Notes under the pieces: model-generated
The model's database searches: none
The model's input: only the letters and a program-made list of their open reading frames with translations
What the model was told of the DNA's origin: nothing
Position numbers and translations under genes: made by a program
Assembly: GCA_950295325.1 (NCBI GenBank)
Contig: OX485803.1
Location: 29,627,554-29,691,553 of the forward strand
DNA length: 64,000 bases
From: Polytrichum commune
Lineage: Eukaryota > Streptophyta > Polytrichopsida > Polytrichales > Polytrichaceae
Direction of reading: 5' to 3'
In this document: positions 1-64,000 of the stretch, piece by piece
Numbering within the stretch: the first letter of the stretch is position 1
Layout: every line of letters starts with the position of its first letter

Positions 1-154
1 GGAAGGATTGAGCTACCATTTTTGCCTTATCGACCAGAATGGCATCCTCGATGCTCTCGGGTATGGAGTTGGAGTAGCATAAGCACACCAGATTCTCAGC
101 ATCCAATGCCGCTTCTTCGACCTCACCCATCTCTGCAGCTGGCAGCGGACTGAT
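1..154 (-). CDS. partial exon of an unrecognised gene, cut by the window edge
   Basis: On the minus strand an open frame runs from 154 to the window edge without a stop (about 51 codons). It is preceded by a good splice acceptor, a pyrimidine-rich stretch ending in TTGCAG at 155-160. The translated piece is acidic and helical in character (it includes AAEMGEVEEAALDAENLVC and ESIEDAILVDKAK). I do not recognise the family. The ordinary codon mix, the acceptor and the lack of stops make it look like a real internal exon. Upstream exons, if they lie in 155-2700, could not be identified. The rest of the gene lies outside the window. Confidence 0.4.
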   Translation of the reverse strand, partial: MSPLPAAEMGEVEEAALDAENLVCLCYSNSIPESIEDAILVDKAKMVAQSF

Positions 155-2699
155 CTGCAACAGGCACAGTGAAAGCTCAGTATATTGACCCTAAGAAGCG
201 ATCTTCTTTCTCACCAAACTGGACACATTCCATGAGGACCTGCTCATTTAAGTGCTACAAAGTGAGCCAATTAGAAACATGAAAGTTATCCTCAATCGAA
301 AATGCAATCAAAGTGTCGCGGAGCACCAGACAGACCAAGACTGCCAGACTACTAATTTGCAAGTAGTTTCTGTCCGCTGCCTGCATTCGAGCATCGATTC
401 CTAAGACAGAGCACCGATCCATCGAAATACAAGAGAAGTTCATGTCGGAGTGGCAAGCCCTCCAATTCAGTATTAACAAGACCGCAATGTAGACAATAGT
501 GTGACATCCGCCTCACGCCATGGACCTGTCACCAGCTCTTACAATAAACAATCGGTTTTTCGAGCATGAATGAAGTCAATCTTATGTATGTTGGTTATAG
601 ATCGTTAACACTGTATCATCCATCGATAAACCGAGAGAAAATTGAAATGTCCTTCTTCGAACCGACACTGCGAGAATAGATTCTTAATTGTTTGGGTATG
701 TGTTGACTGTCAGGCAAGCGTACCATCATATTCACATGATAATCAGTTGCTTCTTACCAACAGCACATGGAGCAAAGGGATGCTCAGTCCAACTTTACTC
801 AAGATTGGAGTTTAGAGTAAGGCGGGGTTTGGTATCTGATGTGGAAGAATTCATTCCATTGCCTGTTAAACCCTGCTTTAAACCCCCCGCCCTGTAAACC
901 CTGACGGTAAATCGAAGGGCTCGAGTACTCTGTGTCTCACCTCCTCACATCATTACAGTTTAATTTGCACTCCACAAAGCAGGACGCACAGATACTAGAG
1001 TCGGGCAGGAGTCTTCACAACGATGTCAATGTCAACGGACCAACGAAGAAAAATTCCAACGAAGCTAGGGCAATGTACATTAGAAGTAATTAATTGAAGC
1101 CAGCCCTATGAACGCAGAAAGCTTCTGAACTGCCGATTTAGTATCACTCCATCTACATCCTGGGGATCGGAATCTCCAGACTTGAAGAAGAATTTATGTG
1201 GACGGACTCTAGCTACACATTTATACTAAACGGGTCATTTACAGTTACAGTATAACTGCATATATACATGTCCCGGAAACAGTAAACTACGAGAAGATTC
1301 CCTCAGCATCTATAAAATGACCAGGCAAGTATAATCCACCAAAATCTCTATCGGTTAGAAGTAATGCTGCAGTCAAGGACGTATACTGGATGAAATGCAC
1401 CTAGGTATTTCAGTTAGACCAGGTTGACAACATGAAATCAAGCTGTACCGAAACATACACAGGTTCCCGGAGTGGCGGCCATCTGTATCTGTAGCACTCG
1501 CAGGGGTCACCGTCTTCAGAACAGTTTGCTTTGGAGCTGCTAAATTATTTCTGAGCATAAGCATATTCTTGGAGCTGCTAAGTTCGCAATTTACAAGCAA
1601 TTTTAAGACAGTGAATGAAACTAAGAAATCAAATAAATTTTATCACAAGTAAAATTCAACGCATAGGGGGTCTGGATGGTGACCCCTGTTATAGACGCAG
1701 ACGAACTGCTTCTCATTAGTTTTAAAGCTGACATCTGAAGTGCAATCCTTTCACAGATCTTCTCGTTGGATTCCTCCCAATGCGGTCCAATTTCCAAGCT
1801 ATTTCCTGCTCTTTGTGGAAGCACAAATCACCAATGCATTACAAGCCAATTTAGAAGTGATTTAGAAGCAGCAACTGTTCTAAAATTAGGGAGAACTGCC
1901 ACCCCGGGCAAGTGATGCTGTAGTCAAGGTGGATGCATATTGGATGAGACACACCAGCTCGGTCGCACACAAAAGTAAGTACCGAAACATACACACGTAC
2001 CATACAACTAAACATGTAATTCATCTCCTCGACTCTCAAATCCTGTGCAACGTCGACACCGATAACATATGACTCATTATAGATGTGAAATTCCTCATCA
2101 GGGAACTTGGTGGGGGCTGGGCTAATCCGACCTACTAGAAATATGTGCAACCTATAACTTATAAATCGCACACCTAATACTCATGCAGAAATCCTCCATA
2201 CAATTGTTAATCAGTCCCAACACCCATGGGGGGCTAGCTACTGGAGTCTGGGATGATGAATCTATAGTAATTCATTCAGTCGACCCTTCATCTGCAAATC
2301 GGAACCCCATTGGAATGAGGGGGTCGTCTGATACCTGTTTTCCTGAATCTAAGGCAGCACACGCCGATCGAAGCAGATATGTCTCCGAAGAGTGGACTGA
2401 TCTCCACAAGTGTAGCTTTAAATATATTCCTGTAGCTCTCCACCCCTGCTTCCTTCACCTATTGCCAATTAGGGACCTATGGGCTTGTAGCGTGGAGGCC
2501 AAGATGGGGTGGATTGATGGGGGTGGGCGTAAGAGGGGGGGGGGGGGGGGTGGCCACATGTCCCCCTCCCATTGGTGCACACAATGTGTGGTGACTTAGT
2601 GGGCATGTGCTAGTGGATGGGGACTCGCTTAGTGCCCAATGCCCATGTAATTAACTTACTACTTTAACATTATACATGCAACGGGTACTGGTGCAAATG
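155..2699. other. intergenic or intronic stretch, no gene supported
   Basis: Short open frames on both strands show no recognisable domain. Two segments around 1370-1466 and 1920-2002 are diverged copies of each other (both contain ACCGAAACATACACA). A 16-base G run lies at 2535-2550. Part of this may be intron of the gene whose exon lies at 1-154, but no donor could be paired with confidence. Confidence 0.4.
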
Positions 2700-5600
2700 T
2701 GAGACGATGGGCATGCAGGAGCTTGGTTTGATGGCCCTGGTGGGGCATGGAAGGTGTCCTCTGCGGTTGGTGAGGAGTTATGGCCCCTGCGGCCGGGTGA
2801 GAACCGACTGCTAAGTACAGTCGAACTGGTTGAGTTGAGAAATAACCAGTTGAAGTTCAAGACTTCGTTTGAGAAAATTGCCAATCATGTTGGAGGAGTT
2901 TATGTCATTTTAATAAAGGACAACCGAAAGATCACAACATGTAGCCAATTAGACTTGGAAACGTGACTAGGATTTGGACCAATTAATATGTCCAAAAATC
3001 TTCATGCTGGAGACTATCCTTGATCTTGTTAGACTCAAGACTAGATCCAAATTAAAACTAGTAGAAGTGTTTTAGTGAGTTGGGATTGTTGATATTTGAC
3101 AAGAAAGCGATGCCATAAATTTACTGTCTTTTTAAAAAAAAATCGATGGTTTAGACTTGGATCTTAACAGCATGAACTCCTTGTGTTCCAAATTTTGCTC
3201 TCACCAATAAGATCGTTTGGTTTTGGAGTTTCTTTGGTCTTGGACCTTATGTAAACCCACCATAACAATATTATTTAATAGGTTCCATGTGCCTAGGTAA
3301 TTGGTCCTTAATCAGACCTTATAATGGAGTTCCATGGACTTGGGAATATTTAGCATTCTATGCTCTCATATTTGTGTGGAGATGCTGGGGAGAACTAGCT
3401 CATAATTAGATTCAGTGCTGGATTTGGTATGCATGACCCATATGGGGCTTTTAAAAAGAACAAACACAATGACATGCACACACACAACAAGGGCTCGATA
3501 GGATTAATGGGCATTAACAGGCTAGAAATTAGCACTTATGCGTTTTGACTTCATTAGTGTCAACTTATTGAGCACAAAAATGTCACAAATATGACACTTT
3601 CTCTTGGTGAAAATTTAGAATGTCACAAAGTTGACAAACGAATATGACATTGATTCCACTGGATTCTACTAGTGTAATGATCATGTTTGGTGGGATCTAG
3701 ATTTGCTTTGGTCAATTCTACAATTCGAATTCACCATAGAGTTTAGGGTTTGTCCTCCGATCCATTGAGAAGCGGCAATGGAATGATGGTGTTACCTTAA
3801 TGCCATTTTCTTCAAGTTTATTAGTGTACCTTCAGGGTGTTCATGGCTTCCATCTAGTGAGACTTGTAAATGAATTTTTATTTTTATTTTTAAAAAAAAA
3901 TTTGAGACGAATGAGCAAATTTTTTATTTCATTGCCAAAAAACCATACAACGTCATCGGGACCTAAAAAAAGGGAGCACGTTAATTTTATGGGTGCAGCA
4001 AGTGGTTTCACAAAATTCTAAACAAGGTGAACAATCTAAGTATGATCAACTAGCGTTTGAGTGTTCCAATGGGGTTGTAATTCATCATCCTAGTGTTTGA
4101 CCTATGGTAGAGGAAATTGTTGCTACCCCATGAAATGCCGAACTTGTTGAGGACATCATTTTAATCGTTGCTCTCTCTGTGTCTTTAAAAGCTTCATTCA
4201 AAGAAATCCTACCATAGGCAAGGATTCATAAGGTGTATGTATTACAAGGTCAAATTTGTAGAAAATATATACATTATTGATTTAAAACCTTGGAGAGAAA
4301 GTTGTGCCATAAATGCTTGATGACATTGGCATTCCGTTTCTACTTCTCAACGGAATTGTTTCAACCTTATTACTTTAATATTACCTTTTCTTAGACAAGT
4401 GAACCACATTATTCACTGCCAAAAACTTATGAATGACCCTTGTTGGTGTGACCAATACTAACCTAATACAAATGGAGCTTGCAGTATATTGACCTATGTG
4501 GCCTCTCATGTCAACTATGTACTTGACTTCAAAAATACATTGAGTGTTTTCTCAGCTAAAGTTCATGCTTAGCCATGTGGAGCTCAATTGGCTCTAGAAA
4601 TGTACAGTCATGTAACTTAGTACACCTAATAAAATGATATTGGTCATAAAGTGTCCGGGGAGAGTTTTGACCATAATTGGTGGAAATCCTTGTGTCTCGA
4701 AGTCCAACTTGTTACATGTTGACATCTTTCGGGTTTTCTTTCTTAAATTGGGATATATTCTCTAAATTCCTCTAAAACGATTGATAATTCTCTTGACAAC
4801 TTCAACCGGTTATTTCTCAAACTCAACCAATTCATCTGTAACTAGCAACTGTTGCTTCTCCCCGTTCATTGCACAGAAATATCAAACATTCTAAACTTAC
4901 ATTACTACTAATATATATATATATATATATATATCTTGAGCTGCACACTGCCTGCAGGAACGAAAGATAATTATCACAAAATTTGTCGTAAATTGGCCTT
5001 TTCTCGTTCATCAAAGTTGCTGCTTATCTCAACTCCTCCTCATTCCTCTCTAGCTTTTAGCCCTCTGTCTGTAGAGTGTGGACAGTAGGAGCGCTTGCAC
5101 TTTTGTTAAAAGGCAGGACCTTGCAAAATTGGTGTTCTTGGGTATCTCAGCCTTCAGCCACAATCGTTGTAGCCATGGAAGATTCAATATCCAAGCAAGC
5201 CAGGAAGCTGCAAGTGATCATCACCAGCATGGCTACCACATAATTATGGCAAACAGAAAGGATACAACCTGCCATTTTGTAGTGGCTTGGTCCCAATCTC
5301 AGCTCGTATACATTTTCATGGATGAGTCACAATAGATGTTGCTTCATTGTTTTCATGGCAACCAATTAAATTAACTACGGCCATATGACCGGATATGACT
5401 ATCGGTTTTAGGGCAGTTAGGTGGAACCAAAGTGATGACTAGAAGTGACTTTAGTCATCATATGACTAGGTTTTTAGTCATATCGAACATGACCTAGATG
5501 GGAATCGTGTAGAGAACGTGTTGGGAACCTGATTAGGTGGTACGTATACAAGAGATTGGAGACCCTTCTTTACAATGACTCATATATAGTAGTGGCGCCT

Positions 5601-7220
5601 ATTCCCGATCAAGACCCCATGGGCAATCTATAGTGTACAAGAATTTTAACCAAGTTGGGATTGGGTTTCGATTTGGGTGGGATTCGATTTCAATCACGCC
5701 GAAACCAATAGTGCCATGGCACGTGTCGTGGTTTTGAGTGCAAAAGTGAGGAAGAATGATCGGTTAAACTAAGCAGTTATGACAAACTCTAGGCATTGGT
5801 AATAATTTCGGACCAACTTTTGGCTTCAAGAATTCATAATAATTTCAATTTAAGGAATAAAATTACCGAAAAAAATTGCAATCCTCTTGATTTCTATCTT
5901 CCTACACATGTAAAATTTTACACCACCTGATACTTCTCTAGATCTGGTGCAAAATCTCTCTAGTGATCGGTTATAGGTGCCTAAACTCTATATATGGCAA
6001 GCCCCCACAAGTCTGCCCATAGACACTTAGATAAAACAGAGTGTAGCAGAGTTGGTCACAGAGCGTATTGAATATGGCACGGCTGTTGACCATGTGCATG
6101 CATGGATAAATAAATGCCTGCCAGCCATCATGCTAGACATGGAGGGACAGTTTATGAGGGCACTAAATGCCACTCTATCCCTTCACAGTTGTCTAAGATG
6201 CCCAGTTCTCCAATGAGTTCCCTATTATTTCATTAAGGTACACAGGTTTTAAACAGATACACTCTAAACTCCGTAGTATCACACCTGTGGCAACCAAAGT
6301 GCACGTTATATTACGGAGTTTTGTAGTGTTAACATAGATGCATGATATTATAGAACTAGTGTAACATGTGACATTATGGCATAACACAAAGGAGATGTGG
6401 ATAATTTGAATTCTTTCTCCCGTCACCTATGCTAGTGTGGTCCGCTCCACTTGGCCTTCCTGGGCGATGTGGCGGACACATGCACCAACATTCAACAAGT
6501 GGCAAAAGAAGAAGAAGAAGAATAAGAAGGTGACACTCCACATGTTGACACATGGCGCAATGAGAGGGTGTGGGTTGACTTCTTTGGTGGTTTGCATTAA
6601 TGACAAATTTCGTAATATGAGGGAGAGAAATGTGACAATAAGGAGTGGGATTTGAACTACGAACATCTGTTCCCCAGGGTTTCGATATAGTAGAGAGTGT
6701 GTGACATTATGGAGGTTGATATTACTGAGTTTAGGGAGTACTTTAAGCTCTACACCCACATTCTTGTAGGCCCATGAAACATGAAAATAGTGCAAGATGA
6801 TTAGCAAATTCAATTCTTGCCTAGTCATTCCCCTCGTGATTTTCGGAGCTCATAAGATTCATGAATACCTTATTCATTAACAAAGTGAAGATTTTTTCTT
6901 TCTTTCTCATCAGATGTAGTCATTTAGGTTCCTCCAATCTAGAATGGTTAAAGTCTGAACACGTAGTCCAAAAATGACACAAGGAGGGACTACGTTTTGA
7001 ATGTTCACCGCGTTGAAATGATTAAAAGTGCAAAGGTGAGTGTAACAAACCTCCTACAAGTTTGTCACCAAATTTCATAATAACAATTATCAATCAAATT
7101 GACAAGTTGAAGAACACAACTTATTTTCCTTGTAACGTCAAATTACAATCAGAGACCAAGTAGGTCTTGGTCTAAGCTCAACCACCCGACCATAGGAGAG
7201 AGACAAAAAGGATCCTCTCT
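2700..7220. other. AT-rich intergenic sequence
   Basis: No gene is supported. The stretch is AT-rich, with a TA microsatellite at 4911-4934 and small A/T runs (for example 3129-3144 and 3868-3900). A short open frame at 2754-2966 contains a stretch faintly like a trihelix DNA-binding domain, but it is too weak to call. Confidence 0.5.
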
Positions 7221-7224
7221 CATC

Positions 7225-7550
7225 CCTGTCTAATTCCAACTTGGCTCATCCAACCATTCTTCTAGTTGGAACTGTCTAATTCCAACTAGATTCATCTATT
7301 CATTGAGAGTTTTCTAATTCCAATGAATAGCATTCATCTTTTCAAATTTGGAGTGGTTTAACTCCAGTGCACCTCATCGAGAGTTGTCTAACTCATGTGC
7401 ACATGTTCTCAATACGGAATGGTCTAATTCCAATGCACTAATTGCGGAGTTATCTAACTCTAGTGCACATGTTGTCAATTTAGAGTTGTCTAACTCCAGT
7501 CCATCCATCTTCAATTGGGAGTTGTCTAGCTCCCATCATCCTTTGCTTAC
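7225..7550 (+). repeat. degenerate minisatellite of GTCTAACTCC-type units
   Basis: A unit of roughly 40-50 bases recurs about seven times. It contains GAGTTGTCTAACTCC or a close variant, followed by a short spacer with GTGCACATG. The inverted halves GAGTT and AACTC make each unit weakly palindromic. The 69-codon open frame across it (7348-7557) is a product of the repeat, not a gene. Confidence 0.6.
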
Positions 7551-9544
7551 ACACTAGCACATGTGGTTAGAGTATTCAATCATCCATCAATATATCTGGT
7601 TACCTTACAATGAGCTTGGTGCCTCTGGATAGAGGTCAAAATGGCAAATCCAAAGAGCCTATTCTCATGTCCAAAGTCTAAGAAATGAGGATGGGAGAAA
7701 ACATTAGAAAACAAGACAAAAAGAAGCGTGACTTTGCATTCTCACTACACCCAGACAACTAAGATTTAGCAGGCGCTGAGCTTGGTGTAGACCTATGAAT
7801 GGAACATGAGAACATGAGTCTTGTTTTGGGAAACTAAGAGCAATAATTATTGAAGATATCATCATTTGAAACAACTGGTGGTATTTCTTGAAAGGTAGGT
7901 TTTGGTGGAGAGGTCCTCTTTAAATAGCCATGTGGTCACTTCAAATTGAGAATATCAATTTTCAAAATTTGTAGATAAAATGTGCTTTGCTAATGTTTTG
8001 GAATAACTTGAATAATCGTTAGTGAAAACATATGCAATAATCTCATTTTCTTGTAGAGTTAGTGTCCCATACCACTTCAAATATTTTAGTAGTGTTAATA
8101 GACCATTTTTCAATGGGTAGGAACCATTTAGTTGTGACTCGTGGATATGTGCTATATAATTAATTCAAGTGACGTTGCCTAGTAGCATGCATGACCACAC
8201 AATTCTTGTACTACCGTAGGTTCATAGCTGGTTCGACACATGTTAGCCGAATAATTAATTAAAGTTCAAAAAGTAGGTTTGGCACCTAAAAATAGTGTAT
8301 TCATATTTTCAACAATTTTCTTTTTTAATTTTTAATTTAAGCTTATATCTTGTACATCTCTCTTGCATTGAATGACAAGTAAGATGTAAGTGAAGTGTTG
8401 AGAATGCTCTGTGCTTTATGCAAGTAGAGTGGAGTTGTGTTCAACAATGCATATGGGATATGTAAACTTTGAGGTGAAGCACCGAGTTAGACTTCATTTT
8501 TATAACATGCATAACTTTTGCATAGTCTTCAAATGACATAAAATTTGTTGGAGGTGAAAGATTACTTGATTTCTAAACTTTTCTTAGACCAACAAAATTC
8601 CAAAAAAGTTGATCTTCTATGCACAAATGAGCTCCGAAAAACTGTTATGAACGCATTTTAATTTTTTGATCTTTACACGGCTGCAATGTTTTGTCCATAT
8701 CTTTTGCATAAAGACTAATTTTGACACAAAACTTGTTGGAGGTGGAAGAAGGATTGATTTCTCAACTTTTGTTAGTTGGACAAAATTCTATAAAACTTCA
8801 TCTTCTATGCTCAATTGGACTCCAAAAATTTGTGTACAACACATTTGAAAAGCCTCACCTAGAGTCTTGCTACTTCTTAACCCATATTCTTTGTGGACTA
8901 ATGTAAGTGAGCTTGATTACAAAAGGAGCACCTTCTCTCTTTCAAAATTCACATATGCTTCCACTATAAGTGAAACTCTAGTGAGAAGTAAAAATTTCTT
9001 ACTTTTCGGCAATTTTGAAAAATAATTAATTTTATGTTCGGCAAAAAATGCCAATAATATTCCATAAATTTCGGCATCTATTTTTATAATTATTTTGTGC
9101 CGAACCTGCTATTAAACTACGGTAATAGAAATACATCCACTAGCATACATGAATTCCAATTGCACAATAAGTAAAAAAAATTATGTTGTGAAGTGGGATT
9201 AATTAGTGGCACATCATTCACTTGCAAGTTTCTTATAAGTAGGTGCTATTGAAGGCCTAGGGGTGTTGTCCACAATGACTTGAGGAGCTAGACGTAGATA
9301 GATTGCATTTAGGATTACATTTATGATAATCAATGACTAGTACCACCAACAATAAATATTTGGAAAGCGGTACTTTTGTCAGTGGTGAATACGTGGGGCA
9401 AAGCAACGCCTTTTGGTATCAAGGTTGTTGGTTGTGTTGTACAACCTAAACTTGAGGCACATGTCGATTGAGAGGCTATTGTTACAGGAAGAGTGTCATG
9501 TAGGATGATTCGGGAACACTTGAGCATTTTGCATTTTGGTCTCC
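7551..9544. other. AT-rich intergenic sequence with a diverged tandem duplication
   Basis: No gene is seen. Segments 8506-8645 and 8692-8832 are diverged copies of one about 140-base sequence: both carry CTTTTGCATA, then TTGTTGGAGGTG, then ATCTTCTATGC in the same order. Open frames here are at most about 60 codons and overlap these copies. Confidence 0.5.
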
Positions 9545-10085
9545 TGTGTTCCTTTCTTTAATCAACTGGAAACCATTCTCCTCTTGAATGTGAATCATCG
9601 TGAATTTATTGCGAATGTTTTTATAAACCCAAAACTACATTTTTCAGGTCATCTGGATGCATATTGAAAGAGAACCATGATCTAGTCTCCATCCAATTTC
9701 TCCTTCATAGTTGATAATTTGGAGCATCTAAGCTTCACTGGAGGCATGCTCCAAACATATTATTTTCTTTTCTCTTTAAACTTTTTTTCCTTTTTTCGAG
9801 ACACGACTCATCAAGTATTGACACGAAACAGTGGAACGTATTATTGAATAACAATATTAATGATCATTGTGTGTTTCATCCTCCTATTCTCTTTAGCTTA
9901 AAACCATTCCTATATTAGAATGTGAACCTTGCTTGATTTTATCAAGAAAAAGTCTATAAAATGAACACCACATGTTTTCAGGTTAGCTGGATCCATATTG
10001 GAAGAGGACCATGATTTGGTCTCCATCCAATGTCCCGGCCTTCACAGTTCATTGAATCATCTAATAAGCTTCACTAAAGGCCGGG
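9545..10085 (+). repeat. diverged tandem duplication, about 330-base unit
   Basis: The first copy (about 9545-9735) and second copy (about 9875-10085) share an ordered set of words, including TTTTCAGGT, CTGGAT, CATATTG, CCATGAT, GTCTCCATCCAAT and AGCTTCACT. The offset is about 330 bases. No coding sense was seen in either copy. Confidence 0.55.
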
Positions 10086-10114
10086 GGGTTCTATCTAGAA
10101 ATCCCTATAGCCTT

Positions 10115-10122
10115 TATAAATT
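10115..10122 (+). repeat. left target-site duplication of the foldback element
   Basis: TATAAATT lies directly before the element end GGGGATTGC and is repeated exactly at 12235-12242 after the opposite end. An 8-bp duplication is typical of hAT-type and some other cut-and-paste elements. Confidence 0.75.
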
Positions 10123-12234
10123 GGGGATTGCTATTTCCACACCTTTTTTGGCTAGATTCACACCTTTTTGCCGGTTCGGTTGCCGTGTCACTGAGGCGCT
10201 ATATATGAGATTCTTCATGATGTATCCGGACCGTTGATCCACCAAGGCCCATCCAAGGGCCTTAATGATCCTAGGTGGCGGTGGGGTGGGGGACGCTGTC
10301 GGGTAGAGAGGGTTCCGCCTTGGGAAAGCGCTGGGCTTCTGGCTGCAACTAGATTTTATCATACCCGTCGAATCTTCTGATCTTCAATCGAATCTTCCGG
10401 TCTTCTAGTCTTCAATTTCTTCAATTTCTTCTAATCTTCAACCTCTTTCCCGTCGACCTATCCTGTTGTGGCTCTATATGGATAAAGGGTAAGGGTAGTG
10501 TGATAAGAAACCACGGCTTCGGACGGGTAAAACGGGACGTCAGAACACGAGCTGACGTCCGAAAGATTGGCTCCTAAACTTTCAAACCCACGGTGACCAG
10601 CAATCGCGCCTCACCAGTGGGAACGACAGAAAACAACCTTGTGGGTGATTAATCCCACTTCGTTGTCACAAACAACCTTGTGGGTGATTAATCCCACTTC
10701 GTTGTCACACAGGAAACAAATTACGATGCAGAAATGAAATGCAACTAGCCTCCAAAACCGGCTTGGAATCACACACACAAGAAAAAGACAACGTGCCACA
10801 AGCAACCACACATTCGAGTCTTGAAGCCTTCAATTCTTTAATCTGTCCGTCTTCTATGGTCGGTCGAAGTCTCAGCTCTTCTTTTAAAAACCAACAGACT
10901 TCCCTCCACTCAAACAAGCACAAATCTTGATTGCTAACTTCCAAAACAACAAGTGAGATCTCTCATGAATCACAAATCCCTCGTATTTTATTTCATATTC
11001 TTCTCAAAAACAACTCACACCGTGAGCTTCGAATCCACTTCTCTCTCAACAACTACTCTCCCACAATAATCACCTCACATCTTTCCTTCACCACCTCTCC
11101 CTATCCATGCGAGAGATAAAGTTCTCTCTTATCCTCATCACATGGCTTCTAATCACCCATTGGTCCAAAGTAACTCAAGATAACTAAAAGACAAAAATAA
11201 ACTATGAGTAAATAAAAAGGTAATCTATTTCTATCATTTGGTAAAGGTAACTAAGAGTAACTATGAGTAAACATAAAGGTAAGCAACTTCTATCCACTTC
11301 TATCTTTAGGTAATGATAACTAAAATAAACTATGAGTAAATAAAAAAAGTAATCTACTTCTATTCTTTATTATTTTTCTCCAAGACCAAGACTCACAATG
11401 CAATATTAAATACGTACACATCTATATAGTGTACGTATTTACATCACGACAACGGGGGTGGTGCTTGCCACCAAAGCGGAGTGGGGCCGTGGGCCTCATG
11501 TCTTTTTTGGGGAGGCCGGATTTAGGGTGGTGTCGGGCCTAGTGGCTAGGCGGGCCCAATGGCCAGGCCTACTTATTATATAACTAGTTGGTTACCCTTA
11601 CTCTACTTACTAAATAACTAGTTGGTTACCCTTACTCTACTTACTAAATGACTAGTTCGTTAGCCTTACTCTACTTATGGCATGATATGAAACAAGTAGG
11701 TTAGTACGAGATGGTTAGCAAATCCAAATCAAAATTTAGGAGCTCATATGAATATCTTAGTCATTATCAAAGTGAAGATTATGGTATCAATAATGATCAT
11801 ATAGGTGTCCATACCTAACTTCAAGACTTGCACATATACCACTCAAATATACATGTCCAATTAAGAAGAGTGACCATAAGTAGAGTAAGGCTAAACAACT
11901 AGTTATTTAGTAAGTAGAGTAAGGCTAACCAACTAGTTATTTAATAAGTAGAGTAAGGGTAACCAACTAGTTATATAATAAGCAGGCCTAGCCACTAGGC
12001 CCGACACCACCCTAAATCCGGCCTCCCCAAAAAAGACATGAGGCCCACGGCCCCACCCCGCCTTGGTGGCAAGCACCACCCCCGCCCCCCACCCCACCGC
12101 CACCTAGGATCATTGAGGCCCTTGGATGGGCCTTGGTGGATCAACGGTCCGGATGCACCATGAAGAATCTCATATATAGCGCCTCAGTGACACGGCAACC
12201 GAACCAGCAAAAAGGTGTGGAAATAGCAATCCCC
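10123..12234. mobile_element. foldback (MITE-like) DNA element with long inverted arms
   Basis: The ends are inverted copies beginning GGGGATTGCTATTTCC and are flanked by an exact 8-bp duplication, TATAAATT. The right arm (11872-12234) is continuous. The matching left arm is in two parts, 10123-10292 and 11452-11690, separated by about 1.16 kb of unrelated sequence. The left arm also has a 21-base local duplication near its tip. There is no transposase frame, so this is non-autonomous. The family is not certain: 8 bp fits hAT, while the G-rich tip would also suit a Mutator-like element, which normally gives 9 bp. Confidence 0.75.
10297..11451. mobile_element. probable solo LTR inserted in the left arm of the foldback element
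   Basis: This 1155-base segment interrupts the left arm and has LTR-style ends, TGTCGGG at the left and CACGACA at the right, so it begins TG and ends CA. The flanks are ACGC and ACGG, an imperfect 4-base duplication at best. It holds a 38-base tandem pair at 10633-10708 (CAACCTTGTGGGTG units), polypyrimidine stretches, and about 80-base repeats at 11165-11365. No coding domain is visible. The weak duplication keeps confidence modest. Confidence 0.4.
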
Positions 12235-12242
12235 TATAAATT

Positions 12243-12735
12243 TCATGTTGTACATTGATATGGCCCAGTATTCTCAACTCTCAAGATTCGATGAACTGCG
12301 CAAGCTTCAAAAGCATTTTGGCTCATCATGCTTTGAAGGTACTCGAGCCTAGTGACAGCTTAAACTTTTTGTTTGTTTGAAGACACACGCTTCAAAAAGT
12401 AGTTCCACGAAAAAGTCCAATTGGAGTTACCATATTGCATCCTTCCACAAGTGAGACAATCCACAAGGTTATTTATCAGTTGCCTTGAAGTAGCCAATAA
12501 ACTTGATTACTTGCTTGCAAGTTGAAGTTCGTAGGCCGGTGGGGTTGAAGGGTGCACTAGCGCTGACCTTAATATATTGCACTTAGGCTCCACTATTAAG
12601 TCTCTTAATTCAATTTGAGACTACAAATTCAAGATTTCAAAGGCCCAAAATGTGTTTTCACATAATCCATTAAGATACTAAGAGAAAAACAAACACTGTA
12701 TAATGTCCTACCCTAACACTATCAACCAAGCTAGT
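12243..12735. other. intergenic sequence, nothing recognised
   Basis: No gene, repeat or element end was recognised between the foldback element and the 149-base tandem array. Confidence 0.4.
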
Positions 12736-13205
12736 CCACACAAGTTGAACCTATCTACACATACAAGCTTCACAACCTTGAAGTCAAAATCTAGTCCTAA
12801 TGTCCTACCCCAAGACCCTCTCCGATCCGAGAGGGTTGAATTCCAATTCATACACAACTATTTGAACATATCAAGAAAACCACTTCACACAAGTTGAACC
12901 TATCTACCCATACAAGCTTCACAACCTTGAAGTCAAAATCTGGTCCTAATGTCCTACCCCAAGACCCTCTCAGATCCGAGAGGGTCGAATTCCAATTCAT
13001 ACACAACTATTTGAACATATCAAGAAAACCACTTCACACAAGTTGAACCTATCTACCTATACAAGCTTCACAACCTTGAAGTCAAAATCTAGTCCTAATG
13101 TCCTACCCCAAGACCCTCTCGGATCCGAGAGGGTCGAATTCCAGTCCATACACAACTATTTGAACATATAAAAAAAACTACTTCACACAAGTTGAACCTA
13201 TGTAC
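12736..13205 (+). repeat. 149-base tandem array with a palindrome in each unit
   Basis: The word CAAGTTGAACCTAT occurs at 12741, 12890, 13039 and 13188, giving an exact 149-base period for just over three units. Each full unit carries an inverted repeat with arms GACCCTCTC and GAGAGGGTC at 12814, 12963 and 13112. The third copy is a perfect 24-base palindrome centred on GGATCC; the others have one or two mismatches. A weaker relic lies near 13260. Small open frames across the array are repeat artefacts. Confidence 0.85.
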
Positions 13206-14279
13206 ACATACAAGCATAAGAACCTCAACTCAAAATCTTAAGAATCTGGCCTAGCCCTCTACCCTCTCGAAACCGAGACACTCAACCAAAACACAAACAT
13301 TCATCCTATCAACCTATGTGTCCCAAGCAAAATCTGTTGTTTGGATCCTACCCGACCCCCGATATTGCACATATTAGCTACCTCATCAAGATTGCACAAT
13401 ATAGTGTGCACAACCTTCTTAATTTTGAATCCTCAGTGGGTTTTTGTTGGTGGGTACTTGCAAGGGCTGAGGCCGATTAGTATACAAGAACCAAGGTTTT
13501 TTACAATAATGCGGGCAGGTGGGTGTCAAACCCATCGAGGTGCAAGTCACCGACTCAAGGTTCCTTCTTGATTTCGAGAGCCCTATCCATATGTTGTTTG
13601 TCCTATTGTTTGCAAGTTCTCTTCCATATTTAGAGAAAAAAATTTCCAGTGTCATATTCCCATAAACCTAAATCTTGAAGTACCCCTTGTACATATAACC
13701 TCTACGACAAACTTACTGTAATAATCAAATTCTCTCTTGTCTCCTCGCGAGACCCGCTCTAATTAGAACTGTTACGATGCTCGCTCTCTACCATAGATGG
13801 TGCTTGTGAACCACTGTCCTCCCCTTCTTCGTCTATCGGCTATAGATTCAACCCTCTCTTGTCCATTGCACACGTATTCTACCAGTCTAAAGGGTCACCT
13901 CTTCCTTCTATGCACGTTTCTTCCTTCTTCTTAAGTTCTCTCCGTTTCCTCTGTTTCGAATTGTTGAAACTCGTGCCTCCCTTTCTCTTCTTCCGTTTTT
14001 TTCCTGGATCAATTGTGGAGACTGTATTTTGGTATGGTTCCTTCATGTGTGCGTCCCAGTTCCCCTTTCTTGCTCTCTTTCGTGCTCTCTACTCTCTGGG
14101 CATCCCTCTACTTCACTCACAAAATGACCCTTCACCAACCTTCTCTTATCTATATAGTACCAGTGTTGAAAGTTTAGGGTTTACAATTGTGTGGTAGCCG
14201 TGCCTCGTTTTCTTTTTGGGGATTTTTTTCTTATTCGTCACTCTCTTTGTCCATAGCTTCCTCATCCACTGTGCCCTCT
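13206..14279. other. non-coding stretch leading into the SWIM-family pseudogene
   Basis: The sequence is pyrimidine-rich on the plus strand from 13730 to 14280. There is a TATA-like CTATATAGTA near 14150, about 130 bases before the ATG at 14280. It could be the original promoter and 5' leader of the decayed gene. Open frames at 13341-13571 and 13859-14197 have no family resemblance. Confidence 0.35.
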
Positions 14280-14367
14280 ATGTCAGAAATGGTTGAGCTC
14301 CGTGCCAATGGCGTCGGGATCCCCCTTCTTTTCCCCATAGATGTGAATGGATTTGCATCTGTCTCTT

Positions 14368-15809
14368 TATGAGCCCAAAATGAGTGCTCATATTTGTTTT
14401 ATGTTTAGAATCTATTTAGAATTGCAATTGGAGTGTTATGGAAACAATCAAAAGTATAAAAAGAGTGAGGCTTGGTGTGGATTTATGTTTAGGCCTTAAG
14501 CCATTTTGTGTGGTTAATTAGGGGTTTAGTGGAATTAGGGAGTGTTTTGATTAGAGGAGTAGTGTTTGAGGAGGCAAGAGGAAGAGCCTTTGAGTTAATT
14601 GTTTGAATTAGAACGTGTTCTTGTTGGTTTAGGGGGTAAGGAGTTAATGGATAGGATGAGGTCCTACTAAGTAGGAAAAGGTTAGAGAGGTCGTGGTTGT
14701 GGGTGCCCTTTCTCCTTCCTTCCTCCTCTCTCTCATTCTCTCTCTTTCTCATGTGTGTGTGAGTATGGGTGTGTGAGTGTGGTAGAAAATATATGTGATT
14801 AGGGGGAACTTAGAAATATAGTTGATTAAGGTGGGAATTAGTTAGTAGTTTATTAGGATTAGTAAGGCTTGGTTAGATTAATTAGCTAGGGGGGGTTTGT
14901 TAGAGATTAAGTAGACTAAGGTTTGAAAGCTGGGATTACTAGCTACTGCCGCAGCTAAGTTGAAGAAGCAGGGATTATTAGCTACTGCTGAGCTAAGGTT
15001 GAGGGCTGGGATTACTAGCTACTGCCGCAGCTAAGTTGAAGGAGTTGGGATTACTAGCTACTGCCGCAGTTAAGTTGAAGAAGCTGGGATTATTAGCTAC
15101 TGCTGAGCTAAGGTTGAGGGTTGGGATTACTAGCTACTGCCGCTGCTAAGTTGAAGGAGTTGGGATTACTAGCTACTGCCGAGCTAAGGTTGAGGGCTGG
15201 GATTATTAGCTACTGCCGCAGCTAAGGTTGAGAAGTTGGGATTACTAGCTACTGCCGCAGCTAAGTTGAAGAAGCTGGGATTATTAGCTACTGCCGCAAC
15301 TAAGTTGAAGAAGCTGGGATTACTAGCTACTGCCACAACTAAGTTGAAGGAGCTGGGATTATTAGCTACTGCCACAACTAAGTTGAAGGAGCTGGGATTA
15401 TTAGCTACTGCCACAGCTAAGTTGAAGGAGCTGGGATTATTAGCTACTGCCACAACTAAGTTGAAGGAGCTGGGATTATTAGCTACTGCCACAACTAAGT
15501 TGAAGGAGCTGGGATTATTAGCTACTGCCGCAGTTAAGGTTGGAGGAGCCGAGGTTTATAGCGGGGTTACATACCTTAGAATAGGGTGGTAGTTAAGCAA
15601 TGATCCAAGGGGGTGAGATGGCAATAGTATAGGGAAGAGTGTTTTTTAACACTTGTAATCTTATGATGGAATAAATTGGTGTACCCGAATCGATGAGAAA
15701 TGTATTGACTTCTCACACATTTGGTAAGATGGAGTTATGCTAACACGAATGTGACATCCATTCCCTCACCCGGACTAGGACGCTTAAGGGTGGGTGGTTT
15801 GGCCTCACA
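14368..15809 (+). mobile_element. solo LTR A of the TGTGAG family
   Basis: It starts TATGAGCCCAAAATG, where family members normally start TGTGAG, and ends GGCCTCACA. Exact 5-bp duplications CTCTT flank it at 14363-14367 and 15810-15814, so it is a complete solo LTR left by recombination between two LTRs. The conserved end CCCGGACTAGGACGCTTAAG is at about 15769-15788. A hairpin-forming GTGTTTTTTAACAC lies near 15640, with an AATAAA signal shortly after. The conserved small ORF found in copies B, C and E is absent here. Confidence 0.9.
14937..15545 (+). repeat. 39-base minisatellite inside solo LTR A
   Basis: About fifteen units of roughly 39 bases contain GGGATTACTAGCTACTGCC and then AGCTAAGTTGAAG. 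Because 39 is a multiple of three, both strands stay open over the later units: GLLATATTKLKEL-type repeats on plus and AVANNPSSFNLVV-type on minus. This mirrored openness is expected from the repeat and is not evidence for a gene. Confidence 0.9.
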
Positions 15810-16410
15810 CTCTTCCCTTCACCTTAGTATCAGGTTTTCGTTGCAAGATAGTACAATATGGGTCGAACGCAAGATTTATGATAATGCTACTTCTCTGTTG
15901 TCATTGACCATGCGTGAGTATTCTAGTGTTGCCGACAACGGATCATCAATGTGGGAACTTTGCGCTGGTAAATACAGAGTGTACGGACTTCCAAATTCTT
16001 GCACAAATATATCCTTGGAAATCCGTAGCCCTTCCCATTCCTCCACTTCCACTTTAAACACTCCTCCCGTGGTCAAAGTTAAAATTGAACCTGGTATACA
16101 CATTGTCATACATCTTTTAGATTCCTCCGATGGTGATGAACCCCCTCTATTTACTCCCATTCTCAAGCCATCCCCTTCCTCCCTCAATTCCCCCTTTCTG
16201 ACCCCCCCTTGTACGCCTTGAACCTTTATGTCCTCTTCCTCCATCCTCTGTCAAACCATTCATTTCCATTTTTCAATGTCAACGTACTCTTGCTTCCATG
16301 CCCGGTAGGAAAAACATCCTCAAGAAACTAGATTATGACACCTTGCAAATTGAAGAGGTGAATTTCCTCCCGCCTCACTTTGATGGGAATCAGATGTTTG
16401 TCCTTTCCCA

Positions 16411-16959
16411 TGTCGTGTAAATAACGATCGTGTATCACTGCAGCTCGAGTACCAACCACCACTAACAAACAACACTAAAACATAGCAAAGTCATACATAA
16501 ACAACACACCTCGACATGAGAAGGAAGAAAGTCAAACACTCATAAAAGCTCTAATCTCTCGTCAAATGCACACAATGAGTCAAGTTATCTCTCACTTCAC
16601 CACGAGAGAATCCAAGAGTGTAAGAAATAGGAGAAGAACTCAAGATTTATTGCAAACACATGTAATCTTCACCTCACACAAGCTTTCTCCACACACTCAC
16701 TCACAAGATTTGGCTTGGCAAGAATGCCAAGCCAAGGAGGAGGCTCCTCACTTAGGAACCTTCCTCTCTATAATTAAGATTCATCCATCTAAATCTAGAT
16801 GAATGAAACCCAACGGATAAGGTACGGCCGTCAACGCTACATACCGTGACAGCTGTCGTGTAAATAGTGATCGTGTGTCACTGCAGCTCAAATACCAACC
16901 ACCACTAATAAACAATACTAAAACATAGCAAAGCCACACATAAACAATACACCTCGACA
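16411..16959 (-). repeat. probable 3' LTR of the gypsy element, with repeated ends
   Basis: Read on the minus strand, the sequence begins TGTCGAGGTG at 16959 and ends TACACGACA at 16411. A polypurine tract, GAGGGGGAGGCA, sits directly before it (plus 16960-16971), as expected for a 3' LTR. The first and last 106 bases (16854-16959 and 16411-16516) are near-identical direct repeats around 337 bases. Either the LTR is 549 bases with duplicated ends, or it is 106 bases and occurs twice around a spacer. The spacer has TATA-like and AATAAA words, which favours one longer LTR. No matching 5' LTR was found on the right. Confidence 0.55.
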
Positions 16960-17244
16960 TGCCTCCCCCTCATGTAACTATGGAGTCCCGCCAAACAGCT
17001 AGGACTAATGCCAATCCAAAGGGCATGGATAATGAAAGATTGCTCCGTAACTAACTAATGTGGTAAACGTCATTCCAAAAAATTATAGGTTGGGTGCAAT
17101 GTGAACCCCATCCTTAATTGCCTCTGATGTTTGGCCATCAAATTTCAAGGAATTAAATCCACCGCCTCATGTTGATTGCGTCTCTAAGCCATAACTCCTC
17201 ATTTTCCATTTGGACAGTCATAAGATGATGAAAACCACACATGA

Positions 17245-18105
17245 TCATTGAGTACAATTGGTGGAAGCACCAAGTACCGAAGATCCTCGACAGCGAGGAC
17301 AACTCCACTGTCCAGATGGTAGAGAAGTCAAGGGTGGCCTCAAGCATGTCATGTGCCAACCATGTTGACACTGATCACACAAGAGCATAGTAACTGCTTC
17401 TTTCTTCTCTCCACACACAAAACATGGAAAACCCTCTAGCACGACAACCGGTTCAGGATGAACTGTACCCTCAATGGGTTGATGACATGGGACACAGTTC
17501 TTCGAATGTTCGCGACATTCCCTGCCATCATTGCCTTCCAACAACAACAAACCACTCGGCAACACCTCCTTCATCCGAAGGATAGTGCGGCTCGCCCTGA
17601 CATCCAATGTCGTAGGTGCCTCACGTTGGAGATAAACATAATCCCCTGCCGAAATCTCCGCAACTGAGGTCGGTAAGCACCACTGCGAATGCGTGCATAA
17701 CGCAAAGTGTCACGGTGCTGAGCAATGGACAAATTCTCCATGGCCATAGGCATGGCCCTCTGGAAGAATTGAGCCCGCTCTTGCAAACACTTTGCCCAAA
17801 TGTTTGGGTCATCCAAATCCACAACATGAGCTAGCTTTTTCCAAATAGAACTCGGGAATATAGGCTCACGTCCATACAACAACTGATACGGGCTGTAGGA
17901 TGCCAAAGAGGTTTGCCTACGAAATCGATAGCCCATAGCAATCCAAGGCAACATAAGGTCCCAATCCCGGTGGCTCCCCCAAAGTAATTCATACTTCCTC
18001 AAGCCACACTTGGTTGTCTGAACAACCTGTTCAGCCAAGCCATCCGCCTCCGGATGATCCCGAGAGGTGGTGCGGTCATCTATGAGCGCCTTTGTGCACA
18101 ACTCC
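17245..18105 (-). pseudogene. gypsy integrase C-terminal part and PHD finger
   Basis: Reading from 18105 down, the frame gives the downstream half of the integrase core (HPEADGLAEQVVQTTK, then YSPYQLLYGREP), then an integrase tail. After a frameshift near 17600 comes a C-terminal domain with the PHD signature CFVC, then CDQCQHGWHMTC, then WSCPRC. These residues supply the C4-H-C3 zinc ligands. PHD fingers read histone tails, so here it could steer integration or the linked methyltransferase towards particular chromatin; that role is inferred. The frame ends at a stop at 17245-17247. The N-terminal half of the same integrase lies at 41422-41927. Confidence 0.8.
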
Positions 18106-18110
18106 TCAAA
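18106..18110. repeat. left target duplication (TCAAA) of solo LTR X
   Basis: TCAAA is repeated at 41422-41426. Joining across it restores the integrase frame (the GAF and EELCTKA parts meet), which is strong evidence for the insertion. Confidence 0.85.
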
Positions 18111-18590
18111 TGTCGCGCACCTCTCCATGAGGAATGCCCGAAACACCATGGGCACAAGGGGGACCCCGGAGTGACACCCGGGACTTGTGGCGCCGTTGGT
18201 GAGAGGGCCCAAGTGATCCTAGTGTGGGTGAGGGCCCCGGGCGTTGGGAAAGCCTCCCACCCACGGAGACTAGGAGGCACAAGGGTAAGGCCATGAGCTA
18301 TGCGTAGCTCATGGCGTGGTGAATCTAGAATGCTCAAGATCACCTCAATCAGAGGTGTGAGCAAGGAGTTATGGCCATTTGAGTGGGGCGCTGTCCCGGG
18401 ACAGCGCCCGGGTACAGCAGTGCCTGGGAGTGCCTCCCGGGACTGCCAAGGTTCAAACAGGCATAACTTCCTCAATACTGCTCTGAATGGGGCAAGTGAG
18501 GAGTCCATCGGCATCTACGTGAAGCGTAGATGAAGATGAAGTGGTCGGTTGTTAGCATCAAACATCATACAAGGAAGTAATGATGGTCTG

Positions 18591-18973
18591 TGTTAAGATA
18601 ATGGATAAGCACCTAGGCAACCTAGGTTAACCGCCACCTAGGCTGGAATCTAATTAGCATTAATTAGACCCACATGGTAACTAATCCAGGTTTAGCATAG
18701 AGCCGCCGCCGTGCGGGCCGAAGGAATCCCACTTAGTCTAAAGGCTGACAGAGTAATTAATACCTCGGGCTGCGGGCCAGCAGCCCGGGCTTCGGCCTAA
18801 GTATTAACCCAAGTCCCGAGGCACTAGTTACAGGACCAATCAGATCAAGGCAGCTGGACCCTGGACCCAAGAGTCCAGAGATGTATATAAGCCGGGGGCC
18901 TTGCCCCACTAATCAAGCTTTTCATTCTCACTGTTACGCTGTCCATTTACTCACTGGTCCCTCTTTCACAACA
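18591..18973 (+). repeat. 5' LTR of the copia element
   Basis: This is a 383-base LTR from TGTTAAGATA to TTCACAACA. A TATATAA box lies near 18883. Immediately downstream, CGTTATCAGCAC is a plausible primer-binding region. It differs from the 3' LTR (40542-40923) at about 21 positions plus one small indel, roughly 5 to 6 percent, and most changes are C/T or G/A transitions. Confidence 0.93.
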
Positions 18974-20331
18974 CGTTATCAGCACTGCTCCTAGTGTTTC
19001 GATTTTTTTCTTCTTACTCTTTCATATTCTCAATAGTAAGAATATTGATTACTCTATATTTTGTTACTTTAGTATGCTATATTACCAGCTTAGATATCAC
19101 TTTTGACTGATCAGATTGCAAGACGTACTTAGATCAATATTTTGAGCTGAAAGCAGCATCAGGAGTTTCCATTACTACAAGGCAAATAGTATTTACTATT
19201 AGTCAGTAGAGTTTACTCCGAACATGATAGATATATATTGATATTTTGCTATTAGCTGATATAGCCACCCTTTACTGTCTACCCAGAACACTCACTATCT
19301 ATATTTTGGATCAAAAAGTAGTATCGTTATGTTGCTGGAATTTATCCAGAATTAGAAGCAATAGAAAGGTCAGAATTACAGTACCGAAGTACTGCCCAAA
19401 TTACCCTCTCATACACTTTCTGAATTTTCTCATTTTAGGACAGTTCCGATACAGAAATTACTAGATCTCTCACTCTCTATATTCTAGATTACCTATTAGC
19501 ACAGTTATGCTGCTAAATTTTAACCAGAATCTAGAAGTAGTAGAAAAGTTATATTTATGGTACCGAAGTACTGCCTAACTACCTTATTTCTCATACACTT
19601 TCTGATTTTTTTCTCACCCTCGGGAGAACACATTTCAGAAATTACTTTATGAAAATCCCACATTCAGAAATGTTATATTGTCGGATTTTCATCAGAAAAT
19701 TCCACATTCAGGTTCTTCACCCTTCATCTATATGATTCTTTTTTTTGTTCTACTTTATGCTGTTTTACTATATATTTTATGTTTTACCGCAAGAAACCAA
19801 AGTTATATACTATTCTAGTTGTGTTTATTTCTGAAATATACCTTTACTCCTATATATATATATATATATATACTACATATATATCTCTACAGACAAAGTT
19901 TTACTTCTTTGCAGATCTTAACTCACCTGAATTAAGGCTATCATGTCTTATTTTCTAAGTTAACCTTAAGTCCAGTTTTGAGGTTATTTTGAAGCTGCCA
20001 CTTACCCCAGGTAAGTTTACCTTCACCTCTGTTACCTTAGAAAATAGCTTTTATTTGAACTAGTATACACCCTGTTAGACTGTAACTAGACTGTACCGGG
20101 ATAGATAGTACAGAAAGTATATACTTCACACAGTATACACTGCCCAAAATACATACTGTTACCCAAATATAGTCGGCCAGCACAGTCACAAAGTGAGATT
20201 AAGTTCAGATTTGAAACAACTCCATATAGAGCTCCTGATCTACGTTTGACATGCCCATGATTGCTAGAGTCACAGTCAAATGTAGACGTTATATACATCT
20301 TCTATCACTTCAGTTACACTTTACCAAATAG
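18974..20331 (+). other. long untranslated leader of the copia element
   Basis: About 1.36 kb lies between the 5' LTR and the gag ATG at 20332. It is AT-rich with a TA microsatellite at 19851-19871. Two diverged internal copies (around 19300-19450 and 19470-19620) share CACTCTCTATATT-like words and GAAGTACTGCC. No convincing ORF exists. Confidence 0.6.
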
Positions 20332-21226
20332 ATGGCAAATACCAGAATAGAGGTCATGTCAACAAAGGCATCTTTCACCGAAACGAAAATGAATTCACTA
20401 CTATTCGCACCTTTAAGTGCGGATGGCTCTAACTTTCTAGAATGGGCAAACCATGCGAAAGTACTCTTGAGTGTAGAGGATCTCGTTAAGACCCTCATCC
20501 ACTCACCCCCAACGCCGACCACCACCAACGACGATGACGAGGATGACGATGACACCACAACCCCAACAAGAACAAGGGCCCCGGCTGCACCTAGGATACC
20601 GGAGGTAGCCAAATGGCACGTCCTCATGATCTTGAGGTGTCACCTCGAACCATCATTGAGACTCCAATACCTACAAGTTGAGGACCCAGCGGAGCTTTGG
20701 TTGGAACTACACGCCCGATTCGACCATCAGCAAACGACTTCCCCAACTTCTCAGCCTTCAATTCCGAACTCCACCGGATCATCGCTCAACTCCGAATTTG
20801 CGGTGTCGAAATCTCGGAGGCAGAACAAATCGAGAAGACGCTCTCCACCTTCCCACCCGCAACGGCAATCCTCTCGCAGCAGTATCGCAACATGACGTTC
20901 AAGAAGCACTCCAAGCTCATGGCTTACCTCTTACTGGCCGAGAAACACCATCAGCTACTCCTTCACAACGCGGAATCCCGACCAGCAAGAGAAGTACACA
21001 CAATAATCGCCAAGGTAGAGGAGGAGGAGCCGGATGAGATAAACGGAACTACGGGAGCAATCACACCAATGCCGGGAGCGGGAGCGGGACCACGGCGGGA
21101 CGACTCACCAGTCCACCACCACGCGGAAGTTCACATGACCGAGGCCTCACGTAGGCCACCAAGAGGTTCTTTTTGCAAAACTCCACCCAAATGGTATAAC
21201 AAACCTGCAACAGGGAACCCACATAG
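20332..21226 (+). pseudogene. copia gag, N-terminal part, frameshifted
   Basis: The frame from 20332 opens with FAPLSADGSNFLEWANHAK, the usual start of copia gag. It runs through WHVLMILRCHLEPSL and LWLELHARFDHQ, and includes an acidic DDD/EE patch near residue 70. Close to 20735 the homologous reading moves to another frame (FNSELHRIIAQLRICG, then FPPATAILSQQYRNM), so a frameshift has occurred, probably with loss of a short piece. The frame is then cut by the DNA transposon after the codons for HRP. Joining across the 4-bp duplication restores the frame to the zinc-knuckle part at 37159. Confidence 0.85.
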
Positions 21227-21230
21227 ACCT
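21227..21230. repeat. left target duplication (ACCT) of the DNA transposon
   Basis: ACCT is repeated at 37155-37158. Removing the transposon and one copy joins the gag codons in frame (HRP to RYFPP), which fixes both ends to the base. Confidence 0.9.
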
Positions 21231-21343
21231 AACACCATATTCAAAATTTTGGGAGATTTCCAGTCTCCCAATTTGATGACAGTTTAGGTGGAGTCGACCT
21301 AAAATGTACCTAAACACTATATTCGTTAATCGGAGACTTTTGA
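21231..21343 (+). repeat. left terminal inverted repeat of the DNA transposon
   Basis: It begins AACACCATATTC and matches the reverse complement of 37042-37154 with scattered mismatches and small gaps. Strong blocks are AAATTTTGGGA, CAGTTTAGGT and GAGTCGACCTAAAATGTACC. An internal variant of the tip, AACACTATATTCG, lies at 21313-21325 and is mirrored in the right repeat, so each repeat holds two tip-like motifs that could be transposase-binding sites. Confidence 0.88.
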
Positions 21344-21717
21344 AAGTCTCAAAATAAAATATGCCCATAGTTTGGGATGCCAATATTGTGGGCATATGGA
21401 ATGTTGGAAACATCAAGAACATGACAATTTAAAAATTTGCACGTAAAGAATATTCCTAATACTAAAAATAGAAAATTGCAATTATAATGAAAACGTGAAC
21501 TCCATGTGGAAAATAACAAGCGAATCTAAAAAACAAATGGTTTATGTCATTATAGAATTTGGGGTGCGCATCCCATAAGTAAGGTTCTTATGGTTTTGGA
21601 TGGCACATCCCAAACGTATACCACAATGGAGTGTGACAAGTCTACTAAGTCTATTAAAAACCAAGACTACTAAGCACTAATGTTTTTTCCCGCCGTTGAC
21701 TTTCACCTATGTTATGT

Positions 21718-24700
21718 TTACCCATCTCCATCTTCCGCTTCATATCCATTCTCGGCGTCATTTTCCGCAGCTGCAATACGTGCCAAGTTGTCTTTGGCAA
21801 AATCTATATGTTTTTGGGGGATGGTCATTGCTTCTGTGTTGGAACCTTTGCGCGGCTTCCAAGCACAAAGTATAGTATCCGTGTTTATCCAAACCGGTGT
21901 GTACGTTGAGTCCACTGTCCACTTAAAATTCTTTTTGGTGTCCCAACCTAAATAAGTGCGGAGCACGTTGTGGTCTTTAGTGCTTGGACGACAATATTCC
22001 ACCTCAATTTGACGAAAGTTGGGGCTAGTTCGAACAAAATTGGGTGAAGACAATGCTTTTACCAACCAAATTGGCTTGGTATGCTCCTCATCCCCTGCTC
22101 GTACGAGGACCAAATACCCTTCATGGCAATCAACACCTACACGAAACGACGGTGCCGGTCGATTGCGGGCAGGGCCAACGTAATGCTCGTCCATTGCGAA
22201 CTCTTCACGAACGTCTCCATTGCTGAAAAACATAGTATCGAACTCGACAACCGTCAAACGACTTTGTGGCCAAAATCCTTGTGTCAAAGTCGTACGGGTG
22301 TCGCCACCAAGTGTCATCAAGGCTGAGCGAATGCGATCCCAATACGCGATCAACGGTTCATGGGTATCTCTAACACGTCTTATGATGTCCTCCTTGCACA
22401 ACTCTTTCCAATATTCAATGAATCCGGATATGCCTTTGATGATTTCCGGCCCATTCCTCATGGGTTCGGGTTTGCAAGGCTTTGGTTCCCCATCCGGGAC
22501 CAAACATTTCCCATCATTGTTTTGACGCCATACGAGTATACCATCATCCGGGCCCCAATTAGGAGATGTGCACAAAAGCTTGAATTGCATGGCCGGGAGA
22601 CCATCGTCCCTCATATTAAATCGGAATTGTTGTGCTTTGGTATGCCCCACCAAACGGTCCCCTCCCTTCAACATGTATGACTTGATGAAGGCCTTGAAAT
22701 CTGGTACTTCCTCAATCAAGTGCGGAATTACTGGCATATGGTCCAAATCCATATACGATTTCATAAGAAGAGGTATGGTTGGAAAATCTTCTTCATGCAA
22801 CTTCATGCTCCACCGTCCGAATGATGCATCAATGTCGTCGTGTGTATGTCCCACCATCAAGAAAGACACAAACACCTCCTTGAAGATTCCTTTCGCCACG
22901 AGCAATGACCAAAAACAAAATACGTATCGACATTTGTTGTCCTTCGTACAATTATCAAGTTGAACGTGGAGAGTTGGAGGCAATGGTTTTGCACAAATGG
23001 GCTCTCCGGGTGGTTCTGGCAATGACGACATACAAACCTCCTTCCCCGCAAGCACTGCCTCATAAAGGGATGTGGTTCCACAACCATCAAAAAGTGCACG
23101 GGAAGAATGTACTGGTGGCTTCTCAAGATCGCGCAACAGTTTTGCAAATGAACCCACCGTGTGGTTAGCATCCCCAGGGTAAAAATCCAAACCATAATGG
23201 GCATACTTTACGTCCCCATGGCCGTGGGCAATCATACCTGGAAAAAACAAACGATGCGTGACCAAAATAATCAAATAACCACTAAACGGATGTATGGAGT
23301 TGGACATTTGCCAAACACACCCAAGAAAATTGGATAGATTTTAAACACGTAGTTGTGATTTCATACAAACCTGTGACAGCTACGGGCAACTTGAAGAGAC
23401 CATCCGTGGCCTTTATTTTGCGTGCATAACAAGGGCATGCGGTTTTGGCGTGGTCCATTTTATCATGGATGACTGTTAGAACCTCTGTGGGCCTCATTAT
23501 GGATAGAGCACGATTCTTATAGTAATCTTGACGGTGTGCCTCTTGATTGTTGACATGTTCAATATATTTTTTCTGGTGTCTGGAATGAGATTCAGTGCCT
23601 ATGGGGTGGGCGTCTCGAAGACCTTTGTATTTTTCACACGTCGTACATCTAGCGAACTTGTCCCCGGGTCTTCTCAGAATGTATTCCGCAAACTGCTGGT
23701 TTTTAATCACACTCAACTTGGACAAAGAAATGGACCCACATCCCGCTATGCGACCCACTTCATTGATGTCCGTTAAGATGTTCTTCCATTTTGTGCCTGT
23801 GGGCAACACCATTTGAACAACCTTCTCCCCTGACGACAATGTCCTCGTCTTGTGGGGCATTGTATCGGCCAATGGCACTATGATGGTGGATAGTGTCGCG
23901 GACGCTTGCAGTGTAGCCTCCCTAGGTTTCTTTGTGCCCGAGTTGCCATGAAATCGAGAGCGGCGACCCAACGATGAATACTTTCGAAACCTATAAAAAT
24001 CAGCCTTGGAGACGGCGTGGATGGTATACCACGCTGTACAACACACATCAACATTCTCAAGTGTTACCACCTTATGCCCATGGGTATCAAGGTGCAAATT
24101 TCTGTGGACCTCGAGTTTCTTAGCCGACCTCATACGAAAATCCGCAAGCCACATCTCTTGACGCAGAGATCTAATTTTCTCCCGCGGGAAAAATTGGCAA
24201 CATTTCCTCGCGCAACAATCCTTGCCGGACACTAGACGGATAGATTCGTCCCCCAAAAGCCGATCCCGTCGACGCTCCTTATCTCCGCGAGGCACACGGT
24301 TTGAATCATATCTACGGAGGCCTTTGCGAGGACGTGTTGTGGCCAACAAAGCTAATTGTGTTTGCTTATGCCGCCGCTCATGATCCCACAAACTCACTTC
24401 CTCATGTAGAACTTGACGAAGCGGCCATCGACGCAAGGAAAATCTCCATGTCACCGGGACCTCTACCGGAAGCAAAGAGTTCAAGATGCACACGCCAACA
24501 TCATCGAGACCTAGGGCGTTGGCATCGACACAATCACGGGGATTGGAGTTTCTACATATGCCATCTGCCACCGGGACACCAACCTCGTTGAGTAGAACGA
24601 CATCAAGGCCAACCCATTGCTCCCTCCCGAAACCGGCACACAACGGAATGTCATCGTGGTCATCTCCGGAATGCAGAGATTGTTCATGGACTTCCAAAGA

Positions 24701-24901
24701 TTTATGGGAGGATGTATCCACAAACACCCCCCTCACGTTTGGCACACCATTACTATCTGCCGACGGGGAAGACAGTTCACATTCAGCATCGGATGACGAT
24801 GCATACGTCGACAACTCCAATGAACTATCACCCACATGCAACGCCATACAGCTTAGACCAACCACCAGGAAATGATCAACCCAACCACCACCGCAATGCA
24901 T
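21718..24901 (-). CDS. transposase of the DUF7869 type, one intron
   Basis: Two frames join across an intron at 23238-23370 (minus-strand donor GTTTGT, acceptor TTTTTTCCAG, 133 bases), giving one frame of 1017 codons including stop. About residues 1-200 are acidic and Ser-rich. A Cys-containing region follows (ARKCCQFFPREK, then VCCTAWYTIHAVSKADFYRF, helix-turn-helix-like). Candidate catalytic acidic residues are in HDKMDHAK (480/483), QLDNCTKDNK (605) and GHTHDDIDA (644-647). The last two motifs are hallmarks of the DUF7869 family of large mobile-element proteins. The tail is highly acidic. No internal stop is seen, so it may be functional. The start at 24901 is the first ATG of the frame; another lies at codon 19, and an upstream exon may exist (see 26031-26273). 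Confidence 0.8.
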
Positions 24902-24941
24902 ACAAGAGAGGATAGATTATATGTGGAGAACGCCACATGCA

Positions 24942-26017
24942 TTTACGAACGCGCGTTCGTGACCTCAGTAACTTCTCCATGTACATCTAGCGGCCTTCGA
25001 GATCCCTCAAATGAGAGCACCCTGAGGAATATCGGTTTTGTAGGTCAAAGTACCATGTTGACTTAGGAACCTGCGCGATATACTATCACAAGAGAACACT
25101 TGTCCATACGCACAAAATTAGCAAATCTGCAGATGATGCCTGAATCAACTCCAACAATATTTTGAACACTGAGCACCTCCATATTGTGAATTTGATTATG
25201 TTGACTTTTGCGTATCTACCCATTTACGAACGGAAGTTCGTAAATGGGTGCGACCCCGTGTTCACATCCTTCACGGACGAGCGATGAGCATATTTTTCTT
25301 GCTATTCTATGTTCGTAAATTACTGCCATACTGATGTGCATGAATGAAGATGTGTTGCTGGATGCGTAGACAATAATGACATGTATTTACGAACGAACGT
25401 TCGTAAATTCCCGACCATCAGGTACCAATAGATACGGGTCAAATAAGTATGTATGATCCTCGAAGGCATATTTACGAACGCACGTTCGTAAATGACTGTC
25501 ATGGATTAAGTGCATGTAACTAACCATATGAGTACCTCAATCCAGAACATGCTCTCATGTGGGATTTACGAACGCACGTTCGTAAATTACCGACCATCAG
25601 GTACCAATAGACAAGGGTCAAATATGTATGTATGAACCTCGAAGGCATATTTACGAACGCACGTTCGTAAATAAATGCCATGGATGATGTGCATGTGACT
25701 ATCCATGAGTAGCTCAATCCAAAACATGATCTCCTGTGGGATTTACGAACGCACGTTCGTAAATTACCGACCATCAGGTACCAATAGATAAGGGTCAAAT
25801 ATGTCTGCATGGTCCTTGAAGGCATATTTACGAACGCACGTTCGTAAATAACTGAGATGGATTACGTGCATGTGACTATCCATATGAGTAGCTCAATCCA
25901 GAACATGCTCTCATGTGGAATTTACGAACGCGCGTTCGTAAATCCTTGCCATGTCCAGGTCCGAATCGTTTGTCTAAACCTGAAGCTCTTCATCTTTACG
26001 AACGTGCGTTCGTAAAG
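24942..26017. repeat. palindrome array upstream of the transposase gene
   Basis: Ten palindromes of 18 to 32 bases lie at 24943, 25218, 25385, 25470, 25564, 25649, 25741, 25826, 25920 and 25994. Most are ATTTACGAACG, two variable bases, CGTTCGTAAAT. Starts from 25385 to 25920 alternate spacings of 85 and 92-94 bases because they sit in three tandem units of 177 to 179 bases, two palindromes per unit. The spacers are similar between units (ACCGACCATCAGGTACCAAT; GAACCTCGAAGGCAT). The copy at 25218-25249 has 14-base arms around GGAA. The array ends about 40 bases before the transposase ATG, a position suited to operator sites or to a 5' intron. Confidence 0.93.
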
Positions 26018-26030
26018 TTCCGGTATTTAC

Positions 26031-26273
26031 AGCGGTATATGCGGTAGGTACAGCCTGTACTGTACCTGGGTGGTGTAGGGTTGGCGCACACGAAATGGCT
26101 TGAGCGCGTTCGGTGAGGTCTGTAGAGCGCACACTTGCATGTGCCGCTGAAAAGAACTTTGTTGTGGGGGGAAGAGCTTTAAGTACTTCACCCCGCTGGT
26201 TCAAAATTCCTTGGATGATCTTTAAAAAGCGGATTCCCGCCGCCTTCTTTGACCTAACAATCTCCCATTCCAT
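26031..26273 (-). CDS. candidate upstream exon of the transposase gene
   Basis: The minus-strand frame starts MEWEIVRSKKAAGIRF and stays open for 81 codons to a donor, GTAAAT, directly after a codon boundary (phase 0), matching the phase of the three cargo introns. A palindrome (25994-26017) begins within about 15 bases of this donor, the same arrangement as at the cargo gene's donors. The frame is coding-like but has no recognised domain. The matching acceptor near 24900 is not obvious, so the exon may belong to a separate small gene. Confidence 0.3.
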
Positions 26274-26557
26274 CCATGCGGAATTATATAAATAGCACTG
26301 TCATGTATGGAACATGCCTTGCATGCACGCCAACATATTGAAAATATATAAATCGGTTGCACACCTTAGTTGTGACCAAGGTCTCATCGAAATATATGTA
26401 TATACATATATATATACACATAATATCTAAATATGGAGATGGTTAACATTGAATATTTAATGATTTGCGACTAAGGTATGAAGTCCAAGTTAATTGACAA
26501 TTGATGCCTAATAAAGTTATGAATGTCGAAGTCATAGATATATATAGATATATATAG

Positions 26558-26592
<35 letters not shown>

Positions 26593-27574
26593 CACAATGA
26601 GGTCAGAGTGGCTAAGAAACATGTTGCGGACGCCCCTAAAATTATAGGTATCATATGTTTCACATCAAAAAATGACCGTAATATGGTCACCAAGTGCATG
26701 AATACAACTAAAAAATGGGTTAATCCATAATGGCTTGCACTAGGGTAGATTGAGGACACTATGAACTAATTATACCTAATAATATATGTAAGTTAGGTCT
26801 TCTTTCAAATGGTATCTAGGTGTGAAAATAAGGAATTAAAATGGCACGAGTAGGAAGGATTAATCAATTTGTAATGCTGCATAGTATGATAGCGTAATGA
26901 TCATTGAGACTTGAAACCATACTAGCTACCGTAACGTTGAATCATAGTTACAATTATTATGTGTTTGACGTCCTATGGGAAATTGAATTTTCGTCCACTT
27001 GTTGTAAGGGTACGGATACACATTGGTTAAATGTTTATTAGATCATTGGTGATATTTATAGTTGAATGCATTGTTCGATTGTTAGTTTAAGTTGACACAT
27101 GATTAAATGAGTTGAGGTCCTATTGGAAATAGACTTTTAGGGTTTGGAGAAATGCACTATTAATTTGGAATGGTGCATACAATAGTATGTACTTACAATT
27201 AATATATGTTTTGCATCCTATGAGAAGGATGTGCATCATCATAGCTTAAAGTGTTGATATAAATTGAAGTCTTAAGACATGCATGTTATTATAATAAGAT
27301 CGTGGATTGTGTGATGAAATTTCACTCATAACTATTAAGGTGAAAGTGGGAATATTTGAAATTTCACTTATCACCTAAACCAAAGTTTTATCTCAAATCT
27401 ATTAATTTGGAATGTGAAAATGACAATTGGCATCATTATCAATTATTATAGTTGTTATGAACGGAATTAAGCATTCTCCATCCAACCAACATTGGTAGAC
27501 CAATTTGACCTGCCCTCAGAAAACAACATGGCCACATATAAGAAAGGTTGGTAAGATAAAAAGATGCAGGGATG

Positions 27575-27630
27575 TAGGGTTTAGGGTTTGCGGTTAGGGT
27601 TTAGGGTTAGGGTTTAGGGGTTTAGGGTTT
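27575..27630 (+). repeat. short interstitial telomere-like tract
   Basis: About eight units of TTTAGGG with slips (one TTAGGG, one with an extra G, one interrupted by TTTGCGG) lie inside the DNA transposon. This is the plant-type telomere repeat and supports a plant or streptophyte source. The tract is too short to be a former chromosome end. Confidence 0.8.
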
Positions 27631-28220
27631 GTGAAAGTTGTGTATGTGGTATTGGGTTTAGGTTTTAGATTGTTACTAGGATACATTACACACACAAACA
27701 ATATTGACTCCTAAAAAATCCTTGTAATTGCATTAACTTCATTCATCGCAAGCTCGTAGTTGATGCTAGCAAAATAGTTGACCACTCCAAAAATGCATTA
27801 GTTCAAGCTAACACCTAATATTGGAACTTGAATTGACATCCTATCGTATAGCAACTCTGCACAATTTCATATTATTATGAATTCTTTTTTGCATGTAATA
27901 TTTATTTGAGGAACCATCGAATTAATTGAAAGATATCTATCTCTTACATAAACTATATTTTAAAACACCATATACATATCTTTGGGGGTGGATTCTACAT
28001 TGACAACCTAGGAAATGACATGCATTGTTTATTACGAATTAACTGAGCATATTTTCCTAAAATATGTTTACAAGGAATCCAAATGTAGAGGTACTAAGGA
28101 AATAAAACGAGTAAAATTCATGTATTTGAACTAAGCTTTTCAAGTTAATGCCCTAAACGCGTCCATTACATATAAATATGTCAAAGCATGAGAATAACAT
28201 GAAGGGTTCCAATATACAAC

Positions 28221-28303
28221 CATCTCCCATCTCCCATCGCATCCCATCCCATCCCATCCCTTCCCATCACCTCCCATACCATCCCATCCCATCTCCCTCC
28301 CAG
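28221..28303 (+). repeat. CCCAT-type microsatellite
   Basis: Repeated CCCATC and CCCAT units, some with TCC variants, occupy this stretch. It lies in the non-coding middle of the DNA transposon. Confidence 0.75.
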
Positions 28304-29258
28304 CCCTAGCCAGTGGAGTTGTGCCACGTGGCAGGTGCTGGGAAACCCTAGCGGCGCACCTACCTCCCCGCGCCCCTTCCTCTTCTCCTCATTTGTCATT
28401 TCGAGGAGAGGAGGAGCGGAGCGCTTAGAGAGCGAAGCTCTTGCTTTTTTTAGTCTTGAAGTTTTAAATTAGTTTTGTTGCAAGTTTTGAGAGATTTCAA
28501 ATTGAGAGCTTGTGTGAAAGCTTTTGAGTTTGTGAAAGCTTTCATTGTGAAAGCTTGTGAGTTTGTGAAAGCTTTCAGTGTGAGAGTTTGTGAGTTTCAA
28601 AAGCTTGAGAGCTTGAGTAGGAAAGCTTCAGAGTTTCGGATTGAGAGCTTGAGGGTGATCTTTAGAAGCTTGAGAGTTTAAGGAAGCTTGAGAGTTGAAG
28701 CTTGAGAGTTTAGGGAAGCTTCAGAAGTGAAGCTTGAGAGTTAAGGGTTTGCTTAAGAGTTCAGAAGCTTGAGAGCTACAAGGTTGTGAGTTTTGTGTAC
28801 ATAGGAGTATACTAGGGTTTGTATATAAGCTGTGAAGGCTTGAGGTCTGCATTAGAGAGTTATCTGAGTGTGCATTTGAAAGGCAATTGAGTGTGCAGTT
28901 GTGAGGATTTCTGGGATTTTCAGAAAGAGAAGAAGCAGGGTTTGAAGTGTGCAGCATTTCAATGTAATTTGTTATCCTTTCCAACTCCTCTCACATTCTG
29001 AAAATGTTGCTTCTTGAATTCAATTTCTTTTGTTAGATGCAATGTGAATTATCACTCTCTTCTTCATGTTTCATTCTGCATCTCATTCTGCATCTCAATT
29101 GCTTTATGATTGAAGATTTGCATCATTCTGACCAAAATTTTGCAGGCACGGCTGCAAGCAGAGTAGCTAATAAGTGAGTTATATACATATACATATATAT
29201 ACGTATTCGTATATATACGAATACATATATGTACGGACAGGGGATCCCAAAACCATCA

Positions 29259-29842
29259 CATTTACGAACGCTCGTTCGTAAATGGACATACACTGCATAC
29301 TGAACCTCCATTTACGAACGTGCGTTCGTAAATACGCACTCCACGTTCTTTGAAATGATCTATATTTACGAACGCACGTTCGTAAATATACTCAAAATAT
29401 CACTCAGAAGGAACCTTAACTTTAATATGAACCTCTATGAATATCTAAAGAACAAATATAATTTTGCGAACACCAATAAGACAAATCACATGTACTTACG
29501 AAAGATAAATCAACCAAATGTCCGGAAAGATAGACCAAATGGACATACTTACGAACGCACGTTCGTAAATGAATCCAAATCTATAAAACCCATATCTTTT
29601 ACAAACGATCGTTCGTAAAAATAACCAAATATATTACAAACACAATCATGACGAGTAATCTCTTTGATCTTCATATCTTTTACGAACGCTCGTTCGTAAA
29701 CTTAATACTAAAAATTTATATGATCTTGCAACCCCTCATTTACGAACGAACGTTCGTAAATATAATTACATCAATTGCAAAGACGCATTAACACTGCGTA
29801 GTCTGTGGGATATGCATGTCACTTACGAACGTTCGTTCGTAA
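29259..29842. repeat. palindrome cluster upstream of the cargo gene
   Basis: Eight palindromes of the same family start at 29259, 29310, 29361, 29549, 29597, 29679, 29738 and 29823. The copy at 29361-29390 is 30 bases with perfect 14-base arms extending to TATATTTACGAACG. Central dinucleotides vary (CT, TG, CA, AT, AA, TT), while the ACGAACG arms are almost constant. Unlike the array at 24942-26017, the intervening sequences are unrelated to one another, so the palindromes are not just part of a duplicated unit. The last copy lies about 29 bases before the acceptor of the ATG exon. Confidence 0.93.
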
Positions 29843-31167
29843 AGTCACTAATTGTTTATATTCTGTTGCAGATGGCAAGATCAAGCAGAAGCGCCATTGA
29901 GATGTTCGCGGTGAAGGTCGATGGCCTCCCAGAGTCGGTGTTAGACGATAACGGCAACGACAACTATGTCCCCAAGGAAGACTTCATGGGGGAGTGGACG
30001 GCACTGCCAGAGAAGATCGGGGACGGCCTCTTCTGCATGCGCTTCACCTACGAGCTGGAGACAAGACCGGACCAGCCCGAACAGTGGGTTCAAATGAAGA
30101 CGTGGGAGATAGAGTCCATAGAGGCCCAGGGGGAGTATGTAATTCTGGACATGAAGAACAAGAAGGATCATATCAACCTCTTGTTGCATTTTCAGAAAAA
30201 TACCTTTTCCTACCAATACGCCACCAATAACGTAGCGGAAGATGCCAAGCACTTCGACCTGGACGGCCTCTTCTCCAAATATGCGTTGAGCCCATACTGG
30301 ACGGCAAGGAAATTGACCGCCCTTGCATTGAACATCTCCAAATACAACAGTGTGGTCACTGAGGCAAACAAGAAGAAGAAGAGCCCCAGGAAACCATCCA
30401 CATCAGGGGCAGGAGGATCTAGAAGTGCACCCAGGCCTGTGCCTTCCGCTAGCAGGGCGACGGAGGGCCCCAGTAGACACTCCACGCCATCGAAGAGGAC
30501 AAGGGAGGAGATGGAGAAATCGGGAGTAACGGAGACCGCAGAGGTGACCTCGCCTGTCGTAATGCCCACCCCCTTGAAAAAGGGTGAGAACCCTGACGCT
30601 GTGAAGGCCACGAGGATCCTTCGAGACTTCAACAACTACTCGAAGGATTGCTGGCCCATGGGACGCCACTTCACATTCAACGTGGACTGCTTCAAGTGCG
30701 AGATGTCCCCCAACAAATGGGTGGTTCGCTCTCGCGAAAGCGGTGGTGTGAAATGGCAGATAAATAATCTAATGAACAACGTCAAGTGGGACAGGCAGAC
30801 CGTCTGCGTCATGCCGAAAGGGCTGATATCCCGTCCGACGGAGAAGGACTGGCCACGGATCCAGAATGGAGAGTTATGGATCATAGACGGCCAACACAGC
30901 TTGGAGGCGTCCTAGATAATTCTCAAGGACGACAACTTCCAGCATGAGCTGAAGGAGGACTTGCGCTACTGGAAGGCGTTCTTGGTGTGGTCGGACGATT
31001 GGGACAAGCTGCGGAAGATATCCACCTTCCTCAACTCCGGCAACAAGATCAAGGCCTTCGAGGCGTCGTGGGCAGCCAACATAGTGGCTGCAAGGGACGT
31101 CTGGGTCGCCCACGGGTGCCCCCCTAAAGAAAGGGAGAACGCGAAGACGCCGTCTCCACAATGGAAG

Positions 31168-31288
31168 GTGAGTTTACGAACGAACGTTCGTAAATATCTT
31201 TGACATTCAAAATTTCAAGTTCTTTGACATTCAAACTTATGAACGTGCGTTCGTATTTTGTGCGTTACTGATGTCTTTCTTGCTGCAG
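31168..31288 (+). other. cargo-gene intron 1 with two palindromes
   Basis: The donor is GTGAGT at 31168 and the acceptor TTGCTGCAG ends at 31288; both sides are phase 0. A perfect 22-base palindrome (31173-31194) begins five bases after the donor's first base. A degenerate copy (31237-31256) lies about 32 bases before the acceptor. The two could pair with each other or fold alone, bracketing both splice sites. Confidence 0.75.
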
Positions 31289-32607
31289 GCATTCTGCGAC
31301 GCGATGGTGGACAAGTTCTCCTCCATCGACATGAAGTCTACAACAACCAAGTCTGTCCTGGAGCTCAAGGGTGAGCTCCGCCTCATCTGTTGCAACAGGA
31401 ACACTTGGAAGTTGTGGACACAATTTTTTGATGCGCACAGCTCGGGCGATCTGGTCAACCCCGACACCGAGGAGAAATACAGCGCGGAGAAGACCGGGGA
31501 GGTCCCTCCACTACTGAGGGAGTTCTTCAGGTCCCTTCAAGGGTTAACAGAGTCCGAGTTGCAGAGGTGCGCGGTGCATCTTCTTGGGAACACAGTGGGA
31601 AGAACCATCCCATACCCGAAGATATTTTTGAAGAGGCCAAGACACAAGCCCGGCACGTTTTCCATCAAGGAATGGTGCGAACACCGCAAGCTGAAGACTG
31701 CTGCAATGAGGGAGTTGAGCACCCTAATACCAGAGTACGCACTCATCCTAGCCGACGGGGACATTAATTGGGCCAGCTGGAAGATGTTCAAGGTCGACTA
31801 CAACATCTCCGGAGCCTCAATGCGTTGTCTTGTCAAGGAGCACGCCTCCATTTTGAAGCAGAAGGGGAACAAGAGGACAAAGAAAACCGAGACGGATCCC
31901 CAGGAGGTGGAGCAATACAGAAGTTTTTTGGCGCGGAAGAGGTTGGCCACATTCGAAGGAGTGGCCAGATTTTGTTTGGTGACAACCGGAGTGGAGAGGG
32001 TCACATTTTCCAAGTGGGACCGGACCATGAGCAGGGCCGAGGTGAGGGAGGATCGACGGGGGTGCCCATTTGCCCTGATCGATTTCAGGGGGATCCCCGG
32101 TGCGTCGAGGCAGGGGGGGAAGGACATGCCTTTCTACGACCCCTTCATGGCCAAGTTCAAGGAGCACAAGTCTCCGGACATGAGGGAGCCTCACGTTTGG
32201 CTGTGGATAGTGGAGCAGGAAAAACTCTCTGCTATAGTCGACCTGTACGAGAAGATGATCAAATTCGAGTACAGCATCTTCCACAGCACTTACGTGCCCG
32301 CCAAGACGGAAGGGATCGTGGCCATCAATGAGGCCAGGGGAAACAAACAGGTGGGGGCGGTCAGCCTCGTCTTCTTGACGTACAACGCGCTTCGGAATGG
32401 GCGAGCTCCTGTCAAGGCGAACACTACATTCAAGAAGATCTACAGAATCCCCCTCCCAAGGATCTGCTGCAGGAGACCTTGTACACTGTCTTCCCGGCGA
32501 TGGAACTCAGGTTGGAGTTCTACGTCTTCGTTTTGCAAAGCGTGGCAATAAGCGGAGAGACCGTGTACAACGTTTGTGGCGGCAGCAAGTTCATGTACGC
32601 TGCGATG

Positions 32608-32748
32608 GTAAGCTCTCCAACTAATATTTACGAACGCTCGTTCGTAAAGTTCACCTCAACTTGTCTTGGGTTTTGATGACATTGTTTCTCGTCGTTGATG
32701 TTTACGAACGCACGTTCGTATATTCTAACGTATTTGCTTGAATCTCAG
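32608..32748 (+). other. cargo-gene intron 2 with two palindromes
   Basis: The donor is GTAAGC at 32608 and the acceptor GAATCTCAG ends at 32748, phase 0. A perfect 22-base palindrome lies at 32627-32648 and a second, with imperfect outer arms, at 32701-32720. The layout matches intron 1: one palindrome near the donor and one near the acceptor. Confidence 0.75.
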
Positions 32749-33723
32749 ATGCTGGGGCTGGTCGTCAACAACTTCATTGAAGCCATCGACAAGGAGGACT
32801 TCCACGTGCACAGGGCGAAGGCCTCCACGATGGACCTGGAGGACATGTCCCTCCCGAGGACGGACATCAACATGCCCGTCGACGAAGGCATGCCCGCCAT
32901 GGAGACGGACGACGACGAGCCCGCGCCCTCCTACAACGTCGAGGCGATCCTCCGATCCTTGGACGTCACTCCTCTCCGCATTTTGGCGCCGTCGGGAAAT
33001 CCATCCGACGTGCAAGGGACTCCGGGTGGATACACGGGGTCGTCGGCGGGGACAACCCAAGATGTCCTCCCCGTGAGAACGTCTGGAGCGGAGGCATTCG
33101 GCACTCCCGGGGGATGCTCGACATCCGTGTCGCCCAGGCCGATCGTGGTTCCCAAGATGGAGAACCTCGACCTTCTGGACCAACGGTCCCGACCGACGTT
33201 GGACCAGTACCGCAACACGAGGCGGAGGATGAAGAAGACCCCCTACGTGGAGCTGCCTCCGGGGGCAATCATCGAGGTCTCCGATGAGGACGAGGGCGAC
33301 ATGGAGATCATGGTCGAGCTGGGGGTAGACTTTGACAAAAACAAGAGGGTCAAAGAGGAGGCATTGTCCGTCGCCGAGCTTAACGCCAAGCTCGAGCAAA
33401 AGATGAAGGAGGACATGGCGAAGGCGGCAGAGGAGAATGCCAAGAAAATGTTCGCAATTCAGGAGGAGCTGAGGCAGTCGAACGAGAAGACGGACGCCAT
33501 CCTCGCCATGCTCCAGCGTATGCAGAGCTTCTCGGCGCCCCCCCAGCCGGCCTACCCCTTCCCTGGAGGATACCCCTCCCAATCCCCTCCACCAGGCATG
33601 TTCACCGGAGGGCCTTCCCGCCAACAGGCACCCCACCCTACGCCTGTTGGCACTCCTCCGCCCCCAGAGGTTCCCTCGACCACCTCCCACGATGCTGTGG
33701 CAGCGGCCATCCAGGAGGACGAG

Positions 33724-34123
33724 GATTTACGAATGCGCGTTCGTGAATCTTCAGGTCCTCCAGTCCTCACCCCTCCCCCTTCAAGGGTAGGACTGCCCTC
33801 ATACACCAATACGTCGTCTTTCACCGTCGTCCCCAGGGTAGTAGACAGACATGGCGATGACTCTGCGCGACACACTGACATGGTCATTGTGGAGGACACG
33901 CAGGGGAGCCCCAATGACGCACCAGGGGTGCATGGGATGGACGTGGAAGAAACCCATGCGGTGTGGATGGAGGATGTCAGGATGGACGCGCTCGACCTGG
34001 GCGCCGAGGAAGAAGACGCGCTGCGCATCCAGGCGACACAGGCGTCTCAACCGGAGCGTGAGGCAGAGGCCATGGAGACAGAGGCGGCTGCAGCTGTGGA
34101 GGTTACGAACGCGCGTTCGTTAA
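33724..34123 (+). repeat. two palindromes inside coding exon 3 of the cargo gene
   Basis: A 26-base copy with two mismatched pairs lies at 33724-33749 (read as DLRMRVRES) and a 21-base copy at 34103-34123 (read as VTNARSLI). Both are read through without a stop or frame change, although the same motif in another frame would encode YERAFV. They lie in low-complexity linker regions, where an insertion would be tolerated. Confidence 0.75.
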
Positions 34124-34182
34124 TCGTTGAGGAGGGACCTGCTGCTCGGTCCAGCGCCGCTGCCCCTCCCCCCGATGACGAG

Positions 34183-34800
34183 GTAACTCTCCTTTGAGAA
34201 TACCATTTTTTTACGAACGCGCGTTCGTAACCTCTCTAACATCGCGATGTTTTTCTCTTCATCGACATCCAGTGGCCTTGCGAGAGCCCTCTTCAGCGGT
34301 CCCCCTTAGGGCCGAACAGTTTTGTAGGACACGGCATCATTTTGCCTTAGGAAAATGTGATAGACTATCACGTGAGAAATGTAAATATTCAACGGATTAA
34401 TATATGAGCCTATGTTATCTGCATCGCGTTGCTTCAAATTCTCTGCCCTCGACCCCTTCTCGTATATTGTATATGTTGATGAGATTATGTTCATTCTTGC
34501 ATACCCACCTCATTCGCGAACGCTCGTTCGTGAAAGGCTGCGACCCACTGTCCACCTCATTCGCGAACGACCGCTCGTAAATGTACGTGTAGCCGCGCTC
34601 ACGAACGAGCGCTTGTAAATGATGCGCACCGCCCCCGCAACCTTCATTCACGAACGCTCGTTCGCAAGTGTGCCCTTGAGCACATTTTCCTTGCACTCTC
34701 CTCACTTCCTCGTCTTTCCCCATAATGCACCGTCTTCATTTTCTACGCAAAATTTCATTATTGGATCATAGAATTAAACTAGTCGAGTTGTTCATCACAG
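34183..34800 (+). other. cargo-gene intron 3 with intact and degenerate palindromes
   Basis: The donor GTAACT at 34183 follows a GAG codon and the acceptor TTCATCACAG ends at 34800. A palindrome at 34211-34230 lies 28 bases past the donor. Four more at 34513-34534, 34558-34583, 34597-34620 and 34647-34668 have altered arms such as TTCGCGAACG or TTCACGAACG. The matching side is often not compensated. If the intron is retained, the protein ends at a TGA at 34195. Confidence 0.7.
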
Positions 34801-35568
34801 GACCCCCCGGAGATTGGTCGCAACCCCTCGACCAGTGGACCTCCCACCCGGAACAAACCTTTCATCGTTTTTGACCTCAACGGGGTGTTGTGTCACACCC
34901 AACACATCCCAAGGATCCCTACGCGTCCCTTTCGTCACCCCGACGAAAGGGACTACGACGGCGAGCTCGACACCCTCATTAACCGCAAGGCTGTCCGCGC
35001 CCGTCCCGGCTTGCGTGACTTCCTTCGCGAGGTGGTCGAGTTCGCTCACGTCATTGTGTGGAGCTCCATGGTCATGGAGAACACCGAGCCCATCGTGCAC
35101 TTCTTGTTCCGCGATCTCCCGAGCCCTTGCCTCGTCCTTGGCCAAGAGGACTGCGACGAGCTGCTCGACGAGAAAGGTCAACCGGTGCCCAAGTTTGGCG
35201 GTCGGGGCGGAGGACAACAGTTCCTCAAGGTCCTCCGCTCGAGACTCTGGCGAGGCGTCCCCCGTCTGCAAGGGACGCCGCACGGGTGGTGGCCGACTCC
35301 AGAGAACACCGTCCTCATCGACGACAGCCCCACCAAGAGCGTCTTGAACCCCCCGGGCAACGTCATCTTCCCGGACACTTGGACCGGCGATAGGCAAGAC
35401 ACATTTTTGGTCGATAGGCTAGCCCCCTACCTTAGAAGGCTCGTGCTCCACGCCGGTAGCATACCATTTTTTGTTAGGTCCAACCCCTTCGGCAATGCGG
35501 CGCTAAGCCCCCGCGATAATGTATTCAAGAGCATCATGAGGCTCGCCAAACTCAATAAATTGATTTGA
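34801..35568 (+). CDS. FCP1/SCP-like phosphatase exon of the cargo gene
   Basis: This open exon of 255 codons contains FIVFDLNGVLCHT near residue 25, the nucleophile motif of the FCP1/SCP branch of HAD phosphatases in the DLNG form common in plant relatives. It also has RPGLRDFLREV, HVIVWSSM (motif II region) and NTVLIDDSPTKS (motif III/IV). Such enzymes usually dephosphorylate Ser residues in proteins, including the RNA polymerase II tail. The domain looks catalytically complete and has no stop before 35566. It could instead be a separate gene starting at an ATG at 34885, but that would lose the nucleophile motif, so the spliced start is preferred. Confidence 0.75.
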   Translation, partial: DPPEIGRNPSTSGPPTRNKPFIVFDLNGVLCHTQHIPRIPTRPFRHPDERDYDGELDTLINRKAVRARPGLRDFLREVVEFAHVIVWSSMVMENTEPIVHFLFRDLPSPCLVLGQEDCDELLDEKGQPVPKFGGRGGGQQFLKVLRSRLWRGVPRLQGTPHGWWPTPENTVLIDDSPTKSVLNPPGNVIFPDTWTGDRQDTFLVDRLAPYLRRLVLHAGSIPFFVRSNPFGNAALSPRDNVFKSIMRLAKLNKLI

Positions 35569-35599
35569 AATGCCTCCATGTTTTTGCTTGTATCATGTG

Positions 35600-36680
35600 G
35601 TTCACATTTACTAATGCTTGCTTCGTTTTTGGATGTCTTTTGTTGTTGTGATTGTTGTTGTTGTTGTTCTTGCCCATAGTCTGCCCCCATATGCGACGCC
35701 CCTGTGGTCGACGGCCCTTCCCGTCCCCTCTCGCCCCCTGCCTCCCCTTCCTGCGACGTCACGGACTTCCAAATGCCATCCCTCTACCAGTTCTCGGCGG
35801 TGGACGCGGCCTTGGCCGTGGATTACTCCCGCGACATCGGCATCGACGACGGCGTCGTCAACAGCCCGCCCCCCGCACTTGTCGCCCGCGCCTACGCCCC
35901 GTCGCCCTCCCCCCTCTCCAAGGAGAAACGGACGCTCGTTCGTTTGGGGCACCTCTCGCCCTCTAAGGACGACGCCGTCGCTCGTCGCGGGCCGAGCCGG
36001 CGTCTCCGCATGGAAGGCCCCCGTTGCCACACCTCCCCCGCCGACTCCGTTCCTCCCCGCGCAACGTCCTCTGCCATCGTGAGCCCCCCACGCCTCGACT
36101 CCCCCCCGCCACTCACCAATACAATAGTTCCATCGGCTCTGGATGCTCCCGTCGACGCCCCCCTCGTTCCCACCGTTCCCCGCATGGACGTCCCCAAAGC
36201 CAAGGTGCCTCCTCAACCCTAAACCCCTTTCCCGCTTTTGCTTCCCTTGTCTTCCGTTTGCGTGCCGTTCTCTTTACGAGCGCCCATCCCAAACCGCCCT
36301 CATTATTTTCCCCACTCCATTCCTATTCTTATCTTCCTATGACGTTGTTTTGCAGGTGGTTACCCGCTTGCTTGGTGCCCGGCCCTCCTCCACGTCCTCC
36401 TTGGATAGGCACGCCCTCAAGGCCGCATCTTCCGAGTCCGATCGTTGTCTGGCCCTCTGGAGAAGCGCAAGACGTTCCCTTTCGCAAACACCCTCGCATT
36501 CTACTTATAATACCACCTCTTACAATTCGGGAGCGCGTCCTGAAACATGCAAGAACGACACATATTCCTGTCCAGGCAACACACAAGGATACAGTCGTGG
36601 GCCTGAGATTTTTAGAGCCATGGAGGCCGCCAAAAAAAAGGGCTTAGCCGCCAAAAAAAATAGTGGGTCGGACTAGTGTG
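35600..36680 (+). CDS. open frames after the phosphatase exon, uncertain gene
   Basis: A frame at 35704-36222 (172 codons) is Pro/Ser/Ala-rich, follows an acceptor-like TGCCCATAG, and includes VTDFQMPSLYQFSAVDAALAVDYSRD, which has ordinary protein character. A second frame ends at 36674 after an acceptor-like TTTTGCAG at 36347-36354. No domain is recognised. These may be further exons of the cargo gene after alternative splicing, or a second small gene. A weak palindrome relic lies at 35926-35945. GC content is high, so open frames arise easily here. Confidence 0.3.
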
Positions 36681-37041
36681 ACGTCTAGAAGCGTACTAGT
36701 GGGACGGACTCCCTAAATGGGCTTAGGTGTAGAACATATTTAAGTGCTTACTTTCTATGCTATTCCAAGTTACTCAAGACATTGATGGTATTTCCATTAT
36801 AATTGTATTTCAATCCCAATTAATTCATTCAACTTCCATTCATTCTTCGCACCTTCCCTTCCATTCATAACGAGTTGTGATTTCATACGCAACTATTTTC
36901 ATGTATGCCTCACATTTTTGTTCACTTCCATGCCTTTATGTATAATAATAGTAGCATACCATTATACATATGGGATTTTTAGTCGTCATTACTGGTCCAA
37001 TTTTGAAAGGTGCATCCTTATATAGTCTCATAATCAACAAA

Positions 37042-37154
37042 AAGTCTCCAAATACCGAATATAGTGTTCCTAGTGGGTACATTTTAGGTCGACTCAACCT
37101 AAACTGTATTTTCCCAAAATCATGGAATTTTCCCAAAATTTCGAATATGGTGTT
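37042..37154 (-). repeat. right terminal inverted repeat of the DNA transposon
   Basis: It ends GAATATGGTGTT at 37154, the inverse of the left tip, and includes the matching inner motif CGAATATAGTGTT (37058-37070). ACCT follows at 37155. The repeat forms the first codons of an apparent long open frame starting at 36970; those codons are transposon DNA, not copia gag. Confidence 0.88.
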
Positions 37155-37158
37155 ACCT

Positions 37159-40100
37159 AGATATTTCCCACCTAAGCAAGAGCAGGCTAGACCAACCTCG
37201 GGAAATTGTCACAAGTGTGGACGGAAAGGGCATTTTGCAAAGGATTGCAGGGCATCACAATACATTGTAGATATGTTCAAGGAATTGCAAGAGCTACGTA
37301 ATAAATCTAGACAGAACTACAACTTTGAGCCCTCGGACATGCCTGATCTTGATTTTGATGTGGAAAATTTCATGGCCATCCGGGAAGGAGGCACGTCAAC
37401 CCAAGACGTTGCCCTCCTGGATAGCGCATCAACTCACACAATCTTAACTAAGGCACAATTCTTCCACTTCCAAAGTGAGAAGTCCTGGTCCACCTATAAG
37501 ATACTTACAATGGCCGGAAGCCGGACGCTAAGGTTCCGGGAGGGCCGGGCAACAATTATCTTGCCCGGGGGATTTCCCCTCGATTGCCCGAAGGCAATGT
37601 ACGCCCCAGACGCCCCGAGGAGCCTGATCATCTACCGGGATCTGAGGGCGAGGAATATCCACCTCTGCACAGCGATGCAGGGCGATGAAAAAGTAATCGA
37701 GCTCATGCAAGGACCCCAGGTCATTGCCACCGCTAACGCGGGCCTCGATGGACTTTACAAGGTTGTCATAAAACCCTTGGCATCTAGCCCCACCCTAGGT
37801 GAGGAAGAGGTTTGCATGGCCGCGTGGGAGAGAGGTCCCACGTCGGAGCGCAACTTGGCGCAGGGGGTGTTTGTAGACACTAAAGCCGCCAAGCCATACA
37901 TTTGGCATTCTAGACTAGGGCATCCAAGAATGACAGTATTCCGGAGGATGATCCCATTGACCCAAGGTCATACTCTCACAACGGACGACGCCAGGAAAAC
38001 GCAAGAATGCGTGGCCTGCATCCAGGGAGAACTAATCCGGAGACCGTCACATTGGACACTACCTACAGAATTACCTCCACCACTGTTCAGGATACACGGG
38101 GATATATGTGGCCCGATAAGCCCACCTTCGGGAATATTTCGCTACTATTTCGTACTCGTTGACGCATCGGGAAGCCATCTCGAGGTCGCACTACTCTCGA
38201 CCCGGAACTTAGCCTTCCCAAAACTTCTATCCATCCTCATTAGGTACAAAAACCACTTTCCCGATAACCCGATCAAGCACCTAAGGATGGACAATGCCCA
38301 GAAATTCTGATCCCACGCGTTGAGGATTACTGCAATGCATCCGGGATTAACCTTACGTATTCAGTACCCTATGAACATTCACAAAATGGCCTCGCAGAGG
38401 CATTTGTGAAGAAGATCCAACTCGTAGCGAGGCCTTTGTTGCTTCATTCCCGATTACCACCTAATATGTGGGGCCACGCGGTCTTATACGCCGCGGCCCT
38501 CCTCAAACTACGACCCACCCTCCTCAATACCCAAACACCTTACGAACTCCTATTCGAGAGGCCACTGTATGTGGCCCATATTCGAACCTTCGGTTGTCAA
38601 GTTTGGGTCCCTCCCGGACCCAAAACGGCACAAAATAGGACCACAAAGACACAAGGGGATCTACGTCGGTTACGATTCATCCTCGATCATCCGTTACCTC
38701 GAACCTGCAACCGGGAATTTGCTTAAGGCTAGATTTGCTAATTGCAAGTTCCTAGAGCACGTATTCCCATCACTACCTTCAACCAAACCTAACTCACCTT
38801 TAAACTTCGGTGCACCGGAGATACTTACCATGAATCCCGACCCACCTACATCCTTAATCAACACCAAAACATCCAAACTCCTTAACCTCAAGGCCTTAGC
38901 CGAGAATGTCCCGGACGGATTCTCAACCGAGGAAAGGGCTATTCAAAATGCCATCCCTGGTACCGGGAACATCCTACCTAAAAAACGCCCACCTACCAAA
39001 ACACCTACAAAACGGACACCCAAACAACCCAAGGTTCATTTTACTACCGAGTCCTTAGACTCGAGTTCTGAAACCGACCCAACCACATTAGAACAAGCCA
39101 AGAAGACGAAAGATTGGCCACAATGGCAAACAACATTAGAGGCCGAGTATACCTCCCTCCGGAAACACAATGTGTTCTCGGACATTACGGACGACCTTGA
39201 AAAACCACCAATTGGCCACAAGCTCATCTTTACTCGCAAGCTAGACTCGCAAGGTCGAATACTAAGGTACAAGGTAAGACTAGTAGCCCAAAGCTTTACT
39301 CAAAGACCCGGAGTTGATTTTGACCAAACCTACTCACCTGTGATGGATTGTGTCTCATTCAGATACATACTTGCCTTGACAGTCCATCTTGCTCTAAAAA
39401 TCTACCTACTGGATGTGGTAACTGTGTACCTTCACGGTACCTTGGATTCAATCCTACATATTAATCCTCCACCTGGATTCCTAGAATCCGTGCCTAAGCC
39501 AAAACCGGGACGGTTTGTAGGCTTGAGGATATGTAAGGCCTTGTATGGCCTCAAGCAGTCAGGCGGAGCCTAGTACCACCATCTCTGCCACTTTCTCATA
39601 TCACAAAGGTTTTATACACAACCCCACCTTACCTTGTATTTTTACTTATTGCACCAAGGATGGTTTTGTGATCATAGCCACATATGTAGATGATTTGAAC
39701 ATCATCGGGACATCCGAGATGTGCAAATTCGCCCAAGACATTTTAACCAGCAAGTTCGGCATGAAATGTCTTGGCCCTATTACATTCTGCTTGGGACTCC
39801 AAGTCCACCATATGCAGGGTGACATATTCTTGCACCAACAAGCCTACGTACAGAAGGTACTAAAGATGTTTCAGATGGAGGACGCCAATCCATTGGCTAC
39901 GCCAATGATTGGCAGGAGCAAGACGAACGAAAACCCGTACCAACCTTGTGAGGAAGAGGAGGAGGTGATAGATAAACAAAAGTACCTCACCGCAGTTGGT
40001 TCATTTACCTACCTCACGACCCACACCAGGCCCGACATCGTATTCGTCACAAGCATCTTGGCTAGGCATAGCCAAAATCCCACGATGCGGCACTGAAATG

Positions 40101-40455
40101 GAGTCAAACATCTCCTAAGGTATTTACGAGGTACATCCGACCTCGGATTATAAGGCAACAATGCAAAATCCAGGAGGAGAAGAAACCAATGATCATCTTC
40201 GAAGACAATGCCGCTTGCATACAACAAATGTCTTCGGGCTTCATCAAAGCCGACCGGATTAAACACATTAGTCCCCATATCTTTAATTTCTCTCAAGACT
40301 CGATAAGTAAAGGTCAATTAGAGATCCAAAAGGTAGAATCGGAACATAATGTAGCCAATATGCTTACCAAAGTTCTCTCGGTATATAAGCATAAGAAGTT
40401 GTTACATGCCGCTGGGATGAGGTCACTCCAAGACTTAGACTTGCCTAAAGATTAA
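37159..40455 (+). pseudogene. copia gag end and pol: zinc knuckle, protease, integrase, RT, RNase H
   Basis: The reading begins RYFPPKQEQ, then the CCHC knuckle CHKCGRKGHFAKDC. The protease is next (ALLDSASTHTIL, with DSAS where DSGA is usual). The integrase has WHSRLGHP and the zinc pair CVAC, then core segments HGDICGP and LRMDNAQKF. A frameshift near 38308 leads to the rest of integrase. The RT starts in the frame at 38569 and includes DVVTVYLHG, KALYGLKQS and, after another frameshift near 39570, YVDDLNIIG. RNase H ends with EDNAACIQQM and DRIKHISPH before a stop at 40453-40455. An extra stop lies at 40094. Confidence 0.93.
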
Positions 40456-40541
40456 CATTTTTTTCTTCCTTTAGGTTTTGTCCCGAACCGGGTTTTACTT
40501 GAGAAATTTTTTAATGAGGTTAACCTTAGGTTGAGGAGGAG

Positions 40542-40923
40542 TGTTAAGATAATGGATAAGCACCTAGGCAACCTTGGTTAACCGCCACCTAGGCTGGAAT
40601 CTAATTAGCTTTAATTAGACCCACATGGTAACTAATCCAGGTTTAGCATAGAGCCGCCGCCGTGCGGGCCCAATGAATCCCACTTAATCTAAAGGCTGAC
40701 AGAGTAATTAATACCTCGGGTTGCGGGCCAACAGCCCGGGCTTCGGCCTAAGTATTAACCCAAGTCTCGAGGCACTAGTTACAGGACCAATAAAATAAAG
40801 GCAGCTAGACCCTGGACCTAAGAGTCCAAAGATGTATATAAGCCGGGGGTTTGCCCCACTAATCAAGCTTTTTATTCTCACTATTATGCTGTCCATTTAT
40901 TCATTGGTCCCTCTTTTACAACA
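40542..40923 (+). repeat. 3' LTR of the copia element
   Basis: This 382-base LTR runs from TGTTAAGATA to TTTTACAACA. A polypurine tract at 40531-40541 precedes it and the target duplication GTCTG follows. It has more T and A than the 5' LTR at the differing sites, as expected from decay of methylated cytosines. Confidence 0.93.
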
Positions 40924-41421
40924 GTCTGAAGTTGCTGGGGGTTTCTAGGCCTAGCAGCTAAAGGAAAATGTCTACTTGGCCCCAACTCTTGGTAGAGAGA
41001 CAAGAGGTTTCTTGACGGTGGGGTAGGGGCCCCGCCTAGAGTCCTAGAGGCTTATATGGGTGAGGTGGTGTGGCCTCACCCACCCGAGGCCGAACGGCAC
41101 GGCCTCCATGGGCTTTGGCCCATTGTGAGGCCATAGTTGCCTAGTATGTTTCGGGTTGTTGTAGTGTTGCTCCGGCAATGCGATGATCAACATAGGAGTG
41201 GATTTCCATGGATGGAAGTCCACATCGAAGAAACGAGTTACGGATTAAAGAGTGAGTTCCGAAAGCAAAGTAGGAGGGTTGGTTCCCTCCTATGAACTAT
41301 AAGATCCAGGGTAGGAGGAGCTAACCATTAGCATGGCGGAATGCGAAGGGTTAGCGCTCGTAATCTTTGCTATAAACAAAAATTGGCAAGATTATTAAGG
41401 GGGCTAGCAAGGGTTGCGACA

Positions 41422-41927
41422 TCAAAAGCACCGAGGAACTTCCTCCCTTGATTTGTCAATACATTAGTTGGTGTTCCGAAACGTGCCAACACACGATCCA
41501 AAAAAGCGGCCGCGGCCAATTCTGCAGAATTTTGGGGTAGAGCAACAAACTCAATCCATTTGCTAAAATGCTCCACCATCACCGACACGTACTTTGCTCC
41601 ACGTGGTGTGACAACCACGTGGAGGTGCAATGGTCTTGCGAAGTCCAGCGACCAACGGTAACCCAATCCCATGATAGGTAAGGACTGTAACTGAGGTGAT
41701 AAGGTGTTAAAGTTAGATCTCATTCGGTCACAAACTTCACACCTCCCGACATAAGCAGCCACCTGCTGATACATGCCAATCCACCAATATTGGCCACGCA
41801 ACATTGAATGTGTCATGCATATGCCAAAATGACCAAGTTCCTCGTGCACTTGTCGCACCAAAGAGGCCTTCTGATCCGGCCTAGGGACAATACGCCTTGT
41901 CCCATCCGGCCACAATCGAAATAACAA
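41422..41927 (-). pseudogene. gypsy integrase, zinc-binding and first part of the core
   Basis: Minus-strand reading gives the zinc-binding HHCC region (HEELGHFGICMTHSMLRGQYWW, then CEVCDRM) and the catalytic core start (SLDFARPLH, where an aspartate is expected near SLD). It continues through MVEHFSKWIEFV to TNQGRKFLGAF, where the second catalytic acid would be TDQG, so N replaces D. It stops at the solo LTR X and continues at 18105. The loss of that acidic residue alone would inactivate strand transfer. Confidence 0.9.
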
Positions 41928-41940
41928 ACCGTTCTCCCAA

Positions 41941-42170
41941 TGGAACCTTGTTATTCAATGTTCAATCCTATCCCTTTTTAATGCCGAAATAAACGAAGGA
42001 AAGGTCCCCTGCTGGAGCTTATGCAATACGGGAAGATCTTCCCATATATCCGCAATAGCTTGAGGTCGATCAGTCTCATCATCATCATCATCTGAGCCCT
42101 GTATCGGAACCTCAACAGTCGCACCAAAAAATAAAGTGAAGTAAGCAACCGCATGCCAACCTAAAACCGC
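41941..42170 (-). other. gypsy spacer between RNase H and integrase
   Basis: Degraded coding sequence with stops links the RNase H end to the integrase start. It includes a GAT-repeat coding for an acidic patch near 42080. No separate gene is present. Confidence 0.4.
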
Positions 42171-42875
42171 CTATCGATCACAATCTTCATGCCACTTGGC
42201 CCCGGTTAAGTTCTCATCCGAAGGATTTGGATTACGTGAGAGTCCATCCGCATCCAGATTGGTAATCCCAGCACGGTGCACCACCTCAAAGTCATACTCC
42301 TGGAGCAATAAAACCCACCTGGCAAACTTGCCAGTAAGCATATCCGACTCCATCAGCCATTGTAAAGGTTGATGGTCAGTCACCAAAGTAAAGCGCTGAC
42401 CATAAAAATATGGCCGGAAATGGGCGATAGTCCACACTGCCGCCAAAGCTTCTCCCTCATAAGACGAATAATTGGCCTCCGCATTGTTGTTGCTTCGCGA
42501 AGCATAAGCATCAACATACTCCTGACCAACATCGTCCTTCTGAGTGAAAACTGCTCCCAAACCCAATGAACTCCAGTCCGTATGCAACAGGAAGGATTTG
42601 GAGACATCCGGACGTCGAAGCACTGGAGCCGTACCCAGAATCTGCTTCAACGTTTTGAATGTTTGTTGTTGCTCATGACCCTAGGTCCAAGGTTGGTCCT
42701 TGCTTGTGAGAATGGGGAGAGGCTTGGCGATCAAGCTAAAGTTCTTGACGAATCGTCGGTAGTGATTCGCCAAGCCCAAGAAAACACGAAGTCTCGGCAC
42801 ATCGACTGGTGTCGGGATCTTCTGCAAGGCGTTAACCTTAACTTGTTGCACCCCAAGACCTCTCGGAATTATCAT
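42171..42875 (-). pseudogene. gypsy RT end (42681-42875) and RNase H (42171-42650)
   Basis: The upper part reads RVFLGLANHYRRFVKNFS, the typical end of gypsy RT. After a frame break, the RNase H-like domain reads LLHTDWSSLGLGAVFTQ (first acidic residue in HTD), then ANYSSYEGEALAAVWTIAHFR (catalytic E region) and LVTDHQPLQWLM (third acid). It ends with DADGLSRNP, the usual domain close, and a stop at 42171. Within this segment the frame is intact. Confidence 0.9.
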
Positions 42876-42953
42876 ATGACCTAGGTATGCCAGTCAGTCA
42901 TGGAAAAACTTGCACTTGCCATGGTGCAAGCGCAATCCTCACCGTTGCAAGCG

Positions 42954-43714
42954 TTAAAAAACGGCTTGCAGGTGCCTAACATGCTCATGTGGTGTCTTGC
43001 TAAAGATGATCACATCATCAATATAACACCGAGTGAATGACAAGCCAGAGAAGACTTGGTCCATCACCCTCTGAAACTCAGCAGGTGTATTCTTCAAGCC
43101 AAATGGAAGAAACTTCCAATGGTAAAGTTGATCATTCCCATCTTGATCAACTCCCCAGAATGCGGTTTTCACCCGATCTCCCACAAGTAATGGGAGCTGG
43201 TGATAGCCGGATCTCAAGTCCAAGGTGCTAAAGACTCGAGAAAATCCAACAACATCGAACAATTCCTCCGGGATTGGCATGGGATACTCATCCAACTTGG
43301 TCTTCCGGTTAACTAGACGGTAATCCCCGCACATCCGCTTCTCCGTCCAATTGCCAAAGATGTCATTCTTCGATGGCATAACTGTAGCACAAACATACTT
43401 CCCATTGGAAAGTTCGATAAGCCTTGCTGCCAAAAGCTCTCGGCAACAAGCCTGAACGCCAATCCGCTCGGAAACATTGAGTCTATAAGGTCTTCGAAAA
43501 ACGGGATGGTCGTCCTCCAACTGAATGTGAATGGGTTTTCCTTTATAACCTTCAAGATCTTGAGGCTAAAAGCAAAACACCTACGGTACAAGCGAATAAA
43601 TGCTCGTACTTTCCATGTCTCAGCACCAGTGAGATGAGGGCCTAATTTCAATGGCCAATCATCAAATTGCGTGGTCTCCCTCTCCACCAAAGGGGAGCCA
43701 CCCGGTGCTAGCAC
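42954..43714 (-). pseudogene. gypsy reverse transcriptase
   Basis: Minus-strand reading gives HPVFRRPYRLN, then MCGDYRLVNRKT, STLDLRSGYHQL, FLPFGLKNTPAEFQRVMD and CYIDDVIIFS. The last carries the catalytic acidic pair, as YIDD rather than YVDD. Upstream, a second frame from 43714 holds WPLKLGPHLTGAETW, and the two join near 43500 after a frameshift. Past 42954 a stop interrupts before the RT end at 42875. Confidence 0.9.
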
Positions 43715-44003
43715 GGACTCTAACTGCTACCGAGAGGAGGGGGGATTAACCATGCCTCCAACCTCCGTGCTAGCAATAGAGTCCATCCCCTCTTCATCAC
43801 CACCAATATGTGATGATGAAGCCACCACCAGAGGTGAAGAAGCCAAAAGCAGTATAAACCCGTTGAGCTCGGAGCTCCTCCATCACCTGCTGCTCGAATT
43901 GAAATATTTGTTCAGCTTCTCCAACCATGACCACAATTCCCTCCTCCATGAATGTGGACCAATGTGCCCCCTGACCAGAATCCTCTGCCCCCAGAGACAA
44001 GAA

Positions 44004-45176
44004 CTAGTCACCATGATGCCGTTGCAATGTAAGGCATAAACCAACAGTCCACACCATGGTATGAAGATCCATGGTTTGGCCCAACACGAAGCATCGTTGG
44101 CCCTCATAAAGGCCAGGAGTTGCGGTGGTACCAGTGCAAAATCCCATGACACGCTCCCATTTGTCAATGAATGGTTCAGTGTGGGTTTTGGTGTGAGCAT
44201 CCCACACCATACCCGGTCCCCGATCGTGGAATACGAATGACTGTGGAAGTGTCATAAAGGTGGGAAAGACCCGCCGTGGGGCCCCCACTTTGTTGACCAA
44301 TGCCAACAGGGGTAAATCATCTCGAACAACCGGCAAAGAGGTCCGGTTTGGATCCAAGATGTCATCCACCTTCTGATCAAAAGGTGGAGGCACTACAGAA
44401 TATGCTATAGCTAAAATAGATGACGGTGCGAGGTTGGTCCAAATCCACCAAGGCCGGTTGGCATAAGAACCAATGCCCGCGGCATCCACAAAAATGGGAT
44501 CTCCAAGGTGTTGACAAACATAATGACCGTCTTCCAACACCTTGTCTCGATAGTCTCCCAACAAAGGTACATTCTCGAAGATATACCCTGGAGGGGAAGG
44601 TTGGTGGGTAAACCACCACTGCATAAGCTGGATGAGGTCCCAGAAAATGCTAGACATGGGATCCTCTAAACCTCGGCCTGCTCCAGCACGTGAGTGGCCT
44701 TGGCATGGCCATCCCGCAATCACCATATCCACCGGACCCAAGTGTCATAAGTCGGCCTCACTGATGAGTATGACATCACGAGGGAGACGTGAAAATCACC
44801 CACGAATGGCAGTCGGGTGGAACTGCTGGGGGTACAATACCATCAACTGGTGAACATGTTGACGAGCCACACGGGTGGACACTGGAGAGTTGTTCACATA
44901 GACATGTTGTCTGACCGTGAGGCCAACCTCTAATACGGCTGCTAAGCCTGTGCCGATGCCCCCAAACAGTTCCACCAAAGTGATCCCCGCGTCTGGCGGG
45001 CGCCACATAATGGGGTGTGCCAACACCGATGGGCTATCAGGTATGACCGGTGTCATTGAGGCGAGAGAATACATCGCCGGAATAGATCGGCGGAATCGCG
45101 CCATGAAGGTAGGGGATCCTTGGGATGGCGCACCAATGCACCCTTAGATGCCATATCCCGTTGATCATCTGTACTC
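44004..45176 (-). pseudogene. C5 cytosine DNA methyltransferase within the gypsy element
   Basis: The upper frame (45104-44796) contains ITLVELFGGIGTG, the SAM-binding motif I. The lower frame (44741-44004) contains MVIAGWPCQGHSRAGAGRG with the catalytic Pro-Cys-Gln of motif IV. It also has YIFENVPL (motif VI, Glu-Asn-Val) and ANRPWWIWTNLAP, matching the motif VIII region, and ends with ERVMGF, then QRCFVLGQ near motif X. The layout is DNMT3/DRM-like. Between the frames lies one frameshift and a TGA where CGA is likely, so the gene is broken. It sits between protease and RT, so it would have been made as part of the retroelement polyprotein. Methyltransferase-bearing retrotransposons are known in some algae and dinoflagellates. 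Confidence 0.85.
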
Positions 45177-45899
45177 CCTGTGAGCCCAAAATGGTGCCCA
45201 CATGTAGTGATTAACTCTTCGAAACCAATTTTAGTTTGACTTTGATGTGTTATGATTATTCACAAAACATAAAAATAGTGAAGTGTGGTTTGGATTTAAG
45301 TTTAGGCATTAGAATGTGTTGTGTAGTTATTTCAAGGTTTGATTTCAATAAGAGGATGCCTTGATTATGTGAGTAAAGGGTAAGGTGAGGCAAGGTGAGC
45401 TCCGCGGGTTAAATGCCCACTTTTGGATCCACCTTGGTAGTTTAGGAAGAAGGAAGCTTGGTGGAAGGGGATTAGTCCCTGCTTTGAAGGTGAAGGTTAA
45501 GGGATTGTGATTGGAGGTGCTAATCCTCCCACCCTATCCTCACCTCTCTCTCCCTCTCTCCCTCTTTGCTACTTAAGGTGTTCTTTCTCTCATTTGCGAC
45601 TCTCTCCATCAAACGCTCTCAAGGGAGCAAGCTCTAAAGAGCTTGAGCCATGTGTGTGTTACATTAGTTTTTAGTGAAGTTAATTAGTTAAGCTCTCTCT
45701 CTCAAGGCCTCCCAAGTGAGGGAGTTCTAGAGCTTAAATTTGCACGTAGTGATTAGGTGGTAGTTGGTTAGAATAGTGTGTTAAATTAGCTCATGACTTA
45801 GAAGCAAAAGAAAGAAAAGAAAAGAAGAATTTAGAAGACCTTGATTAGCGGATGGGAGGGGTTGTATTAAGGTTAGCGAAGACTATAAGGTTAAGGAGT

Positions 45900-46110
45900 T
45901 GATTGCTAGAAGGGACCTCGGTTGGGCTTCAGCTAAGCAGCTGACTGCTGGGAGGCACCTCGGTTGGGCTTCAGCTAAGCAGCTGACTGTTGGAAGGTTC
46001 AGCAGCTGACTGCTGGGAAGGCCTCGGCTTGGGCTTCAGCTAAGCAGCTGACTGCTGTAAGGTTAAGCAGCTGAATGCTGGAAGGTTAAGGAGCGACTGC
46101 TGGAGGGTCC
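45900..46110 (+). repeat. minisatellite private to solo LTR B
   Basis: Five or six irregular units contain CAGCTAAGCAGCTGACTGCTG, GGGCTTCAGC and GGAAGGTT words in varying order. The unit differs from those in LTRs A, C and E, although all share AGCTGCT or AGCTAAG motifs. Confidence 0.75.
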
Positions 46111-46362
46111 TCGGCTGGGTTTAAGTTATTTAGTTAGCTATAATAAGTTAGGCTACTAGGGGGGGTTGTAGTTAGGATAATCCCTTGGGGGATTGCTAGG
46201 CCATACGAGATCCTTGCAAACCATCTTGGTTTTTAGGTAGAGTTGGATTTATTAGGAAAGTAGAAGTGTGTGGGACTTTTAAATGTGTTGATGGTTACCC
46301 ATTGAGGCAAGTGTTTTTAAACACTCGTACTTTTTGGTTGGAATATATTACGTGCACAATTA

Positions 46363-46536
46363 ATGGAGACTGTGGAGGATCCTAGCAAGGACAAGATAAA
46401 GGAAGTAAAAATCAAGAAGTCTAGAGGGATCTCTTTAAGGGCATGTATGGCCAAGGCCGCAGGTTGGACCCTTGAGAAATCGAATGCCGCTACGAGCAAG
46501 GATGCTCACAATAATAAAGCAAGTGAGTTAAGATGA
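46363..46536 (+). CDS. small conserved LTR ORF, copy B (57 residues)
   Basis: METVEDPSKDKIKEV opens the frame, followed by the conserved core SRGISLRACMAKAAGWTLEK and a stop at 46534-46536. It is basic overall with a charged N-terminal part. Copies C (49372-49560) and E (53579-53764) share the core RGxSxRACxAKxxxWxLexaK, and many differences are at third codon positions (TCC/TCT/TCG, TTG/TTA, ACT/ACC, GCA/GCC). No known family is recognised. It lies in the last 300 bases of the LTR, so it would be at the 5' end of a full-length transcript. Confidence 0.5.
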   Translation: METVEDPSKDKIKEVKIKKSRGISLRACMAKAAGWTLEKSNAATSKDAHNNKASELR

Positions 46537-46657
46537 AGTTAGGGCCTTGGACATGAGAGCCATATAGCAATTCACGTATTGGTATTAGGAATTGAATGTG
46601 ATTCTCAAAGCCATCACCCGGACTAGGACGCTTAAGGGGGGTGGATTTGGCCTCACA

Positions 46658-47136
46658 CTCCCCATGAATGCCATTGATTCCTCCAACAATGCGGAACCAT
46701 AAGGCAAAATATCCACTATAGCACCACATCCAAAGACCATGGATAATGGTGCTATGGTCGTGGCCGCCGCGAATGCCATAGGAATAAGCTCCCTGCGGCC
46801 GTCCCCAGCCGACCAACCTGGTTGGATCCACGCCTCCTCAGTCCAGTTGTCGAAACCAAAGCCAAGAGGGTAAAGTACTTGCTGACCAACTAAAATGTCA
46901 TAGTTGGTCGCATCCGTCACCGCACACCTAAGAAGAAGAGGTGCGGATGGATCTTCAGATTTCACTCGGAAGCTAAGTTGTAATGGCTCCCGCGTATAAC
47001 CTGTGGCCCGCTCCACATGACCAATGGATGTGACAATGGTAAATGGACAGGGAGCCAAATCTTCGGCCGCCACCCCCAACTCTTGGGCAAGCCTCTTGCC
47101 GATCATAACCGGTTGTGCCCCCGAATCCATCATCAC
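46658..47136 (-). pseudogene. gypsy aspartic protease
   Basis: The minus-strand frame starts MMMDSGAQPVMIGKRLAQEL, with the catalytic DSG-type triad as DSGA. It continues with a retropepsin-like fold (AVTDATNYDILVGQQVLYPLGF, with the second conserved hydrophobic-G motif). The natural frame likely extends upstream towards gag. LTR B truncates the downstream end at 46657. It would cleave the gag-pol polyprotein. Confidence 0.85.
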
Positions 47137-47287
47137 ACAACGGGGAGCAATCCGAGTTGCATTGCCCCAGTGTGACTGACTATCAAAATGTTGGTATCAT
47201 TCACCATACGCACGACACCGGGTCAATGCCGCGGCGCTCGCGAACATGTCTAGCAGCTACATCAAACAGATAAGCTGCTCCCATGGA

Positions 47288-48162
47288 TTATGGTGAGTCA
47301 TAAGACGTGGTCGGCCCCTTGTCATCTGAGGTGTGTGCGTCAAAAAACGCAATGATCTTTGCGGCAAGTCTCGCTTGCCGTTTGGCCACTTCATCGGGGT
47401 CTTCAAAAGCAAGAATGTCTGTGGTGGCTTGGGCCACGGTCAGAGAAGGTGAAGATGCCTTCCCTTCCAAAATCCTACCCGCTAAGTAGAAAACCTTAGC
47501 AGGTTTGAACTCTGGCGACGACCACTCCATCGCCGTGAACAAAGGGGTGTGCAACATTTTGGATGCCAAAGTGTGCACCACATCAGTCACCGGATTCGAA
47601 GCCTCCTAGATTGAATGACGACCACTGATAGATTGGACAACATCCGCCAATCCAAAAGATAATGGCAGACAGGCCTGGCCAATCTGATCCGCGGGACCAT
47701 TGTCCAGTGCTCGTAAGCTATCCATAGATTTCCCTGTGGTCGAGGGCGTGGCTCGTGACACGGATTGAGCCCATGTCACCGCTGCGAAACTCATCATTTC
47801 TCCAAAGGCTCCGAACATATAATAATCCGGAGTGGAAGAACTAACCTTAGCGGCGGAGGAGGACGGTGAGTCCAAGATTTGGCCGGATGACGCCAAACTT
47901 TTGAACCTCTCCTCCAATGCTCTAATCTTCGCCTCCAACACCTTCTCCCGATCGGAAGAAAGATATTTTTCTGGATGGAGAGCGAAGCAATTCTCCGCCG
48001 CGTGATTGTTCCGCCCACAATAAAAACACGTCAACTGCTTGGATAAATGTTTACTCGCCCCCTTCGTCGAATCCTTTGCGGAAACAAACGGTTTCCGTTT
48101 CGGATTACCTACAATCTGGGTTTGCCTTTGCTTCGAAGGACAATCCTTCTTAGCGTGGCCCG
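47288..48162 (-). pseudogene. gypsy gag, zinc-knuckle half
   Basis: From LTR C downward the frame reads GHAKKDCPSKQRQ, the second half of a CCHC knuckle split by the LTR. A second knuckle follows, CFYCGRNNHAAENC, then a predicted coiled coil (REKVLEAKIRALEERFKSL) and a Ser-rich linker. A frame break at about 47600 leads to a further segment at 47590-47288 (MLHTPLFTAMEWSSPEFKPAK). This is the nucleocapsid part that binds the element RNA. Confidence 0.8.
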
Positions 48163-48904
48163 TGTGAGCCCAAAATGGTGCCCACATGTGTTCTTAACCC
48201 TTTGAAACCATTAGAAGTTATGTTTTGATGTATTATGATTATTCACAAAAATATAAAAAGAGTGAGGCTTGAGTGAAGTTATGTTTAGGCCTTAGGCTTG
48301 TGTGGAGTGGTTGATTAGAAGTTTAGCGGTGTGAAGAAAGTTCCTTAGTTAGGTGAACGTAGTGTGTGGTGAACCAATGGTAGCTCCTTGAGTTAAATGT
48401 TTGAATTATGATCTATGTTGTTGGTTTAAGAGTTGAAGGCTTAAAGGATATGATGAGAGCCTACAAAGTAGGAAATGATCAAAAGGCTTATCTTGAGCCT
48501 TGGGGGTGCTCATTTCCTCCCTTTCACCTCACTATATAATTCTCACTCTCCCCTCTCTTTCTTTCCTTCGTGCTCCTTGGCACCCCATGTGTTATAAATG
48601 TGGGTGTGTGGAAAGCAAGAGAGGAGCACATATGTGTGCAAGGTTTCAAGTTAAAGAACCAAGATTAATTAGTCTTGAAGTTAACTTCACATTATTGGAT
48701 GTGGTCTTGGATTTAAGGTGTTTAAGAAACAAGAGCTTAGCTCATAATGTTCAACTTTTAGCATTTAGATTTATAGTATTTAGATTTATAGTGTTTAGGC
48801 TTATGGTGTTTAGAGTTATAATATTTAAACTTGTGGCATCTAGATTTATAACATTTAGATTGATGTGGAATTATTAGCACTTGATTTCTGTGGGTTTAGC
48901 CTAA

Positions 48905-49140
48905 GGCTGAGTTCGGCCAGCTGCTACTGCCGGGCTTCGAACTAAGACTGCCAGCTGCTACTGCCGGGCTTCGAACTGAGACTGGCCAGCTGCTACCTCC
49001 GGGCTTCGAACTAAGACTGCCAGCTGCTACTGTCGGGCTTCGAACTGAGACTGGCCAGTTGCTATGCTGGGCTTCGAACTAAGACTGACTAGCTGCTACT
49101 GCCGGGCTTCGAACTAAGACGGGCCAGCTGCTGTATTGGG
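48905..49140 (+). repeat. minisatellite private to solo LTR C
   Basis: About six units of 31 to 35 bases contain CCAGCTGCTACTGCCGGG, then CTTCGAACTAAGACT. They share the AGCTGCTACTGCC core with the unit of LTR A but differ elsewhere. Confidence 0.85.
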
Positions 49141-49371
49141 TTTTTAAGCTGGGTCGACCAACTAAGTTAAGGCCGAGTTTAAGCTTGGTTTGTTAGTTAG
49201 GCTAGTTAATAGGCTAGTTAGTTAGGCTAGATAGTTAGGCTACTTGGGTCAAACTAGTTGGGCTAGTAGAAGCATTAAGGTGTGAACTTGGGGAGGAGTT
49301 GTGAGGGACTTGTGGACAAGGGGGCAATGATAAGTTATGTAAGTGTTTTTTAACACTTGTATTAAAGACTT

Positions 49372-49560
49372 ATGTGCCTCACGGAATCAACAAACCATAG
49401 CCTCAACGAGGTGTCATGCACTAGTGAAGAATCGTCAGCCAGGACCAAGTTTGCAAGAGGGAAATCCTTGAGGGCATGTGTGGCAAAGGCGGTGGGGTGG
49501 ACTCTTAAGAAAGCCAAGGATGTACCTACGAAAGAGGATCACACTAATAAAACGTCATGA
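49372..49560 (+). CDS. small conserved LTR ORF, copy C (62 residues)
   Basis: MCLTESTNHSLNEVSCTSEE opens the frame and the conserved core reads ARGKSLRACVAKAVGWTLKK, then AKDVPTKED and a stop. It has the longest run of core matches with copy B and is basic in its second half. The upstream ATG may not be the natural one, as the N-terminal part is not shared. Confidence 0.5.
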   Translation: MCLTESTNHSLNEVSCTSEESSARTKFARGKSLRACVAKAVGWTLKKAKDVPTKEDHTNKTS

Positions 49561-49692
49561 CTTGAAGTAAGTTGTGAGACCATCAAGGTAAAACATACAT
49601 TCCATGTTACTACAAGTTTTTATGTTACACATGTGATATCCAAACCTATTACCCGGACTAGGACGCTTAAGGGTGTTGGGTTTGGCCTTACA

Positions 49693-50123
49693 ACCCGCCT
49701 GCCCAGAAAACCAACAATGCAAGGTCTTGTCCACCTCTGCCTGTGCCAATCCCGCAGCCGCAACCAAAACCTTCCGGGATTTGCTAGAATCCACTAGCAT
49801 GGATACTAAGTTAGTGGCGTCGTGCTGACACAAGGCACGATCACACTGCTCTACAATGGCGAAAGCCTCTACAAGTGTCGCCTGGCCATCATAATTCATG
49901 ATGATCCTAGGCAGCACTAAATCAATGAGGCGCTTGTCAATCTTTGACAAAAAAACTTTCACCATCTGGCTTTCTACGAAAACACCTCCAGATTCCCTGG
50001 AAAACCTCGCCAACCTCGTGTACATGGTACAAGGTGTGTCTTATTTCTCCCATCGATGGGCGTGAGAGAACCTGCTACTTCCATTGGACCCAATCTTTGG
50101 AGAAACCTCGGGGGGGGGGGGGC
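49693..50123 (-). pseudogene. gypsy gag, capsid part, truncated at the 5' end
   Basis: The minus-strand frame reads MYTRLARFSRESGGVF, then VEQCDRALCQHDATNLVSML and DKTLHCWFSGQAG, the first half of the zinc knuckle that resumes across LTR C. Coding-like sequence extends up to about 50110 before a G run of about 13 bases. There is no start or 5' leader beyond it, so the element was truncated here. Confidence 0.75.
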
Positions 50124-50480
50124 AGTGTGTTAAAAAGTTAAGGATATAGGTGCGAACAACCACTATTTTATAGGGGGGTATTACTTTCAATTTTTTTTTT
50201 TCACATGCTATCATTATGTAAATTTCTACTTTGGGTTAATAGAAAAATGGCTTGCATTACTTATAATTCCAAATTACCTATTATTCCATACCCTATAGTA
50301 CTTTAAAGATGTCCAGTGTCATGGTTGATACCCTATATTACTCTTAAGTCGATTTATAATTTTTAACCCCCATGTTTTTAAAATACCCTATCATTTGTTC
50401 GCACGTATATTGCTACTCCAACCAATGACTACCCCCCCTGAGGGAGAAAACACACCAAACTTTATATCAAACACAACTTG
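50124..50480. other. AT-rich junction stretch, no gene
   Basis: Short T runs (50190-50200) and AT-rich sequence lie between the truncated gypsy end and the next pseudogene piece. No LTR, duplication or ORF is recognised. Confidence 0.4.
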
Positions 50481-51990
50481 CAAGACCAACACATGCGTCT
50501 CTGCCTCCGGTATCGCGACGCATCCTCTATGCTGGAGGCTGAGACGAGGTACCTCGCCATTAAGGCCTGGTGGGCTTCGTCTAATTGCACCTCCGATGAT
50601 GGACTGAAACACCTTCAACTTTGGCTTGCCTTCTGGCACTTCTGATATCGACAATGGGGTGGCTTCATGGAATTTGTGCGTTTTTAGTGTTATTACTTTT
50701 TGTTTTTTGTTTTATCTTTTATTTTCCCAAACTTTGCTTATTTCTTACACTGCCATTCCATTGGGCAGGAGAAAATCATGACTGCCGAGGAATTTGCACA
50801 AATGCCCAATTGCAACCTTGTCGAATCCATTCACAACAAATGGCTTCAAGCGTCCGGCAACAAAGGTGACGATCTATACGTGACCACTGTGGATGACTAT
50901 ATTCAAGCATTCCTTCAAGTTGTGGCATACCATCAATTTCTAAAGGGTGGCGTTGGGGCGATGGCCCTAGCAAAGAAGACTTCAAGCTTCGATGTGCTCA
51001 ACGTCGTGCTCAACGTACTCGTGACCCTGCTGTTTTACAGAAGGTTCTCATCGACATGCCCGGCGGGGACGAATTCTGCACCCGTAGTCCCCACCTCAAG
51101 GGTGCCGAGGTATTCGGATCGCAAAAACGCAAGCCCGACACTCCCATTGGAAACGACGATGAAACCCACTGCCCCGACATCATCAACTTCTCTCGCCCTC
51201 ATGTCTCTCAGAGAACCACAAGATCTCATGCTTCACCTTTGCCTACCATCGTCGAGGAGTCCTCTCCGTCTGTGCTAGATGTTCCACCACCCCCTCCTAC
51301 TAGTCTTAATTTTCGCCGGATCACTGCCGTACAAGAATCCAAAGTGGACGAGAAGCTCTAGCATATTACGCACGTTCCTTACAATTCCTCCAAGGCATGT
51401 TGGGCCATGTATGCGGTCACCAAAAAGAAATGCACAGCCAAAATTATCTCCAACTCCAAGAGCACCCCTGCCCCGGCATACCTTGGAGTTTGGAACTATT
51501 ACAAATTCACAACACCTAAAGTCGAGAAGTTTTTTTTTTGCCCGGACGACATTGAGCGTCGTGTCAAAGGTTCGCGTCGCAAGTGGGTCAACAAATTCTC
51601 TGCTGACTAAGAACAACCTCCAATCCCACCCGTGTGGCCAGTCAACCTTTGTACCAACCTCACTCGTCCGGAGATCCTAAAGCTTGAAAATGCCGGCTTT
51701 CAGCTCCCGTAGAAAGAACACATCACGTCCATTCGCCTCTTTAACACATCCGCTCCTCCCTTGGACCTCTCTGGAATGAACGTTCCAGCCAACCCAAACT
51801 CTTATCCTTCTTTCAGGCAGTTCAAGTCTACAAGACAGTTTGCCACCGCACCATCAACAAAACAAATGCAGATGGTGGTCCTAGTTTCTACAATTATGGG
51901 GATGATGGGGAGTATGCCCAATGGTTGAGGGATTATCCGGAGTCGGAATTTGACATCATGACCACGTCCTACCATCTATGCTTGAGCGAT
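50481..51990 (+). pseudogene. middle part of the decayed SWIM-family repeat gene
   Basis: Exon-like pieces with shifts and stops are visible. At 50481-50646 the reading is YRDASSMLEAETRYLAIKAWW. From 50769, after an acceptor TTGGGCAG, it is TAEEFAQMPNCNLVESIHNK, then DDLYVTTVDDYIQAFLQVVA. Across frame changes it continues with FCTRSPHLKGAEVFGSQKRKP. At 51360-51610 it reads YLGVWNYYKF and VEKFFFCPDDIERRV. From about 51800 it reads WLRDYPESEFDIMTTSYHLC. This type of protein recurs as a repeat family in streptophyte genomes, by recollection and not by search. Its role is unknown. Confidence 0.5.
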
Positions 51991-52666
51991 GACATTCTTG
52001 AGTCACGGAGTGAAGAATATTCTTTGTTAGAACCATCTGAGGTGCTCACCGAGGAAAAGTGGATTTTAGGGGGATTTACACCTTGGGTTGATAGTATGGA
52101 AGAGAACGACGTAAGTTTAGTGCATGTGGATGGAACTCAAGATGACGATGCTATCATAGAGATCGAGAAGTTGGAGGAGCCTTTACACTTCAAGACGACG
52201 TCAACGGGTATTGTGGTTGGACACGATGTCAAGGATTATCTTCATGTACCAATGGATTGGTATGGACCCGAAAATGAGCAAGTTTATGTACCCGAAGGAG
52301 ATTGGAATTATGTAGATGTTCCAATTCAAATTGGACATTGGAAGCTAGAGCGGGCATCTCGCGATCCACATCAAAGTTGGGGTGAAATTTGGACACTATG
52401 GGTGAAAGACGGAATTAGAGTTCAATTGGGGTACCAAGAATATTATATCGAAACGTCCAAGGATGAAGATGACAACCAATGTGTTACTAGTTCCGAGAAA
52501 AGGTTGCCTAGACATAGATCTAATTTGCTATGGAGTCTCTTAAAGGAGTGAGTTCACACCTTGTCTCAAGCCAATCATCAACGAATGTGCAAGGAGTATC
52601 GAGTTTGAAGATAACTTGCCTTCGAAGCAAGAAATTCGGGATCCATCCCCCGATGGTCGCCAATTA
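51991..52666 (+). pseudogene. fragment preceding LTR E, possibly the end of a retroelement internal region
   Basis: The open frame at 51925-52551 (208 codons) begins in the decayed gene and then passes into acidic, unrelated sequence (LEPSEVLTEEKWILGGFTPW, later VPMDWYGPENEQVYVPEGDW) ending at 52551. About 115 bases later LTR E starts. Because LTR E lacks matching flanking duplications, this stretch may be the 3' end of the element that E terminates, with its 5' half deleted. The break point near 51990 is inferred. Confidence 0.35.
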
Positions 52667-54016
52667 TATGAGCCCAAAATGAGTGCTCATATTTGTTTTA
52701 TGTTTAGAACCTACTTAGAATTGCATTTGGAGTGTATTAAAACAATCAAAAGTATAAAAAGAGTGAGGCTTGGTGTGGATTTATGTTTAGGCCTTAAGCC
52801 ATTTTGTGTGGTGAATTAGAAGCTTAGTGATATTAGAGAGTGTTTTGATTAGAGGAGTAGTGCTTGATGAGGCAAGGAGAAGTGCCTTTAATTTAAATGT
52901 TTGAATTAGAACATGTTCTTGTTGGTTTAGGGGGTGAGGATTTAGTGGATAGGATAAGGTTCTACTAAGTAGGAGAGGATTAGAAGGTTGTGGTCTTGGG
53001 TGCACCTTCCTTCACTCCTATCCTCTTACCCTCCTCTCTCTCTTTCATTCCATTTCTCTCTTCTCTTCCTCTTCTTTATCCTCTCTTCACTTCTCTTTCT
53101 CTTCTTCTCTCTCTTCTCTAGGAAGTTGAGCTCTTAGAGCTCGGGAAAAAATGTGGAATTAGGTAGGGGACTTAGTGGGATTAGTGGAATTAGGTAGGTG
53201 AATTAGGGGGAGGCCTTAGAGAAGCTCTTTTTTGTTCATTTTCTGGTTTTTGTGATTGAGGGTGGAGAAGCTTAGTTAGAAGTAGCCACAGCTAAGGAGC
53301 TGGGTTTATTTAGTTAGAAGTAACCGCAGCTAAGAGCTGGGTTTATTAGTTAATTAGTGCTTACTAGCCTAATTAACCTCCCAGTTAATTAGTCTTTGGT
53401 TAGTTCAAGCTACACCCTACCTTAGATTGTTGGTTAAGTGTGTGGCTACATGGTGGCATTAAGATACAAAGTTGGTGCTAAGCTACGGGGTTGACATTAA
53501 ACGTGGAGTTGACACTAAGTTGCAGAGCGGGCATCAAGTGCGGGGTTGCTATCAAGCTGAGGAGTTGGCCATTAATTCATGGATTCAACAAGTGAAAGTT
53601 TTGCTAAGACCAAAAGCTCAAGAGGAATATCGGCAAGGGCATGTGTGGCAAAGACTATGACTTGGGAGCTTGAGTCGGCTAAGAGAGTAACCATACACGA
53701 TACTAGTGGTATCGAGGCATCATTGTCTCAAGCAAAGTGTGAAGCTAAGAAAGTTTCAAAATAAATGAAAATCATTAAAAAGGAGGAGTAGTGAGCTAGT
53801 CACTCTCACATGGGGAGTGGAGCACGCTCTAAGGGGTGAGTAGGAGGAAGGTTGTTTGTGAACTCTTGGAAGAAATTAATAAAGACTAGCACGACTAGTG
53901 CATTGGTGGAGAGTTGAAGTTGAATTTCATGTTTCTACGATTCTCGACATAAGATATGTGATTCTCAAACCCATATCCGGACTAGGATGCTTAAGGGTGG
54001 TGGGTTTGGCCTCACA
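52667..54016 (+). mobile_element. LTR E of the TGTGAG family, without matching duplications
   Basis: It runs from TATGAGCCCAAAATGAG to GGCCTCACA and is closest to LTR A (shared GTGCTCATATTTGTTTTATG and the TATGAG start). The flanks AATTA and TGGAC do not match, unlike copies A, B, C and D. It is therefore probably one LTR of a truncated element, not a solo LTR. A short repeat pair at 53275-53345 and the small ORF at 53579-53764 lie within it. Confidence 0.82.
53579..53764 (+). CDS. small conserved LTR ORF, copy E (61 residues)
   Basis: MDSTSESFAKTKS opens the frame, then the core SRGISARACVAKTMTWELESAK and a charged tail to a stop at 53762-53764. The start with an acidic/Ser segment before the core resembles copy B. 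Copies A and D of the LTR lack it, through deletion or replacement. Confidence 0.5.
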   Translation: MDSTSESFAKTKSSRGISARACVAKTMTWELESAKRVTIHDTSGIEASLSQAKCEAKKVSK

Positions 54017-55739
54017 TGGACTCGGTCGAAGCAAATCAACGTATGAAATTGTTTTATCCCTCATTCGATCCTTCAATGGACAACGATGTGGCGATAATCC
54101 TTTCATCATCTCGCGAAATGACAAAGACCTCGAAGATTCGCCTACCACCTTGACTCCTGCTCCGTGTCGATTGACTTGTTTTCATTCAAATCAGCCGCAT
54201 TATTTGCCTCACTATTCATGCATCTTGTGGCGTCCTTCTCTTGCACATCCGCTCGTCCTTTATCATATTTTGCATATCGTTTCTGCTCCTCTTCCACCCT
54301 CCACCTCCATGCTTGTGTGGATTGTGAAAATGAAGTCATCTCGTAGTCATCACTATATCGATTTGCAGCACCTATGTCATGTTCCGGCGATGGATTAAAA
54401 AGAACGTACAGATCTCCTAGACTTCTAATCTCCTTCTCCCATCCTAGGCCAGCAAACATGTCTCTCTCCTCTCCCATTGTGTGTATATGTATCTACATTC
54501 ATATTGGATATGAGTCTAAATTATGACCTCATATATATTGAGCTCAAGATAATCTCTTCGACCACAAACAATAATTATTGCAGTCCAAGCTCTAAAGTTG
54601 ACTCACACATAAGACAAAGACAAAAGTGATGGAATAAAAACGAAGCAAGTTGGTCGCCCTTTGTATTTTGATTGACTCATTCTTCAATTATACCAATCTC
54701 AAAAAATCATTTTTATTTATTCTTTATTAGGATCATCCTTGGTTTTAATCATATACTTATCTATTATATCACAATTTTCCTATCATTTTAGCACTTCACG
54801 GTTTCCAAACTTAATGAGACCATTTCAAATTCAGGGCTTTTTTATTTAATTTAGGACCTATACAATCCACAGAAATAGGTTATAATTTTTACTATTTTTG
54901 GAATAATATTCAAATATTTTCCCAATATGTCTAAATTTAGTCTAAGAAGTTTATTATTTTTACTTCCTCTCCGCTCTTTGCTCACATAGGAGTGTCGTCC
55001 CTCGCAACATGATATCCTCTTTCTAGAGCAACAACAAAGGCGATGGCGAGATTGATCATTTTGGTTTTGTCCAAACCAAATTGCGCATTACGTCATGGGA
55101 CCTAAGCATTCCCATGTTCTTACACAACCCAAAATCCTTGAAGTTTGGCATGTTCTTACTGGTACCAACCTTAACCGTACTAAAGTCATTGAGCTTGAAG
55201 AAGTTGGGTTCTGCCTATAATCCAACGTGCCCATTTCCCCTCGACGACTTCTCTCCTTGTCTAGTGTATTTCAATATGTTTTTGGATCTCATCCTCGACC
55301 AACACATGCTGAAAGAATCCTTTTTATTCGGAATGGCAAACAAATTCGTCGAAGTTATAAGGCACCCACTGAAAATCACCGCAATCAATGGGAGAGTGCA
55401 AGGAATGTAATTGGAATTATTACCGGAGTGAACCTCCTTCCTTACCTTGGACTTGGTGCTATTATCACGCTTTCATCCAAGACTACTTCTAACGAAAAAG
55501 TTTATAACATCGCACTTTGTAATTTTCCATCTTGTACTTGTCCCCATCATGGAAGCATGAACAACATATCCATTGGAAAGCGTGGCATGCACATAAACTG
55601 CAAACACCTTTATTACATCTTCCGTTACTTATGCAAATTGGATTACAAGAAAGACACGTTCATCCACGTTCCTACCCTCAGTTGGGATGAAGTTAAGCAA
55701 GTGCTTGTTGCTACTGGAATCATCAAGAAGTGTGAGTGA
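54017..55739 (+). pseudogene. 3' part of the decayed gene with a SWIM zinc finger
   Basis: Just after LTR E a short coding piece reads DSVEANQRMKLFYPSFDPS to a stop near 54150. About 54150-55000 is degraded. From about 55050 the reading is VLTQPKILEVWHVLTGTN. The last open part, 55227-55739, holds a SWIM-type zinc finger: FPSCTCPHHG and then INCKHLYYIFRYLC, giving the Cys-x-Cys and Cys-x-His ligands, and FIHVPTLSWDEVKQVL. SWIM fingers occur in MULE transposases and in several DNA- or protein-binding proteins. No transposase domain is seen, so its role is open. Confidence 0.55.
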
Positions 55740-56801
55740 GCAAGTTAGTTGATAGATATTTGATTGCTATCAAGTAGATATATCATACCGATATATTATA
55801 TTCAAATACCTAAATTCCAATAGCCAAATATTATATTTATAATCCAATATGTATCCCTTGCTATAATATAATAATATTACATTATGTATACGATGTTCCA
55901 CATCCTATGGTGTTTTCATAACGTTTGCTCCCTCTCATCCTCAAAATTGCCTTTAAATTATTTGTACTCTGACTTGGTCAACACACTTTGGGATGGCCTC
56001 CCTAAACATGATATAAATTTAAAAACATGCAATAGCATCACATTGCGAGGCTTACTTAATAATCTAAAATCCACAATCATGGGTTATGTGGTAATAGGAA
56101 ATTAAAATCCATATTATATTTTTTATTTGAAAAAACATCGATCTTTGAGTTGTTAACCAAATAAAATTATAAATTGCATCATTTTGAGAATTTTGAGGTT
56201 GTGGGTTCATACAATCCATGCTCACCGCTCTTAGGCTCATGCTCATATGCTCACATCCTAGCGTCGTTGCGAGCGTGGATGACCATGAAATTAAAACCCC
56301 TAATATACAAGATTTCCCCCCTCATAAAATTGATATACGTATAAATATATAGCTCAAAAATCCCCTCAAATGCATACACCACTAAAAAAACAAATGAATC
56401 ATTTAGACCCCAATTGTATCTATATGCTAAATAGACTATGTGAAAAGTACGGCTAAATACTTTTAGCAATACATATTATTTATCATTGATGAAATCATTA
56501 AACATTCATTCATCCATTGGATGTAACCCATACAAATTTGTTTCTACAATATAAGTCATTATAGCTAATGAAATGATGGTTTTTAACTCTATCATTAAAT
56601 GATCCATCAAATCATGACCCATTCTTATTTTGATACCAACATGAATTATTTCCATATTAGGAGGCCGGTCCAAGAAGTCATTTGGTTGTAAATACTCAAT
56701 CCATATATTGCCAATTTGTAGCGCATTTAATAGACCCTTCCCAAATACCTAGTTGTTGGTGATTACAGTTTTCCCCTCTTTTCTTGACTACTTCAACTAG
56801 T
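55740..56801. other. AT-rich stretch, no gene
   Basis: Nothing beyond short open frames below 75 codons was seen. The sequence is AT-rich, with small direct repeats of TATT and TAAAA words. Confidence 0.5.
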
Positions 56802-58382
56802 TGTGAGCCCAATATGGTGCCCACAAGTGTTTTTAGGCTTAGAATTCATTAAGTATCAGCATTTGAAATTTCATTGCATACAGTGAAAAACATAAACAAA
56901 GTGAGGTTGGATTGGATTGCTATTTAATACTTAAGCTAGTATTCAGGGCTTATTGGGGTTAGGAGGTAGGATGGGAATTAGTTAGGGAGTAGTTTTAATA
57001 AGGATGGTAGTCGCAAGGGGGACTTCGGAGCTGGGTTGAATCGGCCTTATTGAGGTTGGTAAGTGTTCATTTAAGGGTGGGGTGCACTGCACCCCTAGGT
57101 TTTCACGGGACTCGGACCAGGGGGTTACGGTTGAGGGCGGCAGCTCGGGGAAGGGTCTGCTCTCTTTGGTTTTTGAGAAAACAGGGGGCTCTCTCGGTGC
57201 TGGGAATGGGATATGGCGACAGAAGCTAGCGGCCGGAAGAGGAATGCCCTTTGTGAAGGCCGCTGGTTGCCGAAGGGTGGAAGGCTGCTGGCAGTTCGGA
57301 TGTGAGGGCGGAATGGATGGGCCACCAGGGGGATTTTTGAGAGATAACAACTGAGGGAGAAACGACCAGGGATGAGGGAGAGCAGCTGGGTTTGCTTCAC
57401 CGCCTCTGCCAGGAAAACCTAGATTTAGATGGGACACCGACACGGAGGCTGGGGCGAGGGTGCTTCACAGACTGCCCACGCCCACATTGAGATCGAAATT
57501 AAAGCTCCAGATGCAGAAATGTGCAAGGGCACGAAGGAGGCTGAGCAATGGCCCATTTCCTCAGATCAGTATGAGAAGACTAGGTGTAAAATCTCCTCAG
57601 TGCGCACAATGCTGGGGGAAGGAGGAATTCTGTAGGAATGGCAGCAACGGGGGTGAATGTCAATCAATCAGTGGGAAAGGCCGGTGCAGGGGATTCGTTC
57701 GGAAACGTTGCCTCTCCCTGTCTGATCTTGGAAAGTGGGTGTTGGGTGGACTGCAATGTGCTTAGAGCATGGTAGCTGGGAGGAGGGAGCAGCGGAAGCC
57801 ATGCCCTTCATTACTGCGGACAAGTGGCAGATACGTATAGCAGGGACCGGTTAGGCAGAGGCTGCCAGGGCCATCCACCGAAGTGCCAAGGCTGCTGGGC
57901 AAACTGAAGCCGAAGGCAGAGGCTTCACTTGAGGGACAGTGGTAGCGCTGGGAGGAGAAGCAGATGGCCGATTCGGGGATTAGTGCAAGCTAGTCTTTAA
58001 GTGGGGGTTTAAGTTAGTAGAAGGGCTAGTCAGAAGGTTAAAGGGTTTAATTAAGGACGGGTGGAATCAGTAGGGTACCTGGTGTTGAACAATTCCAACG
58101 ATGTACAAGATTTAGGACATTTTGTGATTTAGATGATAGGGATTGGATTTGGGGTGTTGAATTGTGCAATGTGAAGACCACTTGCCACAATCACTGAGCC
58201 GGAGTATGTCTCAATACTCAAGAAATTCAGTGACTTAATAAAGAGTTGTGTGTTCAAAATTCACATCGGGAAGCGGTGGGAGTTAGATCCCTAGGCAATG
58301 TGGATTGAGTAAGTACATGTGAGTTGTGGACCTCGACCCGGACTACGACGCATAAGGGTGGGGGTTTGTGGCTGACACTAGT
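56797..58382. repeat. target duplications (CTAGT) flanking solo LTR D
   Basis: CTAGT at 56797-56801 and 58378-58382 flanks LTR D exactly. Confidence 0.85.
56802..58377 (+). mobile_element. solo LTR D of the TGTGAG family, the most diverged copy
   Basis: It runs from TGTGAGCCCAATATGG to GTGGCTGACA, with a perfect CTAGT duplication. The end block reads CCCGGACTACGACGCATAAG. The middle (about 57000-57960) is GC-rich and unlike the other copies. It has no minisatellite and no small conserved ORF. Open frames of 70 to 150 codons in this part run on both strands and have no domain, so they are not called as genes. Confidence 0.85.
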
Positions 58383-59084
58383 CCTTGAGAGATAAATGAT
58401 GCTACACAATTACATCCCAATTTCAATAAACAATCACTATCCCCGGCTCTACATAATTCAACTTTAGGTTTAACATACAACATACTAGACTTTATTCTAG
58501 TAAGCTTATCCTTGGACAATGTGAGTCACACTTGAAGAAAAGATTGGAGGTTGTAGGAGTTGGTGACCCTAACAAAACATACACCAATCCCACTCTCGTA
58601 TTTGGTATGAACAAAAGTAGGCAGTAGTCATGATCATTGAGCAACACCAACCAACTTGGTTGAACCGAAATACAGTGTAAGTGATAATGCAGAAACAAAG
58701 GTGAGAGAGTGGCTAAAAACTGTTGATGTTGAAGATGAAGATGAAGATAGGCACCGTAAACCGACGTCCAAATGCTAAGACGACCCCCAAAACACCACAG
58801 TTTGCATCAACAATCTCATTACCGGAACAAGGAAGGATTTATGAACACCATATAAAATAAAAGTAATGTGTTTACTACCTTATCATATATGATTCAACCT
58901 AATACCTACATATGATTCCTTAATAGAACAACTTTTTGCCTCATTAGAAGCTTACTGTAAAGATGGCAGAGCCTTATCTTGCCAATGCTTACACCTAGTA
59001 TAAGAAATTTCTCTCTTGGGAATATGTGCCATCCCTGGTAATGATCCTAGGTAGACTAAAGGCCCTCTAATGGAACGGCCTGAA
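58383..59084. other. sequence downstream of the P450 gene, no gene seen
   Basis: No coding domain was recognised. The last part before 59085 would be the 3' untranslated region of the minus-strand P450. Confidence 0.5.
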
Positions 59085-60958
59085 TCAATACAAACTGCTC
59101 TGCAAACGAGGTGTTGCGACCGCGACCACGGACTCCGCAATCGGCCCTTCCGCTCGGTACCTCTCCACCATGCTCATGGATTTGTGGTCCACTCCTGGAG
59201 CTGGGCTCCAATCGAACGCCTGCACGAGCGATGCAAGGCCGAATTGCATCGTGATGCTGCCAAGGTTCATGCCGACACACCCACGACGGCCGTAGCCAAA
59301 CGTCAAGAGCTCAAAGGTGGTGCTTCTAACTGTGGGTGCAGCGGTGTCTTTTTCAAACTGTAAGAATCGATCCGGATTGAACTCATTGGGATTCTCCCAC
59401 GATGCCGGATCGCGACCAATGGCAAAAATGTTGATCATCACATTTGAGTTTGCAGGAATGTCGTAACCTTGCACACGTGTAGCCTTTGGGTTCGTGTGTG
59501 GTAAAGTCATAGGAATAGGCGGGTGTAGACGGAATGTTTCTTTCACGAAAGCTTGCAAGTATGGTAGGTTTGGCAAGTCAGCCTCCTGCACTAGCCGATC
59601 TCTTCCTACAACTCTATCAAGCTCTTCGTGTACTTTTTTGAGGATGTGGGGATAGTGAATGAGCTCCGCCAGTCCCCACTCCAAGGATGTTGCAGTTGTG
59701 TTAGTTCCTCCAGCAAGTAAATTCTGCACATTGAACACAAAACTCTCAAAACTACACCGAGACATATACTTGAGCGACTCCATTCCTAAACCGCGTGTTG
59801 GAAATCAAAATTTGAATTAAGATTTTGAAGATTTGACATCAAAGCTTACCCCACAAAAGAAATGCATGAACATCTTCTGAGGACCTTCTAATGTGGAGGA
59901 TTCCTTGTATGCTACTCACAATGTGTTTGGTTGAAGCTGCTTTAGTGGAGTGATTTAGCTAAAGGAGACTCACAAAACAGCAACCTCATCTTGATTACTT
60001 TCCAAAGCATGGGTTGGTGATTGCGTACCATGACGACAGCCATGATCGATTTGCTGTCAAGAGTTTCACCTTGGTCTAGAAGAACATCGAGAAAAGGTTT
60101 GACTCCCGTCCCTTTGATGGAACCGTTGGGCATTAATCCTGCCCTCCACTTAATCAGGATATCGGAGAAGACCTTCTCAAATTTCCCCCGCGCTATCTTC
60201 ATCTTCTTCTCAATGCCCTGCAAGTCGAATGGCGCCAAAGCAGGGATGAAGTCACTGATATTAAATGTCCCCCCGAGCGCCAACGCCTCCATGACGCATT
60301 TCCTAAGTTCCTCCTCAAAATCAATATCAATGCCCCCAACGTCGCTGCGTGATGATGTTTTTTCATCATGCTTCCCAAATATTATTTGGTACATGTTGTT
60401 CCAGGTGAGTGTGCCCACGATGGGTCGTAGCGTGACGAGCTCACCTCTCCCACTGATCTCCATGATGCTCTTCACCATGAAGGCCACCTCCTCGTGTCGT
60501 CCACCTGAAATTTCTTTGAGCCTTGACGCGCTAAGAACCTCCGTCGTGCATAACTTGCGGAGTAGACGCCTACAATCTTCGTTGGATGAGAAAGTAATGC
60601 CCGTGTAGTCGAGACCCACGTACTTGCCAACCGCCAACAAAGGCCTCGACAAAAACTCCGCATCATGCACTTTTAAAAACTCTCGAGCCATGTCTGCGTT
60701 CGACGCAAACATATAGTTCTGAGTCCCCAAGCGCATGTACATAAGTGGCCCGAACTTTCTTGCAAGCTCTTGCAAGGCGCGATGGGGCATGGTTGACCTT
60801 AAAGTGAACAAGGAACCGACGATCGGCCAGTTGCGCGGTCCGGGCGGGAGTTTAGGCCTCTTGAATATGAAGTCACCCCAAATCTGCTTCACAAAGGTGA
60901 GGTAGATGAAGATCATGCCCACCCCAAGGTTGACAAGGTACCAAGAAGAGAGCTCCAT
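59085..60958 (-). CDS. cytochrome P450 monooxygenase, plant A-type-like, two exons
   Basis: Exons 60958-60029 and 59723-59085 join across a 305-base GT/AG intron (donor GTACGC, acceptor AATGTGCAG) to give 522 residues, the usual length. A hydrophobic N-terminal anchor (residues 5-25) is followed by the proline-rich hinge KLPPGPRNWPIVGSL, so it is an ER-membrane enzyme. The I-helix oxygen motif AGGTNT is at about 314-319, the K-helix E372-R375 in KETFRLHPP, the PERF-like FNPDRF at about 425, and the haem loop FGYGRRGCVG with Cys459. It oxidises an unknown small molecule with electrons from a P450 reductase. No stop or shift is seen, so it is likely functional. Family assignment (CYP number) was not attempted. 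Confidence 0.93.
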
Positions 60959-61145
60959 CGTGGAGATTTCAGATTTCAGTTACCACTCAAGGCTGCACAC
61001 AAGCGAGACAACGCATATTCGAAATGAGAACCGCTATTAGCAACTTGAAGAAAACGAACACACTAAATAACCAATGAGAAGAGCAGCGCTTTGGCCACCT
61101 ACTCAAACTAGTTATGGTCATAACTGACATCATAACTGACATACT
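60959..61145. promoter_or_regulatory. upstream region of the P450 gene (copy 1 of a duplicated block)
   Basis: The stretch directly before the ATG includes the presumed 5' leader and proximal promoter. About 150 bases (60965-61115) are repeated at about 61465-61617 with few differences. A clear TATA box is not visible near the start. GACATCATAACTGACAT-type repeats occur at 61126-61146. Confidence 0.5.
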
Positions 61146-61459
61146 CATGTTCAGAGTCATACTTTTGGGTCCGATGTCACGTTATTGTCACAAGACGTCA
61201 TGTGATGTCACAAACATTGACATGAAATCGTTGAGTTTACATAGACACAACGAATCCTTAGCCTCAAAATTGTGGATAAACTAGACCACATGTGATCCTT
61301 CCATTACTTTATCAAGAAATGCTAGAAAGTGGAATGTGGGGATTACTATTGTAAATTAAAAATCTCCCCCCCCCCCCCCATTAAAGCTATCTTTTAGCCC
61401 ATTATGTTTGTGTCACTCCATGGATAAGAAAGTAGTGTATGACTCAACAACTCGATGTT

Positions 61460-61640
61460 ATGGAGATTTTAGATTTCAGTTACCACTCAAGGCTGCACAG
61501 AAGCGAGACAATGCATCTTTGAAATTAGGACCATAATTAGCATCTTGGAGAAAACAAACACACTAAATAACCAATGAGAAGAGCAGCTCTTCGTCCACCT
61601 ACTCAAACTAGTTATCATGCTAACTGACATACTTATGCTC
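61460..61640. repeat. second copy of the P450 upstream block
   Basis: This segment repeats the sequence before the P450 ATG in the same orientation (AGATTTCAGTTACCACTCAAG, AACACACTAAATAACC and CTACTCAAACTAGTTAT shared), offset by about 500 bases. No P450 coding sequence follows it. It is either a promoter-only duplication or the remnant of a tandem gene copy. Confidence 0.8.
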
Positions 61641-64000
61641 GTTATCAGTTGTAAACGATCGGCTCACATTAGACAAAATCCAAGAACTATGGATGGCACC
61701 ATGCCTGACAAATTGGATGACAAATTGCAACGAGATCTGGCCAGCAATCTGTTCTTGGATGAGCGATTGGTTTAAGTCAAGGATTTTGCAGAAACCAGTC
61801 AGTTTGGATTCTTTGTATCATCTGCTAGTAATCTAGTATGTGCAAATTCCGATTCACCAGGTCCATGAACGGGGAGATCCGACCGCTTGTTCTAGATAAG
61901 CCGGTTGAGTTAGAGAAAGCACGGGTTCAAGTTGAAGTGACTTTGCCAATTATTCTGTAGGAATCCACAAAATATACTATAAATCAATAACAAAGCACAG
62001 AGAGATATCAACATGTAACAGGTTGGACTTGGATATACTTGGATCTCCACCGATTTTGTCCAAAATGTCACCGGACAATGCACCGCAATGTCACGAGGAC
62101 GACTGATATGCATCAGAGCATAATTGATCCTTGGAAGGACGTTCTTTCCACAATTCTAATTTCATGATTTTTTAATTTCAAAAATCGATGTCCGCCATCT
62201 CCATGAAAGCAAGCAAAGTCATGGATGGAGGGATCCATCATGGCGGGGGAGCATTTTTAAAACACAAACCGACGTCTTCCCAATCTCTTCAGCAGAAATG
62301 GACCCAATTGACTAGACTCAAACTCCCATTTGTGCAGTACTATGTATAGACTAACCCTCAATAATTCCAACATGCACTCCAATGCACTTGGACCTTTCAT
62401 ATCGCCCTTGGTGTTGATGGCTTTTAAACTTGCTATCACCAACATGTATCTTTTTGAATGGTCACTTGTATGTGGAGGCCAAATGCTCAACTCTAATGAA
62501 GATGCTGGACGAAAAATATCTAAAATTAAATTTGAGAACTTCCAACAATCTCAAAGTTGAAGTTTTCTCTTGTGGATTCTATCCATGAGCAAACTGGTTA
62601 CCCATAATTAATTTGAGTAAGTGGGTGTCTCGCTGCTACTGCAGCTCGTCATCCACTCTCCTCTCACCAATCATGTTGTAGGCCATCTCAATTTGCTCCA
62701 TGCACACTTTGGAAGCAAATTAGAATGTTCAAGAGAAGAAAAGAATCTATCTGAGATAACAATATTCCAGATCCGATCAATCCTGATTTTTGCATTGAAT
62801 TGAATTACTACTCCAAGCGTGTTATATGAATCCTGGAACTAAGCTGACTGGAGGACATCTCAACACTTCTTAACTGCAATGAGAAGCACTCGAGGACATT
62901 AGCACTCAAGTGAGACTCCATGCAAAGGGCCACGTGTCCTCTGACACTAAGAAATGACAATATCTCTGCAACGGAGGGACACATCTAGTTCACCAGCTCC
63001 CCTTCTCTCTCAGGAGGATAACTTTGCACTCAAACAGGTCGATGCACAAGTTCAAGTGTACACATCTCGATTTCTGCAACGTAGTAATAGAAAGTGTCAT
63101 AGGACAAGATTATTTTCCTTTCACTGAAGACAAGGGGTTGTAATTGCTGCTTACTTCCTTCCGTCGCCACGAAACTAAACACACCCTCCTTGTGCGTAAA
63201 AGAAATACACTTCTAGAGCTGCAGCACATGAACACAACACCTGAATGAGTACCACTCTTCTATAAATAAGCTTTCAGATTGTTGAATGTTCTACTCTTGT
63301 GACAAACAACATGGACCTCTAGCAGATTCATAAAGTCGCCCACTGTTTGGACCAGCACTGGTTTGATGATGATACTTACAAGCAGCTTGAATGTCAGACG
63401 AAACTTAGCCTATCCTACCCCGGCGTGATCGATGAATTGGGAGAACCGGACAGTTGAACCGTTGAAGTTGACAACATGTAACAAGTTGGATGAATGTTCA
63501 ACATGTAACGAGTTGGCACGATGTACACCCTTGTTGACTCCTAAGTCAACCTTGTTGAGAAAACCTTGGTGAAGCACGTGAATGATACTTTGTCTAGATA
63601 AGACTTTTGTTACCATTTCAGTACATTTGAGGTCAAGACCAAGGAACGGTGAGTGGCAGCAGTTAGTTAGAAGCTAGCCAGTTGATTTTGAGAATTTCCG
63701 AATGAAATAGACATGTTTAGGAAGGAGTTCCGGAAGGAAAATCAAGGTTTTTGGAAATGGGCCAATTAGGAAAAATAGATGCCGGCAATAGGCAAGTTGC
63801 CCCGGAGTATCCACGGCAAATTACGGATTGAAAGGCATTTTTCACGTTGGGCAGCCTACCAAACATATATTATTTAGAATTTTTTTTTAATACTATGTAT
63901 AGAACTGGGTGCAAGCACGGTAAAGTGGACAACTCCTGATCCCTGCCTAGTGTTAAGTGAAAGTGATTCAATTTTATGTACTAACTTTGAATTTTGTGAA
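61641..64000. other. right-end sequence, no gene supported
   Basis: Open frames are shorter than about 80 codons, are found on both strands, and have no domain. A TATA-like CTATAAATAAG lies near 63261, with nothing convincing downstream. Confidence 0.45.

Follow-up and report, generated by a model that had tools for sequence, protein, structure and literature searches.

Dispersed palindromes of a giant DNA transposon as candidate target sites of an element-encoded protein

The window, meaning the whole 64,000-nucleotide stretch analysed here, holds 29 palindromes of the form TTTACGAACG-NN-CGTTCGTAAA, and we consider it rather probable that these are DNA target sites through which the protein of a transposon's second gene (ORF2) recognises its own element. 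Paired changes of the two arms among relatives suggest that a DNA-binding protein encoded by the element uses the sites for self-recognition and control, and since the version of the site is particular to each ORF2 clade, the protein-site pair could work as a private address. An ORF2 dimer with a ParB fold would bind the dyad with one arm per subunit, leaving the two central bases unread; it would load at the clusters before both genes and within introns, then spread and control the chromatin and transcription of the element. The likeliest net effect would be VANC-like protection from host silencing, with KorB-like autoregulation second. More specifically, and only tentatively, we propose a private self/non-self address in which a eukaryotic ParB-type loader with an adenine-methyltransferase-like domain and a phosphatase would read clade-specific palindromes, spread over 16 kb and keep chromatin permissive in the face of 5mC silencing by the host; the protein and its palindrome would have coevolved across at least three clades.

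The palindromes and the transposon that carries them

Counted as full sites with at most four mismatches per 20 arm positions, the palindromes span 24942-34668, and the original prediction of about thirty copies within one transposon was borne out, as all 29 lie inside the element at 21230-37155 (Table 1). The arm TTTACGAACG (≤1 mismatch) has 54 matches in the window, compared to 2.33 expected and a maximum of 6 among 100 shuffles. All but three of these matches (51/54) fall in 24942-34656, the remainder being lone half-sites at 22204, 36273 and 57696; two more stretches, at 36273 and 38579, carry six mismatches each and were dismissed as noise. No full site within the cut-off lies elsewhere in the window, in line with the original observation by eye. 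The series had been predicted to end at 35945, which fits a copy with seven mismatches at 35925, yet this copy lies beyond the cut-off used, by which the sites extend to 34668.

Table 1. Positions of the transposon, its two genes and their palindromes in the window
Feature	Position	Strand	Details
Whole DNA transposon	21230..37155		15,926 bp; imperfect terminal inverted repeats TAACACCATATTC ... GAATATGGTGTTA
DUF7869 protein gene	21718..24901	-	One intron, 23238-23370; 1,016 codons open once spliced
Ten palindromes upstream of DUF7869 gene	24942..26016		Starts 24942, 25223, 25386, 25471, 25565, 25650, 25742, 25827, 25921, 25995
Eight palindromes before ORF2 ATG	29261..29843		Starts 29261, 29311, 29365, 29548, 29598, 29679, 29739, 29822
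ORF2 exon 1	29872..31167	+	PH/FERM-like domain, then predicted ParB/Srx-like fold with DGQHSLEA
ORF2 intron 1	31168..31288	+	Palindromes 31173 (right after GTGAG), 31236; relatives have counterparts
ORF2 exon 2	31289..32607	+	Helical region, then predicted MT-A70/beta-class methyltransferase-like fold (DFRxIP, FGG[ST]K)
ORF2 intron 2	32608..32748	+	Palindromes 32627, 32701; relatives have counterparts
ORF2 exon 3	32749..34182	+	Disordered-looking and coiled-coil region (by eye); coding palindromes 33726, 34102
ORF2 intron 3	34183..34800	+	Palindromes 34210, 34513, 34560, 34598, 34647
ORF2 exon 4 (probable)	34801..35568	+	NLI-interacting-factor/FCP1-like phosphatase domain (PF03031, 3.2e-16); phase 0 with exon 3

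The arms are nearly constant, as predicted, and perfect in 15 of the 29 sites. The centre does vary, as had also been proposed, and its extent is two bases only: it measures 2 nt in 29/29 sites (arms with ≤2 mismatches each), while the longer arm spacings (n = 8) all arise from neighbouring sites paired with each other. Because an A just 5' of the arms and a T just 3' each recur in 21/29 sites, the site may be 24 bp long. The window contains 31 perfect inverted repeats whose arms are at least 9 long and whose spacer is 2 nt; 21 lie inside 24900-34700 and 10 outside, the eight listed among the latter being AT runs or other sequences. A comparison with Rfam returned nothing at gathering score.

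The three predicted settings were recovered, with 10 sites before the transposase gene, 8 ahead of the start codon of ORF2, 9 in introns of that gene (2+2+5) and 2 in its exon 3. The palindromes are therefore largely non-coding (27/29), and none occurs in exons 1, 2 and 4 of the second gene, in 21230-24916 or in 35569-37155. The upstream ten lie within the 4.1 kb 5' of the transposase gene, seven of them (25386-25942) forming a 179-bp tandem array with two sites per unit, and the eight before the ATG fall within 0.87 kb. Flanks of the 22 sites outside the array average 27.5% identity, their most similar pair reaching 52%; the arms average 87.9%, and flanks at random positions 25.2% (range 23.9-26.4). 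The tandem flanks are common to only seven sites. A simple satellite with shared flanks, the finding named beforehand as speaking against the prediction, was rejected because the flanks differ.

The transposon itself sits in a Copia-like element. Its terminal inverted repeats can be aligned, with gaps, at 78% identity over 112 bp on the left side, and it is likely flanked by a 4-bp target duplication, ACCT, although 2-bp readings of CC or TA fit too; PMC3627910 gives a 4-bp target duplication for the Sola superfamily. The left gene matches PF25273 (DUF7869) at 9.1e-40, the sole model above cut-off, and we presume from this domain and the terminal repeats that its product is the transposase.

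ORF2 and its relatives

ORF2 and the transposase gene lie on opposite strands, and this copy of ORF2 carries an in-frame stop at 30913 (exon 1) and a frameshift near 32445 (exon 2). Intron 3 is a diverged duplicate of 24942-25340. The original prediction had taken the phosphatase-like coding region for a separate cargo gene; the region is indeed present, and judging from splice sites and phase it is probably spliced onto ORF2, which would make it more likely a 3' exon of the second gene.

The best matches of the ORF2 structure model are ParB, Noc and KorB structures, all of them weak, and we have weak to moderate confidence that the protein holds a ParB/Srx-like fold. Structure prediction also points to an MT-A70/beta-class methyltransferase-like fold. 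DPPW/DPPY is the catalytic motif of MT-A70/beta-class N6-adenine methyltransferases; it is absent in 132/132 ORF2-related proteins, many of which are fragments, while DFRx[IFL]P occurs in 70/132 and its D and F are invariant across the 38 rows of A2. For proteins of the ParB-CTPase fold, the Box II (P-motif) arginine is described in PMC12704722 as required for nucleotide binding. No arginine stands at the presumed Box II place, the position after GQH, where S or T is found in 17/17 rows. Among Pfam, NCBIfam and PHROGs, no model scored above its curated cut-off for ORF2 pieces and relatives, save for the phosphatase exon, and a PDB sequence search gave no match for A1 and four rows at chance level for A2. 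The rows included were 23/27 for A1, 38/60 for A2 and 17/23 clade-3 tree rows for A4.

Relatives of ORF2 are unnamed predicted proteins whose read-through into introns exposes the palindrome. Of the checks proposed with the prediction, those on related elements and on paired arm positions lent it support: the palindrome recurs in introns of three ORF2 protein clades, with the arms of the window in clade 1, TTTACGGACG in clade 2, and TTTGGGTCG or TTTCGGTCG in clade 3, and between clades both arms change jointly while a CG-NN-CG core and TTT/AAA ends stay constant. Site class agrees with ORF2 clade, and the sites of introns 1 and 2 persist among families that are ~36-56% identical in protein. 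Together with the weak ParB-like model match, this recurrence and paired change support the proposal that the arms are kept as candidate protein-binding or partition-like sites; a function in chromosome partition was rejected, as we found no evidence for it.

The tree comprises 59 proteins of at least 380 aa plus the window, shorter rows being omitted; its branching alone was used, with classes counted separately, and clade 2 is supported at only 80/67. A motif-free palindrome search of 81 tails of at least 8 aa, from 132 proteins of which the remainder had no intron part by the cuts used, gave 57 matches, some of them chance palindromes (e.g., P0011, P0015, P0027). The class-pattern count covered 83 pieces with patterns composed after the tails had been inspected; the motif-free search alone names no motif. 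Eleven signatures scored as coding sit in eight proteins in which the exon-end cut failed (P0031, P0068, P0080, P0097, P0104, P0113, P0124 and P0130), and several are visibly tails. The frame LRTxVRK is common to clades 1 and 2, the clade-2 pattern fitting 16/32 clade-1 tails and the converse 3/13, and was omitted from the pair counts.

Other readings of the sites

The reading closest to ours keeps the binding step and alters its outcome: ORF2 would bind the sites to bring about repression and control copy number, in the manner of KorB, and not for anti-silencing protection. The sites precede both genes and occupy ORF2's introns, as expected of autoregulatory operators, and KorB is described in PMC11790492 as sliding on DNA and repressing promoters up to 1.5 kb away. 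We found nothing decisive against this lesser possibility, and because binding is common to both readings, its weight overlaps that of recognition by ORF2. Alternatively, the DUF7869 transposase may be what binds the sites, with a role in cleavage, synapsis or self-repression of transposition. Repeated subterminal sites are bound by many transposases, and 10/29 sites lie upstream of this gene, yet no full site lies within 3.7 kb of the left end or 2.5 kb of the right end of the element, and nine sites lie in introns of ORF2, where relatives retain them; we therefore regard this as unlikely.

Even less likely is a role as RNA hairpins in introns or leaders, acting on splicing, export or small-RNA production. 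Many sites are intronic, and all four of the sites tested (out of 29) form hairpins with stems of 8-10 bp and a loop of 4 nt (z -2.8 to -3.8), but such folding is expected of any palindrome; the spacer is fixed at 2 nt throughout, whereas hairpin loops usually tolerate changes in length, and the ten sites upstream of the DUF7869 gene lie in DNA that is possibly untranscribed. That the palindromes are a functionless small selfish or satellite repeat spread within the element seems very improbable: although seven sites form the tandem array and the remaining 22 have flanks a little more similar than those of random positions, the excess is small and includes internal duplication (the 52% pair), and the sites of introns 1 and 2 were kept in diverged families with both arms replaced jointly.

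Comparison with known systems

Bacterial parS, NBS and OB are palindromic sites, and one clamp protein can have several dispersed sites. The palindromes and the ParB-fold match of its model would liken ORF2 to ParB, Noc, KorB and VirB, from which it differs in lacking the presumed Box II arginine and a significant profile match, in belonging to a eukaryotic element, and in having methyltransferase-like and probably phosphatase parts attached.

VANDALs carry a MULE-type transposase, whereas the one here is of the DUF7869 type. Their VANC proteins contain DUF1985/DUF287, neither of which appeared in ORF2, being absent from the Pfam families listed at E ≤1 for ORF2 pieces and relatives, and the VANC21 motif is a 9-bp, non-palindromic YAGTATTAY arrayed in one orientation. 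The logic is shared nonetheless: PMC5735166 describes Arabidopsis VANDALs as DNA transposons in which a short motif is repeated many times in the element's non-coding DNA, 5' of the transposase gene and within introns, partly as tandem repeats; from one related family to another the protein is related while the motif differs. Here too, short motifs specific to a family cluster in non-coding DNA. The original statement that no described element has this layout accordingly has to be qualified, both by the VANDAL logic, which comes with another motif and protein, and by published ParB and methyltransferase proteins of algal transposons (PMC12477816).

In excerpts of that paper, Sola1-1_Ec32 of Ectocarpus is a giant transposon with an accessory gene opposite the transposase that encodes ParB-like and N6/N4 methyltransferase domains; such accessory proteins are said to be reported also in green and red algae, and the authors propose that they bind and modify their own transposon. 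ORF2 resembles them in its orientation and, judged from fold comparison alone, may also have both domains. Neither the literature searched nor those excerpts yielded target sites for the algal proteins. The palindromes supply candidate targets for this protein type as natural clade-specific variants, so that the self-binding proposal can be tested by a binding swap. If ORF2 does recognise these sites, bacterial ParB logic, that is, loading at palindromes, serves self-recognition in eukaryotic transposons, unrelated to VANC.

Viral contigs lacked exact palindromes of clades 1 and 2 as well as relatives of the ORF2 N-half, A2 and A4, and gave a single clade-3-type match (L003). In prokaryote genomes (257 billion bases), the exact palindrome occurs in two stretches, which is near chance, with ~0.2 expected by estimate.

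Arrangement and setting of the palindromic sites

The window contains 54 matches to the arm TTTACGAACG (≤1 mismatch) against 2.33 expected, and 29 full sites of the form TTTACGAACG-NN-CGTTCGTAAA. All 29 lie within 24942–34668, which bears out the original prediction of about thirty palindromes confined to one transposon. The nearly constant arms it described were also recovered (perfect in 15/29 sites, with the core AACG-NN-CGTT almost invariant, an A preceding the arms in 21/29 and a T trailing them in 21/29), and the centre is free as claimed, though it comprises exactly two bases in each site.

Seven sites fall in a 179-bp tandem array. The 22 others share near-fixed arms in unrelated spacers, as had been proposed: their flanks have a mean identity of 27.5% (best pair 52%) compared to 87.9% for the arms. 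An expanded satellite, in which all copies would share flanks, was rejected, given that only these seven sites are arrayed and random positions already give 25.2% flank identity (range 23.9–26.4). A small excess over random thus remains, part of which stems from a diverged internal duplication in which two sites align in both copies. One duplication copy lies beside the transposase start; the other, in intron 3 of ORF2 (the transposon's second gene), is ~100 bp longer and holds an extra two sites.

The DUF7869 gene, whose product is presumably the transposase, is open over 1,016 codons after splicing. The splice sites of ORF2 are consistent with phase-0 introns. The window copy has a frameshift that leaves its exon 2 lacking one base for a multiple of three, and it also carries an in-frame stop where the frames of relatives are open. 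What was originally read as a separate cargo gene is the phosphatase exon, whose splice sites and phase place it more probably at the 3′ end of ORF2. The three settings described for the sites were found, with 10 upstream of the transposase (including the tandem array), eight before the ORF2 start, and nine in ORF2 introns plus two in exon 3, so that 27/29 are non-coding.

The target duplication is likely ACCT, and the transposon appears to split a Copia element in two. Once joined, the Copia-like flanks form a continuous single frame by eye.

Features of the transposon and its surroundings
Feature	Position	Strand	Details
Whole DNA transposon	21230–37155		15,926 bp; bounded by terminal inverted repeats
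Gag-like frame of Copia-like element	20332–21287	+	left of transposon; by eye, no Pfam match
Rest of Copia-like element	36970–40455	+	right of transposon; zinc knuckle and reverse transcriptase
DUF7869 gene		−	one intron; PF25273, 9.1e-40
ORF2		+	four exons
ORF2 last exon (more likely assignment)			NIF/FCP1-like phosphatase; PF03031, 3.2e-16
Internal direct duplication	24942–25340 and 34210–34700
TTTAGGG-like repeats (plant-telomere type)	27575–27631		short run inside transposon
Proline-, serine-, arginine-rich open frames	35680–36676	+	after phosphatase exon; Pfam match not found; further exons or gene possible
Gypsy-type integrase and RNase H frames	41373–44741	−	C5 cytosine DNA methylase match upstream (PF00145, 2.5e-8)
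Cytochrome P450 frames	59088–60958	−	PF00067

Sites and paired arm changes among ORF2 relatives

Three protein searches (27, 60 and 100 matches) yielded 132 different ORF2 relatives, none with an informative name. Many run beyond splice sites, and their tails are therefore translated intron. The palindrome is recognisable there in every reading frame (FTNxRS-stop, LRTxVRK, YERxFV). Counting every class, these tails hold 75 signatures over 2,208 aa, where shuffles average 0.059. In a motif-free test, a perfect 9-bp palindrome with a 2-nt centre was encodable in 57/81 tails versus 22.2 in shuffles. Judging from these tails, the sites are kept across ORF2 relatives. One protein, P0022, joins an ORF2 piece to a stretch near-identical to a minus-strand window frame outside the transposon (17571–18218). 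The junction arose either through nested insertion or through chimeric assembly, and the protein may come from the same organism as the window.

A tree of ORF2 exon 2 (60 rows) resolved three groups, of which clade 1 (21 rows including the window; support 100/99) and clade 3 (23 rows; 100/100) are well supported and clade 2 (16 rows) is less so, at 80/67. All site classes of the relatives are deduced from peptides. Clade 2 tails FTDxRP-stop and YGRxSV correspond to TTTACGGACG-NN-CGTCCGTAAA, and some LRPxGRK tails to TTTACGGCCG; in clade 3, FGSxDP, LGRxTQ and WVxRPK represent a single palindrome read in different frames, TTTGGGTCG-NN-CGACCCAAA, with the variant TTTCGGTCG. The arm position separating clades 1 and 2 was A/T in 32 sites, G/C in six (four in tree-placed clade 2 rows, two in short unplaced rows) and mixed in one, and among tails of ≥12 aa the own-clade class occurred in 29/32, 9/13 and 8/10 for clades 1, 2 and 3, with clade 3 classes in 0/45 clade 1–2 tails and clade 1/2 classes in 0/10 clade 3 tails; these rows share ancestry, and the counts are hence not independent events. 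By our reading, at least four double-sided arm changes are needed, and both deduced arms change together between clades.

Possible function and known counterparts

As far as sequence comparison reaches, the palindromes are conserved, fixed in geometry, co-varying and tied to the ORF2 clade, and ORF2 is predicted to have ParB-like and methyltransferase-like folds. A dimer would bind the dyad and, once bound, could act on the transposon's chromatin. We consider binding of the palindromes by the ORF2 protein fairly probable; anti-silencing as the net role is a tentative proposal, less probable than not.

According to PMC5735166, the Arabidopsis anti-silencing protein VANC targets repeated motifs in the non-coding DNA of VANDAL transposons, and these motifs differ between related families in step with the protein. 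The moss transposon has the same layout, in that non-coding repeated motifs and protein change between families. Among bacteria, VirB provides a precedent for a ParB-type antisilencer (PMC10770331), whereas KorB has the opposite outcome, long-range repression (PMC11790492). The principle of a private motif with an element-encoded protein is already known from VANC, which qualifies the suggestion that no described element has this layout, and ORF2's kind of protein is already in print. The suggestion held for a eukaryotic transposon carrying palindromic sites of the ParB kind whose arms co-vary and differ by clade; no such case was found in a search of open-licence papers aimed partly at this point.

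The TTTAGGG-like repeats, the Copia and Gypsy elements and the P450 gene point to a plant or streptophyte alga as host. Elsewhere in the window, the Gypsy-type stretch with its methylase match resembles Gypsy elements of the charophyte Klebsormidium nitens that have captured Dnmt3 (PMC5890265), a likeness we take as a hint only. The P450 frames are probably a host gene.
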